From NCBI GenBank assembly GCA_026225275.1, contig JAMFSL010000090.1, positions 1-64,000 of the forward strand: a stretch of DNA of 64,000 nt. The letters are read 5' to 3'. Under the pieces are notes generated by a model. It was not told the origin of the DNA. It worked only from the letters and a program-made list of their open reading frames with translations, and ran no database searches. How positions within the stretch are numbered: the stretch's first letter is position 1; every line of letters starts with the position of its first letter. This DNA comes from Puia dinghuensis. GTDB lineage: Bacteria > Bacteroidota > Bacteroidia > Chitinophagales > Chitinophagaceae. Positions 1-64,000 of this stretch are shown here, piece by piece. A program made the translations under genes and the position numbers.

Positions 1-3000
1 ATTAAGAGCCGACGGAGTGAGGATGGCCGGCTGATCCGGATCGACCGGTATGGCGAGGGGGAAAAACCCCGGATAGAAGCTGACGGGCTTTTTCGTTCGG
101 CGGTGCATATTTTCAATACCGAATATATCGAGGTATGCCATCTGGATATCAGTAACTATGGGCCGGAGCGGGTAGCGGGGCGGACTGGCATTCTGGTGGA
201 GTTAAAGAATTTTGGGATTGGTCACGCGATACGCTTGTGGGATTTGGATGTCCATGACGTCAATGGGAGCCTTGTGAAAAAAGAGGGAGGAGGAGCCGGC
301 ATTACTATTCAGAATGGCGGTGTGGACACGCCATCCCGGTATGACGGGCTTGTCATCGAGGGCTGCACCATTCGGTATTGCGAACGCAACGCGATCATCA
401 TGAATGGAAATTCCAGGCGTACGGCCTGGTTTCCCAACACGCATGTGGTGATCCGGAAGAACCTGATCGAACAGGTACCCGGGGATGGAATCGTCCCGAT
501 CGGTTGCGACAGTGCGCTGATCGAATGGAATGTCATGCGGGGTTCGACGCGGATGCTGCCCGATGGGGAATCTGCTGCCGGTATCTGGCCCTGGAGCTGT
601 GACAATACCGTCGTACAATACAATGAGGTCAGCGGTCATAAGGCCCCCTGGGACGGGCAGGGTTTCGATGCCGACTGGAACTGCCATAATACCACTATTC
701 AGTATAATTACAGCCATGACAATGAGGGCGGTTTCCTGCTGATCTGCAATGATGGAAGCGCCAGTTCCAGTTGGAGCGACGGCACGCAAGGGACCGTTAT
801 CCGGTATAATATCAGCGTCAATGACGGACTGCGTAATACGGGGAAGCATGCGGGGTTTTCACCGGTCATCCATATCGCCGGGCCCGCCGTCAATACGCAT
901 ATTTATAATAATATTATTTATGTGCCGCACCGCATTGGCGGATTAGATAGTACGTTGGTCGAGTTTGGCAACTGGCATGGGTATGCGGATAGTACGTTTA
1001 TTACCAACAATATTTTTTATATCGATGGGACGGGTGATTATGCGCTGGCGAAGGGGAAGGATATTTTCTTTAGCCATAACTTATATTATGGTGAGCAGTT
1101 GAACAGGCCGGATGATCCCGATGCGATGGTGGGGGATCCTGGTTTCAGGCGGTTGCCTGTTATGGGGGCAGCTGGTTTTGCGGCGTTGGAGGGGTTTAAG
1201 CTGAAGCCTTCTTCTCCTGCTTTAGGGAGGGGGGTGGGGGAAAGGGTGAAGGATTTTTATGGTAATGCGACCGGGGGGATGATAAATATTGGGGTGGATC
1301 AGGGGATAAAGGGGCAGCGGGGTGAGGGACGGGGTGCGGCGGCGGGGTCCCAAGGCGAAGGACCGAAGGCAGTGGCGGGACGGCCGGGTGAGGGATCGCG
1401 GCGGGAGGACGGTGTAGTGGGCAGGCATTTGTTTGCGCTGGGCGATTCGGTTTTCTTGTTAGACGGCCGACCTTTTCAGATGATCTCCGGGGAGATGCAT
1501 TATACGCGGGTGCCGCGGGAGGCGTGGCGTGCGCGGATGAAGATGGCCAAGGCGATGGGGCTGAATACCATTGGCACCTATGTGTTTTGGAATGTACATG
1601 AGCCGCAGCGGGGACAGTTTGATTTTACCGGCAACAATGATATTGCGGAGTATGTTCGGATTGCAAAGGAAGAGGGATTGTGGGTGGTTTTGCGTCCCAG
1701 TCCCTATGTGTGTGCGGAATGGGAGTTTGGCGGATATCCATACTGGTTACAGGAGGAGGCAGGGCTGGTGGTGAGGAGCAAAGAGGCGGCCTATCTCGCC
1801 GAGTATAAAAAATATATCATGGCGATTGGGCGGCAGTTGGCGCCTTTGCAGGTTAACCATGGGGGTAATATTCTGATGGTGCAGATTGAGAATGAATATG
1901 GCAGCTATGGCAGCGACAAGGAATACCTGGAGATCAATCGGCAGCTATTCCGGGAGGCGGGGTTTGACGGATTGCTGTATACCTGCGATCCGGCCCCTGA
2001 TGTGGCCCGGGGGCATTTGCCGGGGCTTTTGCCGGCCGTCAACGGAGTCGACAATCCGGCCAGGGTGGAACGGCTGGTTCGCGCCAACCATGATGGGAAG
2101 GGGCCGTTCTATATTGCTGAGTGGTATCCTGCGTGGTTCGACTGGTGGGGTGAGGCGCACCACACGGTGCCGGCTGCGCGGTATGTCTCCGGACTCGATG
2201 CCGTGCTGAGTGCCGGTATTTCCATCAATATGTATATGTTCCATGGGGGGACCACCCGTGGGTTCATGAATGGCGCCAATTTCAAGGACTCCACGCCGTA
2301 TGAACCGCAGATCAGCAGCTATGACTATGATGCGCCGCTTGATGAGGCGGGGAATGCAACCGATAAGTACATGCAGTTCAGGACTGTGATCCAGCGGCAT
2401 CTGGCGGCGGGTGAGAAGTTGCCCGATGTGCCGGCGGTCAAGCCGGTGATGGCATTTGCACCGATTGCGATGGGTGCTTCGCTGGGTTTGTTTGAGCTTT
2501 TGGGCGACTCTGTGACGAACGAGACGCCGTTGACTTTCGAGGATTTGAATCAAGCGTATGGGTATGTGTTGTATCGGACGGTGGTGGATAAGGGTGGATC
2601 GGGATGGCTGACCATTGGTGGGTTAAGAGATTATGGAATTGTTTTTATCGATGGGCGACGGGTTGGGGTATTGGATCGCCGGTTGGGGCAGGACAGTTTG
2701 ATGATCGGGGCGAATCCGGGTTCCCGGCTCGATATATTGGTTGAGAATATGGGGCGGGTCAATTTCGGGCCGTATCTGTTGCAGAATAAGAAGGGGATAA
2801 CCGGGAAGGTGAGTTTTGGCGGGGAGGAGTTGAGGGGGTGGAGGATGTGTGGGTTGCCGTTCGATCATGCGCCTGTGGTGGGATCGGGGGGGCTTTCGGT
2901 GGCGGATGGGTCGGTGGGCGCAGGGGCTAGCGATGCGCGTTTCGATGCGGGGGTACCGGTGGTGCGGAAGGGAAGCTTTTCGATCGATCAGCCGGCGGAT

Positions 3001-3240
3001 ACTTATTTCGATATGAGTGATTGGGGAAAGGGATGTGTGTGGGTGAATGGCCATCATCTTGGAAGGTATTGGACCATCGGGCCGCAGCAGACTTTGTATG
3101 TGCCGGCCGAGTGGTTAAAAAAAGGAGTCAATGTGGTGGTGGTGTTCGAGGAGCTACGGCCGGAGCAGGCAGAGCTAAAGACCGTGGATCATCCTATTTT
3201 AGATCATCTTCAAAAATCAGATCATCTTCAAAAATTATAA
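1..3240 (+). CDS. Beta-helix / GH35 beta-galactosidase fusion (5' partial)
   Basis: Secreted-type polysaccharide enzyme; the frame is open from base 1, so the true start lies upstream (the GTG at 103 is internal). Roughly the first 390 visible codons form a right-handed parallel beta-helix rich in Asn ladders. A Gly/Arg/Glu-rich linker (about 1290-1425) leads into a full GH35 domain beginning near FALGDSVFLLDGRPFQ. The clan-A acid/base is the second Glu of QIENEYG (codon at 1894) and the nucleophile is the Glu of IAEWYPAW (codon at 2119). Two C-terminal jelly-roll segments follow. GH35 removes terminal beta-galactose; the beta-helix could bind or cleave a polymer, but no lyase residues are evident. 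The next gene starts 3 bases downstream, so this heads an operon-like run of four glycosidase genes. The join of two full domains is uncommon; an assembly error is possible but the frame is clean. Confidence 0.9.
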   Translation: MKSRRSEDGRLIRIDRYGEGEKPRIEADGLFRSAVHIFNTEYIEVCHLDISNYGPERVAGRTGILVELKNFGIGHAIRLWDLDVHDVNGSLVKKEGGGAGITIQNGGVDTPSRYDGLVIEGCTIRYCERNAIIMNGNSRRTAWFPNTHVVIRKNLIEQVPGDGIVPIGCDSALIEWNVMRGSTRMLPDGESAAGIWPWSCDNTVVQYNEVSGHKAPWDGQGFDADWNCHNTTIQYNYSHDNEGGFLLICNDGSASSSWSDGTQGTVIRYNISVNDGLRNTGKHAGFSPVIHIAGPAVNTHIYNNIIYVPHRIGGLDSTLVEFGNWHGYADSTFITNNIFYIDGTGDYALAKGKDIFFSHNLYYGEQLNRPDDPDAMVGDPGFRRLPVMGAAGFAALEGFKLKPSSPALGRGVGERVKDFYGNATGGMINIGVDQGIKGQRGEGRGAAAGSQGEGPKAVAGRPGEGSRREDGVVGRHLFALGDSVFLLDGRPFQMISGEMHYTRVPREAWRARMKMAKAMGLNTIGTYVFWNVHEPQRGQFDFTGNNDIAEYVRIAKEEGLWVVLRPSPYVCAEWEFGGYPYWLQEEAGLVVRSKEAAYLAEYKKYIMAIGRQLAPLQVNHGGNILMVQIENEYGSYGSDKEYLEINRQLFREAGFDGLLYTCDPAPDVARGHLPGLLPAVNGVDNPARVERLVRANHDGKGPFYIAEWYPAWFDWWGEAHHTVPAARYVSGLDAVLSAGISINMYMFHGGTTRGFMNGANFKDSTPYEPQISSYDYDAPLDEAGNATDKYMQFRTVIQRHLAAGEKLPDVPAVKPVMAFAPIAMGASLGLFELLGDSVTNETPLTFEDLNQAYGYVLYRTVVDKGGSGWLTIGGLRDYGIVFIDGRRVGVLDRRLGQDSLMIGANPGSRLDILVENMGRVNFGPYLLQNKKGITGKVSFGGEELRGWRMCGLPFDHAPVVGSGGLSVADGSVGAGASDARFDAGVPVVRKGSFSIDQPADTYFDMSDWGKGCVWVNGHHLGRYWTIGPQQTLYVPAEWLKKGVNVVVVFEELRPEQAELKTVDHPILDHLQKSDHLQKL
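1347..1397. repeat. Possible degenerate copy of the dispersed GC-rich element (in the fusion linker)
   Basis: Lies inside the linker joining the beta-helix and GH35 parts. Read on the minus strand it contains CGCCACTGCCT followed by CGG, the same string seen at the intergenic copy near 28260, and it shares the GATCCCTC end seen in the copy near 9995. It encodes Gly/Glu/Pro-rich residues. The match is partial and the region is low in complexity, so this copy is the least certain. Confidence 0.35.
3201..3236 (+). repeat. 18-bp tandem repeat at the 3' end of the GH35 gene
   Basis: Two adjacent 18-base units starting AGATCATCTTC differ only at the last base. A weaker third relative (GGATCATCCTATTTT) precedes them. 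They encode DHLQKS and DHLQKL, the last residues before the stop codon, and so extend the C-terminus beyond the GH35 domain. Confidence 0.75.
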
Positions 3241-3242
3241 AT

Positions 3243-4226
3243 ATGTACAAATCCTTATCGTTAGTTGTTAGTTTAATGGTTCTTGCTTTCCGCACCGGTG
3301 GTGGCGATCAGTTTACACCCGGGCAGCCGTGGATGGATGACAAGGGCGAGGTGATCAATGCACATGGCGGGGGTATCCTGTATGATCATGGTAAATATTA
3401 TTGGTATGGGGAAAAGCGTGGCGGTCATGGTTCGCAGGGCGTCAATGTGTATTCCTCTTCCGATCTCTATCATTGGAAGTTCGAAGCGCTGGCGCTGGAG
3501 CCATCCGCGGATACGACCAGTGATATTACGGCCGGCTGTGTGATGGAGCGACCCAAAGTGCTGTACAATAAGAAGACCCGGAAGTATGTGATGTGGTTTC
3601 ACCTGGAGCTGAAGGGTAAGGGATATAGCGCTGCGCGGGCGGCGGTCGCCGTCAGTGATAACCCGATCGGGCCGTATAGCTATGTGAGCAGTTTCCGGCC
3701 GAATGGGAATATGTCCAGGGACATGACCTTGTTCACCGACGAAGATGGTGCTGTCTATCATATTTATTCTGCCCGGGAGAATTATGACATGCGGATAGCG
3801 CGGCTGGCTGATGATTATCTATCCGACACGCCTGCCGACAGTCTGATCGCCAAGGATCACCAGGAGGCGCCGGCGATGTTCAGGTTCAAGGGTACGTATT
3901 ATCTTATTACCAGTGCCTGTACCGGCTGGGCTCCTAACAAGGCCAGTCTGTATACTGCAACAAGCGTATTTGGGCCCTGGGCGCGTCAGGGTACGCCTTT
4001 CCGCGGCGATAATGCCGACCTGACTTTTGGCGGGCAGTCTACCTATGTGCTGCCGATGCCGGGCAAGAAGGGGAAGAATGTGGATTTTATTTTTATTGGC
4101 GACCGGTGGAACCCGCATGACCTGAAAGATAGCCGGTATCTTTGGTTACCTATATCCATGCAGGGTGATTCGGTGACCATTCCCTGGCGGGATGATTGGG
4201 ATTTAAGTGTTTTTAATAATAAATAG
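3243..4226 (+). CDS. GH43-like family glycoside hydrolase, exported
   Basis: About 327 residues with an N-terminal hydrophobic export signal (MYKSLSLVVSLMVLAF). The five-bladed propeller pattern is that of the GH43 branch containing exo-beta-1,3-galactanases: HGGGIL near the start, GKYYWYGE, then a VMERPKVLYN segment whose Glu is the probable general acid, and EAPAMF further on. An in-frame start at 3021 would overlap the GH35 gene; the ATG at 3243 is chosen because the export signal begins there and the gap to the upstream stop is 2 bases. It lies 3 bases before the GH2 gene, so co-transcription is likely. The galactanase call is inferred from motif similarity; arabinosidase or xylosidase activity cannot be excluded. 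Confidence 0.8.
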   Translation: MYKSLSLVVSLMVLAFRTGGGDQFTPGQPWMDDKGEVINAHGGGILYDHGKYYWYGEKRGGHGSQGVNVYSSSDLYHWKFEALALEPSADTTSDITAGCVMERPKVLYNKKTRKYVMWFHLELKGKGYSAARAAVAVSDNPIGPYSYVSSFRPNGNMSRDMTLFTDEDGAVYHIYSARENYDMRIARLADDYLSDTPADSLIAKDHQEAPAMFRFKGTYYLITSACTGWAPNKASLYTATSVFGPWARQGTPFRGDNADLTFGGQSTYVLPMPGKKGKNVDFIFIGDRWNPHDLKDSRYLWLPISMQGDSVTIPWRDDWDLSVFNNK

Positions 4227-4229
4227 ACT

Positions 4230-6656
4230 ATGTACAGAAAGGCGATTATTCTCTTTGGCTGGTGTTTAGTGGGGATTTGTGCTTTGGGACAGAGACAGCA
4301 TATGGCATTCGATGAGGGGTGGAAGTTTCATTTGGGCAATGCTGCCGATCCGTCCCGGGATTTCAATTATGGCATCAACAATATCCTGTCCAAGACCGGC
4401 TGGGCTGCGGGCACTTGTATTGCGCCCAACTATAATGACAATACCTGGGAGAGTGTGCAGCTGCCGCATGACTGGGCGGTGACCCTGCCTTTTCAGTATC
4501 TGCACAATGGCGATATCGATTCGCATGGTTACCGGCCAGTGGGCGGGATGTATCCCGAGAATAGTATCGGGTGGTACAGGAAGAGCTTTACGGTGGACCG
4601 TGCTGATTCAGGGAAAAGATGGGTGATACAGTTTGATGGGATCTACCGGGACAGTAAGGTGTGGGTGAACGGGTATTATATCGGCGGACATTTCAGCGGG
4701 TATACGAGCTTTAATTTCGATGTAACAGACTTTTTACGATTCGACGCGAAAAATGTGATCGTAGTGCGGGCGGACGCTACCCAGGAAGAGGGATGGTTCT
4801 ATGAAGGGGTGGGGATTTACCGGCATGCGTGGTTGAACAGTTATAGCGATGTACATATCGCAGATGATGGCGGGGTCTTTGTGCATACGGCGCAGAAGGG
4901 CCGGGATGCCGAGGTGACTGTGGAGACGAAAGTCGTTAATAAAGATATTGAGGCCGCGGATGCGACCGTGTCGGCGGCCCTGACCGCGAGGGATGGGAGT
5001 GTGGTAGCCACGGGCAAGGAATTGCCGCTGCGGCTGGCGGTGGACGGGGACGGTAAGGTAACGCAGACGTTGGTGTTGCGGAATGCGAAATTGTGGTCGT
5101 TGACCGAGCCCTATTTATATCGTGCTCTGGTGCTCGTGCGGTCCGGCGGGCGGGTCATCGATAGCGTACGCGTGCGGTTTGGGGTGCGGACCATCCGGAT
5201 CGATAAGGACAAGGGATTATTTGTGAATGACCAGCCTGTCAAGGTGCAGGGGGTATCTTGTCACCAGGATCATGCGGGGTTAGGGAGTGCTTTGCCGGAC
5301 TATGTGCAGTATTACCGGATCGGATTGCTGAAGGAGATGGGGGTGAATGCTTATCGGACCACTCATAATGCGCCCACGCCCGAGCTGCTGGACGCCTGTG
5401 ATAGTCTGGGGATGCTCGTGATGGATGAGACAAGACTGTTGAACAGCGGAGCAGAGTATGAAGGACAGTTGCGGGACCTGATCCTGCGCGACAGGAATCA
5501 TCCGAGTATTTTTATCTGGTCCATTGGCAATGAAGAACATGCTACGCAGCGAACGGATATCGGCAAGCGGATCACCCAGAACCAGGTGTTGTTGCAGACA
5601 TCGCTGGATCCGACGCGGACCTGTACCTATGCCTGTAATATGGGGAATGTCTATCATGGCGTCAACCAGGCCATACCCGTACGGGGTTTCAATTACAATT
5701 TGAATGGAATCGATCCCTATCGTAAGGAGCATCCTGATCAACCGTTGATCGGCACCGAGATGGCGAGTACCGTGAGCACGAGAGGTATTTATGTGCGCGA
5801 TACCGTCAGGGCATATGTGCCCGATTATGACAGTGTGTATCCTCCCTGGGCCAGTACGGCCGAGACGTGGTGGACCATTGCCGCAGCGAGAGAATGGTAT
5901 ATGGGTGGGTTCGCATGGACCGGTTTCGATTATCGCGGAGAGCCTACACCATATGAGTGGCCGAATATCAATTCGCATTTTGGGATCATGGATATGTGCG
6001 GATTTCCGAAGACCGTATATTATTATCAATCCTGGTGGACCGACAAGGATTTTGTGCATATCGCTCCCCATTGGAACTGGAAGGGAAAGGAGGGGCAGTC
6101 CGTCAGGGTCTGGGTGAACACCAATGCGGATAATGTAGAATTGTTTTTAAACGGTAAGAGCCTGGGGAAGAAAGATATGCCGAGAAATAGTCATTTGACG
6201 TGGGATGTCGCATATCAGCCAGGGGTGCTGGAAGCGGTGGCGTATAAGAAGGGGAAGAAGATCGTTTCGCGTGTTGAGACGACGGGCGCGGCTTATAAGA
6301 TCGTGCTGACACCGGCGCGGACCGAGCTGCCGGCCGATGGGGCGGCGGGGACCGTGGTGAATGTGAGTGTGGTCGATAAGGAGGGAAAGGAGGTGCCGGA
6401 TGCGGGGAATAAGCTGAGGTTTGTGTTGAAGGATGAGGGGCCAGGCAGCGCAGGAAGCGGAGCCATTATCGGGGTAGGGAATGGCGATCCGAGCTGTCAT
6501 GAACCCGACAAGTGTGCCGATGGGAATTGGGCGAGGAGTTTGTTTAACGGGAGAGCACAAGTGATTATACGGGCAGGGCATGAGAAGGGGAATGTGATAT
6601 TGAGGGTGGATGGGGACGGATTAGAGGGTGCGGAGGTTCGACTGGCAGAGGAATAG
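4230..6656 (+). CDS. GH2 beta-galactosidase-type enzyme, exported
   Basis: 808 residues with a signal peptide (MYRKAIILFGWCLVGICALG). The order is a sugar-binding jelly roll, an immunoglobulin-like domain, a TIM barrel, then a DUF4982-type domain (near VWVNTNADNVELFLNG) and a final Ig-like module. The acid/base is E435 in SIGNEEH and the nucleophile E510 in IGTEMAS. This architecture is common for exo-beta-galactosidases in Bacteroidota polysaccharide loci. It is the third gene of the glycosidase run. GH2 also holds mannosidases and glucuronidases; galactosidase is favoured by overall architecture and by the GH35 neighbour. Confidence 0.88.
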   Translation: MYRKAIILFGWCLVGICALGQRQHMAFDEGWKFHLGNAADPSRDFNYGINNILSKTGWAAGTCIAPNYNDNTWESVQLPHDWAVTLPFQYLHNGDIDSHGYRPVGGMYPENSIGWYRKSFTVDRADSGKRWVIQFDGIYRDSKVWVNGYYIGGHFSGYTSFNFDVTDFLRFDAKNVIVVRADATQEEGWFYEGVGIYRHAWLNSYSDVHIADDGGVFVHTAQKGRDAEVTVETKVVNKDIEAADATVSAALTARDGSVVATGKELPLRLAVDGDGKVTQTLVLRNAKLWSLTEPYLYRALVLVRSGGRVIDSVRVRFGVRTIRIDKDKGLFVNDQPVKVQGVSCHQDHAGLGSALPDYVQYYRIGLLKEMGVNAYRTTHNAPTPELLDACDSLGMLVMDETRLLNSGAEYEGQLRDLILRDRNHPSIFIWSIGNEEHATQRTDIGKRITQNQVLLQTSLDPTRTCTYACNMGNVYHGVNQAIPVRGFNYNLNGIDPYRKEHPDQPLIGTEMASTVSTRGIYVRDTVRAYVPDYDSVYPPWASTAETWWTIAAAREWYMGGFAWTGFDYRGEPTPYEWPNINSHFGIMDMCGFPKTVYYYQSWWTDKDFVHIAPHWNWKGKEGQSVRVWVNTNADNVELFLNGKSLGKKDMPRNSHLTWDVAYQPGVLEAVAYKKGKKIVSRVETTGAAYKIVLTPARTELPADGAAGTVVNVSVVDKEGKEVPDAGNKLRFVLKDEGPGSAGSGAIIGVGNGDPSCHEPDKCADGNWARSLFNGRAQVIIRAGHEKGNVILRVDGDGLEGAEVRLAEE

Positions 6657-6708
6657 GGTATAGGGTGGGCAGGATAGCGTGTGGGCTGATCATGCAATAG
6701 ATTAGATT

Positions 6709-9700
6709 ATGTATAGTGCTTTATTCAGTGTGCTCTTTCTGGCGCAGATGAGCGGCGACACGACCGTTCCTGCGATTGCGCATCAACAGCTTTTACTTAG
6801 CGGTAAGGTTCAGTATCATATTACTACGGCAGGCGATCCTTTGCCGGGGAGTAAAGTGGATCTGAGGTCGCCCGATGCGTGGTTGTTTTTCGATCATATC
6901 CGGCCGTCGGTGTTCAAGGAGCGGTATTTGTCGCGGATCACTGTACGAGGTGGTGCGGCGATCGTCGATTCCAATGTGCGGCTTGTGCAGTATTTGCAGG
7001 GTTGTGTAGTGATGGCGCAGGGGGCTGGTTACCGGCCGTTGACCGTGTATGCGGGTGCTGCCGACTCCATGGCAATGGAGTTGTATACCTATTACCGGTT
7101 ATCGGCACTGGGGGCTTTTGATAAAAAGATCACTGCTTTTGTGTTGAAACATGGGTATATGGCGACGTTTGCGGAGAATCCGGAGGGGACGGGTGCGAGT
7201 AAGGTGTATGTCGCGGCTGACAGTGACTTGCGGGTGACAGACCTGCCGGAGGCATTGCGGAACCGGATATCATATGTGCGTGTGTTCCCGTGGCGATGGG
7301 TGGCTAAGAAAGGTTGGACCAATGGGATCAAACTGGCCGATACGTTGAGTTGTCAGTGGAATTATGACTGGGGCAATAACCGGACCTCTACGTTGGATGA
7401 GGAATTTGTGCCTATGCGGTGGGATCTGCGGGGACCAGATTTCGCGGTTACCGATGCGATGAAGAATACTACCGAGTTGCTGGGGTATAATGAGCCCGAT
7501 CATACCGATCAGGCCAATATGACGCCCGACCAGGCCATCGCACAGTGGCCGTCGCTCGAAGAGTCAGGGTTGAGACTGGGTGCGCCGGGGGTGAGTGATG
7601 GAGGGCTGCGGTGGTTATATATATTTATGGACAAGGCCGATTCGGCAGGTTTCAGGATCGATTTTGTGCCGGTGCATTTTTATCGCGGGTGTTATTCGGC
7701 CGAGCAGTTTTATGTTTTTTTGAAGACCATTCATGACCGGACGCGGCGGCCCATCTGGGTGACCGAATGGAATAATGGCGCGAACTGGACGACATCGGCT
7801 GAATGTCCCAAGCCGACGTATCAGCAGCAGGCCGATACCTTGCGTAGCTTTCTACATATGCTGGACACCTGTAGTTTTGTGGAACGTTATTCCTTATATG
7901 AGTGGGTGGAGGATACACGGCAGCTGTTTTTACAGGCCAAGGATAGTATAGTGTTGAACCCGGCGGGAGGGGTGTACCGGGATAACGCCGCCCCGATGGC
8001 GTATAACGCGTCGGCCCAGGATGACTCCATCGTGGTATCGCGGCCGCCTCGTCGACGGAAGGCTGAGCCGGCAGCTCCGGTCGTTGCAATCGATAAGCCT
8101 GCACAGGAAGGGGTGGCGCCGTTGATCACGGCGATGCCTTCGCGGTATAGTGTAAGTCTGAATGGTCCATGGCGATATATTATCGATCCGTATGAAACGG
8201 GATTTTTGGATTATCGGTATAAGGAGCTGGCTCCGACTGATCCGGGGGCGTATTGGAATAGTGATGTGCCGAAGGGTAAGACTGATAAGATAGAGTTTGG
8301 GTATAGTGGCAAATATACGCTGAAGGTGCCGGGGGACTGGAATCACCAGGGGGCGAAGTTTGAATATTTAGAAGGGACCGTATGGTATGAGAAGAGTTTT
8401 GATTTTGTCAAGGCTGGCGCCGCCGATGCTGTCTACTTATATTTTGGCGCGGTGAATTATCGGGCCGATGTATATCTCAACGGTCATAAATTAGGGATGC
8501 ATAAGGGTGGGTTTACGCCATTCGATTTTTTGGTTCCGGATTCGGTCCTGCGGGCACATGGCAATTACCTGGTGGTGCGGGTGGACAACCGGCGGTTTCC
8601 CGATGAGGTACCGACCGTGAATACCGACTGGTGGAATTATGGGGGGATCACGCGGGAGGTGCGACTGGTGGAGGTACCGCCGACGCATATCCGGAGTTTT
8701 TTCCTGCAGCTGAAGCGGCCTGCGGCCGGCATGGAACCATCCGATACGGCAGAGGGATGGGTACGGGTGGATGGACCGGCGTCGTCGGCGGTGGTGGAGA
8801 TCCCGGAGTTAGGGATACGACAGTCGTTTGCGATCGATAATTGGATGACGTCGTTGCGGGTGAAGTTGGGGAAGGTTCGATTTTGGTCGCCGGAGTCGCC
8901 GGTATTATATAAGGTGATCGTGTCTGTGGGGACCGATAGGGTCGAGGAGAAGATCGGATTCAGGACCATACAGGTGGATGGGAAGAAATTATTATTGAAT
9001 GGGAAGCCGGTGTTTTTGCGGGGCATCTGTATGCATGAGGAGGTGCCGGAATTGGCGGGGAGTGAGGGATTGGCGGGTGGTGCGCGGAGAGCGTATTCCC
9101 GGCAGGATGCGGCGTTGTTATTGGGTTGGGCGAAGGAGTTGGGATGTAATATGGTGCGACTGGCGCATTATCCGCATGATGAGACGATGACGAGGATGGC
9201 GGATTCGCTGGGGATATTGGTTTGGTCTGAGATACCGGTATACTGGACCATCGACTTTGGGAATCCGGAAGTTTATGCGAAGGCGTTGACACAGCTTGCG
9301 GCGATGATCGAAAGGGATCGGAACCGGTCGAGTATTATCTTATGGTCCGTGGGAAATGAGACGCCGGTGAGTAGCGTCAGGACGGCTTTCATGCGTCACC
9401 TCGTCGAAGCGGCGCGGGTGATGGACTCGTCGCGGCTGATCACGGCGGCCATGGAGGTCAACTATGGGTCGGGGAAGGATACGCATGTCGTGGATGATCC
9501 ATTGGGGAAGTATGTCGATGTCGTATCTTTTAACGAATATTTAGGATGGTATGGCGGGCTGCCGTCGGCGTGCCGGACGGCGAACTGGAGTACGCCGTAT
9601 AATAAGCCGATGTTTATCAGTGAGACAGGGGGTGAGGCGTTAGCGGGTTATCATGCCGATAGTCTGACGCGGTGGAGTGAGGAATATCAGCAGTGGTATT

Positions 9701-9921
9701 ATCGGGAGCAGGTGGCGATGTTTCGGCGGATGCCGGATAATTTTGTGGGATGTTCGCCGTGGATATTAGTGGATTTCCGATCGCCCAAGCGGAATAATCC
9801 GGTGTATCAGGAGGGGTGGAATAACAAGGGGCTGATCGGGCATGATGGGCGGAAGAAGAAAGCTTTTGCGGTGCTGAGAGGATATTATGAAGGGGTTAAG
9901 AAGAATGGGAGTTTTCAATAA
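6709..9921 (+). CDS. GH128-GH2 double glycoside hydrolase
   Basis: 1070 residues with two catalytic modules. The N-terminal part (about 200-420) matches the Asl1/GH128 beta-1,3-glucanase core: E262 in GYNEPDH as acid/base and E353 in WVTEWNNG as nucleophile. A short Arg/Ala/Pro linker near residue 445 leads to a GH2 module (about 470-1065): SLNGPWRY, then E884 in SVGNETP and E972 in FISETGGEA. The GH2 half resembles beta-glucuronidase/galactosidase-type enzymes. A weak N-terminal hydrophobic stretch (MYSALFSVLFLAQ) may be an export signal. It is last in the glycosidase cassette, 52 bases after the GH2 gene. Both sets of catalytic residues are intact, which suggests sequential endo and exo attack; the substrate is inferred only. 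Confidence 0.85.
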   Translation: MYSALFSVLFLAQMSGDTTVPAIAHQQLLLSGKVQYHITTAGDPLPGSKVDLRSPDAWLFFDHIRPSVFKERYLSRITVRGGAAIVDSNVRLVQYLQGCVVMAQGAGYRPLTVYAGAADSMAMELYTYYRLSALGAFDKKITAFVLKHGYMATFAENPEGTGASKVYVAADSDLRVTDLPEALRNRISYVRVFPWRWVAKKGWTNGIKLADTLSCQWNYDWGNNRTSTLDEEFVPMRWDLRGPDFAVTDAMKNTTELLGYNEPDHTDQANMTPDQAIAQWPSLEESGLRLGAPGVSDGGLRWLYIFMDKADSAGFRIDFVPVHFYRGCYSAEQFYVFLKTIHDRTRRPIWVTEWNNGANWTTSAECPKPTYQQQADTLRSFLHMLDTCSFVERYSLYEWVEDTRQLFLQAKDSIVLNPAGGVYRDNAAPMAYNASAQDDSIVVSRPPRRRKAEPAAPVVAIDKPAQEGVAPLITAMPSRYSVSLNGPWRYIIDPYETGFLDYRYKELAPTDPGAYWNSDVPKGKTDKIEFGYSGKYTLKVPGDWNHQGAKFEYLEGTVWYEKSFDFVKAGAADAVYLYFGAVNYRADVYLNGHKLGMHKGGFTPFDFLVPDSVLRAHGNYLVVRVDNRRFPDEVPTVNTDWWNYGGITREVRLVEVPPTHIRSFFLQLKRPAAGMEPSDTAEGWVRVDGPASSAVVEIPELGIRQSFAIDNWMTSLRVKLGKVRFWSPESPVLYKVIVSVGTDRVEEKIGFRTIQVDGKKLLLNGKPVFLRGICMHEEVPELAGSEGLAGGARRAYSRQDAALLLGWAKELGCNMVRLAHYPHDETMTRMADSLGILVWSEIPVYWTIDFGNPEVYAKALTQLAAMIERDRNRSSIILWSVGNETPVSSVRTAFMRHLVEAARVMDSSRLITAAMEVNYGSGKDTHVVDDPLGKYVDVVSFNEYLGWYGGLPSACRTANWSTPYNKPMFISETGGEALAGYHADSLTRWSEEYQQWYYREQVAMFRRMPDNFVGCSPWILVDFRSPKRNNPVYQEGWNNKGLIGHDGRKKKAFAVLRGYYEGVKKNGSFQ

Positions 9922-9955
9922 TTAGGGTGAATGGTGAGCGTGCCGGGTGGATCAG

Positions 9956-10003
9956 GAGGCGAGTCGCCTACGCCGAGGCTTCGGCGACCGAGGGATCGGC
10001 CTG
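9956..10003. repeat. Dispersed GC-rich palindromic element, intergenic copy
   Basis: Three nested inverted repeats follow one another: AGGCGA-G-TCGCCT, GCCGA-GGCT-TCGGC and CCGA-GGGA-TCGG, then ATTTTTG. It sits 35 bases after the last glycosidase gene. It shares the GCTTCGGCG and CCGAGGG strings with copies near 25110, 28300 and 31045. It may double as a transcript 3'-end hairpin. Confidence 0.6.
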
Positions 10004-10036
10004 ATTTTTGGTGAGACGGGGATATAGAGCGGGCTG

Positions 10037-10068
10037 TTTGCATTTTAGCATTACTTTTTCTATATTGC
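10037..10068 (+). promoter_or_regulatory. Candidate Bacteroidota-type promoter
   Basis: TTTG at 10037-10040, a 20-base spacer and TATATTGC at 10061-10068 resemble the Bacteroidota -33 TTTG / -7 TAnnTTTG pattern, with one mismatch in the -7 box. The start codon follows 17 bases later. Confidence 0.45.
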
Positions 10069-10085
10069 GACCATCCAATCAACTC

Positions 10086-10517
10086 ATGAAAAAACTATTC
10101 CTCAGCGTACTCATTTTTCCTTTTGCCGGTTCGGCAGGGCTGCAACGCATCCCATCATTATCAACGACTCATCTGGCGGAAGTGCGGAGTGGCCAATGGC
10201 CGATGGATCTCGAGCGGGACATCGATAGAAGGGATACGTCTTATTCGCTTATTTTCCGCGATCAGCAGGTGGTGGATGAGGTCGTGATGGACACGCTGGC
10301 CTTTCCCAATCTGCAACAGCTGAAATATTTGGGGCAGGCGCTGACCGTTCTGAAAAGCGGCCACAACGGGGATATCGCCACCTTTAAAAGTTATTCTATT
10401 AAGAGGGCGGATAAGAAATTCGACAATGTCTGGTATATATTGAGAGACAAATACGGGTTAGCGGATTTTCAACAGCCCGAGGCGGATATTATGTGCAAAA
10501 CTATAAAGGGTCTCTGA
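10086..10517 (+). CDS. Small secreted protein of unknown function (paralog 1)
   Basis: 143 residues; not recognised. The ATG at 10086 is preferred over an in-frame upstream start because it opens a typical signal peptide (MKKLFLSVLIFPFAG) and follows the candidate promoter. The mature part shares a long pattern with the next gene: LxxVRSGQWPxxLER, FRDQQ, FPNLQQLKY, QALTVLK, then FQQPEAD near the end. No cysteines or catalytic signature stand out, so a small beta/alpha secreted domain is the most that can be said. The two genes are 57 bases apart in the same direction and are probably one transcript. Confidence 0.75.
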   Translation: MKKLFLSVLIFPFAGSAGLQRIPSLSTTHLAEVRSGQWPMDLERDIDRRDTSYSLIFRDQQVVDEVVMDTLAFPNLQQLKYLGQALTVLKSGHNGDIATFKSYSIKRADKKFDNVWYILRDKYGLADFQQPEADIMCKTIKGL

Positions 10518-10574
10518 TATAATAAATTTATACAACCTCCGTTGATTTAAATTGAAACGAAAGAAAATTCCGCT

Positions 10575-11009
10575 ATGAAGCCACTAATTATTTTATCTCT
10601 GTTCGCTACGCCTTTTTTTGCAAAGGCACAGTTCACTATTTCCAATTCCTCGACTACGAGTCTGCTGGAGTTACGGCAGGGGACATTTCCGCTGGAACTG
10701 CAACGGGTCATTAAAGAGACGGACACCTGTTATGTGCTGGAGTTCCGGGATCAGCAATTTACCTCTGAGGTCAATATGTCAACGCTGCGGTTCGGCAATC
10801 TGCAACAGCTGCGTTATTTCATGCAGGCCCTGGCGGTGCTGAAAAAGGGAAATACCGGTGATGTTGCCAAATTCAAAGATTATACGGTGAAAAGGGTGGA
10901 TGTTAAAAAAGATGGCATATGGTATACGTTGATCTGCGGTGAGGGGGAAACAACCAATTTTCAGCAAACCGAAGCCGATAAGATGGTGACCGCTATCAAG
11001 AGTTTGTGA
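10575..11009 (+). CDS. Small secreted protein of unknown function (paralog 2)
   Basis: 144 residues with a signal peptide (MKPLIILSLFATPFFAKAQ). It is a clear tandem duplicate of the preceding gene: LLELRQGTFPLELQRV, FRDQQ, FGNLQQLRY, QALAVLKKG, GDVAKFKDY and FQQTEADKM align along the whole length. The first third, between the signal and FRDQQ, is more diverged, with substitutions spread through the rest. It ends exactly where a convergent lipoprotein gene ends, at 11009/11010, with no room for a terminator between. Function unknown. Confidence 0.75.
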   Translation: MKPLIILSLFATPFFAKAQFTISNSSTTSLLELRQGTFPLELQRVIKETDTCYVLEFRDQQFTSEVNMSTLRFGNLQQLRYFMQALAVLKKGNTGDVAKFKDYTVKRVDVKKDGIWYTLICGEGETTNFQQTEADKMVTAIKSL

Positions 11010-11471
11010 TCACTCGCGAGACAATCCCACATTACTTAAGAGCCGAATTCCAATCGGCATAGGAGTAAAACCGACACTGGTTAATGTTAAGCTATTCGGG
11101 CTTGTAAAGTCTGCAACATAGAAAATGACAGGGCTTTGGGGATAGGAATTGCTCACCGTCAATGTATCCGATGATGATATCATGTATGTCGCCGTATCAA
11201 TAGTGCTGCCTTCGTTGATATATAGTTTTCCATCGGATGTAAAGCTATAGTAAGTATCAGTACTGTCAGATACAGAGCTTTTGAAGACAGTGCAATTTAT
11301 TCCCCCCACGGCAGGACCTTCGTCGCATGATGAGTCATATGCAATTTTCCATTTGCCAATGAGTGAATTTGCCAAAGAGGAATTGCCGGAGCTCTTTTTG
11401 CAAGAGCAATAAGTGATGGCCAATAATATAGCACCCGACAATATAAAAAAAAAGGTTTTTGTTTTGGTCAT
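11010..11471 (-). CDS. Lipoprotein, lipocalin-like type
   Basis: 153 residues. MTKTKTFFFILSGAILLAITYCSCKK gives a lipoprotein signal with a Cys pair; the mature part begins SSGNSS and continues to LIGKWKIAYDSSC. LxGKWxx followed by YYSFTSDGKLYI is typical of the lipocalin-like small lipoproteins that abound in Bacteroidota. The site of action is inferred to be the outer membrane or periplasm. The ligand is unknown. It stands alone, convergent with the paralog pair and followed upstream by the terminator of the large T9SS gene. Confidence 0.65.
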   Translation of the reverse strand: MTKTKTFFFILSGAILLAITYCSCKKSSGNSSLANSLIGKWKIAYDSSCDEGPAVGGINCTVFKSSVSDSTDTYYSFTSDGKLYINEGSTIDTATYMISSSDTLTVSNSYPQSPVIFYVADFTSPNSLTLTSVGFTPMPIGIRLLSNVGLSRE

Positions 11472-11517
11472 ATTCAGGTTGACAAGTAAATGACAGCCTG
11501 CGTTGCACTTTGATATA

Positions 11518-11550
11518 ATAAAAAGCCCTCCATTGTTATGGAGGGCTTTA
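11518..11550 (-). terminator. Rho-independent terminator
   Basis: AAAGCCCTCCAT and ATGGAGGGCTTT form a perfect 12-bp stem around a 4-base loop. On the minus strand it is followed by TTATTAT, and it lies 38 bases past the stop of the 1296-residue gene. Confidence 0.8.
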
Positions 11551-11587
11551 CTATGCCTGTTCGGGCTTTTTTCGGAGACTTTGTTTC

Positions 11588-14500
11588 TTACAGCACGACT
11601 ACTTTTTCTATCACCGTACTACCATTAGGCATGATGATACGGATCAGGTAAGTGCCTGCGGACCATCCTGCGGCGGAGATCTCTTTGGACGTGTCCGTAA
11701 AGGCTGCCTGCTGAACCAGGAGTCCGGTGGCATTATACACGTTCACATACTTAAGTCCCGCTCCCGGGGTGATCAGCGTGAAGGATCCGCCTCTTGCTAC
11801 AGGGTTCGGGAAGAGCTGTACTGCTGATCCTGCGGCGCTGGTCCCTACGACCTGGATTCCAGACAGCGCCTGCTGACCGGACAGCTCAGTGGCGAGAATG
11901 CGATAGTAAAGAACCGTGGCGGGTGCGTTGACATCCGTGTAGGTAAAGGCTGTTTCGACGCCTGGCGCCGGTACCGTAGCTATATCACTATAGGTGACCC
12001 CATCGGCGGAGCGCTGGACCGTAAAGGAAGCCAGGCTGCCGGGGATGCCCGTGGTCCAGTCGAGCAGCACATTTGCTGACTGCCGTTGTGCCGTGAAAGC
12101 CGTAAAGACGAGCGGCAGGGCAATCGGATCCGACGAGGTGACCATGGCGGAAGAGAATTTCTGGAAGTTATCTTCAGGGAGGTCTTTGGCCTCAATTCCA
12201 TCATTATAAAATACCGTAGCCCCATCATCGGAGATGACCTGCAGTTGATCGAGTGCCAACTGACCGCCCTGGTTGACCTGTATCAGGGCTTCGGGGTTTT
12301 GGCCCGTGACGTCAAATGAGGTTGCCTGTACCGGAGCGTCTGTTGCATTGCCCGACCATGTATAGATAGCCGGGTTCGAGGTGCCGTCATAGCTGCCGGC
12401 GGCGATGACATAGGTGCCGTTCGTCAGCCGGATCATTTCGCGGATGCCGCGGCCGCCGAGGTTGAGTTCGATGGGTGCGCCCAATGTCGCCGTATCCGTG
12501 GGGGCGCCGTTATTGAACCAGGTCTCGAAGTTGAGGATCGGGGCAATCACTGCGTTCGTCCGGTTGGCTGTAGGCACCAGCGGAGCGCGGAAGCCCATGT
12601 ACAGCGTCGTATTATCCGGGGCGAATACCATGCCTTCCAGGTTAAAGCCATTGATCGTCTTGGGATTTGTGCCTGCGGCTGCCGAAGCCGAGAAGTTATA
12701 GCCATTCTTATCACCCCAGTTGATCAGCTGCTGTCTTAGTGATACAACTCCGCCGAAAGTGAATGCCGTGGTTGCGCCTGTGCCGCTGATGTCGACCCTG
12801 AAGGTGCGGTTACGGTTGTCTTCTACGCCGTAGGGGGTGGAGCTGCTGTTGCTCATGGAGCCCGACCAGTAGACGCGGCCTGTGGTGATCGGGCTGACGG
12901 CGCTCATTTCGACGTCTACCTGTTTGTAATTGCCAGGTGAGCCGTCGGTCAGGCCGAGGTTATTGTTCACCGTATAGTCGAAAGTCGTCACGGGTAGGCC
13001 GGAGGCCGCGCGGTTATAGACCAGGAGGCGGTTCTGCTGGTCATCGCCGATGACCATGTACTGGTTATCCAGGCCATAGGCTGTAGAAGCGTCCGAGGAG
13101 CCTGTCGGCCAGGTGACCGTGCTCGACGAAGAGGTGAAGGTGGATTGCGAGGCTGCATAGTCGATGACATAGGAGCTGCTGTCCGTACCGCTGCTGACCG
13201 TCACTGTAATCGAAGCATAGCCTACGCTGGCGGGAACGATCTGCAGGTTATACGAAGCGATGCTGCCTGTCAGGATGAGGTTTGCCGCTGGTACTACTGT
13301 CTGGTTACTGCTCCAGGCGGTAACCTTCAGCTGATTGACCGGCAAACCGCTGCCACCTGCGCCGATGGTGAAATAGAATCCCAGTGTAGATACGGGGTCC
13401 AGCGGATCGCCGATGACGCTGCTAATCGTATAGGGGCTGGCGGGAGAAGCCGAATCGCCCTCGTCGAGGTAATTGCTGGTGTTTGTTACGTCCATGACGA
13501 TCGTCGGGGCATTAGGGTCTACGTAGCAGGGGTTGAAGGCTACAGTGGCCATGGTGCTCTTGCCGGGGCTGCCGATGTCGCCGTCGCCGGAGGTATAGGA
13601 TCCTTCCGCGTCGCCGACCTGAGAGAGCGTCCAGCCTGCGATGCTGTCGATACCCAATGCTGCCTTCGATACATAACCGCTGATATCCTGGGTGCGGATC
13701 GTGCCCGGGAAAGTCTGGTCGCCATAGGTAAGGCGGTCGACCAACTGGCCTTTATTATCATACAGGTTGATCTGGTCGCTGCGGCCCAGGTTGTCGGTAT
13801 TGCCGCCGATCACGGGGACGCCGGCGCAGAGGTTCCAGTCTTTGCGGAAGGTGTCCGTCTGGGTTTCTGTCAGGATGACCGATTCACCCGGTTTAACTAT
13901 ACCGTAGGTGCTCAGGCTGACGGTGCCAGGTGTGGCGCCGTTGTCATCATAGCTCCAGCCCGTCATGTCGATCGGTGTCGAGCCTATGTTGGTGAACTCG
14001 GCAAATTCCCCATCGTTGCCGCTATACATATATTCTGTGATCCGCATGAGCGTCGGAGATGCGTCGTTGTCCTGGATAGTGATCAGTTGGGCAGTCGTGG
14101 CGCCCAGAGTGATCCCGGATGAGGGGTTGCTGATCTGGAGCGTATCGACTTCCAAGCCTTCCACTACGTTGTCATCCACTACTGTGAAAGTGGCTGTGCC
14201 TGTAGTTGCGCCGCCCGGAATAGTAATGGTATTACCGGACAGGGTATAGTCGCTCGTAACGCCTTCGTGGTTCGAGGCCGTGAGCGATACCGTCTGGTTG
14301 GCCGATACCGGCGCCGATGCTGTTGCGGTGATCGTGACGACCGTTTGTGCGGATTCTGAAGCCTTGTTGGTGCTTACCGAGAGGTTGACTGTGACTGGGG
14401 TCGGGATGATCGTGCCGGTGGGTGCGAAGGCCACTCCTTTAATGACGGCAGTAGCCGGAGACGCCGTATATAGTACGATATCATTGGCTGTGTTGATGTT

Positions 14501-15478
14501 CAGGTCTGCGTTATATCCGGCAGCATCCGTGAGATTGACGACGCTATTACCGGCCGTGCCGCCGTCGAGGGTCGTCACGAAGAGAGTGGCGCCGCTGCCG
14601 GGGGCTTGTATCGTCTGTGCAGCCAGGCCGAAGCCGCCGTTGGTATTGCTCGTGCTGCCGATGGCGGAGGGCATCGTGTAAGCAGAGCCATTGGCTACCC
14701 AGGCGCCGCTGACCAGCGAGAATTTGTTGATCGTTCCTACGCCGCCGTTCTTGCTTCCGTCGTTGGACAGCGTGTAGAGAACGTCATAGGTGCTGCCGTT
14801 CGAACCCGAGGAGACCAAATAAAAATCCACCAGATCATTGTTGGCCGGTATCCCGTTGAGGGCTGTGATGACGCCGCTGGTGGGAGGAGCGGCGATGGTG
14901 CTGACGCCTGCGGCTGTCTTAGATGCCTGGGACATATAAACGACGCCGCCGAAGGCTTTGGTGCCGCGGAAGTTGCCGGTGGGGGTCGGCGAGGTGGCGC
15001 CATTGGTATAGATGCCACCCTGATCGCCGATGAACCAGGTGTTGTTGTCGGGGGTGGTTGCTCCGCGTGTCTGGTCCCCGGAGATACCCGTGTAGGTGGT
15101 CGCGATGGTAAAGGTCTGCGAGGCGTTGAGCGTGCCTACTGCCCGGGGATTCAGGCCGTTGACGTTGCCTGTGGCCGCCGTGTTGACACCGGTGAAGCAG
15201 AGTAGCGTGCCGTCGTTGCTGTTCGCCAGATAGGCTGTCGAGGTGGCGCTGCCGGAGATCTCAAAAATGTTGGCGCCACTCGATGGAATAGCCGTAGTAC
15301 TGACGGGAGATTGTCCCGCAGTAGTAGTCTTCAGTTCGATGACGCTGCAATTGATATTGCTGCTCGAACCGGCAGCCTGAAGGATGGCCAGATTGCCGGG
15401 AGTGAATTGGGCTTTTAGAGAGGATATGGATAGGAAGGACAGGAGCAGCAGCGCTGCCGTGCGTAGAGGTTGGATCAT
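11588..15478 (-). CDS. Large T9SS-secreted protein: Calx-beta, lamin-tail and DUF3616-like regions
   Basis: 1296 residues. It has a signal peptide (ending SLKAQ), a propeller-like region to about 350, a Calx-beta domain (about 360-470, ending in the DNDASP motif), a lamin-tail domain (about 475-640, LMRITEYMYSG), and a long DUF3616/phytase-like region (about 790-1110, LEGMVFAPD). An Fn3-like segment (FTAQRQSANVLLDW) follows, then a C-terminal type IX sorting domain (LFPNPV ... GTYLIRI). Such proteins are exported across the outer membrane and anchored or released. The role is not known; adhesion or calcium-dependent extracellular work is an inference. It is transcribed alone and has its own terminator. 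Confidence 0.85.
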   Translation of the reverse strand: MIQPLRTAALLLLSFLSISSLKAQFTPGNLAILQAAGSSSNINCSVIELKTTTAGQSPVSTTAIPSSGANIFEISGSATSTAYLANSNDGTLLCFTGVNTAATGNVNGLNPRAVGTLNASQTFTIATTYTGISGDQTRGATTPDNNTWFIGDQGGIYTNGATSPTPTGNFRGTKAFGGVVYMSQASKTAAGVSTIAAPPTSGVITALNGIPANNDLVDFYLVSSGSNGSTYDVLYTLSNDGSKNGGVGTINKFSLVSGAWVANGSAYTMPSAIGSTSNTNGGFGLAAQTIQAPGSGATLFVTTLDGGTAGNSVVNLTDAAGYNADLNINTANDIVLYTASPATAVIKGVAFAPTGTIIPTPVTVNLSVSTNKASESAQTVVTITATASAPVSANQTVSLTASNHEGVTSDYTLSGNTITIPGGATTGTATFTVVDDNVVEGLEVDTLQISNPSSGITLGATTAQLITIQDNDASPTLMRITEYMYSGNDGEFAEFTNIGSTPIDMTGWSYDDNGATPGTVSLSTYGIVKPGESVILTETQTDTFRKDWNLCAGVPVIGGNTDNLGRSDQINLYDNKGQLVDRLTYGDQTFPGTIRTQDISGYVSKAALGIDSIAGWTLSQVGDAEGSYTSGDGDIGSPGKSTMATVAFNPCYVDPNAPTIVMDVTNTSNYLDEGDSASPASPYTISSVIGDPLDPVSTLGFYFTIGAGGSGLPVNQLKVTAWSSNQTVVPAANLILTGSIASYNLQIVPASVGYASITVTVSSGTDSSSYVIDYAASQSTFTSSSSTVTWPTGSSDASTAYGLDNQYMVIGDDQQNRLLVYNRAASGLPVTTFDYTVNNNLGLTDGSPGNYKQVDVEMSAVSPITTGRVYWSGSMSNSSSTPYGVEDNRNRTFRVDISGTGATTAFTFGGVVSLRQQLINWGDKNGYNFSASAAAGTNPKTINGFNLEGMVFAPDNTTLYMGFRAPLVPTANRTNAVIAPILNFETWFNNGAPTDTATLGAPIELNLGGRGIREMIRLTNGTYVIAAGSYDGTSNPAIYTWSGNATDAPVQATSFDVTGQNPEALIQVNQGGQLALDQLQVISDDGATVFYNDGIEAKDLPEDNFQKFSSAMVTSSDPIALPLVFTAFTAQRQSANVLLDWTTGIPGSLASFTVQRSADGVTYSDIATVPAPGVETAFTYTDVNAPATVLYYRILATELSGQQALSGIQVVGTSAAGSAVQLFPNPVARGGSFTLITPGAGLKYVNVYNATGLLVQQAAFTDTSKEISAAGWSAGTYLIRIIMPNGSTVIEKVVVL

Positions 15479-15549
15479 AAGCGTTACGAGTTTGCCGCAA
15501 AGGTTCCGTCCGAAAATTATGCGAATGTTAACGGAGTATTACCAAAATG

Positions 15550-16536
15550 TTAAGGGGTACGATTTTCGGTGAATTTTCGTTGCGGGTCGGTGGAGAGGGA
15601 ATGATAGATATGCCAGGCTGCATAGAGGTCCTCGGCGGCGATGCCCAATGATTTGAAGAGGGTGATCTCATCGGCGGAGGTGCGGCCTTTTTTGCTTCCT
15701 ATCAGTACTTCGCCTATTTCACCTTTTACATCCGCCACTGTGATCGTGCCTTCCTTTTGGGGGATGATGAATTCGCCGGCTTCCTTAGTCAGTGATTCGA
15801 GGCGGTCTGTGAACAGGCTGGAGCGCGTCATAGCGAAGGTGTCGACTTCGCGGGTATTGGGGGTACAGGCGCCGACGACGTTGAGATGGGCGCCTGGGCT
15901 AATCCATTCGCCTGAGAGGACAGGCTGGGGGCTCGCGGTGACCGTGCAGATGATGTCTGCTTCACGAACGGCGGATTGGGCCGTGTCGTGGATGATGATG
16001 GGGCGGTGGGCGTTTTTTTCTTTGAGTTTTTCGGCGTGGGCTTTGTTGCGGCCCCAAAGGTTGATCTGTTTGATATTTCTTACCAGCCCTATGGCTTCGA
16101 TATGTCTTTCTGCCTGTTCACCTGTGCCCAGTATGGCGAGGTGGGCGGCGTCTTCTTTTGCAAGCAGCCGGGTGGCGACGGCACTGGCGGCGGCCGTACG
16201 GATCGCAGTGATCTCTTCTGCGTCGAAGAGCATTAGCGGTTGACCATGCTGACCATCGAAGAGCATGACCACGCCCTGGTGAGAGGGGTAGCCGGCGGCA
16301 CCGTTGCCGTGGAAGACTGTGATGATCTTGATGCCGATGATGTCGGGGCCTTCTGCGTAAGCGGGCATCATGCCCAGCAGGTTGCCGTGGTTCGGGAGGC
16401 GCATTAGTGAACGGAGCGGTTGGAGGGTTTTTCCGTGGGCGAGGTCGCGGAACATGGTGTCCATGAGGGGGATGCATTCACTCATGGGAAGGAGGGAGGA
16501 GATTTGTTCTTTAGTGATGTAGAGGGGGGCTTTCAT
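15550..16536 (-). CDS. Ornithine cyclodeaminase / mu-crystallin family protein
   Basis: 328 residues, cytoplasmic, NAD(P)-dependent. The family pattern is clear: N-terminal dimerisation part, GIKIITVFHGN, GVVMLFD, AEEITAIRTAAASAVA, then the Rossmann turn LGTGEQAERH and VNVVGA-type strand (LNVVGACTPNTRE). Members deaminate ornithine to proline, reduce delta-1-pyrroline-2-carboxylate, or act on other imino acids; sequence alone does not choose between them. The stop is 8 bases upstream of nothing obvious, and the start overlaps no other gene. The DoxX-type gene on the same strand ends upstream by 8 bases, so the two are probably co-transcribed. Confidence 0.85.
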   Translation of the reverse strand: MKAPLYITKEQISSLLPMSECIPLMDTMFRDLAHGKTLQPLRSLMRLPNHGNLLGMMPAYAEGPDIIGIKIITVFHGNGAAGYPSHQGVVMLFDGQHGQPLMLFDAEEITAIRTAAASAVATRLLAKEDAAHLAILGTGEQAERHIEAIGLVRNIKQINLWGRNKAHAEKLKEKNAHRPIIIHDTAQSAVREADIICTVTASPQPVLSGEWISPGAHLNVVGACTPNTREVDTFAMTRSSLFTDRLESLTKEAGEFIIPQKEGTITVADVKGEIGEVLIGSKKGRTSADEITLFKSLGIAAEDLYAAWHIYHSLSTDPQRKFTENRTP

Positions 16537-16544
16537 TATCAGTT

Positions 16545-16904
16545 TCAGTTTCGTTTAGTGAATTGCCAGGCCCAGAAAATAAGGAGGAGTTGGATGGGTA
16601 GGCGGACGATGGCCAACCAGGTGTAAGGGTTGTGGCGGCGCGAATAGTCCAATGCCATCTGGATGTTAGCGGGAAAGACGGCGATGAGGAGGGCGATGAT
16701 GAGCCAGGCGGCGAGCCAGCGGGTGGCGATGGGCAGCAGGAGCAGGGCGAAGATTATTTCGCAGACGCCGCTGATATAGACCATGGGAAGGTGATAGGGA
16801 ATATAGGGGGGCATGATACGCTGGTACATCCGGGGGTGCCAAAAGTGATTGACGCCGGCGAGGAGGTAGAGGAGGGTCATGCTATAGAGGGAGAATGACT
16901 GCAT
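16545..16904 (-). CDS. DoxX-family small membrane protein
   Basis: 119 residues with four membrane segments: LLYLLAGVNHFWHP, an MVYISGVCEIIFALLLLP stretch, WLAAWLIIALLIAVFP and LPIQLLLIFWAWQF. NHFWHPxxY and NIQMAL are typical of this DoxX-like group. A longer in-frame reading from 17111 is unnatural and ignores the hydrophobic start, so the ATG at 16904 is chosen. Function unknown; related proteins associate with redox or detoxification systems. It precedes the ornithine cyclodeaminase-like gene by 8 bases. The divergent 231-base gap to the next gene shows no confident promoter. Confidence 0.75.
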   Translation of the reverse strand: MQSFSLYSMTLLYLLAGVNHFWHPRMYQRIMPPYIPYHLPMVYISGVCEIIFALLLLPIATRWLAAWLIIALLIAVFPANIQMALDYSRRHNPYTWLAIVRLPIQLLLIFWAWQFTKRN

Positions 16905-17135
16905 GTTGTGTAAATTACGTATTCTTTTTGGCGCGAGTGGAAAGTTGCCGAGGGACGGACCATGCAAAAACGATAGGCTTTGTACCAACTTGTTCGAAGT
17001 TGTACAGGGCCTGAATTGGGTTGCTGCCTGGTTCTCTTGAACTTTACTTTTAAGGCGGCTGCGGACCGGGAATGTCCGGCGAGTGCTTTCGGGGTCGTCT
17101 TTCACTGTCAATCAATCATCGGTAAAGGTAAACGT

Positions 17136-17939
17136 ATGCGTAAATTTACGGGGGTGGCACCTTATTTCTATGGTGCGGCGATTGCCGCTTTTGGCATCAT
17201 CCAACTGGTGATACAGAACTTTTTGAGCAGCTTTCTACCGGTGCCACCCACCTTGCCGTTTCGCTGGCTGTGGATGATGCTGACGAGCGTTGTCTTTATC
17301 CTTTCCGGACTGACCATTGTCGCCGGTATCTGGCGGCGACTGGGCTTAGTGGTGGCGGGGATGATCCTGGCCATTTTCTTGCTGGCATTACAGCTGCCCC
17401 TCCTGCTGATGAATCTTCACAATGGAAATAACTGGGCGATAGTTTTCGAAGGGGTCATGCTGACGAGCGGCGCCTTTATCATTGCCGCCGAATGGCCGGG
17501 GGGGGTGGTGATCAGCCGGCGATGGGATAGGACGATCGACGTACTGGCTATTGTCGGTCATTATCTGTTTGCCCTAGGCCTGTTTGTCTTTTCCATCCAG
17601 CATATCATGTACTTCGACTACATCCTGTCGCTGATCCCAGCCTGGATGCCGGCGCGGCTGGTGCTGAATTACCTGGTGATCATCGGCTATATCTTATGCG
17701 GCGTGAGTATGGTGATCGGCCGGAAAGTCGGGTTGGCGACGAGTTTACTGGGCATGATGTTCTTCCTGTGGGTATTGCTGCTACACTTACCCCGCGCTGT
17801 CGGCAAATGGAATGTGGAGACCGAATGGACGAGTCTCTTCGTTGCGTTGGCCGTTTGCGGGATCGCTTTCAGCATGGCCCGGCGGGAGTATAGTGAGAGC
17901 TTGGAATATGGCATGTCGTTTGTGGCAAAAGGGGGGTAA
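17136..17939 (+). CDS. Multi-pass membrane protein, doubled DoxX-like layout
   Basis: 267 residues with about eight hydrophobic segments. Two similar halves are visible: an N-terminal set from APYFYGAAIAAFGIIQL to GVMLTSGAFIIAAEWP, and a C-terminal set beginning LAIVGHYLFALGLFVFSIQHIMY. Both place an aromatic-rich helix before a helix containing a small-residue pattern, as in DoxX-like proteins. The ATG at 17136 is chosen over a 156-base-longer reading because the hydrophobic region starts just after it. The FtsX-type permease gene begins 18 bases later, suggesting co-transcription. Function is not recognised. Confidence 0.65.
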   Translation: MRKFTGVAPYFYGAAIAAFGIIQLVIQNFLSSFLPVPPTLPFRWLWMMLTSVVFILSGLTIVAGIWRRLGLVVAGMILAIFLLALQLPLLLMNLHNGNNWAIVFEGVMLTSGAFIIAAEWPGGVVISRRWDRTIDVLAIVGHYLFALGLFVFSIQHIMYFDYILSLIPAWMPARLVLNYLVIIGYILCGVSMVIGRKVGLATSLLGMMFFLWVLLLHLPRAVGKWNVETEWTSLFVALAVCGIAFSMARREYSESLEYGMSFVAKGG

Positions 17940-17957
17940 AACCTAAGCCAGCCAACC

Positions 17958-20345
17958 ATGCTAAAGAACCTCCTTTCTGTCGCTCTGCGCAATTTCAAAC
18001 GAGATAAATGGTATAGTCTGCTGAATATCCTGGGGCTGACGATTGGGATCACGTTCGGGCTTTTATTGATCTTTTATATAAAAGATGAGCTGAGTTACGA
18101 CCGTTATAATGAAAAGCTGGACAGGATCTACCGGATCAACTCTTACATCAAGGAGCCTGAAAAGGATATGCTGAAATGGACGAGTACGCAGCATCCTCTT
18201 GGGCCTATGTTGAAAAGGGAGTTTCCGGAAGTAGAAGAATCCGTTAGGTTTGTCAATGACGGCAAAGACATGTTTCAGCTGGACGATCTGCGTCTCTACA
18301 TAGAAAAGGTGTATTACGCCGATAGCACGGTGTTCAAGGTCTTTACCTATCCTTTCCTGGAAGGCGATCCCCGGACGGCCCTGGTAGCCCCTCATTCCAT
18401 GGTGTTGACCCAATCGGTAGCGGAAGCGTATTTTGGGAAGAGTACAGGCATTGTCGGTAAATCGTTGCGGAATGACAAGGGTGAGGTCTTTAAGATCACG
18501 GGGGTGGTAAAAGATGTGCCCATGCATTCGCATCTTCGATTCAACATATTGCTATCGTTGAGTACAGCGGGGAAAGATTTCGATCAGAACTGGGGAGGCT
18601 TTAATATCTACACCTATGTCCTGCTGAGGCCGAACGTCGATGCTGCGACCTTTGAAAAGAAGCTGCTGCCCATGTATGATAAGTATATGGCTCCCATTTT
18701 TGCCCAATACAATATCAAGATCCACTATGGGGTACAGCCGGTAGGCGCCATTCATTTACATTCCGATATGGAGGGCGAGCCGGAAGAGCTAGGGAGTATT
18801 TCCTATATCTATATTTTTGGTTCGGTAGCCTTGTTTATGCTGCTAATAGCCTGTATCAATTATATGAACCTGACGACGGCCCGTTCCGCCAGGAGGGCCA
18901 AAGAGATTGGTATTCGAAAGGTAACAGGGTCTACCCAAATACAGCTGGTCGCGCAGTTTCTGATAGAGTCTACGCTGACGGCTATTTTTGCCCTGCTGCT
19001 TAGTATTGGATGTATAGCTTTGCTGCTGCCGCTGTTCAATTCGCTTTCAGGAAAATCTATTTCTTTTGGCGCCCTAATGGAGCCCTCGACTTTTCTGATC
19101 CTTCTGGCGGTCATCCTGTTCGTAGGGGTGGTAGGCGGAAGTTATCCGGCCTTTTATCTCTCGAAGTTTAATCCCATCCATGTGTTAAAAGGGGCTCTTT
19201 CGAAAGGTTCCAGCAATGCTACTTTGCGCCGGACATTGGTGGTGGTGCAGTTTTCGATCTCGATGATCATGATCATCTGTACCTGGGTCGTTTACAACCA
19301 GCTGAAATATCTGCAAAATAAGGACGTCGGATTTGACAAGCACGAAGTGGTGTCATTGACGGTAAATGCGAGCAGCGATGTCAGCGGGAAGATCTCTGCC
19401 TTCAAAAATGAAATGCGAAAGAATCCGCAGGTTATTGCCGTAAGCACGTCCCAGCTCGTCCCCGGAAACGATCCCGGTTTCAACCTGTTTGAAATTGAGT
19501 CCAAAAAGGGCTTTGTCGATAAGGGGGTATTCGTATACGGCGCGGATGAAGACTATTTCAAAACGCTGGGTATGACTATCAAGAAAGGTCGAAATTTTTA
19601 TAGCCGTTCGTCCGATACTTTGCATGGCATCATTGTCAATGAGAACATGGTCAACTATTTTGGCTGGGATAACCCGATCGGGAAACGAGTGAAATTTCCA
19701 GGAGACACGTCGGGCCGTTATTGGGAAGTTGTTGGGGTCGTGAATGATTTCAACCAGCGGTCGCTTTATAACCCTGTTGCGCCATTGATCATTCGTTATA
19801 ACCAAAATAATGCCGGCATCCAGCTCAAGCTGGATCCAAAGAATATCCCCGCAACCATCGCCGGCATTGAAAAAACATGGAAAGCTTATTTTCCTGACCT
19901 TCCCTTCACCTATAAATTCCTTGACCAGGATTTCGATTCACAGTATGCTGCCGATCAAAAAAGGGGTAAGATATTCACTAGCTTTTCCATTCTGACGATC
20001 TTCATCACTTGTCTGGGTTTACTGGGGTTGATCGCCTTCACCACGGAACAGCGGCAGAAAGAGATCAGCATCCGGAAGATCATGGGTGCGGGGATCGGGC
20101 AGATCGTGCCGTTGCTGACGACGAATTTTATTGTACTGGTGGGTGTATCGTGCCTTGTCGCTTTCCCTATAGCTTGGGTATTTATGCACAACTGGCTGAA
20201 GATATTTACATATAATACTGGTCTTACGCCGTTGCCATTTTTACTATCGGCACTGACCGTGTTGCTGATCACGATGCTGACCGTGGCTTTTCATACTTTA
20301 AAGGCAGCGGTTGCCAATCCGTCGAAATCGCTGCGGACGGAATGA
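17958..20345 (+). CDS. ABC transporter permease, FtsX/MacB type
   Basis: 795 residues. An N-terminal membrane helix (LLNILGLTIGITFGLLL) precedes a large periplasmic MacB-like core. Three helices follow near 285-400, containing the MNLTTARSARRAKEIGIRK motif, then a second periplasmic domain, and a final three-helix block (about 670-785) with EISIRKIMGA. This two-core layout is typical of the Bacteroidota 800-residue permeases. No ATPase gene is adjacent, so the energy partner must be encoded elsewhere. Substrate unknown; peptide antibiotics, lipids or lipoproteins are the usual family options. A homologous gene lies at 31389-33866. Confidence 0.88.
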   Translation: MLKNLLSVALRNFKRDKWYSLLNILGLTIGITFGLLLIFYIKDELSYDRYNEKLDRIYRINSYIKEPEKDMLKWTSTQHPLGPMLKREFPEVEESVRFVNDGKDMFQLDDLRLYIEKVYYADSTVFKVFTYPFLEGDPRTALVAPHSMVLTQSVAEAYFGKSTGIVGKSLRNDKGEVFKITGVVKDVPMHSHLRFNILLSLSTAGKDFDQNWGGFNIYTYVLLRPNVDAATFEKKLLPMYDKYMAPIFAQYNIKIHYGVQPVGAIHLHSDMEGEPEELGSISYIYIFGSVALFMLLIACINYMNLTTARSARRAKEIGIRKVTGSTQIQLVAQFLIESTLTAIFALLLSIGCIALLLPLFNSLSGKSISFGALMEPSTFLILLAVILFVGVVGGSYPAFYLSKFNPIHVLKGALSKGSSNATLRRTLVVVQFSISMIMIICTWVVYNQLKYLQNKDVGFDKHEVVSLTVNASSDVSGKISAFKNEMRKNPQVIAVSTSQLVPGNDPGFNLFEIESKKGFVDKGVFVYGADEDYFKTLGMTIKKGRNFYSRSSDTLHGIIVNENMVNYFGWDNPIGKRVKFPGDTSGRYWEVVGVVNDFNQRSLYNPVAPLIIRYNQNNAGIQLKLDPKNIPATIAGIEKTWKAYFPDLPFTYKFLDQDFDSQYAADQKRGKIFTSFSILTIFITCLGLLGLIAFTTEQRQKEISIRKIMGAGIGQIVPLLTTNFIVLVGVSCLVAFPIAWVFMHNWLKIFTYNTGLTPLPFLLSALTVLLITMLTVAFHTLKAAVANPSKSLRTE

Positions 20346-20378
20346 GGGTGGCTGAGAGGCGTCTACTGATCAAGTGGG

Positions 20379-21668
20379 CTAACGGCTCAGGCGATATAAA
20401 AGCAATGCCGCGCGCTGGATGCTTAAGGGGTATTCCTTCAGATTGATCGTTTCCCCTGCTTTATGGGCGCCATCACCCGGAGCCCCCAGTCCGTCGAGAC
20501 AGTCTACGTATTGAGCGATGTCGGAGATATCGCCGGCTCCTCTTAGGCCGGGGTCGCCTGCTACGGTTGGCCCCATTCCCATGTCTGTTGTTATTTTCGA
20601 CAGTGCCGTTACAAGGCGGAGATTGCCGGGTGTCGGTTCCATCGCTGGCAGGCCGTCGATGAATTGAATGGTGGAATGCGTTCCGGGGAGGCTGTTGACA
20701 ACGATGGCCCGCATTTTCTCCCGGGCGACATTCTTTTGCGTTTCCGTGAGAAAGCGAAGGTCGCCGGTAACGCGGGTTACGGGGGAGATGATATTGGTTT
20801 TTCCCAGCGCGATGCCGCGTGCGTCCCCGCCCTCCATCTTTATTTCTGATCCACCGACGATCAGTCCGGGATTGAATGTAAGGTATTGTTCGCCGCTGAG
20901 CTGTTCGCGGAAGGTATTGAGTATCCGGGCTGCCTCATAGATGGCGCCATCGCCGGCCGAATCCGAGAAGACGCGGGAGGAATGGCCTGTTTTGGCTGTT
21001 ACGCTGACCGTCCAGCCGCTGGCGCCACGGCGGGCGGCTGCCACGGTGTTGAGGCCCTGGGCGGATTCGAAGCCCAAGGCGATATCGCAGGTTCTGGCCC
21101 GGGCGATGAAGTCCTGGCGGGCTATTGCGTGGGGAGTGCCGGAGCGTTCTTCGTCTCCTGTGAAATAGGCGATGATATTCATGTCCTGCAGTTGACCGGC
21201 TGCTTGCAAGGCCTGTAAGGCGGTGATGATGGCTACGTCGCCGCCTTTGATATCGTTGACGCCCTGGCCTGTGGCCGTCGAATCATTAAGCACCGTATAG
21301 GGACCGGCGGGCATATCGGGTTCGAAGACCGTGTCGAGGTGACCAATGAGGAAGAGTTTTTTACCTTTTTTGCCCACATGAGTGGCGACGAGGTGACCGG
21401 CGCGGTGGAGAGAGTCCGGTTCGTTGACCCATTCGATGGTAAAGCCCAGTTTTTCGAGTTCATGGGCATAAAGGGAACCCACCTTTTTCACTCCTTCAAT
21501 GTTGAGGGTGCCACTGTTGATATTAACGGTTTCGATGAGCAGCTGCATGGCAGCGCTCATGTGGGTGTTGACGTAGGCGATGGCCTTTTTTTCCGGCGCG
21601 GTGAGCTGGGTGTAACCTGGTGTAGCGGCGAGGGCCGGCAGCAGCAGGGAAAGCAGTAGTTTTCTCAT
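20379..21668 (-). CDS. M20-family metallopeptidase (glutamate carboxypeptidase type), exported
   Basis: 429 residues from the ATG at 21668; the longer reading to 21818 lacks a signal and would run into the next gene. MRKLLLSLLLPALAATPGYTQ is a signal peptide. Zinc-ligand motifs are in order: GHLDTVF, GVNDIKGG, TGDEERSG, ALGFES, and a C-terminal GDGAHKAGE with the last His. The two-metal M20 pattern of carboxypeptidase G2-like enzymes is complete, with a dimerisation domain (TGHSSRVFS) between. It is likely a periplasmic amidase or peptidase. A 104-base gap separates it from the GH43 gene on the same strand. Confidence 0.85.
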   Translation of the reverse strand: MRKLLLSLLLPALAATPGYTQLTAPEKKAIAYVNTHMSAAMQLLIETVNINSGTLNIEGVKKVGSLYAHELEKLGFTIEWVNEPDSLHRAGHLVATHVGKKGKKLFLIGHLDTVFEPDMPAGPYTVLNDSTATGQGVNDIKGGDVAIITALQALQAAGQLQDMNIIAYFTGDEERSGTPHAIARQDFIARARTCDIALGFESAQGLNTVAAARRGASGWTVSVTAKTGHSSRVFSDSAGDGAIYEAARILNTFREQLSGEQYLTFNPGLIVGGSEIKMEGGDARGIALGKTNIISPVTRVTGDLRFLTETQKNVAREKMRAIVVNSLPGTHSTIQFIDGLPAMEPTPGNLRLVTALSKITTDMGMGPTVAGDPGLRGAGDISDIAQYVDCLDGLGAPGDGAHKAGETINLKEYPLSIQRAALLLYRLSR

Positions 21669-21771
21669 GATGACTAAAGATACTATTTCCTGGGATTTAT
21701 TCACCTGACTTAAAGAATGCTTATTTCCTGCCCTGTCTACCTGATGGGTTCGGTGGCGGCAGTATGCAGTC

Positions 21772-22785
21772 TTATTTTGGCGATAAAAGCGCTGCGGCGG
21801 GAAGCGGGCGAGGTGCAACGCCTTCGTGTGTGATCTTCACCGGGCGGATGAGACCGTCGGGATCAAATTCCATTTTGTCGATACAGACTACGCGGTGGTT
21901 GGCGTCGGTCTCGCCCAGGGGGCGTCGGTGGTAGACGATATAGTAGTCGTCGGTTTTGGGGATATGCAGGACGGAATGGTGGCCGGCGCCGGTGGCAACT
22001 GCCATGTCTTGCTGGAGGATCTTGCCGATCCTTTTGAAAGGGCCGAAGGGTTTATCAGCGATGGCATAGGCGACCGAGTAGTCGGGGCCGGTCCAGCCGC
22101 CTTCAGACCACATCAGGTAATATTTTCCTTTACGCTCAATCATATAAGGGCCTTCGACATAGTGGTCGGGGGTAATCTCTTTGAAAGTGGCGCCATCGGG
22201 GAATGGTTCAAAGCCCGTGAAGTCGGAACGCATTTTGGCGATGTTGCAATGTCGCCAGCCGCCGTAGATGAGGTACCAGGCGCCGTCGGCGGGATCCTGG
22301 AATACGGCCTGGTCGATAGGTTGAGCACCGTTGTGGAATTTATCGATGAGCGGATGGCCAAGGTAATCTTTGTAGGGGCCTTCGGGGCGGTCAGCGACGG
22401 CGATACCGATGCCACCCATAGAGGAATCGTTCTGGATATCATTAGCGCCGAAGAAGAAATAATATTTGCCGTCTTTTTTGGCGATGGCCGGTGCCCACAT
22501 GGCTTTTTTGGCCCAGCGGATGGCGGTGGTGTCGAGAATATGGGGGTGTTTGTACCAATGGACGAGGTCGGGGGAGGAGAAGGCGTCGAAGAAGACCTGG
22601 TCTTTATAAGGAGCGGAATAAGTAGGATAGACCCAATAGGTATTGTCATAGACGGCGGTTTCCGGATCGGCGTACCAGCCGGGGAAGATGGGATTGCCGG
22701 AGGGCGACGCATGGCGGGATGCGGACGAGGTGGTCAGGAGGCAGGCGAGCGAAAGGAAGGCGATCAGCAGGCTATTTTTGTTCAT
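21772..22785 (-). CDS. GH43-family glycoside hydrolase, exported
   Basis: 337 residues with a signal peptide (MNKNSLLIAFLSLACLL). The GH43 triad regions are visible: the base in FPGWYADPETA, the pKa modulator in PIDQAVFQD, and the acid in YVEGPYMIERKGKYYLM. Propeller repeats such as KYYFFFG and WYLIYGGW support the fold. Family options are arabinofuranosidase, xylosidase and galactosidase. The start overlaps the end of the upstream DUF4239-type gene by 14 bases, indicating translational coupling. It is on the opposite strand from, and unlike, the GH43 at 3243. Confidence 0.85.
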   Translation of the reverse strand: MNKNSLLIAFLSLACLLTTSSASRHASPSGNPIFPGWYADPETAVYDNTYWVYPTYSAPYKDQVFFDAFSSPDLVHWYKHPHILDTTAIRWAKKAMWAPAIAKKDGKYYFFFGANDIQNDSSMGGIGIAVADRPEGPYKDYLGHPLIDKFHNGAQPIDQAVFQDPADGAWYLIYGGWRHCNIAKMRSDFTGFEPFPDGATFKEITPDHYVEGPYMIERKGKYYLMWSEGGWTGPDYSVAYAIADKPFGPFKRIGKILQQDMAVATGAGHHSVLHIPKTDDYYIVYHRRPLGETDANHRVVCIDKMEFDPDGLIRPVKITHEGVAPRPLPAAALLSPK

Positions 22786-23536
22786 CCTTGTAATGTTTCA
22801 AAATTTTTGTGAATGCGCTGGGCTCGATTTTGAGCAATCCTTTATAAGGATGATCGAGCAGATTGACCAGCATCAGGTTGAAGACGATGACGATGGAGAA
22901 CAGCAGGATCTTGATAAAATGCGCCCAATTGTTGTTCGTTTTGAACAGGATGGCAAACAGAATGATAATGATTCCGCCTGCCAGCAATATCCTCCACATC
23001 AATGGCGGCAGGGAAGGGTCAATATCGGAGATGCGGATGATCCTGGCCTCACCGAACTGGTTAACACTCGTGACCATCGAGGCATACCATATTTTTTCAT
23101 TTTCCGTGGAGGGTCGGATCACATAGATCATATCCCATACCTTATTGTATTTCTGCTGGGTGCGACTACTGGTCGTATCATGCTCCATGGCGGGAAATTC
23201 GTCGTCGACCACGGAGCTGACATAATCGATGACAGTGGTCCTGATCTTTTTGCCGGTGGTAGAATCGGGGAAGGCGTAACTGGCCCTGTACAGGTTGAAG
23301 ACTTTCGACGATTCTTCCTGTATCCTGTCGCCGGTGTTCTGGTATTGTTCCCATACGATGACTACAATAAAGGCCAACAGAATGGAATAGACCGCTACGA
23401 TACCGCCATAGATAATACCGCCGATGTCCAGGTCTATGGAAAAGCGCTGCAGGTATTTGTTGCGTTTTACCAGGAGGAAAACAGCTGCGATGCACAGCAG
23501 GAAAATCAGTGCTGCTACATAAAAATGATTGAACAT
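22772..23536 (-). CDS. DUF4239 (bestrophin-like) membrane protein
   Basis: 254 residues. Membrane segments are at 6-25, a GIIYGGIVAVYSILLAFIVVIVWEQY block near 40-65, and a C-terminal pair (ILLAGGIIIILFAILF, ILLFSIVIVFNLMLVNLLDHP). The pattern E-x4-NxxDRIQEES with a soluble middle, then LDHPYKG, is characteristic of DUF4239 proteins, which resemble bestrophin-type channels. Function not established here. The last 14 bases overlap the GH43 start. Its own start lies 69 bases from that of the divergent DUF1080 gene. Confidence 0.7.
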   Translation of the reverse strand: MFNHFYVAALIFLLCIAAVFLLVKRNKYLQRFSIDLDIGGIIYGGIVAVYSILLAFIVVIVWEQYQNTGDRIQEESSKVFNLYRASYAFPDSTTGKKIRTTVIDYVSSVVDDEFPAMEHDTTSSRTQQKYNKVWDMIYVIRPSTENEKIWYASMVTSVNQFGEARIIRISDIDPSLPPLMWRILLAGGIIIILFAILFKTNNNWAHFIKILLFSIVIVFNLMLVNLLDHPYKGLLKIEPSAFTKILKHYKDEQK

Positions 23537-23605
23537 AGATCGGTCAGATAGTTGTCCGGCAAACTACGTAAAAAAATGATGTATCTTACTTTCAAAATAT
23601 TTTTC

Positions 23606-24538
23606 ATGAAAAGCAGGTTATTAGCTGTTATACTGATCATGAGCTGCCTTGCAGGATATAGCATGCCGTCGTCAGATACGACTACCTTGTTAGGGCGTTG
23701 GGATATTAACGTATACTACCCCGGGAAAATTCTGCCCTCATGGCTGGAGGTTACGAAATCTGGTAACCGTACGCTGGTAGGACGGTTTGTGGGTACTGGC
23801 GGAAGCGCGCGACCGATTTCGCGGGTGTATTTAGTGGATGGCAAAATGAGCTTTTCCATTCCGCCGCAATGGGAGCGGGATGACAAGGACCTGACCGTCG
23901 AAGGTGTTCTGCAGGGAGACAGTCTTTCAGGAACGATGGTGACGCCAGGCGGCACGACATACAACTGGGTAGGCCACCGCGCTCCGACCCTTCGGCGCAG
24001 CGGGATCATTATGTGGGGCGCGCCGGTGAAACTTTTCGATGGCGCCGATCTGAAAGGCTGGCATGCGTCGAGTGAGAACAATCAATGGTTAGCGGAGTCC
24101 GGCATTCTCCGCAGCCCGCACTCCGGGTCGAATATTATAACAGATGAGAAGTTCACCGACTTCAAGCTGCATATTGAATTCCGTTATCCTGATGGCAGCA
24201 ACAGCGGGGTATATCTGAGAGGCCGTTATGAGGTTCAGATCCAGGACACTAAGTTGCCCGAGCCGCCAAATAATCAAATGAGCGCGGTATATGGGTTTTT
24301 GCCACCGATCGAGCAGATGGCGAAGGGATCGGGTCAATGGCAGTACTATGATATAACATTAGTGGGGCGGTTGGTCACCGTTGTCTTCAATGGCAAGACG
24401 GTGATCTGCAATGCGGAGATACCGGGTGTTACCGGCGGTGCGTTGGACAGCAATGAAGGGGAGCCAGGACCGATCTATCTGCAGGGGGATCATGGGCCGA
24501 TCGAATTCCGGAATATCACTATCACGCGGAGGCAATAA
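23606..24538 (+). CDS. DUF1080 (3-keto-disaccharide hydrolase-type) protein, exported
   Basis: 310 residues from the ATG at 23606, which begins a signal peptide (MKSRLLAVILIMSCLAGYS). Residues about 28-130 form a beta-rich extra domain; the DUF1080 jelly roll follows (VKLFDGADLKGWHA, NSGVYLRGRYEVQI, then GPIYLQGDHGPIEFRNI). DUF1080 domains have been linked to hydrolysis of 3-keto-glycosides and to carbohydrate binding. It leads a run with a membrane protein, a subunit-3 protein, a GMC oxidoreductase and a TIM-barrel protein. An alternative start at 23552 would add a short non-signal leader and is disfavoured. Confidence 0.82.
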   Translation: MKSRLLAVILIMSCLAGYSMPSSDTTTLLGRWDINVYYPGKILPSWLEVTKSGNRTLVGRFVGTGGSARPISRVYLVDGKMSFSIPPQWERDDKDLTVEGVLQGDSLSGTMVTPGGTTYNWVGHRAPTLRRSGIIMWGAPVKLFDGADLKGWHASSENNQWLAESGILRSPHSGSNIITDEKFTDFKLHIEFRYPDGSNSGVYLRGRYEVQIQDTKLPEPPNNQMSAVYGFLPPIEQMAKGSGQWQYYDITLVGRLVTVVFNGKTVICNAEIPGVTGGALDSNEGEPGPIYLQGDHGPIEFRNITITRRQ

Positions 24539-24541
24539 GGC

Positions 24542-25141
24542 ATGGAAAAATTGATTGGCGTGCTGTCGGGAATAGCTATCGGCAGCGCGCAGCTGATCTA
24601 TCTCATCAATGGATTGCAAAAGAAAGTTACGCCCAGTGTGCTGTCGTGGTTTGGCTGGGCCTGCCTGATGGGGATGAGTGTGGTTTCCCAGGTGATTGCC
24701 AAAGGGTGGCAATGGAGCATGACCGCCATTCTTTGCTCGACGGCCGGATGTATAACGATTGCGGCGGTGGCCTTTTTTAGCGGGAATTATTCTTTCAGGC
24801 GCCGTGACTGGTGGTTTTTATTGGCGGGGTTGTCGTGTATGGGTGTATACCTTGGGTCGGCCAATCCGTGGGTGACGACTATCTTCGCTATCATTGCGGA
24901 TGCACTGCTGGGCATACCGACGTTCGTTAAAGCTTACAGGGATCCGGTTACCGAACGGTCGGCTGCGTGGATACTGGGGGTGGTGTCATCGTCGTTGGCG
25001 CTGGCAATATGTGTGGGGCATGATGTGATCTACGTATTGTTCCCGGCATATTTGTGGGTGTTCAATGCGGGGATGGTAGGGTTGACCAGGCGCCGTCGCC
25101 AAAGGCTATGGCGCCCGAGGGAGGGAATGATGAATTTTTAA
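24542..25141 (+). CDS. PQ-loop/SWEET-like membrane protein
   Basis: 199 residues with about seven hydrophobic segments. Two similar stretches, AQLIYLINGLQKKVTPSVLS and LLGIPTFVKAYRDPVTERSA, each have a helix, a basic turn and a Ser/Trp helix, as in PQ-loop proteins. This suggests a duplicated carrier, but the family is not certain. It starts 3 bases after the DUF1080 stop, so tight coupling is likely. The last residues (RRRRQRLWRPREGMM) come from a copy of the dispersed GC-rich repeat, which appears to have replaced or extended the native C-terminus. Confidence 0.6.
   Translation: MEKLIGVLSGIAIGSAQLIYLINGLQKKVTPSVLSWFGWACLMGMSVVSQVIAKGWQWSMTAILCSTAGCITIAAVAFFSGNYSFRRRDWWFLLAGLSCMGVYLGSANPWVTTIFAIIADALLGIPTFVKAYRDPVTERSAAWILGVVSSSLALAICVGHDVIYVLFPAYLWVFNAGMVGLTRRRRQRLWRPREGMMNF
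25089..25124. repeat. Dispersed GC-rich palindromic element, short copy at a gene end
   Basis: GGCGCC-GTCGCCAAAGGCTAT-GGCGCC forms an inverted repeat followed by CGAGGGAGGG. It equals the copy at 28252-28316 with about 38 inner bases missing. It encodes the basic tail of the PQ-loop-like protein. Confidence 0.65.
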
Positions 25142-25231
25142 CCTGTATTAGTCGATTTAGCACTTATTAGCGGATGGATGCGTGACGGGATGTAAAAGAT
25201 TACCTACATTTCTTGTCTCAATTGCTCTGTC

Positions 25232-25684
25232 ATGAACCGACGTCACGCTGTTACACATCTTACCATTGTTGCGGGCGGATTGATTACTCTCCCTTTTTGG
25301 ATGACGGCCTGTCGCATGAGCGATAAGGATACGCATTTATCCAGCTTTACACCGGAAGAACAAGCTACGCTTGCGAGGATGGTTGACACGATCATTCCCG
25401 CGGGGGCAGGAACGGCGGGGGAGCCCGGCGCGTTAGCGGTAGGGGTGGATAAATTTCTTATTAAGTTAATAGATGATTGTTATGAGGCGGCGGACCGGGA
25501 TAAGGTGAAGCGGCAATTGGCGGCGTATGGCCATTCGACGGATAAGGAGCAGCAAGACTTTATCGCCCTGATCAAGAGTGAGACCATCAGGGGATTCAAT
25601 ACTTCACAGAAGGTCATGGAGGATTATTTACATTACAAGGTTGCGCCAGGTCATTACTACGGTTGCATCGATCTTAAAGCATAA
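25232..25684 (+). CDS. Gluconate 2-dehydrogenase subunit 3 family protein (Tat lipoprotein-like)
   Basis: 150 residues. The start NRRHAVTHLTIVAGGLITLP is a twin-arginine-like signal; WMTAC supplies a possible lipobox Cys. The mature core FTPEEQATLARMVDTIIPA matches the small subunit of GMC-type membrane dehydrogenases, and DYLHYKVAPGHYYGC resembles its C-terminus. The partner GMC subunit starts 4 bases later. In known complexes the small subunit carries the export signal and the flavoprotein is carried with it. The electron acceptor (often a cytochrome c) is not encoded nearby. Confidence 0.82.
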   Translation: MNRRHAVTHLTIVAGGLITLPFWMTACRMSDKDTHLSSFTPEEQATLARMVDTIIPAGAGTAGEPGALAVGVDKFLIKLIDDCYEAADRDKVKRQLAAYGHSTDKEQQDFIALIKSETIRGFNTSQKVMEDYLHYKVAPGHYYGCIDLKA

Positions 25685-25688
25685 AGCC

Positions 25689-27392
25689 ATGCCAGATAAT
25701 AATACAGATTCCGCGAAAAAAAGGACGTACGATGCGATCGTCATCGGATCCGGCGCCAGCGGCGGCTGGGCAGCCAAAGAGTTTTGCGATAAGGGGCTGA
25801 AGACTTTGGTGTTGGAAAGAGGCCGGGAAGTCAAACATATCAAAGATTATCCGAATGCCAGCAAGCCGCCGTGGGATTTCGAGCATCGGGGCACGGTCAC
25901 CCTCGAAGAGAAGAAGAATCACCATAACGCCGTGTTCCTGCGGGAAGAGACCCTCAACTGGGCGCTCCCTGACGACGAGCAACCCTACATCCAGGAAAAG
26001 CCTTTCCGCTGGGTGCGCGGCTATCATATGGGCGGTAAATCCCTATTATGGGCGAGGCAAACACAACGCTGGAGCGATTTTGATTTTGAAGGACCGGTCC
26101 GTGACGGGTTCGCGGTCGACTGGCCCATCCGGTATAAAGACCTCGAGCCCTGGTACAGCTATGTAGAGAAATTTGCGGGAATTGCCGGCAACAGGGACGG
26201 TCTGGCTGAACTACCCGACAGCGAGGTGATGCCGGGCTTTGAGATGAGCTGCATCGAAATGTATTTCAGGGACAGCCTAAAGAAAAATTTCGCGGACCGC
26301 CACCTGATCCAGGCACGATGTGCGCATCTAACCGACCCACAGCCTATTCACCAGCAGCAAGGGCGCACCAAATGCCAGAACCAGACCATGTGTAACCGCG
26401 GTTGTGTTTTCGGCGGCTATTTCAGCAGTAACGCCAGTACGCTGCCCTGGGCCGAACGGACAGGAAACCTTACCATCCGGCCACATTCCGTTGTCCACTC
26501 CGTCATCTATGATGATAAGAAAGGTAAAGCGACCGGGGTTCGGATAATCGATGCCACGACGAAGGAGATGATTGAATTCTATGCGCCGGTGATCTTTGTC
26601 AATGCCTCGACCCTCAACAGCAGTGCGATCCTGCTGAATTCGACTTCCAGCCGGTTCCCTAATGGGTTGGGCAATGATAGCGGACTGCTGGGGAAATTCA
26701 TTTCCTGGCATAATTACCGCGGTAAAGGCGGCGCCGAATTCGAAGGATTCAAAGATAAAAAGACTGACGGACGCAATCCCAGTAACAGTTATATTCCACG
26801 ATTCAGAAATCTGCGCAAACAGGATACCGACTTTCTCCGGGGATATGCCATCGGCATCGGCGGGGGCCGGTCATTCGATTCGGATACCAGTATGATAGGC
26901 GACCAGCTGCGCGAAAATCTATTGCATCCGAAACCCGGTAACTGGCATATCAGCAGTTGGATGATGGGGGAATGCGTGCCACTCGAGAAGAACCATCTCC
27001 GGCTCCATCCCGATCTGAAGGATAAGTATGGTATCCCGCAGATCATCCTGTCCTGCGAATGGTCGGAGAACGACGATAAGATGGTGCAGGATTATATCGA
27101 GCAATCGACGGCGATGTTCGAGAAAGCCGGGTTTATCAATATCAAGATCAATGATACGAAGTCACCGCCCGGGAGCGATATCCACGAGATGGGCGGGGTA
27201 CGGATGGGACATGACCCGAAGGCATCCCTGCTGAATAAATGGAACCAGCTACATTTCTGCAAGAATGTTTTCGTGACCGATGGCGCCTGTATGACCTCTA
27301 CCAGCTGCCAGAATCCGACCCTGACCTATATGGCGATGACGGCCCGCGCCGTGGACTACGCCGTGGAAGAGGGTAAGAAAGGAAATATTTAA
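25689..27392 (+). CDS. GMC oxidoreductase (FAD), glucoside 3-dehydrogenase-like
   Basis: 567 residues. The start at 25689 is chosen because it follows the subunit-3 stop by 4 bases and precedes the FAD fold; the 25578 start overlaps that gene. The dinucleotide motif is IGSGASGGWAAKEF, with LVLERGREVKHI, and the C-terminal end has GGVRMGHDPKASLLN and NPTLTYMAMTARA. It has no signal peptide, as expected for a cargo flavoprotein. Known relatives oxidise sugars at C3 (glucoside 3-dehydrogenase) or act on other alcohols. A C3-oxidase role fits the DUF1080 and TIM-barrel neighbours but is an inference. Confidence 0.88.
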   Translation: MPDNNTDSAKKRTYDAIVIGSGASGGWAAKEFCDKGLKTLVLERGREVKHIKDYPNASKPPWDFEHRGTVTLEEKKNHHNAVFLREETLNWALPDDEQPYIQEKPFRWVRGYHMGGKSLLWARQTQRWSDFDFEGPVRDGFAVDWPIRYKDLEPWYSYVEKFAGIAGNRDGLAELPDSEVMPGFEMSCIEMYFRDSLKKNFADRHLIQARCAHLTDPQPIHQQQGRTKCQNQTMCNRGCVFGGYFSSNASTLPWAERTGNLTIRPHSVVHSVIYDDKKGKATGVRIIDATTKEMIEFYAPVIFVNASTLNSSAILLNSTSSRFPNGLGNDSGLLGKFISWHNYRGKGGAEFEGFKDKKTDGRNPSNSYIPRFRNLRKQDTDFLRGYAIGIGGGRSFDSDTSMIGDQLRENLLHPKPGNWHISSWMMGECVPLEKNHLRLHPDLKDKYGIPQIILSCEWSENDDKMVQDYIEQSTAMFEKAGFINIKINDTKSPPGSDIHEMGGVRMGHDPKASLLNKWNQLHFCKNVFVTDGACMTSTSCQNPTLTYMAMTARAVDYAVEEGKKGNI

Positions 27393-27403
27393 AAAATCTT
27401 TTT

Positions 27404-28252
27404 ATGATGAATAAATGTGTTTCTCTTTTCATTGTGCTCGCTATTGCCGGCGGATCCGTTCTTGCACAAAAACCGTTGTATACTTTTCCCCTGGGTGTAG
27501 AGGGCTTTACCTATCGAAGGGATTGGGCGGCGAGCGTGCCCAAGACGCTGGATACGGTAAAAATGATGGGATTTACCGAACTGGAAGGCGGTAGTGGTCA
27601 CATGCCCTGGGCGGAGTTCAAGCAACTATGCGATGAACGGGGCATCAGTATTCCGAGTATCGGGGCCGACTATAAAAAAATGGTCGCGAATCCCGACTCC
27701 ATCGTCATGCAGGCGAAGGCGTTAGGAGCCAAATATGTGATGTGTGCATGGGTGCCGCATAGCGGAGGGGTGTTGACCTTCGACAATGCGAAACAGGCGG
27801 TCGACGACTTCAACCGCGTCGGCAAGATCTTTTACGATGCGGGGCTGACCTTTTGTTATCATGCCCATGGCTATGAATTTCAACCTTACCAGGGAGGGAC
27901 GTTGCTGGATTATATCATCAATAATACTGATCCAAAATATGTCAGCTTCGAGATGGACATTATGTGGATCCAGTTCGGCGGGGGTGATCCGTTGGCGTTG
28001 CTGAAGCAATATGGGCATCGGTGGAAGCTGATGCATCTGAAGGATTTCAGGAAAGACACGCCTAAGAATTTGACGGGGTTGACCGGGGCGGAGAACTCCG
28101 TTCCGCTGGGACAAGGGCAGATCGATTTAGCGCCGATCCTGATAGAGGCGAAGAAGCTGGGGATCAAGCATTATTTCATCGAGGATGAGAGTAATGACCC
28201 GGAAGTACAGGTGCCGGAAAGTATTGCATATTTAAAGGGGTTGCGCGGGTAG
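27404..28252 (+). CDS. Exported TIM-barrel sugar isomerase/epimerase-like protein
   Basis: 282 residues. MMNKCVSLFIVLAIAGGSVLAQ is a signal peptide, unusual for a fold that is mostly cytoplasmic. The AP-endonuclease-2/xylose-isomerase-like barrel is shown by MGFTELEGG, YHAHGYEFQ, FEMDIMWIQ, LMHLKDF and IEDESNDP, which supply the expected metal-site Glu, His and Asp residues. Such proteins are frequent partners of DUF1080 and oxidoreductase genes in 3-keto-sugar pathways. It lies 11 bases after the GMC stop, within the same presumed operon. It ends immediately before a copy of the GC-rich repeat. Confidence 0.82.
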   Translation: MMNKCVSLFIVLAIAGGSVLAQKPLYTFPLGVEGFTYRRDWAASVPKTLDTVKMMGFTELEGGSGHMPWAEFKQLCDERGISIPSIGADYKKMVANPDSIVMQAKALGAKYVMCAWVPHSGGVLTFDNAKQAVDDFNRVGKIFYDAGLTFCYHAHGYEFQPYQGGTLLDYIINNTDPKYVSFEMDIMWIQFGGGDPLALLKQYGHRWKLMHLKDFRKDTPKNLTGLTGAENSVPLGQGQIDLAPILIEAKKLGIKHYFIEDESNDPEVQVPESIAYLKGLRG

Positions 28253-28316
28253 GGCGCCGTCGCCACTGCCTACGGCAAGCCTTCGGTGGTCGAAGAAGGC
28301 TTTGGCGCCCGAGGGC
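28252..28316. repeat. Dispersed GC-rich palindromic element, full-length intergenic copy
   Basis: Outer arms GGGCGCC and GGCGCCC enclose CAAGCCTTC...GAAGAAGGCTTT, an inner inverted repeat, and the string CGCCACTGCCTACGG. Its outer part equals the 25089 copy. It overlaps the final base of the TIM-barrel stop and lies in the 260-base gap to the next gene; the rest of the gap shows no gene or clear promoter. Confidence 0.65.
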
Positions 28317-28512
28317 GGGGGGCTTTTGGGCGTGGGGACGGGATTGAGCGTGAACGGGTTACGGTGGGTGTGGATAAGAAAAATGGGCAGGGTATTGCAT
28401 ATCTCGCGATCGGCTATTATCTTGTGCTCTTAGTTGATCCTCCACGGAGTCTATATTCCCTTGAAATACCATTATTTGATCCGACGTATTTCAAGCATTT
28501 AAATTAGACTCT

Positions 28513-28950
28513 ATGATACACGCTAAGGAACTCCGCTACGGAAACAAAGTTCAGACTCAAGATGGTGAAGTCATTACAGTGCAGCAAGTTCTGTCACATT
28601 CCCTCATTTACGATACCCAAATAAAGGTGAGCCGTGAGGCTACTGCTGTCAGGGGGTCCTTGCGGACGGCCTATGCCAGTCAGTTTGTCGAGGTGGTCAA
28701 GGAAGCCGATTTCAATGAACTCGAACCTATTTTTCTGACGCCCAGGATACTGGAGAAGTGCGGGTTCAGAAATTTTGTGCGCGAGGAATGGATTTATAGC
28801 TTCGACAACAGCCATATCGACTGGGAATTTACGTCCGAAGGTTTGAAGCTTCGGACGTCGATCGCGGGGCAAACCAACCTCCGGTATCTGCATCAGCTGC
28901 AAAATTTCCTGTTTTTTGTGACCGGTCACGAATTGGAGCCTGAACTGTAA
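28513..28950 (+). CDS. Small conserved protein of Bacteroidota prophage type
   Basis: 145 residues with no signal or membrane segment. The start MIHAKELRYGNKV and the segment FLTPRILEKCGF, with YLHQLQNFLFFVTGHELE at the end, are hallmarks of a small protein family frequent in Bacteroidota phages and mobile regions. The role is unknown. Neighbouring genes are not phage genes; a GC-rich repeat lies upstream. Isolated, possibly a remnant or recruited gene. Confidence 0.65.
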   Translation: MIHAKELRYGNKVQTQDGEVITVQQVLSHSLIYDTQIKVSREATAVRGSLRTAYASQFVEVVKEADFNELEPIFLTPRILEKCGFRNFVREEWIYSFDNSHIDWEFTSEGLKLRTSIAGQTNLRYLHQLQNFLFFVTGHELEPEL

Positions 28951-28957
28951 GGTGAGG

Positions 28958-29452
28958 TTAGCTCATCGTATACAGCCGCCGTCGGGCGGACAGTATGAAA
29001 TCGAGCGATCGCCGGCCAGGGCCTTCCAGCAGCAGAAACAGGCAGGTGAGGATTTGCGCATAGTCCGAACGGATCTCGTGCAGAACAGCCCAGATGCCTA
29101 TTTTCGGGGGTGCGGGCGGGAGTGGCAGCGGGCTGGTACCATAATAAAGAGCGATCTTAGTGGTAAGTACGGCAACGATCATCTGAAGGACAAAATAAAG
29201 TGCGGTTACCCTTGTCAAGAGGCCGACCAGCAGTAGCAGTCCGCCGATGATCTCCGCCGATGCCACGAAGTGCGCCGTCGTGACAGGAAAAGGAAAGCCC
29301 AGCTTTGTGAATCGTCCGACGCCCTGGTTAACGTAGACAAATTTCAACATTCCTTCCCAGAAGAATACGCCGCCGGCCAGCAGGCGAATGATGAGAATAT
29401 TTGAGGAGCCGGTTACAGGTGGCGATAACAGCCAATGGATGATTTTTTTCAT
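28958..29452 (-). CDS. DoxX family membrane protein
   Basis: 164 residues with four membrane segments: LIIRLLAGGVFFWEGMLKFV, the AHFVASAEIIGGLLLLVGL block, LYFVLQMIVAVLTTKIALYY and a last ILTCLFLLLEGP. RLxxGxxFxxxGxxKF and EIxGGLLLLVGxLTR are the standard DoxX signature. Family members take part in terminal-oxidase or detoxification complexes; the exact role here is unknown. It is convergent with the small phage-type gene (8 bases apart) and divergent from the sensor kinase gene. Confidence 0.85.
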   Translation of the reverse strand: MKKIIHWLLSPPVTGSSNILIIRLLAGGVFFWEGMLKFVYVNQGVGRFTKLGFPFPVTTAHFVASAEIIGGLLLLVGLLTRVTALYFVLQMIVAVLTTKIALYYGTSPLPLPPAPPKIGIWAVLHEIRSDYAQILTCLFLLLEGPGRRSLDFILSARRRLYTMS

Positions 29453-29511
29453 GGTGCGAACCTCCTGCTTTCCCGGGGGCAGTCAAAACTATTTACAGTA
29501 TCCAATGGCTT

Positions 29512-29546
29512 TCCTTGATGAAACCTTCGTTTATCAAGGATTTTTT
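29512..29546 (+). terminator. Terminator-like hairpin in the kinase leader
   Basis: TCCTTGAT(G)AAAC and GTTTATCAAGGA pair as a 12-bp stem with one bulged base around a CTTC loop, and TTTTTT follows directly. It points towards the sensor kinase, whose ATG is 33 bases on. No plus-strand gene ends nearby, so an attenuator is as likely as a plain terminator. Confidence 0.6.
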
Positions 29547-29579
29547 ATGCCTGATGTAATATAATTCCCGGCTTCCGGA

Positions 29580-30626
29580 ATGTCAATACCTTTGAAAAAA
29601 GTAAGGCTATTGAAAAAGAACACCGGATGGTATCACATTCTCTTCTGGGCAGGTATTTACCTGTTGTGGATAGCTATTTTCCGCAGCTATTCGGTGGCGA
29701 TCACCAGAACGATGACCATTGAATTTTGCTATCTCCTTTTTATTACTGCGGACTATTATGCGATCAATCTTTTTACTATCCCGCGATTGCTGATGCGGAA
29801 GAAGTATGGGCTTTTTGTGGGGTCGGTCGTTCTGGTGATCGCGATCAGCGCTGCTTTGCGGGCGATGCTGGCTTTGTATATCAACGAACATTATTTTCAT
29901 CCCGTGGTCGCGGTCGATTTCGGCGGGTTATATATTCAGTCCTTTTTCAATATTACCATCTGGGTACTGGCGGTGACACTGGCGCGGATGCTGGTGGAGC
30001 GGATGCAGACGCAACAGCAGCTCGAGGTTTTGGAGAAAGAGCGGATCAAGAGCGAACTGGATTATCTGAAAGCGCAGATCAATCCGCATGCGTTGTTCAA
30101 CTCGCTGAATACGATATACGGGCATATTGACAAGCACAACCAGGTCGCGCGGAATATTCTCCTACAGTTCTCCGGGCTGTTGCGTTATCAACTGTACGAT
30201 TGCGCGGCGGAAAAGGTGAGCCTGGCGAAGGAAATAGCCTATCTGCAAAACTATGTCGCTTTCCAGCGGTTACGCAAGGATGAGAAATTAATCGTAACTT
30301 TTGATATAGGACTGATCGAAGAAGAGTTGATGATCGCTCCGCTGCTATTGATTGTGCTGATTGAGAATGCGTTCAAGTTCGTGAGTAGTTTTTCCCATAA
30401 GGAGAACAGGATCACCATCGACATCCACACCTGTGGCACGATTTTGTACAGTTCCATTATGAACACCCGGGAGTTGCAATCGGCGGCTACGAGTGGACAT
30501 TCCAATGGCATCGGCATAGCGAACCTGCGGCGCCGGCTGGAGTTGCTGTATATTGCGAAATATGAATTACAAGCGGACAGTGATTATAATTGGTACGAAA
30601 CAAGCTTAACCATTGATTTGTCATGA
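29580..30626 (+). CDS. LytS/YehU-type sensor histidine kinase
   Basis: 348 residues. Four N-terminal membrane segments (first YHILFWAGIYLLWIAIF, last YIQSFFNITIWVLAVTLA) are followed by a coiled coil (EQLEVLEKERIKSEL type). The His-kinase box QINPHALFNSLNTIYGHID holds the phosphorylatable His. The ATP lid area shows LIVLIENAFKF and GIGIANLRRRLELLY. It has no extracytoplasmic domain, so it probably senses within the membrane. The stop overlaps the regulator start by 4 bases (ATGA), a standard coupled pair. Confidence 0.9.
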   Translation: MSIPLKKVRLLKKNTGWYHILFWAGIYLLWIAIFRSYSVAITRTMTIEFCYLLFITADYYAINLFTIPRLLMRKKYGLFVGSVVLVIAISAALRAMLALYINEHYFHPVVAVDFGGLYIQSFFNITIWVLAVTLARMLVERMQTQQQLEVLEKERIKSELDYLKAQINPHALFNSLNTIYGHIDKHNQVARNILLQFSGLLRYQLYDCAAEKVSLAKEIAYLQNYVAFQRLRKDEKLIVTFDIGLIEEELMIAPLLLIVLIENAFKFVSSFSHKENRITIDIHTCGTILYSSIMNTRELQSAATSGHSNGIGIANLRRRLELLYIAKYELQADSDYNWYETSLTIDLS

Positions 30627-31387
30627 AACTGAAATGTTTGATCGTAGATGACGAGCCGATTGCAAGAAAGGTGTTACAGGAATTCATCGAAGACATCGAC
30701 TATCTGGAACTGGCAGGCCAGGCGGAAAATCCGCTGAAGGCGATGAAGCTATTGCGGGAGCAGGAGATCGATATCCTTTTCCTGGACATCAACATGCCGA
30801 AGATCAATGGGATCGATTTCCTGAAGAGCACGCCAACCGGGGCTTGTGTCATCATCACTACGGCCTATGCGGAGTATGCGGTGGAGTCCTATGGGTTGGA
30901 TGTACTGGATTATGTAGTCAAGCCCATTGCGTTCGACCGGTTACTGAAGGCATGCAATAAGGCGCGGGAATATCGGGCATTACGGCAGGGGGGTGGAGCT
31001 GGGTTGAGTATACCGGCAGTGGGTGGGCCGCCTTCGCCGGGGCTTCGGCGGCCAGTGACCGACGACCATTTCTTCATCAAATCCAGCAACCAGATCGAGA
31101 AGGTGTATTACGATAAATTGATCTATGTGGAGGCGATGCTGAATTATGTAATGTTATATACTGAAGTGAAGAAGATGATGGTCTATGTCACCATTAAGAG
31201 TTTGGAGGAACAGCTGCCGGCGGACATTTTTATCAAGGTGCACAAATCGTTTATCGTGAATATGAATAAGATAAAGAGTATTGAAGGGAATATCCTGGAC
31301 ATGGGAAATGAGAAAATAACCATTAGCCAGAGCCTTCGGGAGAAGGTGATCAATGCAATCGTTAAAGATAAAATGATCAGGCGGTGA
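30623..31387 (+). CDS. LytTR response regulator with linker insertion
   Basis: 254 residues. The receiver has CLIVDDEPIAR and the phospho-acceptor in ILFLDINMPKING. The LytTR DNA-binding domain begins near DDHFFIKSSNQIEKV and includes VHKSFIVNMNKIKSIEG. The linker (about residues 118-148) is a Gly/Pro/Arg-rich insert derived from a copy of the dispersed GC-rich element. The target is unknown; the convergent FtsX-type permease gene is a plausible one. Partnered with the kinase by a 4-base overlap. Confidence 0.9.
   Translation: MKLKCLIVDDEPIARKVLQEFIEDIDYLELAGQAENPLKAMKLLREQEIDILFLDINMPKINGIDFLKSTPTGACVIITTAYAEYAVESYGLDVLDYVVKPIAFDRLLKACNKAREYRALRQGGGAGLSIPAVGGPPSPGLRRPVTDDHFFIKSSNQIEKVYYDKLIYVEAMLNYVMLYTEVKKMMVYVTIKSLEEQLPADIFIKVHKSFIVNMNKIKSIEGNILDMGNEKITISQSLREKVINAIVKDKMIRR
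31017..31058. repeat. Dispersed GC-rich palindromic element, intragenic copy
   Basis: Arms GGCCGCC and GGCGGCC enclose TTCGCCGGGGCTTC, flanked by CAGTGG and CCAGTG, themselves inverted. It encodes VGGPPSPGLRRPV in the linker of the LytTR regulator and keeps the frame open. Confidence 0.6.
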
Positions 31388-31388
31388 A

Positions 31389-33866
31389 TCATTCCGTCCG
31401 CAAATTCTTAGTCGGGCTGGACAGCGCCGCCTTCAGGCTTTGCAGGCAGATGGTGGTCAAGGAAATGATCAGCAGCAGCAGTGGCGGCAGCAAGAATATC
31501 CACACCGTCAGCCCTATATGGAAAGCATAGTTGCTGAGCCACCGGCTTGCGGCAAAGTAGATCACAGGCAGCGCTATCAGTGAGGCCAGTCCCACCAATT
31601 TGATGAAGTCGCGTGAAAACAGCAATAGCAGGCTGGGGATGGAAGCGCCCAGTACTTTCCGGACGCCGATCTCTTTTGTCCGCATTTTGATGACGAAGCT
31701 CGATAGACCCAGCAGGCCGAGGCAGGCTACGAAAATGGCCAATCCCGTGAACAGGCTGAAGATATTACCAAAACGCTGGTCCGCCTGGTATTGCCGGTTG
31801 AAATAATCGTCGAGGAAAAAATATTCGAAAGCGTTGCCGGTGAAGACACTATTATAAGTCTTTTCAAAAGATGCGATGGCCTGGTTAAGGTTGACATCGG
31901 CGGGATTGAGCTGGATAGAGATATAGTTCCAGTTAGTGAAGCGCGGATAAAAAAAGAGGATAGGGTCATAGGCCTCCCGTAGGGACCGTTGGTGGTAATT
32001 TTGGACCACGCCGACAATCTCACCCTTGCGGTCCGTCTGACCATACCGGAAGATGATGGGTTGATTGATCGCTGCCTCATTGTCCTTATAGCCCATGCCT
32101 TTGACCATTTCTTCATTGACGAGGAGCCTGGTTGTTTCCGAATCGCTGAGGTTTGTCCTGTCCTCCGGGCCGAGGCTTCTGCCTGCTGCCAGCTGGATAT
32201 GAAAGGTCCTGATGAAGTCGTCGTCGATGTTGACAAAGAAGGGTGTGAAGTTATGGGTTTCGTCCTCATTGATCTTCCTGGCGGTATTTCTATCGACGAT
32301 CGTATGGCCGGGAATCTCGCTGGAGGCGGTGAGGCTAAGGACGGCGGAGTTAGAGAGCAGTTGGTTTTTAAAGGACTGCATTTTGGTCGCGAGCGTCGAA
32401 TCGAAGATAGCGGGCGCCTTCAGTACCAGCACTTGGTCCTTGTTATAACCCAACGCCTGTTTTTGCATATAGGTCAGCTGGCTATAGACCGTGATCGCGC
32501 CGGCAATCAACAGAATGGAGAGGACAAATTGAAAGGAGACCAGCGTCTTTCGCAACAGAATGCCCCTGGATGATTGAAAGAACCGGCCCTTCAATACGAG
32601 TATCGGGCGGAAGGACGATAGTACAAAGGCGGGGTAGGCTCCTACCAGCAGTGCGCCTCCTATCAATAATCCGGTCAGGCCCAGCCAGAAGCACGGTTGC
32701 TGGAACCAACCGGAATTTCCACCGGTAGCGCCGATATTTTTGCCGATGAAGGCGCCGAAATGCGGGTAAAGAATCCATACCAGGGCGGCAGCAACCAGCA
32801 GTGCGAGTAAATTGACGATGGCCGATTCGATCATGAACTGAACGATCAACTGCCCTTTAACCGCTCCGGCCACTTTGCGGATGCCGACCTCTTTGGCCCG
32901 CTCCACCGATTTGGCTGTCGAGAGATTGATATAATTGATCCAGGCGATGACTAAAATGAAGATACCGATCAGGGATAGAAAACCTACTTCCTTTTCACTG
33001 CCGTTGGCTTCCGCCTCTTTCTCCAGGTTCGACCGGAGATGAATATCGCTGACAGGTTGGAGTTGAAATTCGGCGCTGTATTTCAGCTGCTTCATTTTTG
33101 CGCCCATATATTTCTGGATGAAGGCGGGAAATTTCGCTTCTACCTTGTGGGGGTCAGTGCCCGGCGCCAGCTGAACGTACGTATAGAATTCAGGCCAGTT
33201 CCAGGTCTGATTGAGCTCGATGCCGTTGTTGCCCAGTATCGCGAAGGGCATCAGCATATCGAATTTGAGATGGGCATTTTCGGGGATGTCGCGGAAGACG
33301 CCGGTGACTTTAAGGGGGATCTGCATGTTGACGGACAGCGTTTTTCCCAGCGGGTCCTGGTTACCGAAATATTTTTTCGCCATTTTGGCGGAGATGACGA
33401 TCGATTTGGTGTCCGACAGGACGGTGTGTGGGTCGCCTTCGATAAAGGGAAAGGAAAACATCGTCAGGAAGGAGGGGTCGGCGAGATAGACGTGGTCTTC
33501 ATTGAAGGTCGTCGTTTGGGCACCGTTGGTATAAGACATCATGGCATTGCCCAGAAAGATCGTCGTATGGACCACACGCGCGTAGTCCACGACTTCGGGG
33601 AAATCCTTTTTCATCGTAGGGCCCACGGCCGGATGATTGGTCGCTTCCACACTATTATTGGCGAGACTGCCGCTGAATTTTATCGGTACGCGGTAGAGGT
33701 CGACGCTATTTTTATACCAGCCATCATAGCTGCGTTCGAAATGGATATACAGGAAGATAAAAAAGCAGGCCGACATGCCGATAGCGAGGCCGAGGATGTT
33801 CACCAGGGAAAAGACTTTGTTTTTGAGTAGGTTACGCCAGGCGATCTTGAAATAGTTCTTCAGCAT
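31389..33866 (-). CDS. ABC transporter permease, FtsX/MacB type
   Basis: 825 residues with the same layout as the gene at 17958: N-terminal helix (LVNILGLAIGMSACFFIFLYI), a MacB-like core, three helices with INYINLSTAKSVERAKEVGIRK, a second core, and a terminal FtsX block with TKEIGVRKVLGAS. No ATPase is adjacent. It ends 1 base past the LytTR regulator stop, convergently, so the two genes are linked only by position. Substrate unknown. The 222-base gap to the MFS gene shows no confident promoter. Confidence 0.88.
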   Translation of the reverse strand: MLKNYFKIAWRNLLKNKVFSLVNILGLAIGMSACFFIFLYIHFERSYDGWYKNSVDLYRVPIKFSGSLANNSVEATNHPAVGPTMKKDFPEVVDYARVVHTTIFLGNAMMSYTNGAQTTTFNEDHVYLADPSFLTMFSFPFIEGDPHTVLSDTKSIVISAKMAKKYFGNQDPLGKTLSVNMQIPLKVTGVFRDIPENAHLKFDMLMPFAILGNNGIELNQTWNWPEFYTYVQLAPGTDPHKVEAKFPAFIQKYMGAKMKQLKYSAEFQLQPVSDIHLRSNLEKEAEANGSEKEVGFLSLIGIFILVIAWINYINLSTAKSVERAKEVGIRKVAGAVKGQLIVQFMIESAIVNLLALLVAAALVWILYPHFGAFIGKNIGATGGNSGWFQQPCFWLGLTGLLIGGALLVGAYPAFVLSSFRPILVLKGRFFQSSRGILLRKTLVSFQFVLSILLIAGAITVYSQLTYMQKQALGYNKDQVLVLKAPAIFDSTLATKMQSFKNQLLSNSAVLSLTASSEIPGHTIVDRNTARKINEDETHNFTPFFVNIDDDFIRTFHIQLAAGRSLGPEDRTNLSDSETTRLLVNEEMVKGMGYKDNEAAINQPIIFRYGQTDRKGEIVGVVQNYHQRSLREAYDPILFFYPRFTNWNYISIQLNPADVNLNQAIASFEKTYNSVFTGNAFEYFFLDDYFNRQYQADQRFGNIFSLFTGLAIFVACLGLLGLSSFVIKMRTKEIGVRKVLGASIPSLLLLFSRDFIKLVGLASLIALPVIYFAASRWLSNYAFHIGLTVWIFLLPPLLLLIISLTTICLQSLKAALSSPTKNLRTE

Positions 33867-34088
33867 TTCGATGTTTTTGGAGTGGGAATACCCTCGCCAG
33901 GCAACCAGAAAGGTGCCGGATTTGCATTTATTTGACGATCATTTGGTTAGAGCGTATTGCAGCGGGGGCGGCTGTCCGTTTTCGATACATATAGTGTACT
34001 AAATAAAAACTTATCGGGCAGGGGGTTGGGGGATTTCGGTACATTCAGATCACAAAAGCGAGGACTATGCGATTATATTTATGGGGAG

Positions 34089-35372
34089 TTATGGCCGTTC
34101 CTGCAAGAGATCGGAGTTGAGGCGAAGTAACAAGGCAGCGATAGCCGACAGGAGGAGAGAGGCCGACATGAAAATATAAGAAGCGTCGAAGTGTCCGGTT
34201 GCGCCGTTGAAATAGCCGACCAGGTAAGAGCCGGCGAAAGAGCCGAGGGCTCCGAAGCTATTGATCAGGGCGATGGCGCCGCCTGCGACATTAGCCGGCA
34301 GGATCTCGGTGATCATAGCGAAGAAAGGACCATAGGGGGTATACATAGCCATACCGGCGAGGCTAAGCAAGGCGAAGGACAACCAGAAATGGTGGGTGCC
34401 GGTGAGGTAGGATAAATAAAAGGTTATAGCGGCCAGGAGCAGGCAGGGCCAGACGACAATCTTCCTGTTGCCGGTCCGATCAGAGAATCTGGAGGCGGCG
34501 AGCATGCCGATGATGGCGAGGAGATAGGGAAAGGCCGAGAGCCAGCCTGTTGTGATGATGTCCATTCCCGGTGCGGCGTGGATAATCGAAGGCAGCCAGA
34601 TGACGAATCCGTATACGCCGATACTCCAAAGCGCATACAGCAGGCATAAGAGCATGACTTTGCGGGATTTGAAGGCGGCGAGATAATTCCGGACAGGGGG
34701 GATAGACTGTTGCTCGATCCTTATAGACATCAGGAGCGTTTCCCGTTCGGCCGGCGGCAGCCAGGCGGCGTTTTCGGGCCGGTCTGCTACCAACCGCCAC
34801 CAGCAGAAAGCCCAGATGATGGCGGGCAGTCCTTCCCAGATGAACATCCATCGCCAGCCGAGGGCGTGTACCAGGTAGCCCGAGGCGATAGACATCCACA
34901 GGACCGTTACGGGGTTACCGAACATCAATAAAGAATTGGCTCGCGATCGTTCGGTACGGGTGAACCACCGGCTCAGCAGCACCAGCATAGAGGGTAACAC
35001 AGCTCCTTCGACCACTCCGAGAAGAAAGCGGATAACCATCAGCCAATGGATGTTGCTGACAATACCTGTGGCCATGGCCAGGCCGCCCCAAAGAAGGAGG
35101 CATATAAAGATCAGGCGGCGGGCGCTGCCTTTTGTTGCATAATAGACGCCGGGGATCTGGAAGAAGAAATAGCCCAGGAAGAACAGTGATCCCAGCAGGG
35201 AAGACGTGGCAGTGTCGATGTGCAGGTCTTTTGCCATTCCGCCGGCCATGCCGAAGGCGAAATTCGCTCGGTCGAGGTAGGCGAGGCTATAGGTGATAAA
35301 GACCACGGGGATGAGGCGCCACCAGCGGGAGGCGGATAGGGGTAGCCGGGAGTTCGTCAATGCTGGTTCCAT
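34089..35372 (-). CDS. MFS transporter, ACS (sugar-acid/anion symporter) type
   Basis: 427 residues with 12 predicted membrane segments. AYLDRANFAFGMAGGMAKDL and LLGSLFFLGYFFFQIPG are the ACS signature, and RWFTRTERSRANSLLMFG is the helix-4/5 loop of the family. Known members carry galactonate, glucarate, hexuronates or related acids. That would suit uptake of acids released by the oxidising pathway, but no direct link is seen. The start overlaps the end of the upstream lipoprotein gene by 16 bases. Confidence 0.85.
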   Translation of the reverse strand: MEPALTNSRLPLSASRWWRLIPVVFITYSLAYLDRANFAFGMAGGMAKDLHIDTATSSLLGSLFFLGYFFFQIPGVYYATKGSARRLIFICLLLWGGLAMATGIVSNIHWLMVIRFLLGVVEGAVLPSMLVLLSRWFTRTERSRANSLLMFGNPVTVLWMSIASGYLVHALGWRWMFIWEGLPAIIWAFCWWRLVADRPENAAWLPPAERETLLMSIRIEQQSIPPVRNYLAAFKSRKVMLLCLLYALWSIGVYGFVIWLPSIIHAAPGMDIITTGWLSAFPYLLAIIGMLAASRFSDRTGNRKIVVWPCLLLAAITFYLSYLTGTHHFWLSFALLSLAGMAMYTPYGPFFAMITEILPANVAGGAIALINSFGALGSFAGSYLVGYFNGATGHFDASYIFMSASLLLSAIAALLLRLNSDLLQERP

Positions 35373-35872
35373 CCGACTGTGAATTGGCCGTTGGTAATCG
35401 TACTATAGGTGGCAACCGAATCGTAGCCGGACTGGATTGAGCCAGAGAAGGTTCCCGAGAGCCAGGTGTTGTTGACCTTCGTCAGGGTAACCGTATCGGT
35501 GAGGCTGAAATACTGGTTGTCCGTATCGTTGCTGAAGACCGTGTAGCCGATGAGGCCCTGGATATCGCTGGTGGAATCCGAGAGATTATTATAGGAATAG
35601 AGGCCCGGTTTCAGGGCAGTGTTGCTCGTCAGGGTCACTTCCATCAGGGGTGTCAGGTTAGCCGAATCTGCGTGGGCGACGATGTACACCGTTCCGGGGG
35701 TGCTGACGCTGTCCACCGTAATGATCGCATTAAAGGTGGTAGGAACGCCGTTAATGGTGGCGGAGACGCTGAAGGGCGGGGTTGGGCCAGCGGGATGAGA
35801 TTTGTGGCATGCGACGAGAAAGGCGACAGATAGCAGCGGGAAAGCGAGGAAACGGGGAAGAAACTGCTTCAT
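35357..35872 (-). CDS. Lipoprotein of unknown function
   Basis: 171 residues from the ATG at 35872, which opens a lipoprotein signal (MKQFLPRFLAFPLLSVAFLVAC, Cys 22). The mature part is a beta-rich domain of about 150 residues with repeating strand patterns (FSVSATINGVPTTFNA, YFSLTDTVTLTKVNN). A longer reading adds no signal and is disfavoured. The family is not recognised. It overlaps the MFS gene start and lies 19 bases after the hybrid-kinase stop, so the three are probably one transcript. Confidence 0.7.
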   Translation of the reverse strand: MKQFLPRFLAFPLLSVAFLVACHKSHPAGPTPPFSVSATINGVPTTFNAIITVDSVSTPGTVYIVAHADSANLTPLMEVTLTSNTALKPGLYSYNNLSDSTSDIQGLIGYTVFSNDTDNQYFSLTDTVTLTKVNNTWLSGTFSGSIQSGYDSVATYSTITNGQFTVGWNQH

Positions 35873-35891
35873 ATTAATAAGATTACCAGCG

Positions 35892-37571
35892 TCAAACGTG
35901 CAGGTGCTGTAAAATATTGCGATGCATTTCGTCGGGGCGGAAGGGCTTATGCAGGTAGCCGTTGAATCCATGTTCCCGCAGGTCCTGGTGCATGTTATCG
36001 TAGACGGCTGCGGTGAAGGCGATAGCAGGGATATCCTTATCGACGTTCCTGATCTGTCTGAGCAGTTCCTTGCCGTCCATCAGAGGCATTTCGAGGTCAA
36101 TCAGCAGGATATCATAGCGTTGGCGCTGGAAATGCTGCCAGGCGACCTCTCCGTTCTCTGCCGTTTGTGTCGTGGCTCCCCAGCTATTGAGGAATCGCCG
36201 GGCGATGTTCATATTCACGGTATTGTCCTCTACGAGCAGGACGCGGACGCCAGTCAGCTGTTTGAGAGCCAGGAGTCGTTCTTTGGGAACGATGATGACC
36301 TGCTGCTGGAAGGGTAGATATAAGGTAAAATAAAAGCGACTGCCTGTTTCTGGCTGGCTGGCCACCTGTAGTTCGCCGCCCATTTTTTTCACCAGTTCGC
36401 GGCAGATGCTGAGGCCGAGACCCGAGCCGCCGTATTTGCGGGTTGTTTCTGCGTCGGCCTGGGTAAAGCTGTCAAAAATGAGATGGATTTTTTCTGGCGG
36501 AATGCCGATGCCGGTGTCCGTTACCGAGAAGGAGATGCCAGCTCCCGATTCGGTAGCTTTATCGAGGCGGGCCTCGAGAGTAACCGAGCCGGAGTCGGTG
36601 AATTTGACAGCATTCGACAGAAGGTTGAGGAATATCTGTCTGAGCCGCATCTGATCACCGATCACCCGTTTGCCTTCCGGCAACTTATCGATATGTACGA
36701 GTAATTGAATATTTTTTTGGCGGGCGTCCGTGGCGAGCGAATCGGCGGTATCCTGTAAGGTGCGGACCAGGTCGAAGGGTTCGTGGGCAAATTCCAGTTT
36801 ACCTTCATCCAGCTTGCTGAAATCCAGGACGGCATTGACCAGCTGCAGGACGTGTTCGGATGAGCTTTTGAGTACTTTGAAATGTTCGCTGTCCTGGAGC
36901 GCTCCGTAGTCCTGGGCCAGCAGATGGGTCGTGCCGATGATGGCGTTGAGTGGTGTCCGTAACTCGTGGCTCATATTGCTCATGAAGCGTGCCTTGGCTG
37001 CTGCGGCGCTCTTACTCTTCCTTTCTTTGGCATCCAGCAGGCGCAGGACGAAGTAGAAGAAAATGATCAAGAGTAAAAAGTTGACGATGATATTGAGCGC
37101 GAGATGATGATAGTTAACTTTGTCAGAGACGAGATCGATAGCGGAGCGATAAGGAAGCAGTAGTACAGTCGCGAGTAGAACGAGTGTGGTACCACTGAGG
37201 AAGATAATGACAAACCTGTCGTTCTTGCGGACGCGCAGGAAGAAGATCATCGCCAGGACATAAGGAAAGAGATACAAATAGGAGGCCTGGCTGGTGCCCT
37301 GCACGTAGCATAGAAAGAAGGACTGAAAGTTGGCGAAGAAGATGCTGAGTAGTTTGGGCAGTTCGAAATGTCCTGTCATGTTGAGCACCATGAAGAAAGT
37401 CAGCATGAGGATGCCTATTGTTTCGATGATAGCGCTCCAGGTCATTCCGTCGTACAGATCATACAGGAGGTTGATCGCGTTGCAGGCCATGGCCAGAACG
37501 ATGAAGGTATTCAGCTGCCAGAACTTATTGCGAGGGGCTGGCGCAGAGACAGGGATAGAAGGGTTTTTCAC
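35892..37571 (-). CDS. Hybrid sensor histidine kinase
   Basis: 559 residues. About six membrane segments occupy the first 180. A HisKA domain (MSHELRTPLNAIIGTTHLL, phospho-His near 205) leads to HATPase_c motifs LLSNAVKF, DTGIGI and GGSGLGLSICREL. A receiver domain follows (VRVLLVEDNTVNMNIARRF; phospho-Asp in DILLIDLEMPLMDG). There is no periplasmic sensor domain, so the signal probably comes from the membrane. It lies just upstream of the lipoprotein and MFS genes on the same strand. No DNA-binding output is present in the protein. Confidence 0.9.
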   Translation of the reverse strand: MKNPSIPVSAPAPRNKFWQLNTFIVLAMACNAINLLYDLYDGMTWSAIIETIGILMLTFFMVLNMTGHFELPKLLSIFFANFQSFFLCYVQGTSQASYLYLFPYVLAMIFFLRVRKNDRFVIIFLSGTTLVLLATVLLLPYRSAIDLVSDKVNYHHLALNIIVNFLLLIIFFYFVLRLLDAKERKSKSAAAAKARFMSNMSHELRTPLNAIIGTTHLLAQDYGALQDSEHFKVLKSSSEHVLQLVNAVLDFSKLDEGKLEFAHEPFDLVRTLQDTADSLATDARQKNIQLLVHIDKLPEGKRVIGDQMRLRQIFLNLLSNAVKFTDSGSVTLEARLDKATESGAGISFSVTDTGIGIPPEKIHLIFDSFTQADAETTRKYGGSGLGLSICRELVKKMGGELQVASQPETGSRFYFTLYLPFQQQVIIVPKERLLALKQLTGVRVLLVEDNTVNMNIARRFLNSWGATTQTAENGEVAWQHFQRQRYDILLIDLEMPLMDGKELLRQIRNVDKDIPAIAFTAAVYDNMHQDLREHGFNGYLHKPFRPDEMHRNILQHLHV

Positions 37572-37627
37572 TAGTTTAAAGGATCTTACTGGAAATTATC
37601 TATAAATATATGTCGAAAACTATGCAT

Positions 37628-37642
37628 ATGCAATAGTTGCAT
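37628..37642. promoter_or_regulatory. Inverted repeat, candidate operator
   Basis: ATGCAA-TAG-TTGCAT is a perfect 6-bp inverted repeat with a 3-base spacer, partly overlapping the palindrome TGCATATGCA. It lies between the divergent hybrid-kinase and drug-efflux genes, 16 bases ahead of the latter's ATG. No regulator gene is adjacent. Confidence 0.45.
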
Positions 37643-37658
37643 GTAAATTTACTCAATT

Positions 37659-39251
37659 ATGGCCACTTTTTCCTTAAATAGCCTTACCGGCAAATGGATC
37701 ATGGTGTCTGCCATATTGGCCTCTTCTATGGGATTTATCGATGGGACTGCCCTGAATGTCGTTCTGCCATCGCTGCAGAAAAGCCTGAAGTCGACCGGGG
37801 CGGATCTGTTCTGGATATTGAATGCCTATTTGCTGATGCTGGCGTCGTTGATCCTGATTGGCGGGTCGCTGGGGGACAGGTTGGGACGGAAGAAAGTCTT
37901 TATGATCGGCATAGGTATTTTTATGACCGGATCTGCCGCCTGCGGGTGTTCTCCCGACACTACCCTGCTGATTTTATTCAGGATCGTGCAAGGCATTGGC
38001 GGGGCGTTGATGATACCCGGGAGTTTGTCGCTGATCTCGGCAGCCATCGATGAAAAGGAGAAAGGAAGGGCGATCGGCATCTGGTCATCTGTGACGACAG
38101 TGGTGACAGTCGGCGGTCCCATCCTGGGTGGTGCATTAGCCGATGCGGGTCTGTGGCGATATATTTTCTTCATCAATCTTCCGCTAGGAGCGGCGGTGCT
38201 ATTCATCTTGTGGCGCAAGGTCGAAGAAAGCAAGAATGAGAGCAGCGTCGGCGGGCTGGATTTTGCGGGAGCGCTGGCGATAGCGTTTGGGCTGGCGTTG
38301 CTGACCTTCGGGTGTCTGCGGATCCCTGCGGTAGGATGGCGGCATTGGTGGATCGGAGGTACGCTGGGTGCGGGGGTTTTGTTGCTGATGGCGTTTATTT
38401 GGATCGAAAAGCGTAGCCGGAGTCCTATGATGCCGCTGGGTTTGTTTACTAACCCGACTTTTAGCGGCGCCAATGCGCTGAGTTTTTTCCTCTATGCGGG
38501 GCTTGGTGCGGGGATGTTATTCCTATCGCTGAACCTGGTGCAGATACAGGGTTATAGCCAGTTCCAGTCAGGCCTGACTTTTTTGCCTTTCACTCTGCTG
38601 ATGATCTCTCTTTCGCGCTATGCGGGCGGGTTGTCCGACCGGTGGGGCGCCAGGCCATTGCTTATTGCGGGTCCTGCGGTGGCTGGGGTGGGGCTGTTCT
38701 TGTTGTCCTTTGCGGGGCAGACGCATGGCGTGGCAGATTATTGGGCGAATTTCTTTCCGGGTATACTCTTGCTTGGTTTGGGGATGACCTTTACTGTAGC
38801 GCCGTTGACGGCGGCTGTGATGGGATCGGTGGATCCCCGGTTTTCGGGGACGGCTTCGGGCGTTAATAATGCGATGACAAGGATTGCAAGTGTGCTTGCG
38901 AATGCGGTGTTTGGGGCGTTGGCGGTGGTGTTTTTTTCCGGGGCGTTGGGGCAGAGGATGGCTGCAAAACCGACGGCGGCTGCGGAACCGGCGACAACTG
39001 CGATGTCGACGAGGGCTGCGATGTCGGCTTTGCCTGCGAAGGAAAAGCAAGCGGTGATGGCACAGGCAGTCAACCTCGGCAATGCAAGTGTACCGGCGAC
39101 CGTGAGTGATCGGGACAAACCGGCGGTGGCGGCGGCTTACCGCGATGCTTTTATAACTGCCTATGCGAGAATTCTACGGATTTCGGCGGTGCTGGCCTGG
39201 TGCGGGGCGTTGATGGCCATTGTTTTTGTATATTCACACCATGAAAAATAG
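37659..39251 (+). CDS. MFS drug-efflux transporter, DHA2 (EmrB/QacA) type
   Basis: 530 residues, 14 membrane segments. Motif C-like GLGLS area and motif A GGSLGDRLGRKKVFM are present; VVLPSLQKSL and ILNAYLLMLASLILIGG are typical of DHA2. An Ala/Thr-rich cytoplasmic or periplasmic stretch (about 430-490) precedes the last helix. Exports drugs or toxic metabolites with protons. The upstream inverted repeat and the divergent hybrid kinase suggest control. The stop overlaps the peptidase start by 11 bases. Confidence 0.88.
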   Translation: MATFSLNSLTGKWIMVSAILASSMGFIDGTALNVVLPSLQKSLKSTGADLFWILNAYLLMLASLILIGGSLGDRLGRKKVFMIGIGIFMTGSAACGCSPDTTLLILFRIVQGIGGALMIPGSLSLISAAIDEKEKGRAIGIWSSVTTVVTVGGPILGGALADAGLWRYIFFINLPLGAAVLFILWRKVEESKNESSVGGLDFAGALAIAFGLALLTFGCLRIPAVGWRHWWIGGTLGAGVLLLMAFIWIEKRSRSPMMPLGLFTNPTFSGANALSFFLYAGLGAGMLFLSLNLVQIQGYSQFQSGLTFLPFTLLMISLSRYAGGLSDRWGARPLLIAGPAVAGVGLFLLSFAGQTHGVADYWANFFPGILLLGLGMTFTVAPLTAAVMGSVDPRFSGTASGVNNAMTRIASVLANAVFGALAVVFFSGALGQRMAAKPTAAAEPATTAMSTRAAMSALPAKEKQAVMAQAVNLGNASVPATVSDRDKPAVAAAYRDAFITAYARILRISAVLAWCGALMAIVFVYSHHEK

Positions 39252-41400
39252 ATTGCTTTTTATAGTTATGTTTTTGGGTCTGGCGACTGCTGTCCATGCA
39301 CAGGGCGGAAGTGTGCTGACCAATAACGATTACGCGCATGCGGAAAGTCTTTTGAGCTATGGGACCGGACCTTTAGTCGACAATCTGATGGGTAATCCCA
39401 ACTGGCTGTCCGGGGACAGGTTCTGGTATCGGGTGTTGACTGCGCAGGGCGGTGAATACGTTGTGGTCAATCCTGCCAAAGGGACACGTGCGGCTGATGT
39501 CGACCCGGCAAAGCTAGGGGTGGACACTTCGCGGGCGAGAGGTGCTGCGATCAATGAGGACCTGTCACCCAACGGCAAGAGAGCGGTTTTTATCAAGGAC
39601 TACAATTTATGGGTGCGCGACCTGGCCAGTGGTCAGGAGACGCAGCTGACAACCGATGGGGTGAAGGATTTTGGGTATGCTACGGACAATGCCGGCTGGA
39701 AGAGCAGTGACAAACCTATTGTGAAGTGGTCGCCGGACAGCCGGAAGGTGGCTACTTTTCAGCAGGACGAGCGGAATGTGGGCGACATGTACCTGGTGAC
39801 GACGAATATAGGTCATCCAGTGCTGCATGCCTGGAAATATCCCCTGCCGGGCGATAAGGAGATTGCGATGATCCAGCGGGTGATCATCGATATAGATACG
39901 CCGAAAGTGATCCGGCTGCAGATGATGCCCGATCCGCACCGTGCGACCTTAAGTGATGATATTTCCAGCAGCGGTACGCTGGATGATGTGAATTGGAATG
40001 ACAATGCCACGCAGCTGGCATTCGTCTCCACCAGCCGGGATCATAAAGATGAGAAGGTCAGGATCGCCGATGCCATGACTGGCGCGGTGCGGGAGGTATT
40101 TGAAGAGACCGTGTCTACTCAATATGAGTCGGGGCGGCGCACCATCGACTGGACCTATCTCGGGAAGTCCAATGAGATCGTCTGGTATTCCGAGCGGGAC
40201 AACTGGGGGCATCTCTACTTGTATGATGCTGCCACGGGTCAACTGAAACATCAGATCACCAAGGGGGATTGGCTGGTGTCCAGCCTGGTGAAGGTGGATG
40301 AGAAAAAGCGGCTGTTGTATTTTACGGCTGCGGGGCGGGAGCCGGAAAATCCATATTTCAATCAGTTGTACCGGATCGATTTTGATGGCAAGCGGCTTGA
40401 ACTGCTGACTCCGGAAGCAGGCAACCACACGATCACTTTCTCACCGTCAGAGGGCTATTTCATCGACACCTATTCCAAGCCCGATGTCCCGCCCGTCAGT
40501 GTGTTACGGAACCTGGAAGGCAAGGTGATCGTACCGCTGGAAAAGACCGATATTTCGCGGCTGGTGGCTACGGGTTGGAAGCCGCCCATTCCTTTCTCTG
40601 TGAAGGCGCATGACGGGACGACCGATATTTATGGATTGCTGTTCACGCCTTCGACAATGGATCCGAACCGGAAGTATCCGATCGTCGACTATATTTATCC
40701 GGGTCCGCAGGGTGGCAGTGTCGGGAGCTGGTCGTTTGCGGCATCGAGGAATGATAACCAGGCGCTGGCTGAACTGGGCTTTATTGTGGTGGCTCTCGAG
40801 GGGACGAGTAATCCCTATCGTTCCAAGAGTTTTCACGACATGAGTTATGGTAATATGGCAGAGAACACTTTGCCTGATCAGGTAGGCGGTATCCGGCAGC
40901 TGGCGCAGCGCTATTCCTATATCGATACCAACCGGGTGGGGATATGGGGGCATTCGGGTGGTGGGTTTGCCACGGCGGGTGCGATGTTCCGGTATCCGGA
41001 TTTCTTCAAGGTAGGGATATCCGAATCCGGCAATCACGACAACCGCAATTATGAAGACGACTGGGGAGAGCGGTATGATGGGCTGGCTGCGAATTCCAAT
41101 TATGATGCGCAGGCGAATGAGAACTATGCCAGGAATCTGAAAGGAAAATTACTGCTGGCGCACGGGTTGATGGATAATAATGTGCCGCCTTCCAATACCA
41201 TGCTGGTGGTGGATGCGCTGGTTAAGGCGAATAAGGATTTTGATCTGGTGGTGTTTCCGAATAGTCCGCATGGGTATGGGCAGTTTTCTCCTTATATGAT
41301 GCGGCGGAGGTGGGATTACTTTGTGAAGAATCTGGCGGGAATGACGCCGCCGAAGGAATTTGAGCTGAAGATGAAGCAAGATCCGCGGAAGGTTAATTAA
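39241..41400 (+). CDS. S9 dipeptidyl-peptidase IV-type serine peptidase, exported
   Basis: 719 residues from the ATG at 39241, which starts a signal peptide (MKNRLLFIVMFLGLATAVHAQ). An N-terminal eight-blade propeller (DPPIV_N; e.g. SPNGKRAVFIKD, WSPDSRKVATF) precedes the alpha/beta hydrolase. The triad is S572 in WGHSGGGF, D645 in HGLMDN and H677 in NSPHGYG. The exo-binding Glu motif of DPP-IV proper (paired Glu of EE) is not evident, so its specificity may differ. It overlaps the efflux gene by 11 bases and the convergent LytTR gene by 8. Confidence 0.88.
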   Translation: MKNRLLFIVMFLGLATAVHAQGGSVLTNNDYAHAESLLSYGTGPLVDNLMGNPNWLSGDRFWYRVLTAQGGEYVVVNPAKGTRAADVDPAKLGVDTSRARGAAINEDLSPNGKRAVFIKDYNLWVRDLASGQETQLTTDGVKDFGYATDNAGWKSSDKPIVKWSPDSRKVATFQQDERNVGDMYLVTTNIGHPVLHAWKYPLPGDKEIAMIQRVIIDIDTPKVIRLQMMPDPHRATLSDDISSSGTLDDVNWNDNATQLAFVSTSRDHKDEKVRIADAMTGAVREVFEETVSTQYESGRRTIDWTYLGKSNEIVWYSERDNWGHLYLYDAATGQLKHQITKGDWLVSSLVKVDEKKRLLYFTAAGREPENPYFNQLYRIDFDGKRLELLTPEAGNHTITFSPSEGYFIDTYSKPDVPPVSVLRNLEGKVIVPLEKTDISRLVATGWKPPIPFSVKAHDGTTDIYGLLFTPSTMDPNRKYPIVDYIYPGPQGGSVGSWSFAASRNDNQALAELGFIVVALEGTSNPYRSKSFHDMSYGNMAENTLPDQVGGIRQLAQRYSYIDTNRVGIWGHSGGGFATAGAMFRYPDFFKVGISESGNHDNRNYEDDWGERYDGLAANSNYDAQANENYARNLKGKLLLAHGLMDNNVPPSNTMLVVDALVKANKDFDLVVFPNSPHGYGQFSPYMMRRRWDYFVKNLAGMTPPKEFELKMKQDPRKVN

Positions 41401-42112
41401 ATATTTTTTCGATATCGGTTTTGTAGGCTTTTCCGAGTGGGAGGCTGATATTCTCCAGGTACACGTTACGGGTGTCGAGTTTGCGTACATAATGACGTTG
41501 TACGGCAAAGCTGCGATGGATGCGAATGAATGAACTGAATTCGTTTTCATTGAGCAGGTTGCCGAGCGTCGTCAGCACGTGATATTTTTTTTCAAGGGTA
41601 ACTATCGTGGTATAATCCCTGAGTGCTTCGAGGTAGAGGATATCGTGCAGCCTCACCTTGGTTTTCTCGTGTCCTTCCTTAATGAAAATAGTGTCGTTGC
41701 CGAGGCTGTGTTCGAAGAGTTCCGCTTTTTGTCGGACTTCGAAGAGCTCCTGGACGCGACGGATGGCTTTTTCGAAGCGGTCGCTGGTGATGGGTTTGAT
41801 GAGGAAGTCCAGCGCGGCGGCATCGAATGCATCCACGGCGTAGTCGGGGTAGGCGGTGATGAAGATACAGGCAGGGATATCCATGAAACGGGAACGGAGT
41901 TCCAGGCCGGTCAGCCCGGGCATGTCTATATCCAGGAATAGCAGGTCGACGGAATTTTGTTGAAGAAACCGGAGGGCAGCAGCCGAATTGTCGTAAGTGC
42001 CGGAGATGCTGATGAAGGGGTATTTGCGTAACTGAGCCACTACAGTGAGCCGGTCTATTTCATAGTCGTCCGCAATCAGGCATGTGATTCCGGGTTTCTG
42101 GTACGTGTTCAT
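41393..42112 (-). CDS. LytTR response regulator (orphan)
   Basis: 239 residues. The receiver domain has LIADDYEIDR and the phospho-acceptor DLLFLDIDMPGLTG. The LytTR domain starts near DTIFIKEGHEKTKV, contains YLEALRDYTTIVT and ends at LPLGKAYKTDIEKIF. No kinase is adjacent, so the partner is elsewhere. The divergent DUF4412 gene and the paired 18-bp direct repeats between them make it a good candidate for regulation of that gene or of itself. Confidence 0.88.
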   Translation of the reverse strand: MNTYQKPGITCLIADDYEIDRLTVVAQLRKYPFISISGTYDNSAAALRFLQQNSVDLLFLDIDMPGLTGLELRSRFMDIPACIFITAYPDYAVDAFDAAALDFLIKPITSDRFEKAIRRVQELFEVRQKAELFEHSLGNDTIFIKEGHEKTKVRLHDILYLEALRDYTTIVTLEKKYHVLTTLGNLLNENEFSSFIRIHRSFAVQRHYVRKLDTRNVYLENISLPLGKAYKTDIEKIFN

Positions 42113-42180
42113 TTCATAGATTTTATTCGTCGTTCGTCGATCGGGTGTTTTTTAACCGGTTTTTTTTGACAAGATTTGAT

Positions 42181-42220
42181 GGTGGATGTGTATTAAATCG
42201 GCGATGGATACGCATTAAAT
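42181..42220. promoter_or_regulatory. Direct repeat, candidate LytTR binding site
   Basis: Two 18-base units (GGTGGATGTGTATTAAAT and GATGGATACGCATTAAAT) agree at 14 of 18 positions and start 22 bases apart, two turns of the helix. They lie between the orphan LytTR gene and the DUF4412 gene, ending 29 bases before the GTG start. LytTR proteins often bind spaced direct repeats. Confidence 0.5.
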
Positions 42221-42249
42221 ATACTTAAAATGTCTATAAAAGCAAGTAT

Positions 42250-43206
42250 GTGAAGAGAGTATTTGTTATTTGCCTGGTGGCTATAGGGGTAGCCGGCCCG
42301 GCGACACCGGGAAGGGCGCAGTTTCTGAAGAACCTGGTGAATAATGCGATGCAGAATCGCAGCAATAAGCCGGCGGCCAATTCGACGACGGGCACGTCAG
42401 ACAGTGCTTCGGCGGCGGCCAAGTCAGCCAATGACAGCGCCATGGTGGCCAAATATATGGCGAACGTCACCAAGCCCAAGCCGATGACTGCGGCAGATTC
42501 TGCGGCTGTCAGGAGTTTTATGACAGGTACAGGCGGCAGCGGGATGTTGTATGAATACCGGGTCGTCTATGACTTCAAAAAGAATGGTAAAGATTCGATA
42601 CTAACCGATACCATGTCGCAGGCTATTTCGGATGGACATAATACACATGTGAATATGGATATGATGGGCATGAAGATGAACTTACTGGGACATGCGACCC
42701 AGTCGAAATATACTGTTGTGTTATATCCGGAGACCAGGACTTATTTGCTGAACACCGTCGATACAGGCGCGCTGAATTCCGATAGAATGACGTACACCGT
42801 TACGCGGGTAGGAACCGAGACCGTGGCGGGCTATGCCTGTGTTCATGCGAAGCTATCCATTGTCTCATCAGGTCAGAAGACCCCTATCGTCGAGGATATC
42901 TGGACGAGTACAGATGTGCCGGGGTATGCGGAAATGAAAAAGCTGATGACCGTCCACCGCATGACGATCAAGATGCTCGATGCGCTTGAAAAGGCGGGAT
43001 GCAATGGATTCATGGTGAAAATGATCATGGCGCCGATTGGGGGGGGCACGCCGAATTCGCTGAGTATTTCGAGTAATATGGTGTTGATCACGGCGGCGCG
43101 GCGGGACTTTCCGGCGTCTATGTTCGAGATACCGGCAGGGTATACGCCTTCCACCATGCAGAGTATGTTAGGGAATATTATGGCAACGATGCCACAGCAG
43201 AAATAG
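42250..43206 (+). CDS. DUF4412 secreted protein (GTG start)
   Basis: 318 residues. The only supportable start in frame is GTG at 42250, which opens a signal peptide (MKRVFVICLVAIGVAGPATP). An out-of-frame ATG-TGA pair overlaps the start. The mature part has a linker rich in Asn/Ser/Ala (about 30-75) and a DUF4412 core (YEYRVVYDFKKNGKD, HVNMDMMGMKMNL, FPASMFEIPAGYTPS). DUF4412 is of unknown function, seen in secreted Bacteroidota proteins. A terminator follows. Confidence 0.8.
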   Translation: MKRVFVICLVAIGVAGPATPGRAQFLKNLVNNAMQNRSNKPAANSTTGTSDSASAAAKSANDSAMVAKYMANVTKPKPMTAADSAAVRSFMTGTGGSGMLYEYRVVYDFKKNGKDSILTDTMSQAISDGHNTHVNMDMMGMKMNLLGHATQSKYTVVLYPETRTYLLNTVDTGALNSDRMTYTVTRVGTETVAGYACVHAKLSIVSSGQKTPIVEDIWTSTDVPGYAEMKKLMTVHRMTIKMLDALEKAGCNGFMVKMIMAPIGGGTPNSLSISSNMVLITAARRDFPASMFEIPAGYTPSTMQSMLGNIMATMPQQK

Positions 43207-43253
43207 TTATGGTCCTTATGGTGAGGACCTGGCGCTGTACGAGCGAGCAGATG

Positions 43254-43279
43254 CCGTCCGGGTAACCGGGCGGTTTTTT
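43254..43279 (+). terminator. Rho-independent terminator
   Basis: CCGTCCGG and CCGGGCGG pair (one G-U) around a GTAA tetraloop, followed by TTTTTT. It is 47 bases after the DUF4412 stop. Confidence 0.8.
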
Positions 43280-43324
43280 ATTTTTGGCCCCCGGCAGTCT
43301 GGAAAGTAGCCCGGGGGATGGGGT

Positions 43325-43933
43325 TTAGTTAAGGAGGGGGCGGAGGATTTTCCAGACATTATCGGCTACGATCCGATGGCCTTGTTCGTTGGGGTGGATG
43401 CCGTCGGCCTGGTTGAGTTGCGGGATGCCGCCTACGCCCTGCAGGAGGAAGGGGATGAGGGGGGCCTTGTTCTTTGCCGCCAGTTGGGTGAAGGTTTGGC
43501 GGAAGGCTGTTGCATAGGTGGCGCCCATGCTGGGCGGGATCTGCATTCCTGCCAGGACGATCTTAGCGGCGGGGTATTTTATTTTCACCGAATCGATGAT
43601 AGCCTGCAGATTGGTGGCCGTACCGGTTACAGGGATGCCACGGAGGCCATCGTTGGCGCCCAGTTCCAGCACAAAGATGTCGACGGGTTGGCGGAGGATC
43701 CAGCCGATGCGGGTTTTGCCACCTGCGGAGGTTTCGCCGCTGAGGCCGGCATTGACCACTTTGTATGGCCGCTGGAGGGAGTCGATGCGGTGGCCGATGA
43801 TGGCGGGGAAGGCCTGGTCGGCGCCGACGCCGTAGCCGGCGGTGATGCTGTCGCCAAAGAAAACGATAGTTTTAACTCCGGGTGATGCCGGGAGGAGACT
43901 TATGGCGGCCAGGAGGACGATAGTCATTTTCAT
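43325..43933 (-). CDS. GDSL-family esterase/lysophospholipase, TesA-like
   Basis: 202 residues from the ATG at 43933, which begins a signal peptide (MKMTIVLLAAISLLPASPG). SGNH blocks are complete: FFGDSITAGYG (Ser), NAGLSGETSAGG (Gly), ELGANDGLRG (Asn) and DGIHPNEQGH (Asp/His). Known members act on thioesters or lysophospholipids in the periplasm. It is divergent from, and 46 bases away from, the YbbA-type ATPase, reproducing the tesA/ybbA/ybbP arrangement known in proteobacteria. The longer reading to 43999 is disfavoured as it overlaps the ATPase start. Confidence 0.85.
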   Translation of the reverse strand: MKMTIVLLAAISLLPASPGVKTIVFFGDSITAGYGVGADQAFPAIIGHRIDSLQRPYKVVNAGLSGETSAGGKTRIGWILRQPVDIFVLELGANDGLRGIPVTGTATNLQAIIDSVKIKYPAAKIVLAGMQIPPSMGATYATAFRQTFTQLAAKNKAPLIPFLLQGVGGIPQLNQADGIHPNEQGHRIVADNVWKILRPLLN

Positions 43934-43979
43934 ATAGAAAGTAACAACAATTGCGTCTATATAGTTGTAAATTAATCCC

Positions 43980-44660
43980 ATGGAAAACATTCTGACCATT
44001 AGGCATGTCAGTAAGACTTATACCGCCGCCGGCCGGGCGTTAAGCGTGCTGGAGGATATCGATTTCTCGGTACGGGCGGGTTCGACGGTCGCCATCGTAG
44101 GTCCTTCGGGGAGCGGCAAAACGACATTGCTGGGACTGAGTGCGGGGCTCGACCGTTGCACGACAGGTTCCGTGGAATTGAATGGGATCGTCATCGACGG
44201 GTTGAGTGAAGATGAAAGGGCGGACATCCGTAACCGGTACGTTGGGTTTATCTTTCAGAATTTCCAGTTGATGCCTACGCTGACGGCGTTGGAGAATGTG
44301 ATGGTGCCCCTGGAATTGCGGGGAGAGAAGCATATCCGCAACCGGGCGAAGGAGCTGATGGAGAAGGTTGGGTTAGCAGACAGGCTACATCATTATCCTG
44401 TAGAGCTGTCGGGGGGTGAGCAACAGCGGGTTTCGCTGGCGAGGGCTTTTTCGGGGCAGCCGCGCATTCTTTTCGCCGACGAACCAACCGGGAACCTGGA
44501 TGCAGAGACCAGCGCAAAGATCGAAGAGTTATTGTTCGGTCTCAACCGGGAGGCAGGCACTACGCTGATCATCGTAACACATAATGCCGAGCTGGCAGCC
44601 AATACGCAACGGATAATACGGCTGGCGGGGGGCCGAATCATAGCCGATGAAACAAAATAA
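43980..44660 (+). CDS. ABC transporter ATPase, YbbA/LolD-like
   Basis: 226 residues. It has a Walker A motif (VGPSGSGKTTLLGL), a Q-loop near FIFQNFQLMPTLTA, a signature LSGGEQQRVSLARAF and a Walker B ILFADEPTGNLD, and it ends with the His switch in IIVTHNAEL. It pairs with the following FtsX-type permease, which it overlaps by 14 bases. Export of lipids or hydrophobic compounds is the usual family role. The start ATG immediately follows the divergent esterase region. Confidence 0.9.
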   Translation: MENILTIRHVSKTYTAAGRALSVLEDIDFSVRAGSTVAIVGPSGSGKTTLLGLSAGLDRCTTGSVELNGIVIDGLSEDERADIRNRYVGFIFQNFQLMPTLTALENVMVPLELRGEKHIRNRAKELMEKVGLADRLHHYPVELSGGEQQRVSLARAFSGQPRILFADEPTGNLDAETSAKIEELLFGLNREAGTTLIIVTHNAELAANTQRIIRLAGGRIIADETK

Positions 44661-47253
44661 TTCCCCCCGACTATCCTGGCTGTTCCTCATGGCGTGGCGT
44701 GACAGCCGTCGCAATCGCAGCCGGCTGTTTCTCTTTATTTCCTCTGTAGTACTTGGGATTGCTGCGCTGGTGGCCACATTATCGTTTGGGCATAACCTGC
44801 GAACGGCGATTGACGACCAGGCGAAGGAACTGGTAGGCGCCGATCTGATGATCGGCAGTAGCCAACCATTGTCGCCTGCTGTGCAGGCTTTGCCGGATTC
44901 CGTTGCCAACCGAAAGTCCGAGCAATGCAGTTTTGCATCCATGGTCTATTTTGTCAAAAGCGGCAGCAGCCGGCTGGTGCAGGTACGGGCGCTGGACGGG
45001 GATTATCCCTTTTACGGATCCTTCGGGACCGAGCCAGTACGGGCAGAGCAGTCATGGCGGACCGGGAGGCAGGCTCTGGTGGATAAGGCGTTGATGCTGC
45101 AATATGGGGCGCAGGTGGGCGATTCCATCCGGGTGGGGGAGCTGAGTTTTGCGATTGCGGGGGCGCTGGAAAAGGCGCCCGGCAGTAACGAGATCTCGAC
45201 CACCGTAGCACCGCCAGTGTATATACCGTTGCGGTGGCTGGAACAGGCGGGATTGCTGAAAAGAGGCAGCCGGGTCAATTATCAATATTATTATCGATTC
45301 ATTCCTGCGGTCAATATGGATCGGCTGATAGCTGCCATCAGTCCACGACTAGGCGCGGCAGGGGTGCATTATGAGACCGTCCAATCGAGAAAGGAGCGGA
45401 TGAGCAGGGCATTCGGTGATCTGACGGAATTTCTGACGCTGATCAGCTTTATTGCCTTATTGATGGGATGTATAGGTGTGGCGAGTGCTGTGCATATCTA
45501 TATCCGCGAGAAGATCGGTGGTATAGCTGTTTTACGTTGTCTGGGTGTGAAGGCCAGGCAGGCTTTTCTGATCTATCTGATCCAGGTGGCGGGGATGGGG
45601 TTGATCGGCTCTATTGCCGGGACTGTGATCGGGGTAGGGGTGCAGCAGGTGCTGCCGGCGGTGCTGAAAGATCTGTTGCCGCTGCAGACGGGCTTTATGC
45701 TGTCGTGGACGGCGATCGGGGAAGGGATTGTGACGGGTATGGCCGTCTCGATTTTGTTTGCTCTTTTACCACTGCTGACTATCCGGAAAATCTCACCTCT
45801 CTATACGCTGAGATTATCTGTAGAGCCAGCTGCGATGATATGGGATCCTTTAAAGATCCTGGTGTATGCGGCCATCTTATTGTTTGTCGATGTCTTTGCC
45901 TATTTCCGGATGCAGAGTAGCAGCAAGGCCATCGTCTTTACGGCTAGCCTGCTCGGGGCCCTGCTGTTGCTGGCGGGGGCGGCGAAGTTGTTGATGCTGG
46001 TGGTGCGGCGCCTTTTCCCGGCGAAATGGAGTTATTTATGGCGGCAAGGCTTTGCCAATCTATACCGGCCCAACAATCAGACATTGATCCTGGTGGTGAC
46101 CATTGGGCTGGGCACTACCTTTATTGGGACATTGTATTTCGTGCAACAGCTGCTGATCGATAAGGTAAAGGCGGCGGTAGGCAACAACCAGGGGAATATG
46201 GTGCTGTTCGATATTCAGCCTGATGAGGTCAAAGGGATTACGGCGTTGGCGAAGGGGGAGCAGTTGGCCGTGTTGGAGGATCTGCCGGTGGTGACCATGC
46301 GGGTCACCAGGATGAGGGGGATGACCGTGGAGCAGGCGGCGGTTGGGCGGGGACGTCGGGAGGGGGAGGGGCGAGGGGAACGGGGTACGGCGGGCGATAG
46401 CGGCGGGCAGCGGGACAGTCTGCCGAGGTGGATATTCGAGAATGAAGTACGGGTGACGTACCGGGATTCGTTATTGGCTACGGAGAAGCTGACTGCGGGG
46501 AGATTGAGTCCACCGGTGCGGTCGCCGCAGGAGACGGTATATATCCGGGTGGATGAAGAGTATGCGACGAGGCTTCACCTGGTCGTCGGGGATTCCATCC
46601 TGTTCAATGTACAGGGGCTGCCAGTGGCCACGGTGATCGGTGGGTTGGTGAAGGCCGACTGGCGGCAGTTGCAGACCACTTTCTCCATCGTATTTCCCGG
46701 GGGTGTGCTGGAGCAGGCTCCGCAATTTCATGTGTTGGCCACGCGGGTGCCGTCTACGGTTGTGTCTGCGCGGTTTCAGCAATCGGTAGTGCGGGCGTAT
46801 CCCAATGTCTCGGTAATCGATTTGGAGCTTGTTCTGCAGGTGTTGGAGGATATATTGGGGAAGATTGGTTTCGTGATACGTTTTATGGCGGCTTTTAGTA
46901 TTCTGACAGGGGTGGTGGTACTGATAGCCAGCGTGTTGATCAGCAAATATCAGCGAATCCAGGAGAGCGTATTACTGCGAACGTTAGGGGCCAGCCGGCG
47001 GCAGGTGTTGGTGATCACCCTGTTGGAATATTTTTTCCTGGGGGCGCTGGCTGCGGCCACGGGTATCGGCTTGTCGCTGGCCTTCAGCCAGGTACTGGCC
47101 AGGGTGAGTTTTGAGAGTTCGTTCGCTGTGCACTGGTGGCCGGTGATGGTGTTGTTTGTCTCCGTGTGCGGGTTAACCATCCTGATCGGGTTGTATAATA
47201 GCCGGGGCGTACTGAACAAGCCGCCGCTGGAGGTATTGCGGAGGGAGGGTTAG
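44647..47253 (+). CDS. ABC transporter permease, YbbP-like (FtsX family)
   Basis: 868 residues. The layout is one N-terminal helix, a MacB-like core, three helices (near 255-370), a fourth/fifth helix region after KISPLYTLR, a second core and a terminal FtsX block (LLRTLGASRRQVLVITLLEY). A Gly/Arg-rich, low-complexity insert (about residues 566-593) sits in the second core and is absent from typical members. It overlaps the ATPase by 14 bases, so the two form a transport pair; the substrate is unknown. Confidence 0.88.
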   Translation: MKQNNSPRLSWLFLMAWRDSRRNRSRLFLFISSVVLGIAALVATLSFGHNLRTAIDDQAKELVGADLMIGSSQPLSPAVQALPDSVANRKSEQCSFASMVYFVKSGSSRLVQVRALDGDYPFYGSFGTEPVRAEQSWRTGRQALVDKALMLQYGAQVGDSIRVGELSFAIAGALEKAPGSNEISTTVAPPVYIPLRWLEQAGLLKRGSRVNYQYYYRFIPAVNMDRLIAAISPRLGAAGVHYETVQSRKERMSRAFGDLTEFLTLISFIALLMGCIGVASAVHIYIREKIGGIAVLRCLGVKARQAFLIYLIQVAGMGLIGSIAGTVIGVGVQQVLPAVLKDLLPLQTGFMLSWTAIGEGIVTGMAVSILFALLPLLTIRKISPLYTLRLSVEPAAMIWDPLKILVYAAILLFVDVFAYFRMQSSSKAIVFTASLLGALLLLAGAAKLLMLVVRRLFPAKWSYLWRQGFANLYRPNNQTLILVVTIGLGTTFIGTLYFVQQLLIDKVKAAVGNNQGNMVLFDIQPDEVKGITALAKGEQLAVLEDLPVVTMRVTRMRGMTVEQAAVGRGRREGEGRGERGTAGDSGGQRDSLPRWIFENEVRVTYRDSLLATEKLTAGRLSPPVRSPQETVYIRVDEEYATRLHLVVGDSILFNVQGLPVATVIGGLVKADWRQLQTTFSIVFPGGVLEQAPQFHVLATRVPSTVVSARFQQSVVRAYPNVSVIDLELVLQVLEDILGKIGFVIRFMAAFSILTGVVVLIASVLISKYQRIQESVLLRTLGASRRQVLVITLLEYFFLGALAAATGIGLSLAFSQVLARVSFESSFAVHWWPVMVLFVSVCGLTILIGLYNSRGVLNKPPLEVLRREG

Positions 47254-47310
47254 GGGATGAGCGAAAGATTAACAGTGGCCCTGGTTTTATTAGGGGTACC
47301 TTACAGGTGT

Positions 47311-47330
47311 TGCCGGTTATTCTACCGGCA
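47311..47330 (+). promoter_or_regulatory. 5'-leader hairpin upstream of the fasciclin gene
   Basis: TGCCGGT and ACCGGCA form a perfect 7-bp stem with a 6-base loop, ending 14 bases before the ATG. It is followed by an A-run, not a T-run, so it is not a terminator on this strand. It may influence translation. Confidence 0.35.
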
Positions 47331-47344
47331 GATAAAAAAAACAA

Positions 47345-47755
47345 ATGTCAAATATTACGCAGCTTGTCAATGTCGATAAGAACATGACAACTTTAAAGAA
47401 GGGTATCTCTGAGTCAGGATTGAGTAAAACGCTTAGCGAAGCTGGTCCTTACACAATTTTCGCCCCTTCGGATAAGGCGTTCGACAAGCTTGACAAAAAC
47501 GTAGTGGAAGATTTGCTGAAGCCTGAAAACAAGGCGCACCTGATCGAGGTATTGAATGTTCACGTAGTGGCCGGAAAGGTGCGTTTGAAAGATCTGAAAG
47601 ATGGCGAAAAGCTGAAGACCGTCAATGGTAAAGAACTGAATATTAAGGTCCAGGAAGGTGTGGTCACTGTGGATGGCGCTGCTATCCAGGGTAATGAAAT
47701 ACAGGCCTCGAATGGTTCGCTGTATTCTTTGGATACCGTGATGTTGAAGAATTAG
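47345..47755 (+). CDS. Fasciclin-domain protein (no export signal)
   Basis: 136 residues, one fasciclin (FAS1) domain: KKGISESGLSKTLSEAGPYT, then FAPSDKAFDKL (the H1 box) and VLNVHVVAGKVRLKDL with TVNGKELNIKV. Most FAS1 proteins are secreted adhesion modules; this one begins MSNITQLV with no hydrophobic leader, so it may be cytoplasmic or exported by an unusual route. It stands alone with its own hairpin and terminator. An alternative start is not evident. Confidence 0.8.
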   Translation: MSNITQLVNVDKNMTTLKKGISESGLSKTLSEAGPYTIFAPSDKAFDKLDKNVVEDLLKPENKAHLIEVLNVHVVAGKVRLKDLKDGEKLKTVNGKELNIKVQEGVVTVDGAAIQGNEIQASNGSLYSLDTVMLKN

Positions 47756-47780
47756 TATTTATACGTTATTTCTTTATAAG

Positions 47781-47804
47781 GCCCTGCCCGGTGGCGGGGC
47801 TTTT
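47781..47804 (+). terminator. Rho-independent terminator
   Basis: GCCCTGCC and GGCGGGGC pair (one G-U) around a CGGT loop followed by TTTT, 25 bases past the fasciclin stop. Confidence 0.65.
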
Positions 47805-47968
47805 GATTGGGGGAAACCCGGGTGGGGGGTAGGCGACGGATCCTGCCCAACCCTAATGGAATCCCCCTAAAATTTTCAATGGGAGTGAAAAACATCCGCC
47901 AACCCGGGAATTTGGCCTCAAATTCGCTGTACTCGAAGTCCTGATCTATATTGTTTATACGAGGGAAA

Positions 47969-50353
47969 ATGAAAGCTAAAAATCCAATTTTATTAACAGC
48001 ACTTCTCATCAGTGGTTGGCTCTCTACGCATGCCGCAACCTATTACGTATCTTCCATTTCCGGTAAAGATTCCTATTCATCGACCCAGGCGCAGAACCCG
48101 GCTACACCCTGGCAAACGCTTGCCAAGGTCAATTCCGTTTTCGGCGGGCTGAATCCCGGAGATCAGGTGTTATTGCAGGCCGGGAGTGTCTTTATGGGGC
48201 CGCTATTGATCACCAAGTCGGGGACGGCGTCCCAATACATTACTATTTCTACCTATGGCACTGGGGCAGCGCCTATCATCAACGGGTTCGCCAACCTGGT
48301 CGGCTGGACGAATGCCGGTGGTAACATCTGGCAGTCATTGCCTTGCGCGGCCTGCGGGGTAGCCGTAAATATGGTGGAAATTGCCGATACGGCGCAATAC
48401 ATGGGGCGATACCCTAACGTCGGCACGGCCAATGGCGGGTATGCGCAGGTACAATCTTACAACGGGACGACGAGCATCACCGACAGCCATCTGGCCTCCG
48501 GTCCGAACTGGACGGGGGCGCAGCTCGTGCTCCGCAAGAACACCTGGGTAATGGAATCGGATAAGATATTGTCACATAGCGGCAGTACCATCACTTATCA
48601 GAATCAATCTATTTATACGCCTACCGTCAAATTCGGGTATTTTATCCAGAATAGTCCATCTACGCTGGATGTCAACGGGGAGTGGTATTACAATCCGTCC
48701 ACCAAGCGGATGAGCCTGTATTCGACAACGAATCCCGGCAGCTTTGCGGCGCCCGTGGAGGCCAGCATGATCGACACTTTATTGGCGGCGAATTATGTGC
48801 AATATGTAAAGATCAACGGGATCACTTTCCAGGGGGCGAACAAAGTGGGAATGTCGTTTTATTATTCCAACCAACTTGTCGTTACGAACTGTACCGTCCG
48901 CTTTTCGGGGGTTGACGCGATCGATGGCTTGTATTCCAATTACGTGAATATAGATTACGAGACTATAAGTTATAGCAATAGTGACGCGGTTTCGTTTACG
49001 AGCGGAAATGGGAATTATGTACAGGACTGCCAGATCACGAAGACAGGCATGATTCCCGGGATGTGTTATCCGTTAAATTCCGAGGTGGGGGTATATATCA
49101 ACGGTAACAGTAATATCGTTCAGCGCAATAGTATCACGTATAGCGGATATAGCGGGATCGAATTTATGGGGACCGGTAATACCATCGCCAACAACTATGT
49201 CAATTATTTTATGTGTGTAAAGGATGACGGGGGTGGTATTTATACCTTTAATGGGGAAGCATCCGCCAGCGTCAAGCATCTGACGGGGTATATCACGGGT
49301 AATATCATTGATCACGGGATGGCTAATCTGGCGGGTACGGACAGCACGCAGGCGGCCATTGCGCAGGGCATCTACCTGGATGAAAATACGACGGAATGTT
49401 ATGTCACCGGCAATACGGTGACGGGATGTACGGGCGGCATCTTCTTCCAGGATGCACAGAATTGTGCCTTCCAGACCAATACACTGTATGATAACACCCC
49501 GGGACAACTCATCTTCCGTCACGACAATCCCAGCCTGACATTGGATGGCAACGATGTGTCCCTGAATACTATCGTAACCAATGTCGATACGGAGAACAAT
49601 GTGATCGTCAGTTCTACCGCTGCTTCTTCGACCCTGCTCTCCATGGCCTATATGCATAATAATTATTATGCACAGGTCTTACCGGGAACTGCACTGTATC
49701 ATATATCCTTCACGAATACGTACGGGACCGGAAGCTTTGGCGCCTGGCAGGGTACCTATCAGGAGGATGTGGTGTATTCGAGCCAACTGCCCGTGAGTTT
49801 TTTGCCCTATACGGTGAACAGCCTGATCGGCAGCGACAAATACACGGCAGGAGCCATAACGACGCCTTTTACTGCCGTGGCAACGGGTTCCAGGGTAGTG
49901 GTGGGCACTCCGGTGGGTGCATTAACCGGCGGCGCCTGGTATACCGTGAATTTCTCCATGACGGCACCGGATGCAACCCATACGATGCTCGTTTTCCTCG
50001 AAGATTTGATCCTGACGTATCCCCAGGAGACGACCGTTATCAGTGTACCGATGCTGAGCGGGAGCCACAGTTACACGGTGACTTTCCAGGATTTCAACTC
50101 TGTGGCCAGCGGTGCGCTGGTTTTCCAGATCGCGAATACCGAGCCGGGCATTTCGGTCTCCAATATCACGATGTACCAGGCAAATGTCACGTTGAACAAT
50201 CCGAGTCAGAATGTTATCTTTCAATACAATGCGACCAAATCAGGCGTGTCTCTCAGCCTGAGCGGAACATACGAGGATGCGACCGGCGCCACTCACACGG
50301 GGACAGTGACGATACCCGCCTACGGGTCCGTGTTGTTGTTCAAAAAGACATAA
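47969..50353 (+). CDS. Secreted right-handed beta-helix protein
   Basis: 794 residues from the ATG at 47969, which starts a signal peptide (MKAKNPILLTALLISGWLSTHA); an in-frame TTG at 47951 is disfavoured. The segment TYYVSSISGKDSYSSTQAQN and LAKVNSVFGGLNPGD is the usual N-cap of polysaccharide lyase-like beta-helices. Asn/Val/Ser-rich coils run to about 560, then a beta-sandwich tail. No lyase residues are certain; binding or depolymerising polysaccharide is inferred. It resembles the N-terminal half of the gene at 1. It is transcribed alone. Confidence 0.8.
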   Translation: MKAKNPILLTALLISGWLSTHAATYYVSSISGKDSYSSTQAQNPATPWQTLAKVNSVFGGLNPGDQVLLQAGSVFMGPLLITKSGTASQYITISTYGTGAAPIINGFANLVGWTNAGGNIWQSLPCAACGVAVNMVEIADTAQYMGRYPNVGTANGGYAQVQSYNGTTSITDSHLASGPNWTGAQLVLRKNTWVMESDKILSHSGSTITYQNQSIYTPTVKFGYFIQNSPSTLDVNGEWYYNPSTKRMSLYSTTNPGSFAAPVEASMIDTLLAANYVQYVKINGITFQGANKVGMSFYYSNQLVVTNCTVRFSGVDAIDGLYSNYVNIDYETISYSNSDAVSFTSGNGNYVQDCQITKTGMIPGMCYPLNSEVGVYINGNSNIVQRNSITYSGYSGIEFMGTGNTIANNYVNYFMCVKDDGGGIYTFNGEASASVKHLTGYITGNIIDHGMANLAGTDSTQAAIAQGIYLDENTTECYVTGNTVTGCTGGIFFQDAQNCAFQTNTLYDNTPGQLIFRHDNPSLTLDGNDVSLNTIVTNVDTENNVIVSSTAASSTLLSMAYMHNNYYAQVLPGTALYHISFTNTYGTGSFGAWQGTYQEDVVYSSQLPVSFLPYTVNSLIGSDKYTAGAITTPFTAVATGSRVVVGTPVGALTGGAWYTVNFSMTAPDATHTMLVFLEDLILTYPQETTVISVPMLSGSHSYTVTFQDFNSVASGALVFQIANTEPGISVSNITMYQANVTLNNPSQNVIFQYNATKSGVSLSLSGTYEDATGATHTGTVTIPAYGSVLLFKKT

Positions 50354-50376
50354 ACAGCGTGACGGTCGGCGCATCG

Positions 50377-51069
50377 TCAGATAAGGATTGGCGAGACCGG
50401 AAAGCAGACGCCTGTGCTGTCTACGACGTAGACCATTGGATAGCCGCCGCTCAGCGGAGAGACTTTCCAAACCTTTATCAGCGAGAGGCCATAGGGCACG
50501 GTTCCCTTTGAAAATGTTGCTGCGTCTATATAGCCCAGCTCTGCCAGCAGGCAGGAGTCTCTATATGCTGTACCCGGAATGACCGGGTGGCTGATTGCGG
50601 TAGGCGGCCAAAGGGTGTCCTGCTGGTAATGGTCAAGATAAGCGGTCCGGAGGTAGTCCAGTGTCTGGCGGGTGGTGGTGTCGGGTCCCGGTATCTGGCC
50701 AGTATACGGGCTTGTTGCTGTTGGCTGGTATATTCCCGCGTTGAAAATGAAATACTGGTCATAGGCGAAGACGGGTAAGTCGTTGTAGAATACGTTTGCC
50801 GCGACCTGTTCCTGGATTCCGGAAAAGCCCGGAGCACCGAAATTCCCGGACATGAAGAAGTAGAACTGCAGTCCTGCAGTGGAAAGACTGTTGAGGCTAA
50901 AAAGTGTGCTGATGGAATCCATCTGGGCTGTGGGGACGGTAGAAGTATGGGACACATCTATTCTGGTAATGCAGTCGACGGCAGGAGTATCATGGTGTTT
51001 GGAGCATGAGATGGTCAAAAAGGTTAATACGAAAGACAGCCAGTACGGAAATTTTAATGTCTTTTTCAT
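50377..51069 (-). CDS. Lipoprotein of unknown function
   Basis: 230 residues from the ATG at 51069, which starts a lipoprotein signal (MKKTLKFPYWLSFVLTFLTISC, Cys 22). The mature part is a mixed domain with FSLNSLSTAGLQFYFFM and PDTTTRQTLDYLRTAYLDHYQ. A final segment SGGYPMVYVVDSTGVCFPV looks like a beta-rich end. The family is not recognised. It is convergent with the beta-helix gene (23 bases apart) and divergent from the next gene. Confidence 0.65.
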   Translation of the reverse strand: MKKTLKFPYWLSFVLTFLTISCSKHHDTPAVDCITRIDVSHTSTVPTAQMDSISTLFSLNSLSTAGLQFYFFMSGNFGAPGFSGIQEQVAANVFYNDLPVFAYDQYFIFNAGIYQPTATSPYTGQIPGPDTTTRQTLDYLRTAYLDHYQQDTLWPPTAISHPVIPGTAYRDSCLLAELGYIDAATFSKGTVPYGLSLIKVWKVSPLSGGYPMVYVVDSTGVCFPVSPILI

Positions 51070-51208
51070 CCGATAAAGTTTTAAGTTTGACAAGTCAGGT
51101 CCTTGAAGCGTTGCATCGCCCGGGCCTGGGGTTAAACGAAATAATAAATTGTTAAATATCAACTTTGGCTGGTCGATTTTCTCGCGGCTGCCTTAGTTTT
51201 CCGGTGTG

Positions 51209-51997
51209 ATGAACCGACCCAAGCTAATGTATAGATTATTTTTTCGGTGCCTGTTACCGGCGTTGTTTTTACTTTGCTTTGGAAGGGCTTTCGGGCAGGT
51301 CCAGATATCGGGTACTGTATATGACGTATCGCAAAGATTTGCGATGATTGGGGTGAGTGTGCAGGGGAATTCCGGCATCGGGACCACGACGGATTCTTTG
51401 GGTCATTATTCGATCCGGCTGCCTGCGCATGATTCCATTTTTTTCTCCTACCTGGGAAAGACCACTTCGAAATTTTTTGTTGGTGACGTTCCTGTGGGTC
51501 AGCCGTTCGATATGGCGCTGCAAGTATCCGTCGACAGCCTGCCGACGGTGTATGTAAGGTCCCGGGATTACCTGACGGATTCGATAGAGAACAGGAAGGA
51601 ATATGCCAAGGTGTTCGACTACCAGGCTCATTCCCTGAGTAACATGAAACTGGCCAATCGGGGCGGGATGGGGGTTGGGCTGGACATGGATATGTTTTTT
51701 AATGCCAAGGAGCGGCACCGGATGGAGGCTTTCCAGGATAGGCTGGAGTGGGAAGAGCATGATAAATATGTCGATCACAAGTTTACGCGGGCGATTGTGA
51801 AAAAGATCACCGGGCTGGATACGCCGGCCCTTGATACTTTCATGAAGGAATACAGGCCTACCTACGAGTTCATTGTGAGCTGCAAGACCGAATACGAGTT
51901 CTATCACTACATCCAGGAGTGGGGGAAGTTCTTCAAAGAAAGTTGGGCTGATGATCACCCTGATAAGGTCGCTGCGAAAAAGCCCGATGGGAATTAA
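51209..51997 (+). CDS. Carboxypeptidase-regulatory-like (CarboxypepD_reg) domain protein
   Basis: 262 residues from the ATG at 51209 (GTG directly upstream). A signal peptide is followed by a CarboxypepD_reg-like domain: ISGTVYDVSQRFAMIGVSV, GIGTTTDSLGHYSIRLPAHD and IFFSYLGKTT, the sandwich usually found in front of TonB receptors. The C-terminal half is a different domain (about 120-260) with GGMGVGLDMDMFFNAKERH and YHYIQEWGKFFKESWADD, of unknown fold. No receptor barrel follows. Role unknown; a surface or periplasmic partner protein is possible. Confidence 0.7.
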   Translation: MNRPKLMYRLFFRCLLPALFLLCFGRAFGQVQISGTVYDVSQRFAMIGVSVQGNSGIGTTTDSLGHYSIRLPAHDSIFFSYLGKTTSKFFVGDVPVGQPFDMALQVSVDSLPTVYVRSRDYLTDSIENRKEYAKVFDYQAHSLSNMKLANRGGMGVGLDMDMFFNAKERHRMEAFQDRLEWEEHDKYVDHKFTRAIVKKITGLDTPALDTFMKEYRPTYEFIVSCKTEYEFYHYIQEWGKFFKESWADDHPDKVAAKKPDGN

Positions 51998-52026
51998 GGT
52001 GGTCGGGCTGGGCAGGAATTGGGCCG

Positions 52027-52704
52027 CTATTTCAACAAATGACCATCGCTGAGTTCGAGGACGCGGTCGCAGTTGGCTGCGAAGTCTTCGTCGTGGGTGA
52101 CGGCGATGATCGTCTGGTGGCCGGCGGCTACGATGTCACGGAAGATATCGAACACCAGTTGCGAGTTCTTCGAGTCGAGGTTGCCGGTAGGTTCGTCGCC
52201 CATGATGATAGAAGGATCGTTGATCAGAGCGCGGGCGATCGCTACACGCTGTTGTTGTCCCCCTGATAGTTTACTGGCTAGTTTTAATGCCTGGTCCTGC
52301 AGGCCGAGGGTGGACAGGTGTCCATAGGCCTTAGTCTCAATTTCTTCTCTTGACAGCCGGCGCATTTTGAGGGCCGGAATCATGACATTTTCCAACACGG
52401 TGAATTCGGGAAGGAGGTAGTGAAACTGAAAAACAAAGCCAATGTGCTGATTGCGAAAGGCTGCGAGTTCGTTTTGCGACTTTCCGGTTAAGGGATTGCC
52501 GTTGATGGCCAGTTTGCCTTCATAGTCGGTATCCATCGTGGAGAGCACATAGAGGAGTGTCGACTTGCCGCTGCCCGATTTACCGACCAGGGCCAGGAAT
52601 TCGCCACGTTTGACTTCGAAGCTGATATCTTTCAGCACCTGGAATGTTTCGGGTTCATGAAAGTATTTTACGAGGTTGCTGGCGGAGAGAATGGAGTCTT
52701 TCAT
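52027..52704 (-). CDS. ABC transporter ATPase, LolD-like
   Basis: 225 residues. It has a Walker A motif (VGKSGSGKSTLLYVL), a Q-loop (FVFQFHYLLPEF), the signature LSGGQQQRVAIARAL and Walker B (SIIMGDEPTGNLD), and the His switch in IIAVTHDEDFA. It ends the operon of kinase, regulator, TolC, HlyD and permease; it lies 2 bases after the permease stop. Members power export from the inner membrane, here as the last part of a tripartite system. Confidence 0.9.
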   Translation of the reverse strand: MKDSILSASNLVKYFHEPETFQVLKDISFEVKRGEFLALVGKSGSGKSTLLYVLSTMDTDYEGKLAINGNPLTGKSQNELAAFRNQHIGFVFQFHYLLPEFTVLENVMIPALKMRRLSREEIETKAYGHLSTLGLQDQALKLASKLSGGQQQRVAIARALINDPSIIMGDEPTGNLDSKNSQLVFDIFRDIVAAGHQTIIAVTHDEDFAANCDRVLELSDGHLLK

Positions 52705-52706
52705 GA

Positions 52707-53951
52707 TTATCCTCTTATGATGTTTACCGGGTCGATCTTCGCGGCTTTTCGGGACGGGAAATAGCCGGCAACGAAGGTGGTGATCAGCCCGAATGAGAAA
52801 GCCAGCATATAATCTTCAGGATCATAGGACATCGGCAGTGTAGCGAGCCCGGCGACATTGAACGGGACGTGGTTGACCGCATCCGAGACGAGAAAGCCCA
52901 GTCCCATGCCGACGAAGCCGCCAATGAGGCCTATCACGGTGCCCATCGTTAAAAAGATCTTCCGGATATCTTTACCGGCAAACCCCATCGCCTTGAGGAT
53001 GGCGATTTCCCGTATCTTTTCATTGATCGTCATATTCATGATATTGTAAATTCCGAAACCGGCCACGATCAGGATCGTGAGCGATACGGCGACGGCGATG
53101 ACATCGCGGAGGTTCGAACCGGCTTCCAACTGAGCGTTGGCCATCGACCAGGACTCCACTTTATAGGGAATGACGGGGGAGATAATATTGACCAGCTGAT
53201 TTGCCTTTTTGAAATCGGCGAGGTTGATCTGGATATCCGTGACATAGTCCTGGTTCTCGGCGAGGAGCTGGCGGGTGGCAGCGATGGAGAGATACGCTTT
53301 GGCTTTATCGACAGAAGAAAGGTTCGTCCGGAAAATGCCTATGACCTTGTAGGTGTGAGAGACGCCATCGGCCGTCAGGATATTGAGGTTGTCGTTGATC
53401 TTGAGGCTAAGACTTCTGGCCAGCTCGATGCCCACAAAAATACCGTCGGGTCGGTAAGCCAGTTCCTTCCAGGAGCCCTGCACCATGAACTCAGCGGTTT
53501 TGAAGAGCCGGTCTTCGCCTGCGACATCCACTCCGGAGAGCGTTCCATTCACCTTATTGCCAACGTTTTTAAAGAAGACACTGATATTGACTTCCGGAGT
53601 GATGGCTGATACGAGCGGTTGGGTCTTCAGGTAGCGGATGATCTCCTGCGAATTTTTGATCCCGTCAGTATACTTGATGACTTTACTGTTACGGATGTTC
53701 GCGATCGTTCCGGCCGGGAATACATGGCTGACGATATCCGACCGGTCCATCGGCCGATCATTGTAGATGCGTACGTGCGCCAGGGTGCTGAAGGCTAACC
53801 TGTTCTGCGCTTCGTTGACGCCGCTCATGAAACTATTCATGAATACATACATCGAGATGCCGAAGGTAACGCCGAGTACCGCCACGATCGTCTGCTTCAC
53901 CTTCGAGGTGAGGTAGGTAGCGGCGATCTGGTAATTGATGGGAAGTTTCAT
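52707..53951 (-). CDS. ABC transporter permease, LolC/E-MacB type
   Basis: 414 residues from the ATG at 53951; an upstream start at 54017 lacks a natural leader and overlaps HlyD. An N-terminal helix (TIVAVLGVTFGISMYVFM), a MacB-like core, three terminal helices (near 290-405: AVSLTILIVAGFGIYN) and an EIAILKAMGFAGKDIRKI motif define the FtsX fold. It shares one base (TGATG) with the HlyD gene stop and so is co-translated with it. Partner of the ATPase at 52027. Confidence 0.9.
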   Translation of the reverse strand: MKLPINYQIAATYLTSKVKQTIVAVLGVTFGISMYVFMNSFMSGVNEAQNRLAFSTLAHVRIYNDRPMDRSDIVSHVFPAGTIANIRNSKVIKYTDGIKNSQEIIRYLKTQPLVSAITPEVNISVFFKNVGNKVNGTLSGVDVAGEDRLFKTAEFMVQGSWKELAYRPDGIFVGIELARSLSLKINDNLNILTADGVSHTYKVIGIFRTNLSSVDKAKAYLSIAATRQLLAENQDYVTDIQINLADFKKANQLVNIISPVIPYKVESWSMANAQLEAGSNLRDVIAVAVSLTILIVAGFGIYNIMNMTINEKIREIAILKAMGFAGKDIRKIFLTMGTVIGLIGGFVGMGLGFLVSDAVNHVPFNVAGLATLPMSYDPEDYMLAFSFGLITTFVAGYFPSRKAAKIDPVNIIRG

Positions 53952-55081
53952 CAGTGGCCGGGATTGATCGTGAGGATAGATTGATCGGCAGTCAGGCCGC
54001 TTAGTATCTGCACCCATTCCAACGTTTTGATGCCAGTCGAAACAGGTATCCGCCGAAGATCTGCGGCCAGGATCACGCTGTCCCCTGGGAGCAGGCAGGA
54101 CGAAGGGATGACGAGGGCATGCTTATCTTCACCGATGAGGATATTAGACTGTAATTGGGTGCCGTTGCGGAGTCCCGAGGGTAGCGGGTCGAAGGTGGCT
54201 TCGGCGATGAAGGCCTGGTCGTCTGTGCTGAAAGACGGATATATCTTTGTGACGGTGGCTTTTAATACATGATCTTTATCCGTATTGAGGGAGACCAGCA
54301 CCTGCTGGCCCAACTGCACCCGCCGGATATCTTCTTCGGCGATGAGGAGTCTGGCCACCTGCAATCCGGCGCCAATGTCAGCGATCACGTCCCCTTTCCG
54401 GACCAGATCGCCGTTCTTTTTATGTACATTTTCGATGCGGCCATTGGCCTCGCCGGTGAGGGTGTAATAATTATTATTTTGCTGTTGGATGCGGTATTGT
54501 GCCCTGGTATTCTCCGTATTGAGACCCAGGTTGATGCGGACATCTTCGAGGTTCTTTTGCAACTGGGTAAGGCTGGCGGCGGACGCCTCGTAGGTCAGCC
54601 GGGCATTATCATAATCGACCTGGGCGACGGCGTGGATGGGGATCAACTTTTGATAGCGCAGGTAGTTCAGCGAGTCGGTGGTCTTCTTTTTTTGTGCCTG
54701 GGCGATCTGGGAGGTGAGTTGAAGGACCTGCGGGCCGGAATCGGAAGCGTTGTGCAAGGCGACCTGGTAATTGACCTCGGCGTTTTGGATTTGCGTCCGC
54801 TGGATATCGTTGTCGATCCGGAAGAGCAGCTGTCCCTTGTGGACCGAGTCGTCTTCCGACACATAGGAGTCCTGCAAATAACCGTCGGCGTAGGCCGTGA
54901 CTTTATATTGACTCTTGGCCGTTGTGTTACCGCTGGCGAATACGGCATCGACGATGTCGCGGAACTGCGGCTGGATAGGATGGTCCCGCCGGCAGCCGGT
55001 TACGGCCAGGGCAATCAGGATCAGGAGGGCGGGTGAATATTTCATGTCGGTTTTTTTCATTTGCATTGATTTCATTTCCAT
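53951..55081 (-). CDS. HlyD/membrane fusion protein (lipoprotein)
   Basis: Up to 376 residues; several in-frame ATGs (55081, 55075, 55066, 55060, 55045) are possible, and the most natural signal starts near 55060 (MKKTDMKYSPALLILIALAV, lipobox GC). Order: lipoyl-like half-motif (YADGYLQDSYVSEDDSVHKG), a coiled-coil hairpin, then the second lipoyl half (YTLTGEANGRIENVHKKNGD) and a beta-barrel. It links the inner-membrane permease to TolC. Its stop shares a base with the permease start and its longest start lies 12 bases past the TolC stop. Confidence 0.88.
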   Translation of the reverse strand: MEMKSMQMKKTDMKYSPALLILIALAVTGCRRDHPIQPQFRDIVDAVFASGNTTAKSQYKVTAYADGYLQDSYVSEDDSVHKGQLLFRIDNDIQRTQIQNAEVNYQVALHNASDSGPQVLQLTSQIAQAQKKKTTDSLNYLRYQKLIPIHAVAQVDYDNARLTYEASAASLTQLQKNLEDVRINLGLNTENTRAQYRIQQQNNNYYTLTGEANGRIENVHKKNGDLVRKGDVIADIGAGLQVARLLIAEEDIRRVQLGQQVLVSLNTDKDHVLKATVTKIYPSFSTDDQAFIAEATFDPLPSGLRNGTQLQSNILIGEDKHALVIPSSCLLPGDSVILAADLRRIPVSTGIKTLEWVQILSGLTADQSILTINPGH

Positions 55082-55093
55082 GATTTCTGTCCA

Positions 55094-56524
55094 TTAATTT
55101 CTGCCAATAATAGAGGCACGGGCCGAAAATAATTGAGACAGGTTATTGAGGTGGGTGTTTTCCGAACGCAAATAATCTTCAAAGGCTTTCTGCCAGATAT
55201 CGATACTGATCAGCCCCTGCTCGTATTTACGTTGGGACAGCATGAGGTTCTCGCGGTACAACAGCAGGTTTTGTCCTGATGCTTCGGTAATGACCCGGTA
55301 ATTATCATAGGTCTTCATTAACAGACTGTCGTTGATGGCGCCCTGTTCGATGGCGTCCTGGTATTGCCGGGCGTTGATGCGGGCATTGGCTTCGGCGCTG
55401 CGGTATTTATCGCGGTTATAGAAGCCGGTGAACAGGGGGACGTTGAGGTTGACTATGAGGTAGCGGTAGTCGTTCCAGGCACCGTTGCCGAAGGTGAGGC
55501 CGAAGTTATCGCGGAACTGCTGGCTGCCGAGGTTGCCTGCGATCGAGAGGGTGGGATAGAAGGCGGTTTTTTGCAGGCTGCCCTGGAGGGTGGCGAGGCG
55601 GGCATTGCCGGCGTAGACGTCGAGGTTTTTATCGGGGCCGAGGGAAGTGGGGGCTGCGATGCCGGGTAATGCTGGGGGGGCGGATGAGATTGATGGGGTG
55701 ACGGGTGGGGTTCCCGGGGTGACCGGCGATGTTTCAGGATCTTCGGCGGGTGATGACAGCGAGTCGATGGCGAGGTATTCGTCGAGACTGACTGACTGGT
55801 CGGGTTTGCAGCCGGTCAGCAGCTTGAGGTTTTGGGCTGCCTGGTCGAATAGCTGCTGGCTCTGGTAGATGTTCTGGCGGACGTTGTTGACATTGATCTC
55901 GGCGCTATGGACGGCGCTGATGTCTACCAGTCCCTGGGTATATCGATCACGTATCGTGGATAGAATGCTGTCGGCGAGGGCGAGATCGCGGCCGGAGATG
56001 CGCAGCGACGAAGCGGCGACCAGACCTTCATAGTAATATTGAGCGGTAGAGACTTTGAGGTTTTGCTGGTAGGCTGCCTGTTGGAGACCATTGAGGGCGA
56101 TATTCTCTTTGGCGATCCTGGCCTGGAAGACATACTGCCAGTTGAAGATGCTCTCTGTGACCTGTAGGTCGGCGTTGTAGATATATTCCTTGCCGAACGT
56201 CAGGTAAAGCGTTTTGCCGGGCTGGCCGATGAGTTCACCCGGGACGGGGGTGACGGAGAGTTTCATGTTATCCTGGCCGCTGATACCGAGGCCGGCCTGG
56301 GGGAGGAGGTTGCCCAGGGAGGCGTGGTAGTCTTCCGTCAGCTGGCCGGTTTTCATGCGGTAGATGCGTTGGGAAGGATTGTTGCGGAGGGCTGCTGACC
56401 ATACTTCCGTCACCGAATGGAAAACGATGAGGGACGGGGGTGAGACCGGATTGGCGGCGGGCGGTTGGCCGAGGGAGGTCCCTAGGATCAGCAGAGAGAA
56501 CAGCAGGAATTGGAGTCGTTGCAT
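55094..56524 (-). CDS. TolC-type outer membrane efflux protein
   Basis: 476 residues from the ATG at 56524, which begins a signal peptide (MQRLQFLLFSLLILGTSLG). Two TolC halves are visible: AALRNNPSQRIYRMKTGQLT and VTESIFNWQYVFQARIAKEN; the second has PTLSIAGNLGSQQF, FYNRDKYRSAEANARINAR and KYEQGLISIDIWQKAFEDYL. A Pro/Ser/Thr-rich insertion (about 260-300) separates the halves and may face the periplasm. Outer-membrane duct of the export system. It is upstream of HlyD and 93 bases after the regulator. Confidence 0.88.
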   Translation of the reverse strand: MQRLQFLLFSLLILGTSLGQPPAANPVSPPSLIVFHSVTEVWSAALRNNPSQRIYRMKTGQLTEDYHASLGNLLPQAGLGISGQDNMKLSVTPVPGELIGQPGKTLYLTFGKEYIYNADLQVTESIFNWQYVFQARIAKENIALNGLQQAAYQQNLKVSTAQYYYEGLVAASSLRISGRDLALADSILSTIRDRYTQGLVDISAVHSAEINVNNVRQNIYQSQQLFDQAAQNLKLLTGCKPDQSVSLDEYLAIDSLSSPAEDPETSPVTPGTPPVTPSISSAPPALPGIAAPTSLGPDKNLDVYAGNARLATLQGSLQKTAFYPTLSIAGNLGSQQFRDNFGLTFGNGAWNDYRYLIVNLNVPLFTGFYNRDKYRSAEANARINARQYQDAIEQGAINDSLLMKTYDNYRVITEASGQNLLLYRENLMLSQRKYEQGLISIDIWQKAFEDYLRSENTHLNNLSQLFSARASIIGRN

Positions 56525-56616
56525 AGGTGGTATTTGAACGCAGGGCAAAGCTCGGGCAGAGAGGGGGAAGGTGAAAGAAAAATAAGGTGAAATGTACAAA
56601 ATGGGGGGTGGATTGA

Positions 56617-57378
56617 CTACCCTTTTTCGATCCAGCTGAGGAAGGGGCCTACTTTCAGGCGGCTGACGAGGGGGCGGACCGTGGTGGGGACTTTGAGAGT
56701 GATGATCACGCGGCGGTTGAAGAAGGGTTCCATTTCGTGGATAGCGTCGCGGTGGAGGATCATCTGGCGGTTGATACGGAAGAAAGACTGGGGGTCCAGC
56801 GCTCCTTCTACTTCGTCGATCGTTTTGAAGACGGCGTGTTTTTCCTTGTTGAAGGTATAGAGGTAAACGACTTCACTTTCCAGGGCTACGGCAGCGACGT
56901 CTTTGATAGCGACGGGGTACATTTTATCCCTGAATTTGACCAGGAAGGAGGATTGTAGTCGCGGGGGAGGCTGGATATGGTCCATGTGGGTGAGCAAGGC
57001 CGGGTCCGGCAGTACTGATTGGCGAAGCTGGTCGAGTTTATTGAAAGCCTGTTCGATATCTTTTTCGCGGAAGGGTTTCAGAATATAGTCGATGCCATTG
57101 GATTTAAAGGCTTCCAGCAGGTGAGCGTCGAAGGCGGTGCAAAAGATGACCGGAGCGGTGATCGTCACCTGACGGAAGATGTCGAAGCTGCTGCCATCGG
57201 CCAGTTGAATGTCCATGAACAGAAGGTCAATACGTTGGGTGGTGGAGGTCAGAAAGGCTACCGTATCCTCGATGCTGTCGCAGACGGCCAGGATCTTATG
57301 TTCTTCATCGACGGCCGTGATAAATTCTTTCAGCAGTCTGGCGGTTCCGGGTTCGTCTTCGATGATGAGGATATTCAC
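56617..57378 (-). CDS. LytTR response regulator
   Basis: 253 residues. Receiver: NILIIEDEPGTARL, phospho-Asp in LLFMDIQLADGSS, and FKSNGIDYILKPFREKDI at the alpha-5 end. The LytTR domain starts near FLVKFRDKMYPVAIK and contains FFRINRQMILHRDAIHE and VPTTVRPLVSRLK. It sits between the kinase (adjacent, 0-base gap) and the TolC gene, so it is the likely activator of this export operon. No partner site was confidently found. Confidence 0.9.
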   Translation of the reverse strand: MNILIIEDEPGTARLLKEFITAVDEEHKILAVCDSIEDTVAFLTSTTQRIDLLFMDIQLADGSSFDIFRQVTITAPVIFCTAFDAHLLEAFKSNGIDYILKPFREKDIEQAFNKLDQLRQSVLPDPALLTHMDHIQPPPRLQSSFLVKFRDKMYPVAIKDVAAVALESEVVYLYTFNKEKHAVFKTIDEVEGALDPQSFFRINRQMILHRDAIHEMEPFFNRRVIITLKVPTTVRPLVSRLKVGPFLSWIEKG

Positions 57379-58401
57379 TTACAAGAGTTTTAAAGTAACT
57401 GAGAATTTCGTTTCGGTGCGATGGATCGTTACGCCATCCTGTACCTGGAGCAATTCGTAGCGTTTGCGGAGGTTCTCCAGGCCGATGCCGGAGGATTCTT
57501 CGGCCGAGGGTTTCGTCTGCAGGTTGTTTTCGATCACGATAAAGTCGGCCTGTTGCTGAGATATCGTGATATAGAGCGGGCGGGCGGCGGACACGATATT
57601 GTGTTTGATGCAATTTTCGACGAGTAACTGGAGGCTGAAGGCGGGAATCTTTCTGAGACCGATGTCCGGCCAGGTATCGATGTGAATATTCAGGAGCGAT
57701 TCGAAGCGGGCCTGCAACATGAAGATATAGGACTGTAGGAATTCGAGTTCTTCGTCGAAGGTGACCGTCTGGGCGGTATTTTTTCCAAGCAGCTGCCGGT
57801 AGAGGTCGGACAGTTTGAGGATAAAGGGTTCAGCCCGGTCATCTTTTTCGCGGACCATGATGCGGAGGGTGCCGAGGGCGTTGAAGAGAAAATGCGGGTT
57901 GACCTGTTGTTTGAGTACTTCGAAACGGGCGCGGAGATTTTCGTTTTGCAGTTCTGCGTTGGCCAGTAGGATGTCTTCTTTTTCTGCCAGGGATGCCAGG
58001 GTGGCCTGGACGGAGAGAATGATCAAAGAAGCCAGGAGCAGTTTGGCATATGCAAGGGATATGGGGGCATGCGTATCGAGTCTTAGCGCATCGAGCGGCC
58101 GGATAAACCCGACGAAAGCACCTATGAGCAGAAGGTTGACGAGGACCTGGATGCCGAGGCGGAGGACGGGTGAGCGTTTGGCGGCTTTGAAGCGGTCTGC
58201 GATCCATTGGTCAATCATCCATAGCAGGAGAAGAAAGAGGAAGCCGATGATCCAGGCGCCGGCGATCCGGCTGGGTTCCTGCCTGGTGGTGAAGAGGTTA
58301 TTGTTCAGGATGCTGATGCCCGGCATGAGGAAGGAGCAGAGCAGGGGAAGCAGGATCTTTCTGCGTGTCTTCTTTGGTGATGCCGGGAATACGTTGGACA
58401 A
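57379..58401 (-). CDS. LytS/YehU-type sensor histidine kinase
   Basis: 340 residues. Three or four membrane segments (about 12-140) lead to a His-kinase region with QQVNPHFLFNALGTLRIMV (phospho-His), a LLVENCIKHNIV N-box and SGIGLENLRKRYELLQ. It is the first gene of the export operon, followed directly by its regulator with adjoining coordinates. Membrane-embedded sensing, perhaps of the exported compound or cell-envelope stress, is inferred. Confidence 0.9.
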   Translation of the reverse strand: MSNVFPASPKKTRRKILLPLLCSFLMPGISILNNNLFTTRQEPSRIAGAWIIGFLFLLLLWMIDQWIADRFKAAKRSPVLRLGIQVLVNLLLIGAFVGFIRPLDALRLDTHAPISLAYAKLLLASLIILSVQATLASLAEKEDILLANAELQNENLRARFEVLKQQVNPHFLFNALGTLRIMVREKDDRAEPFILKLSDLYRQLLGKNTAQTVTFDEELEFLQSYIFMLQARFESLLNIHIDTWPDIGLRKIPAFSLQLLVENCIKHNIVSAARPLYITISQQQADFIVIENNLQTKPSAEESSGIGLENLRKRYELLQVQDGVTIHRTETKFSVTLKLL

Positions 58402-58475
58402 TTTTGATGGGCGATTTAGCCCCTAAGATATAGTATGTGCAGGAATTCGAGCGGCGGGATGCGGGAGCTTAAAGA

Positions 58476-58500
58476 AAATGACCCGGGATCTCCCGGGTCA
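58476..58500 (-). terminator. Rho-independent terminator
   Basis: TGACCCGGGA and TCCCGGGTCA form a perfect 10-bp stem; on the minus strand TTTTCTTT follows. It lies 32 bases after the stop of the mini-lipoprotein gene. Confidence 0.7.
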
Positions 58501-58532
58501 CTATGGTGCTTTGAATATGGTTGGTAATTAGC

Positions 58533-58730
58533 TTAGCGAATCTCGACGTCAGCACCCCAGTTGACCCCGGCTGGTTCCGGCTGATGATGAGCACCATACC
58601 ATTCCCGGTGGTGGTGATGATAATGATTATAATAACGTCCTTCATAGCCGGTAGCACAGCTAGAAAAGAACAACATAGTCATGCTGAGAAAGAGGCCCAT
58701 GCTCAGCATTTTTTTACTTGTGTGCTTCAT
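58533..58730 (-). CDS. Histidine-rich mini-lipoprotein
   Basis: 65 residues from the ATG at 58730 (an in-frame TTG at 58748 is less likely). MKHTSKKMLSMGLFLSMTML is a lipoprotein signal ending FSSC. The mature part has YNHYHHHHREWYGAHHQ, seven or more His near Tyr and Arg, a likely metal-binding stretch. It has its own terminator. Short, but composition and signal favour a real gene. Nothing closely related is visible in the window. Confidence 0.6.
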   Translation of the reverse strand: MKHTSKKMLSMGLFLSMTMLFFSSCATGYEGRYYNHYHHHHREWYGAHHQPEPAGVNWGADVEIR

Positions 58731-58853
58731 AAAAATTGTTTTTTTCAAGTTTTATTGATCTAAAATCTTGCCAGATGTAAAATGCACGTTAACAGGGGCT
58801 TAGTATTTGGTTAAGCGGGGAAAATGTAGATAATTATTCCCTAATTTCGGGGC

Positions 58854-59891
58854 ATGCCGGATAGGATTACATGGAAATGGATTTTTATATTGGGGACGAT
58901 CGTGGTGTGGGGGGTGTCTGCAGCCGCGCAGCCGGGTAGAGATACAACGAGGGTGACGCAAAGCGGGAAGCCGGCCGGGATGCATCCGCCCTATTTCCAG
59001 GGAAAGCTGGTCTACCTGGTGTCTATCAAGTCCAAGCTGGACGATCTCAGTGATAAGGATGCGCATAAGATACTGACCATCGGGGATGTGCTGACCGTTA
59101 CGATGAAGGGAGGGAACTATAAGCTGAGCACCGAGTATGCGGACACTTATATCATCAAAAGTGACCGGAAGGAGTATATTAAATTCCGAAAGATCGACAC
59201 CGTATTCTATCTCGATTTCGATTCCGATACCGCTGATGTGACGGGGATCATTCATGATAATGCCATTGTCAGTATTGGTGGGCATCCCTGTAAGGGGCTC
59301 ACCATCGAGACCAGTAAGCTGGCCCGGCAATATCTTTATTCTACCCAGCTGTACAGTGACCCGGAGGATGACCGGCACAATCTTATCGGTCAGGCCGATG
59401 TATATGCGCATGAGACGGGCGGGGCGTTGCGGCTTTGGATCCGGACGGATTATCCTTATGCCACGGAGACCGATAGCTGTATCGGGATAGAGCGGCAGCC
59501 GATCAATGACCATGTTTTTCGACTTCCCGATCTTCCTGTTACGGCGCTCTTCAGTGCGCCGAGGATCATTTTTCCCCGTTATCCCGGCGGGGATCGGGCC
59601 TGGCAGGATTTCCTGGACAGTACATTGAATTCCAAACTGACAGAACGGTACGTCAAGATACCCAAAGGCGAAAACGAAGCCTGGAAGACCGTCATCGTCG
59701 AATTCGTAGTGGCTGAGGACGGCAGTCTGTCCAATTTTCATGTTACGAATGCAGATGAGGTGGATGCGAAGCTGGCGGATGAGGCGCTGCGGATCATGCG
59801 GTTGTCCAGGAAATGGCTACCGGCCACGTTTTATGGAGAGAAAATGAAGTGGACCTGCCAGCAAGGGGTAGAATTCAGGGCATTGAAATAA
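58854..59891 (+). CDS. TonB C-terminal domain protein, exported
   Basis: 345 residues with an N-terminal signal or anchor (about 8-26, WIFILGTIVVWGVSAAAQ). The middle (about 40-240) is beta-rich, GLTIETSKLARQY, of unknown family. The end is a TonB-C domain (about 265-345): FPRYPGGDRAWQDFLDS, TVIVEFVVAEDGSLSNFHV and ADEALRIMRLSRKWLPA. No TonB box, proline-rich linker or ExbB/ExbD genes are seen. Such domains also occur in non-TonB carriers. It precedes the serine hydrolase gene by 22 bases. Confidence 0.75.
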   Translation: MPDRITWKWIFILGTIVVWGVSAAAQPGRDTTRVTQSGKPAGMHPPYFQGKLVYLVSIKSKLDDLSDKDAHKILTIGDVLTVTMKGGNYKLSTEYADTYIIKSDRKEYIKFRKIDTVFYLDFDSDTADVTGIIHDNAIVSIGGHPCKGLTIETSKLARQYLYSTQLYSDPEDDRHNLIGQADVYAHETGGALRLWIRTDYPYATETDSCIGIERQPINDHVFRLPDLPVTALFSAPRIIFPRYPGGDRAWQDFLDSTLNSKLTERYVKIPKGENEAWKTVIVEFVVAEDGSLSNFHVTNADEVDAKLADEALRIMRLSRKWLPATFYGEKMKWTCQQGVEFRALK

Positions 59892-59913
59892 TTTTTTTTC
59901 AATAGTTTGCAGC

Positions 59914-61428
59914 ATGAAAACCAGAATACTGCTTGCATTGCTGTTTTTGCCCGCTGCGGCTGTTTTTTCCCAGACCCCAACTTTTATCAGCGACAGCCTG
60001 GATAATTATATCCGGCAGGGCATGAAGGACTGGCAGGTGCCGGGCCTGTCTGTTGTGATTGTCAAGGACGGCAAGGTCATTGTCATGAAAGGTTATGGCG
60101 TGAAAGATACGGCAAGCAATACGCCGGTGGATGAGAATACGCTGTTTATGATTGCCAGTAATACCAAGCTGTTCACTGCCACTGCACTCGCACAGTTGGA
60201 ATACGATAAGAAGCTGTCGTTAGACGATAAGGTGACCAAATTTTTTCCGGACTTTAAATTGTATGATCCTACCAGCACGGCGCTGGTATCTATCCGGGAT
60301 ATCCTTAGCCACCGGATCGGGACGAAGACGTTTCAGGGCGACTTCACCTTTTGGAATAGCAAGCTGACGCGGGAGGAGATCATGCATAAGATGAGACTGC
60401 TGAAACCCATCAATCCTTTTCGTCAGGACTTCGGTTACTGCAACAGTTGTGTGATGACGGCCGGTCAGATCATTCCGAAGGTGACTGGCAAAGAATGGAG
60501 TGAATATGTGGAAGACAGTCTGCTGTTGCCGATGCAGATGAATCATACCTACACAAGCATCACGAAGGTGCCGGCGGCCGTACAATTGGCGCAGCCTTAC
60601 ACCACCAGCTTTACCGGTATGTTGCACACCGTGCCTCTGGATCAGTGGGATAACCTCGGGCCGGCTGCCGCACTGATCAGCAATGTGTCCGATCTTTCAC
60701 ACTGGCTGCTTACCCAACTGGATAGCGGTCGATACCAGGGCCGTACGGTGGTCCCATTCGGGGCTATGCTGCGGACAAGAGATGTCAATACCATCCTTTC
60801 CAGCCGTAAGCGATCGGGTGTGCCGACGCATGTCTACGGATATGACCTTGGCCTGGAATCCTACGACTATGATGGCCGGGAAGTATATATGCATACGGGT
60901 GGTGCGGGCGGTATGGTGAGCGTGGTGTGTTTCATCCCCGAAGAGCGGTTGGGGATGGCTGTTTTGACGAATAACGACAACCAGGATTTTTTCGTGTTAT
61001 TGCGGCAGCAGATCATCGATGCCTACCTGGGGTTGCCTTTCCGGAATTATAGTGATCTGGGATTCCGGGGATTCAGCCAGCAGATGAAGGATACCCTGAA
61101 GACGATTAGCGGCTGGAAGGACAGGGTAAAGGGTACGGCACCGACCCTGGCACTGGCATCGTACACCGGGCATTATACCAACCCGCTGTACGGGAGTCTG
61201 GATATCCGGTCTACAAACAAGGGGCTGGCGATCACTTTCAACGGGCATGCTCATCTAACGGCTACACTGCAGTATATGGATAATGACGAATGGCTGCTGC
61301 AGTATGACAATATCTTATATGGCATTTATTCCGTCAAGTTCAAGATAGTTGCCGGTAAGGTTATTTCGCTGGAGACCAGGGAAAGTGATTTCGTGGAATA
61401 TGATCCGTATACGTTTACGAAGGATTGA
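59914..61428 (+). CDS. Beta-lactamase-fold serine hydrolase, exported
   Basis: 504 residues with a signal peptide (ending AAAVFSQ). Class-C/DD-peptidase motifs: SNTK (S82, K85) in FMIASNTKLFT, and YCN (Y175) after QDFGYCNSC. A further HTGG in VYMHTGGAGGM is the third motif. A C-terminal DUF3471-type lipocalin domain (about 410-504) follows. Peptidoglycan hydrolases, esterases and amide hydrolases share this fold. It lies 22 bases after the TonB-C gene, so they are probably co-transcribed. Confidence 0.88.
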   Translation: MKTRILLALLFLPAAAVFSQTPTFISDSLDNYIRQGMKDWQVPGLSVVIVKDGKVIVMKGYGVKDTASNTPVDENTLFMIASNTKLFTATALAQLEYDKKLSLDDKVTKFFPDFKLYDPTSTALVSIRDILSHRIGTKTFQGDFTFWNSKLTREEIMHKMRLLKPINPFRQDFGYCNSCVMTAGQIIPKVTGKEWSEYVEDSLLLPMQMNHTYTSITKVPAAVQLAQPYTTSFTGMLHTVPLDQWDNLGPAAALISNVSDLSHWLLTQLDSGRYQGRTVVPFGAMLRTRDVNTILSSRKRSGVPTHVYGYDLGLESYDYDGREVYMHTGGAGGMVSVVCFIPEERLGMAVLTNNDNQDFFVLLRQQIIDAYLGLPFRNYSDLGFRGFSQQMKDTLKTISGWKDRVKGTAPTLALASYTGHYTNPLYGSLDIRSTNKGLAITFNGHAHLTATLQYMDNDEWLLQYDNILYGIYSVKFKIVAGKVISLETRESDFVEYDPYTFTKD

Positions 61429-61493
61429 GAGAGAGCGTAAGTGAAGGATGCGGGTTTAGCGGTGGGTTTTAAGTGTAATTTTTACATTTATAT

Positions 61494-61501
61494 TATTTTT
61501 G
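61494..61501 (+). promoter_or_regulatory. Candidate Bacteroidota -7 box
   Basis: TATTTTTG matches TAnnTTTG exactly and lies 39 bases before the GH51 ATG. The matching TTTG box upstream is poor (TTTT, spacing 23), so the call is tentative. Confidence 0.35.
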
Positions 61502-61540
61502 CTACATTAGTCGCATCGAGTAAACCCACAATGCCTGCAT

Positions 61541-63517
61541 ATGAAATCGAAAATCCTTTTGCTTTTTAGTCTATTAAACTGGTTTATACCTGCTACGTGG
61601 GCACAACCAACCTATATTATAAAGGCTGACAGCATAACAGCGCATGTGGAGCCGACCATGTACGGCATTTTTTTCGAAGACATCAATATGGCTGCCGATG
61701 GCGGTGTATATGCCGAACTGGTCAAGAACAGGTCTTTTGAGTTCACGCCGAATTTAATGGGCTGGCATGAACGGGGAAAGGATGGAGGAAGCGGAAGCGT
61801 GCAGGTAGTCGACCGATCGGCGGAGCGACCCGACAATCCGCATGTGATCACCCTGACCGTTGCGTCGGGTGCAGGATATTATGGATTATCGAACGAAGGG
61901 TTCCGCGGTATGGGAATCAAAAAGGGTGAAACCTATCACTTTTCGGTCATAGCCAGGCAGCATTCCGGCAGCAGGACCGGCCTAACTGTCGAACTGGTCG
62001 ATTCGCAGGGAGTTGTCATTGGCCGTGGAGCTGTCCATCCTACCGATCTCAACTGGAAAACATATACCGTATCCTTTGTAGCGAACAGTACAGTGGATAA
62101 AGCGCAAATGAATCTATGGGCCCACAAGGCCGGAGCTATCGACCTGGATATGGTCTCTCTTTTCCCGGAGCATACGTGGATGAACAGGCCGGGCGGTTTA
62201 CGTGCGGATCTGGTGCAGCGGCTGGCCGATCTGAAACCCGGTTTTTTACGATTCCCCGGAGGGTGTATCGTCGAGGGGCGGACTTTGGCTAACCGATATC
62301 AATGGAAAAAGACCATTGGCGATGTCGACCGGCGCGAGACTATTATCAATCGCTGGAACCTGGAATTCAAGCATCGGTTAACGCCCGACTATTATCAAAC
62401 CTTCGGACTGGGTTTTATGGAATATTTCATGACGGCGGAGGACATTGGTGCTGAACCTTTGCCGATACTTAATTGCGGCATGGCGTGTCAATTCAACAGC
62501 GGTCAGCTGGCCCCATTGGATTCGCTGGACCCTTATCTGCAGGATGCGATGGACCTGATCGAGTTTGCGAATGGTCCCACCGATACGAAGTGGGGGAAAT
62601 TGCGTGCTGATCTTGGGCATCCGGCGTCCTTCCACCTGAAAATGATCGGTGTGGGAAATGAACAATGGGGACCGCAATATATCGAGCGATGGAAAATATT
62701 CGAGAAGACCATCAAGCAGCAATACCCGGACATACAACTGGTTTCGAGCGTCGGTCCCGATCCTGACGGTCAGAAGTTCGATTATCTGAATCAAACGATG
62801 AGGGCGTTACATGCCGATATCCTGGACGAGCATTATTACCGGTCGCCGCAATGGTTCCTCGACAATGTCAGGCGGTACGACAATTACGACAGGAATGGGC
62901 CGCACATCTTTGCGGGGGAATATGCTGCGCAAAGCAAAGGCGTGGGTAGTCCGGAAAACAAGAATAACTGGCAATGCGCTTTGTCAGAAGCGGCCTTTAT
63001 GACCGGGCTGGAGCGGAATGCAGACGTAGTCCATATGGCGTCCTACGCGCCGCTGTTTGCGCATGTAGAGGGCTGGCAATGGACACCCGATCTGATCTGG
63101 TTCGACAATCTCCGGTCGTATGGAACCCCGAATTATTATGTCCAGCAGCTTTATTCGCTGAATAAGGGTACCGATGTGGTTCCCATTACCTTGCATGATC
63201 AAACCGTCACCGGGCAAGGGGGCTGTTTTGCCTCGGCGGTGCTGGATAAAGCGGCCCATACACTGATCGTTAAATTGATCAATACCGCGGCGCAGGCACA
63301 GGATGCCAGTTTTGTGATCAGTGGGGTGAAAGGGTTGTCATCGAAGGGGAGCGTTACCACGCTGCAAAATGATGATTTGAATGCGGTCAACTCGCTGGAT
63401 CAGCCCGGGGTAGTCTCGCCGAAAGTGCAGTCTTTCGCTGTTACCGGCGACACTTTAAGGCTAAGTATAAAGCCTTATTCCGTTAATGTGATCAGGGTGG
63501 GGGAAATGTTGTATTGA
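61541..63517 (+). CDS. GH51 alpha-L-arabinofuranosidase, exported
   Basis: 658 residues with a signal peptide (MKSKILLLFSLLNWFIPATWA). A carbohydrate-binding-like jelly roll (about 90-200) follows the first GH51 strand (EPTMYGIFFEDINMAADGG). The barrel has the acid/base E374 in GVGNEQWGP and the nucleophile E460 in FAGEYAAQ. A C-terminal beta-sandwich ends the chain. It releases arabinofuranose from arabinan, arabinoxylan or arabinogalactan. The ECF sigma gene follows 64 bases later. Confidence 0.9.
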   Translation: MKSKILLLFSLLNWFIPATWAQPTYIIKADSITAHVEPTMYGIFFEDINMAADGGVYAELVKNRSFEFTPNLMGWHERGKDGGSGSVQVVDRSAERPDNPHVITLTVASGAGYYGLSNEGFRGMGIKKGETYHFSVIARQHSGSRTGLTVELVDSQGVVIGRGAVHPTDLNWKTYTVSFVANSTVDKAQMNLWAHKAGAIDLDMVSLFPEHTWMNRPGGLRADLVQRLADLKPGFLRFPGGCIVEGRTLANRYQWKKTIGDVDRRETIINRWNLEFKHRLTPDYYQTFGLGFMEYFMTAEDIGAEPLPILNCGMACQFNSGQLAPLDSLDPYLQDAMDLIEFANGPTDTKWGKLRADLGHPASFHLKMIGVGNEQWGPQYIERWKIFEKTIKQQYPDIQLVSSVGPDPDGQKFDYLNQTMRALHADILDEHYYRSPQWFLDNVRRYDNYDRNGPHIFAGEYAAQSKGVGSPENKNNWQCALSEAAFMTGLERNADVVHMASYAPLFAHVEGWQWTPDLIWFDNLRSYGTPNYYVQQLYSLNKGTDVVPITLHDQTVTGQGGCFASAVLDKAAHTLIVKLINTAAQAQDASFVISGVKGLSSKGSVTTLQNDDLNAVNSLDQPGVVSPKVQSFAVTGDTLRLSIKPYSVNVIRVGEMLY

Positions 63518-63540
63518 CAATTAAAAAATTAAGAATTACT

Positions 63541-63572
63541 TTTGGTCAGGTACTGCTTATAAATATTGTTTG
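63541..63572 (+). promoter_or_regulatory. Candidate promoter of the sigma factor gene
   Basis: TTTG at 63541-63544, a 19-base spacer and TATTGTTTG at 63564-63572 resemble the Bacteroidota promoter with one extra base in the -7 box. The ATG follows 9 bases on, giving a very short leader. Confidence 0.4.
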
Positions 63573-63581
63573 CCATTGCCA

Positions 63582-64000
63582 ATGGAAAATTTCGATACCG
63601 AATCAGAACTCTTGCTGCGGGTTTCACAAGGCGATCCCCATGCCTTCCGGGAACTATTCGCGGTCTACTCCAGACAGGTTTATTCGCTGTGTATCAAGCT
63701 GACCAAGGATTCGGAGCAGGCTAAAGATCTCACCCAGGAAATTTTTGCCCGGTTATGGGTCAAACGAGAGCGGCTTAATTCCGTCCATTATTTCAAAGGG
63801 TTCCTGACTACGATGGCACTCAACCTGGTGCGTAACCACCTGCAGAAGAAGGTGCTGGATATCACGAATGCGGATTACCTGGAAGCTTGGTTTGCGGAGA
63901 GTACACCGGCGCCGGACAGGAACATGGAGGTCAAGGAGCTGGAGTGTATTTTGCGCGAGGCGGTGGAGCATCTTCCGCCGCAGCTGAACCGGTCGTTTGT
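63582..64000 (+). CDS. ECF-type RNA polymerase sigma-70 factor (3' partial)
   Basis: At least 139 residues, cut by the window end. Sigma region 2 is clear: LLLRVSQGDPHAFRELFAVY and DSEQAKDLTQEIFARLWVKR, with FKGFLTTMALNLVRNHL. Region 4 begins near LREAVEHLPPQLNRSF. In Bacteroidota such factors commonly pair with a FecR anti-sigma factor and control a SusCD locus, which would lie downstream, out of view. Confidence 0.88.
   Translation, partial: MENFDTESELLLRVSQGDPHAFRELFAVYSRQVYSLCIKLTKDSEQAKDLTQEIFARLWVKRERLNSVHYFKGFLTTMALNLVRNHLQKKVLDITNADYLEAWFAESTPAPDRNMEVKELECILREAVEHLPPQLNRSF

Follow-up and report, generated by a model that had tools for sequence, protein, structure and literature searches.

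A five-gene run in Puia dinghuensis predicted to encode a reduced periplasmic oxidation-elimination-hydration route for O-glycosides

The 64,000-nucleotide stretch of Puia dinghuensis DNA analyzed here (the window) contains, between positions 23606 and 28252, five open reading frames on the forward strand, encoding a DUF1080 protein, a small membrane protein, a subunit 3 protein (SUB3), a GMC dehydrogenase, and an exported TIM-barrel protein (Table 1). These genes probably specify a periplasmic oxidation-elimination-hydration route for the breakdown of O-glycosides. The route is one already known in other bacteria, of which this run would be an ordinary, reduced, and partly incomplete example. 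It would extend oxidation-elimination glycoside breakdown to another Bacteroidota genus, it shifts the probable role of the TIM barrel from epimerization to bond cleavage, and it brings to notice a subfamily of DUF1080 proteins that have an additional, unnamed domain and are mostly encoded on their own.

Table 1. Features of the gene run, with coordinates in the window
Feature	Coordinates	Strand	Remarks
DUF1080 protein	23606..24538	+	310 aa; PF06439
PQ-like small membrane protein	24542..25141	+	199 aa; PQ-loop-like by eye, no Pfam match
Promoter-like stretch TTACNTACATTTCTTGTCTCAA in 90-base gap	25142..25231	+	also present in sister species G541
SUB3, twin-arginine subunit 3 / hitchhiker protein	25232..25684	+	150 aa; PF13618
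GMC flavin dehydrogenase catalytic subunit	25689..27392	+	567 aa from ATG at 25689; PF05199/PF00732
Exported TIM-barrel protein	27404..28252	+	282 aa; PF01261; putative metal-dependent 3-keto-O-glycoside beta-eliminase

The intergenic gaps are, in run order, 3, 90, 4, and 11 bases, and the genes are thus tightly packed except before SUB3. The family assignments are supported by Pfam E-values of 6.9e-42 for DUF1080 (PF06439), 2e-14 for SUB3 (PF13618), and 6.1e-17 for the TIM barrel (PF01261). The upstream flank carries, on the opposite strand, genes for a bestrophin-like protein and a GH43 protein; downstream lie a 145-residue protein without a Pfam match and a DoxX protein. Export signals had been claimed for the DUF1080, SUB3, and TIM proteins in an earlier note on this DNA, and they are indeed present as judged by eye: Sec-type leaders on the first and last, and twin arginines in SUB3 of the window and in all 17 of its relatives with a visible start, two of 19 being cut by contig ends.

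A search of 33 genomes of the genus, the window genome included, revealed the full five-gene run with the same flanks in two, the window genome and the sister species G541. The GMC proteins of the two are 97% identical, and the TIM, SUB3, PQ-like, DUF1080, bestrophin, and GH43 genes stand in identical order. Between them the dN/dS ratios (NG86) are 0.03 for GMC, 0.07 for TIM, 0.09 for DUF1080, 0.10 for the PQ-like gene, and 0.17 for SUB3. Because G541 keeps the five genes with their flanks, and dN lies well below dS in all five, the run is more than chance; it is a real, selected arrangement, and apparently a young one. The idea that it is unique to the window genome, which came from a family sample of 147 genomes with two other congeners, was discarded once the search of the genus turned it up in G541 as well.

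The 90-base gap contains a stretch which, set against the Bacteroidota promoter consensus, we take to be promoter-like. It is conserved in G541, and a similar octamer lies upstream in G098. Gap and conserved stretch together suggest two transcripts. On our reading, the run comprises two parts, DUF1080-PQ and SUB3-GMC-TIM, which would have been joined in a recent ancestor. The single tight run of the earlier note thus stands as to positions and order, and gives way as to unity. Direct repeats at 25089-25121 and 28253-28315, which bracket SUB3-GMC-TIM, were considered as an import route and rejected, since G541 carries the module yet has neither repeat.

Outside the genus the two parts are found apart. 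Relatives of the GMC protein occur in 110 of the 147 family genomes, and the 20 nearest GMC places, one per genome and all outside the genus, were compared. SUB3 adjoins GMC in 19 of these, the contig of the 20th beginning inside GMC, while DUF1080-N (the two-domain DUF1080 protein of the window and its orthologues) and the PQ-like protein were found at none of the 20 (upstream sequence visible in 17). TIM directly follows GMC in two places, G086 and G081, and lies near a GMC trio in a third, G061; G081 has SUB3-GMC-TIM without DUF1080, G086 has GMC-TIM on a contig starting inside GMC, and G076 has an additional GMC fragment with TIM at a contig end. Since G081 and G086, which represent two genera and hold the nearest GMC-TIM pairs, have no DUF1080-N orthologue, the GMC-TIM pair does not need DUF1080-N.

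Orthologues of DUF1080-N itself are present in 49/147 family genomes (the window genome and two contig-end partials counted). Twenty were fetched, and in the 19 with the gene visible, two congeners among them, no labeled cassette gene lies within about 6 kb, some contigs being short. The best 80 of 549 public relatives, whose genomes partly overlap the family sample, are 57-72% identical to the window protein; near them are GMC relatives in six loci, SUB3 in two (both with GMC), TIM in two, and the PQ-like gene in none. No GMC, SUB3, TIM, or PQ-like gene was found within up to 10 kb at 72 of these 80 loci, several of which end at contig ends, and the commonest neighbor family recurs in six of the 74 where the gene could be placed. 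With presence assigned by bit-score thresholds and kinship ignored, DUF1080-N (49 genomes) and the TIM clade (28) occur together in 23 of 147 genomes versus 9.3 expected, and in 17 versus 12.1 (p 0.01) among the 67 GMC-bearing genomes of at least 4 Mb. The corresponding values for DUF1080-N and the near GMCs, with kinship again ignored, are 18 versus 7.7 and, size-filtered, 14 versus 10.5 (p 0.049). Co-occurrence was not accepted as proof; the excess shrinks after the genome-size filter.

The nearest solved relatives of the GMC protein are fructose and glucose dehydrogenases: residues 14-566 align with the fructose dehydrogenase large subunit (3.1e-28) and residues 114-558 with FAD-glucose dehydrogenase. 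In the Burkholderia enzyme (BcGDH), the cluster ligands are Cys212, Cys218, and Cys222 (PMC6719666). By spacing these correspond to C230, C236, and C240 of the window protein (numbered from 25686, one above Met-based numbering), which are present in 23/23 distinct sequences of a 25-row alignment containing two duplicate pairs. The catalytic His/Asn pair (H500, N543) is likewise found in all rows; throughout them, the position of the BcGDH disulfide Cys213 is occupied by Gln and that of the FAD-linking His105 by Leu or Met. Family-level support thus exists for a flavin/iron-sulfur dehydrogenase of the hitchhiker-exported kind, with a predicted 3Fe-4S cluster. The Pfam profile of SUB3 is matched over positions 1-61 of 135, and the protein was considered as a truncated relic. 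This was rejected, as alignment reveals intact ends and an in-frame deletion which, relative to G541, removes 20 residues from the center.

The closest solved relatives of the TIM barrel are 8tct, 8tcs, and 8tcd, titled in the PDB sequence file as sugar phosphate isomerases or xylose isomerase-like proteins, which we take to be 3-keto-glycoside 1,2-lyases. Residues 27-277 also match 8bvk, which is AtOGE. AtOGE converts a 3-keto-O-glucoside to the aglycone and 2-hydroxy-3-keto-glycal, with His132, His134, Asp163, His189, and Glu233 as its metal and catalytic residues (PMC10628242). Their counterparts by spacing, H153, H155, D185, H211, and E260, are invariant in 21/21 sequences. Because these residues are kept, the TIM barrel more likely cuts the bond than acts as the epimerase it had been taken for.

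The DUF1080 protein consists of an N-terminal all-beta domain (approximately residues 30-125) and the PF06439 jelly-roll (approximately 137-310), the latter scoring 144.1 bits against a curated Pfam cut-off of 26.8. A structure model built from 43 sequences (pLDDT 89.6) places residues 132-310 or so at Z 18.4-21.4 from 14 solved relatives; the matches include 9fbe and 8rr2, titled “3-keto-glycoside eliminase/hydratase,” and 8tda and 8v31, titled “3-keto-2-hydroxy-glucal-hydratase.” We propose, from this modeled fold, that the protein is a 3-keto-2-hydroxy-glucal hydratase or 3-keto-glycoside eliminase. The cleavage of 3-keto-glycosides ascribed to DUF1080 proteins in the earlier note would be only a candidate role here; several solved relatives are titled hydratases or eliminase/hydratases. 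Pfam assigns nothing to the N-terminal domain, and its sequence gave no PDB match of note; it was found in 5 of 198 class genomes (own included), in ORFs of 318-334 residues.

The small membrane protein had been presented as the carrier belonging to the cassette and as PQ-loop-like; neither description is supported. It has no Pfam match at 0.001, no PQ-loop model matches even at E 10, and a low-confidence single-sequence model (pLDDT 54.6) contains seven helices. Its last residues derive from an interspersed repeat. The gene occurs in 8/33 congeners, beside DUF1080 in three (window, G541, and G548), and in the other five no cassette gene lies within the fetched stretch; G555 has a second, partial match. 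Matches at E 0.01 or better occur in 19/395 class genomes and are strong in two besides the window (47% and 41%). The protein has no demonstrated part in the route proposed below.

Fuller clusters are found on plasmids of Sphingomonas parapaucimobilis, Hymenobacter volaticus, and Xanthomonas sacchari, where GMC, SUB3, DUF1080, and TIM/sugar-isomerase genes stand with Gfo/Idh/MocA and cytochrome c genes and with an MFS or nucleoside permease. By product name, ten annotated plasmid GMC neighborhoods, picked from listed matches rather than at random and from incomplete PLSDB annotation, include TIM/sugar isomerase in eight, SUB3, DUF1080, and Gfo/Idh/MocA in six each, and cytochrome c/heme proteins in five. 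A TIM barrel like that of the window was found in six of the ten (tblastn, E 0.001), and an eleventh, unannotated neighborhood has DUF1080, SUB3, and TIM by tblastn. DUF1080 is missing from the product names of four of the ten, which counts against the cassette view. So does the similarity of the plasmid-cluster DUF1080s to the window protein, which is confined to its C-terminal domain (31-34% in five loci); those of the Runella and Spirosoma oryzicola clusters gave no match to it. GMC, subunit 3, DUF1080, and TIM barrels are thus co-located in two phyla, Pseudomonadota and Bacteroidota; this, along with the published LacABC plus DUF1080 systems, upholds the 3-keto-glycoside cassette of the earlier note at the family level, though its parts are separable.

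Within the five-gene run there is no Gfo/Idh/MocA (3-keto) reductase, and the window's five CxxCH matches, versus 3.9 expected, are at chance level, giving no signal of a multiheme cytochrome c. The window's own genome has 11 DUF1080, five SUB3, and six GMC places, from which redundancy is likely. On one of its other contigs (C233), Gfo/Idh/MocA-like, ThuA-like, and TIM-like ORFs, named by eye from the protein starts, lie beside a GMC-SUB3 pair.

What the analysis shows directly is the order of the genes, their families, the conserved residues, the purifying selection, and the conservation in the sister species; the reactions and their sequence are inferred from there. SUB3 would take the folded GMC protein out by the Tat route, as is known for its relatives, and GMC would oxidize the glycosyl unit, C3 being the most likely position, with electrons passing from FAD through the 3Fe-4S cluster to a cytochrome c encoded elsewhere. 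The exported TIM barrel, presumably a divalent-metal enzyme like AtOGE, to judge from its residues and homology, would then beta-eliminate the aglycone to leave 2-hydroxy-3-keto-glycal. The fold and conserved pocket of the DUF1080 protein suggest that it hydrates this product to the 3-keto sugar, and that it may itself eliminate some 3-keto-glycosides. Import and reduction of the 3-keto sugar would fall to proteins encoded elsewhere.

The strongest competitor to this route, though the less probable of the two, is that the run comprises two independent neighbors, SUB3-GMC-TIM being a working operon and DUF1080-PQ a general 3-keto-sugar enzyme beside an unrelated membrane protein. The arrangements in G081 and G086, the DUF1080-PQ pair without other cassette genes in G548, the mostly solitary DUF1080-N elsewhere, and the promoter-like stretch before SUB3 all fit such a division. 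It accounts less readily for the five-gene order under purifying selection in G541, or for the other DUF1080 proteins that accompany GMC and SUB3 in other bacteria; moreover, SUB3 and GMC lie within 10 kb of DUF1080-N in two Dyadobacter, among the best 80 public loci, and DUF1080-N co-occurs with the TIM clade above expectation, with a smaller excess after size filtering.

A cyclitol or free-sugar pathway, with GMC oxidizing inositol or a sugar acid and TIM serving as inosose dehydratase or as epimerase of the keto product, is unlikely. The closest solved GMC relatives do use free sugars, and the TIM barrel matches IolE (TIGR04379), at 55.9 bits, however, far under the cut-off of 290; the IolE structure 3cny is a weaker PDB match than 8tct, 8tcs, and 8tcd, AtOGE matches far better than IolE, and clusters resembling the published lactose cluster repeatedly combine GMC relatives with DUF1080. 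Quite unlikely is a more elaborate scheme, a split flavin-driven periplasmic glycoside lyase in which the TIM eliminase and the two-domain DUF1080 hydratase share the work, the DUF1080 N-terminal domain docks the substrate or a partner, the PQ-like protein moves the 3-keto sugar, and DUF1080-N is a general Bacteroidota 3-keto-sugar salvage enzyme. We regard as improbable that the DUF1080 protein is a carbohydrate-binding module only: CBM66 (Z 15.4) and lectins are also similar to its jelly-roll, but solved hydratases are among the top matches, at Z 18-21, and polar residues such as N199, R205, E209, Q211, D214, D295, and H296 are invariant across the 43 sequences.

The window gene order is not named in the literature searched, most subscription journals lying outside that search, and the oxidation-elimination-hydration route is best judged against four known systems. 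The Bacteroides BT2156-BT2160 route, reportedly described in Nature in 2024, is said to break down glycosides by oxidation-elimination. It resembles the run in having DUF1080 and TIM proteins of the same families (PDB 3osd, 8tda, 8rr2, 9fbe, and 8tct); its oxidation is said to be NAD dependent, whereas the run has a flavin GMC-SUB3 complex. In one study, BT2157 or BT2158 deletions left growth on raffinose-family sugars normal (PMC11501099).

LacABC with DUF1080 constitutes a periplasmic 3-keto-glycoside route in Caulobacter and in Bacteroidota such as Pedobacter and Indibacter (Price 2022, PMC9007349). As in the run, dehydrogenase and DUF1080 genes lie near each other, the proteins are periplasmic, and sugar epimerase genes accompany them; it differs in that the run has no cytochrome, no transporter of known kind, and no reductase, and in that its DUF1080 comes from a subfamily that carries an additional N-terminal domain and usually stands alone. 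In that study, none of ten Pedobacter DUF1080 genes gave a lactose phenotype, and the authors suggest possible redundancy (PMC9007349). The gamma-alpha complex of the Burkholderia FAD-glucose dehydrogenase shares with the run the 3Fe-4S cysteines, the His/Asn pair, and a Tat hitchhiker subunit; the run departs from it at the disulfide cysteine and the FAD-linking His, and in having no multiheme subunit (PMC6719666).

In Agrobacterium, the GlycDH-OGE-HYD-Gfo operon carries out oxidation, elimination, hydration, and reduction (Bitter 2023, PMC10628242). Hydration is there proposed for a second sugar-isomerase-type protein, a role for which DUF1080 would serve here, and the run lacks the Gfo reductase. 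With that operon the run has in common a flavin dehydrogenase with a TAT-signal partner and a putative TIM beta-eliminase whose metal and catalytic residues correspond.

The genes for the twin-arginine subunit 3 (SUB3), the GMC flavin dehydrogenase and the exported TIM-barrel protein are flanked by two copies of an interspersed repeat, which is short, GC-rich and palindromic (GGCGCC...GGCGCC), with the copies in direct orientation. Across the window's own genome, the element is present at approximately 9 of the 19 sites of the repeat's 12-mer. Comparison with the locus of the sister species (G541) revealed neither copy there. The PQ-like ORF has had its 3′-terminal part (25089-25141) overwritten by the repeat, so that the C-terminal residues of its product are unlike those of the G541 protein. 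Relative to this same species, SUB3 lacks 20 residues from its centre and exhibits both the highest dN and the highest dN/dS among the five genes of the run.

Features of the window and of a second locus in the same genome
Feature	Position	Remarks
GH35, GH2 and alpha-L-arabinofuranosidase genes	103-9921 and 61541-63517	
N-terminal beta domain of DUF1080 subfamily	23684-24010	
Repeat, copy 1	25089-25121	same orientation as copy 2; one side of SUB3-GMC-TIM
SUB3	25232-25684	
Repeat, copy 2	28253-28315	same orientation as copy 1; other side of SUB3-GMC-TIM
145-aa protein	28513-28950	no Pfam match
L068, second GMC-SUB3 pair	contig C233, 3962-18381	

The DUF1080 subfamily possessing the N-terminal beta domain, which is unassigned, is found in many Bacteroidota records, including Chitinophaga, Dyadobacter, Mucilaginibacter and Arenibacter, as well as in one MAG labelled Gemmatimonadaceae. 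Relatives of the 145-aa protein, 64-89% identical, are encoded at the G541 locus and at those of two other genomes (G563 and G035). Glycan-degrading enzymes are abundant in the window.

At L068, the GMC-SUB3 pair occurs together with Gfo/Idh/MocA-like, ThuA-like and TIM-like ORFs, with SusC/D-like genes downstream. As named by eye, this gene set is a more complete version of the proposed periplasmic glycoside oxidation-elimination-hydration route than is the run in the window.
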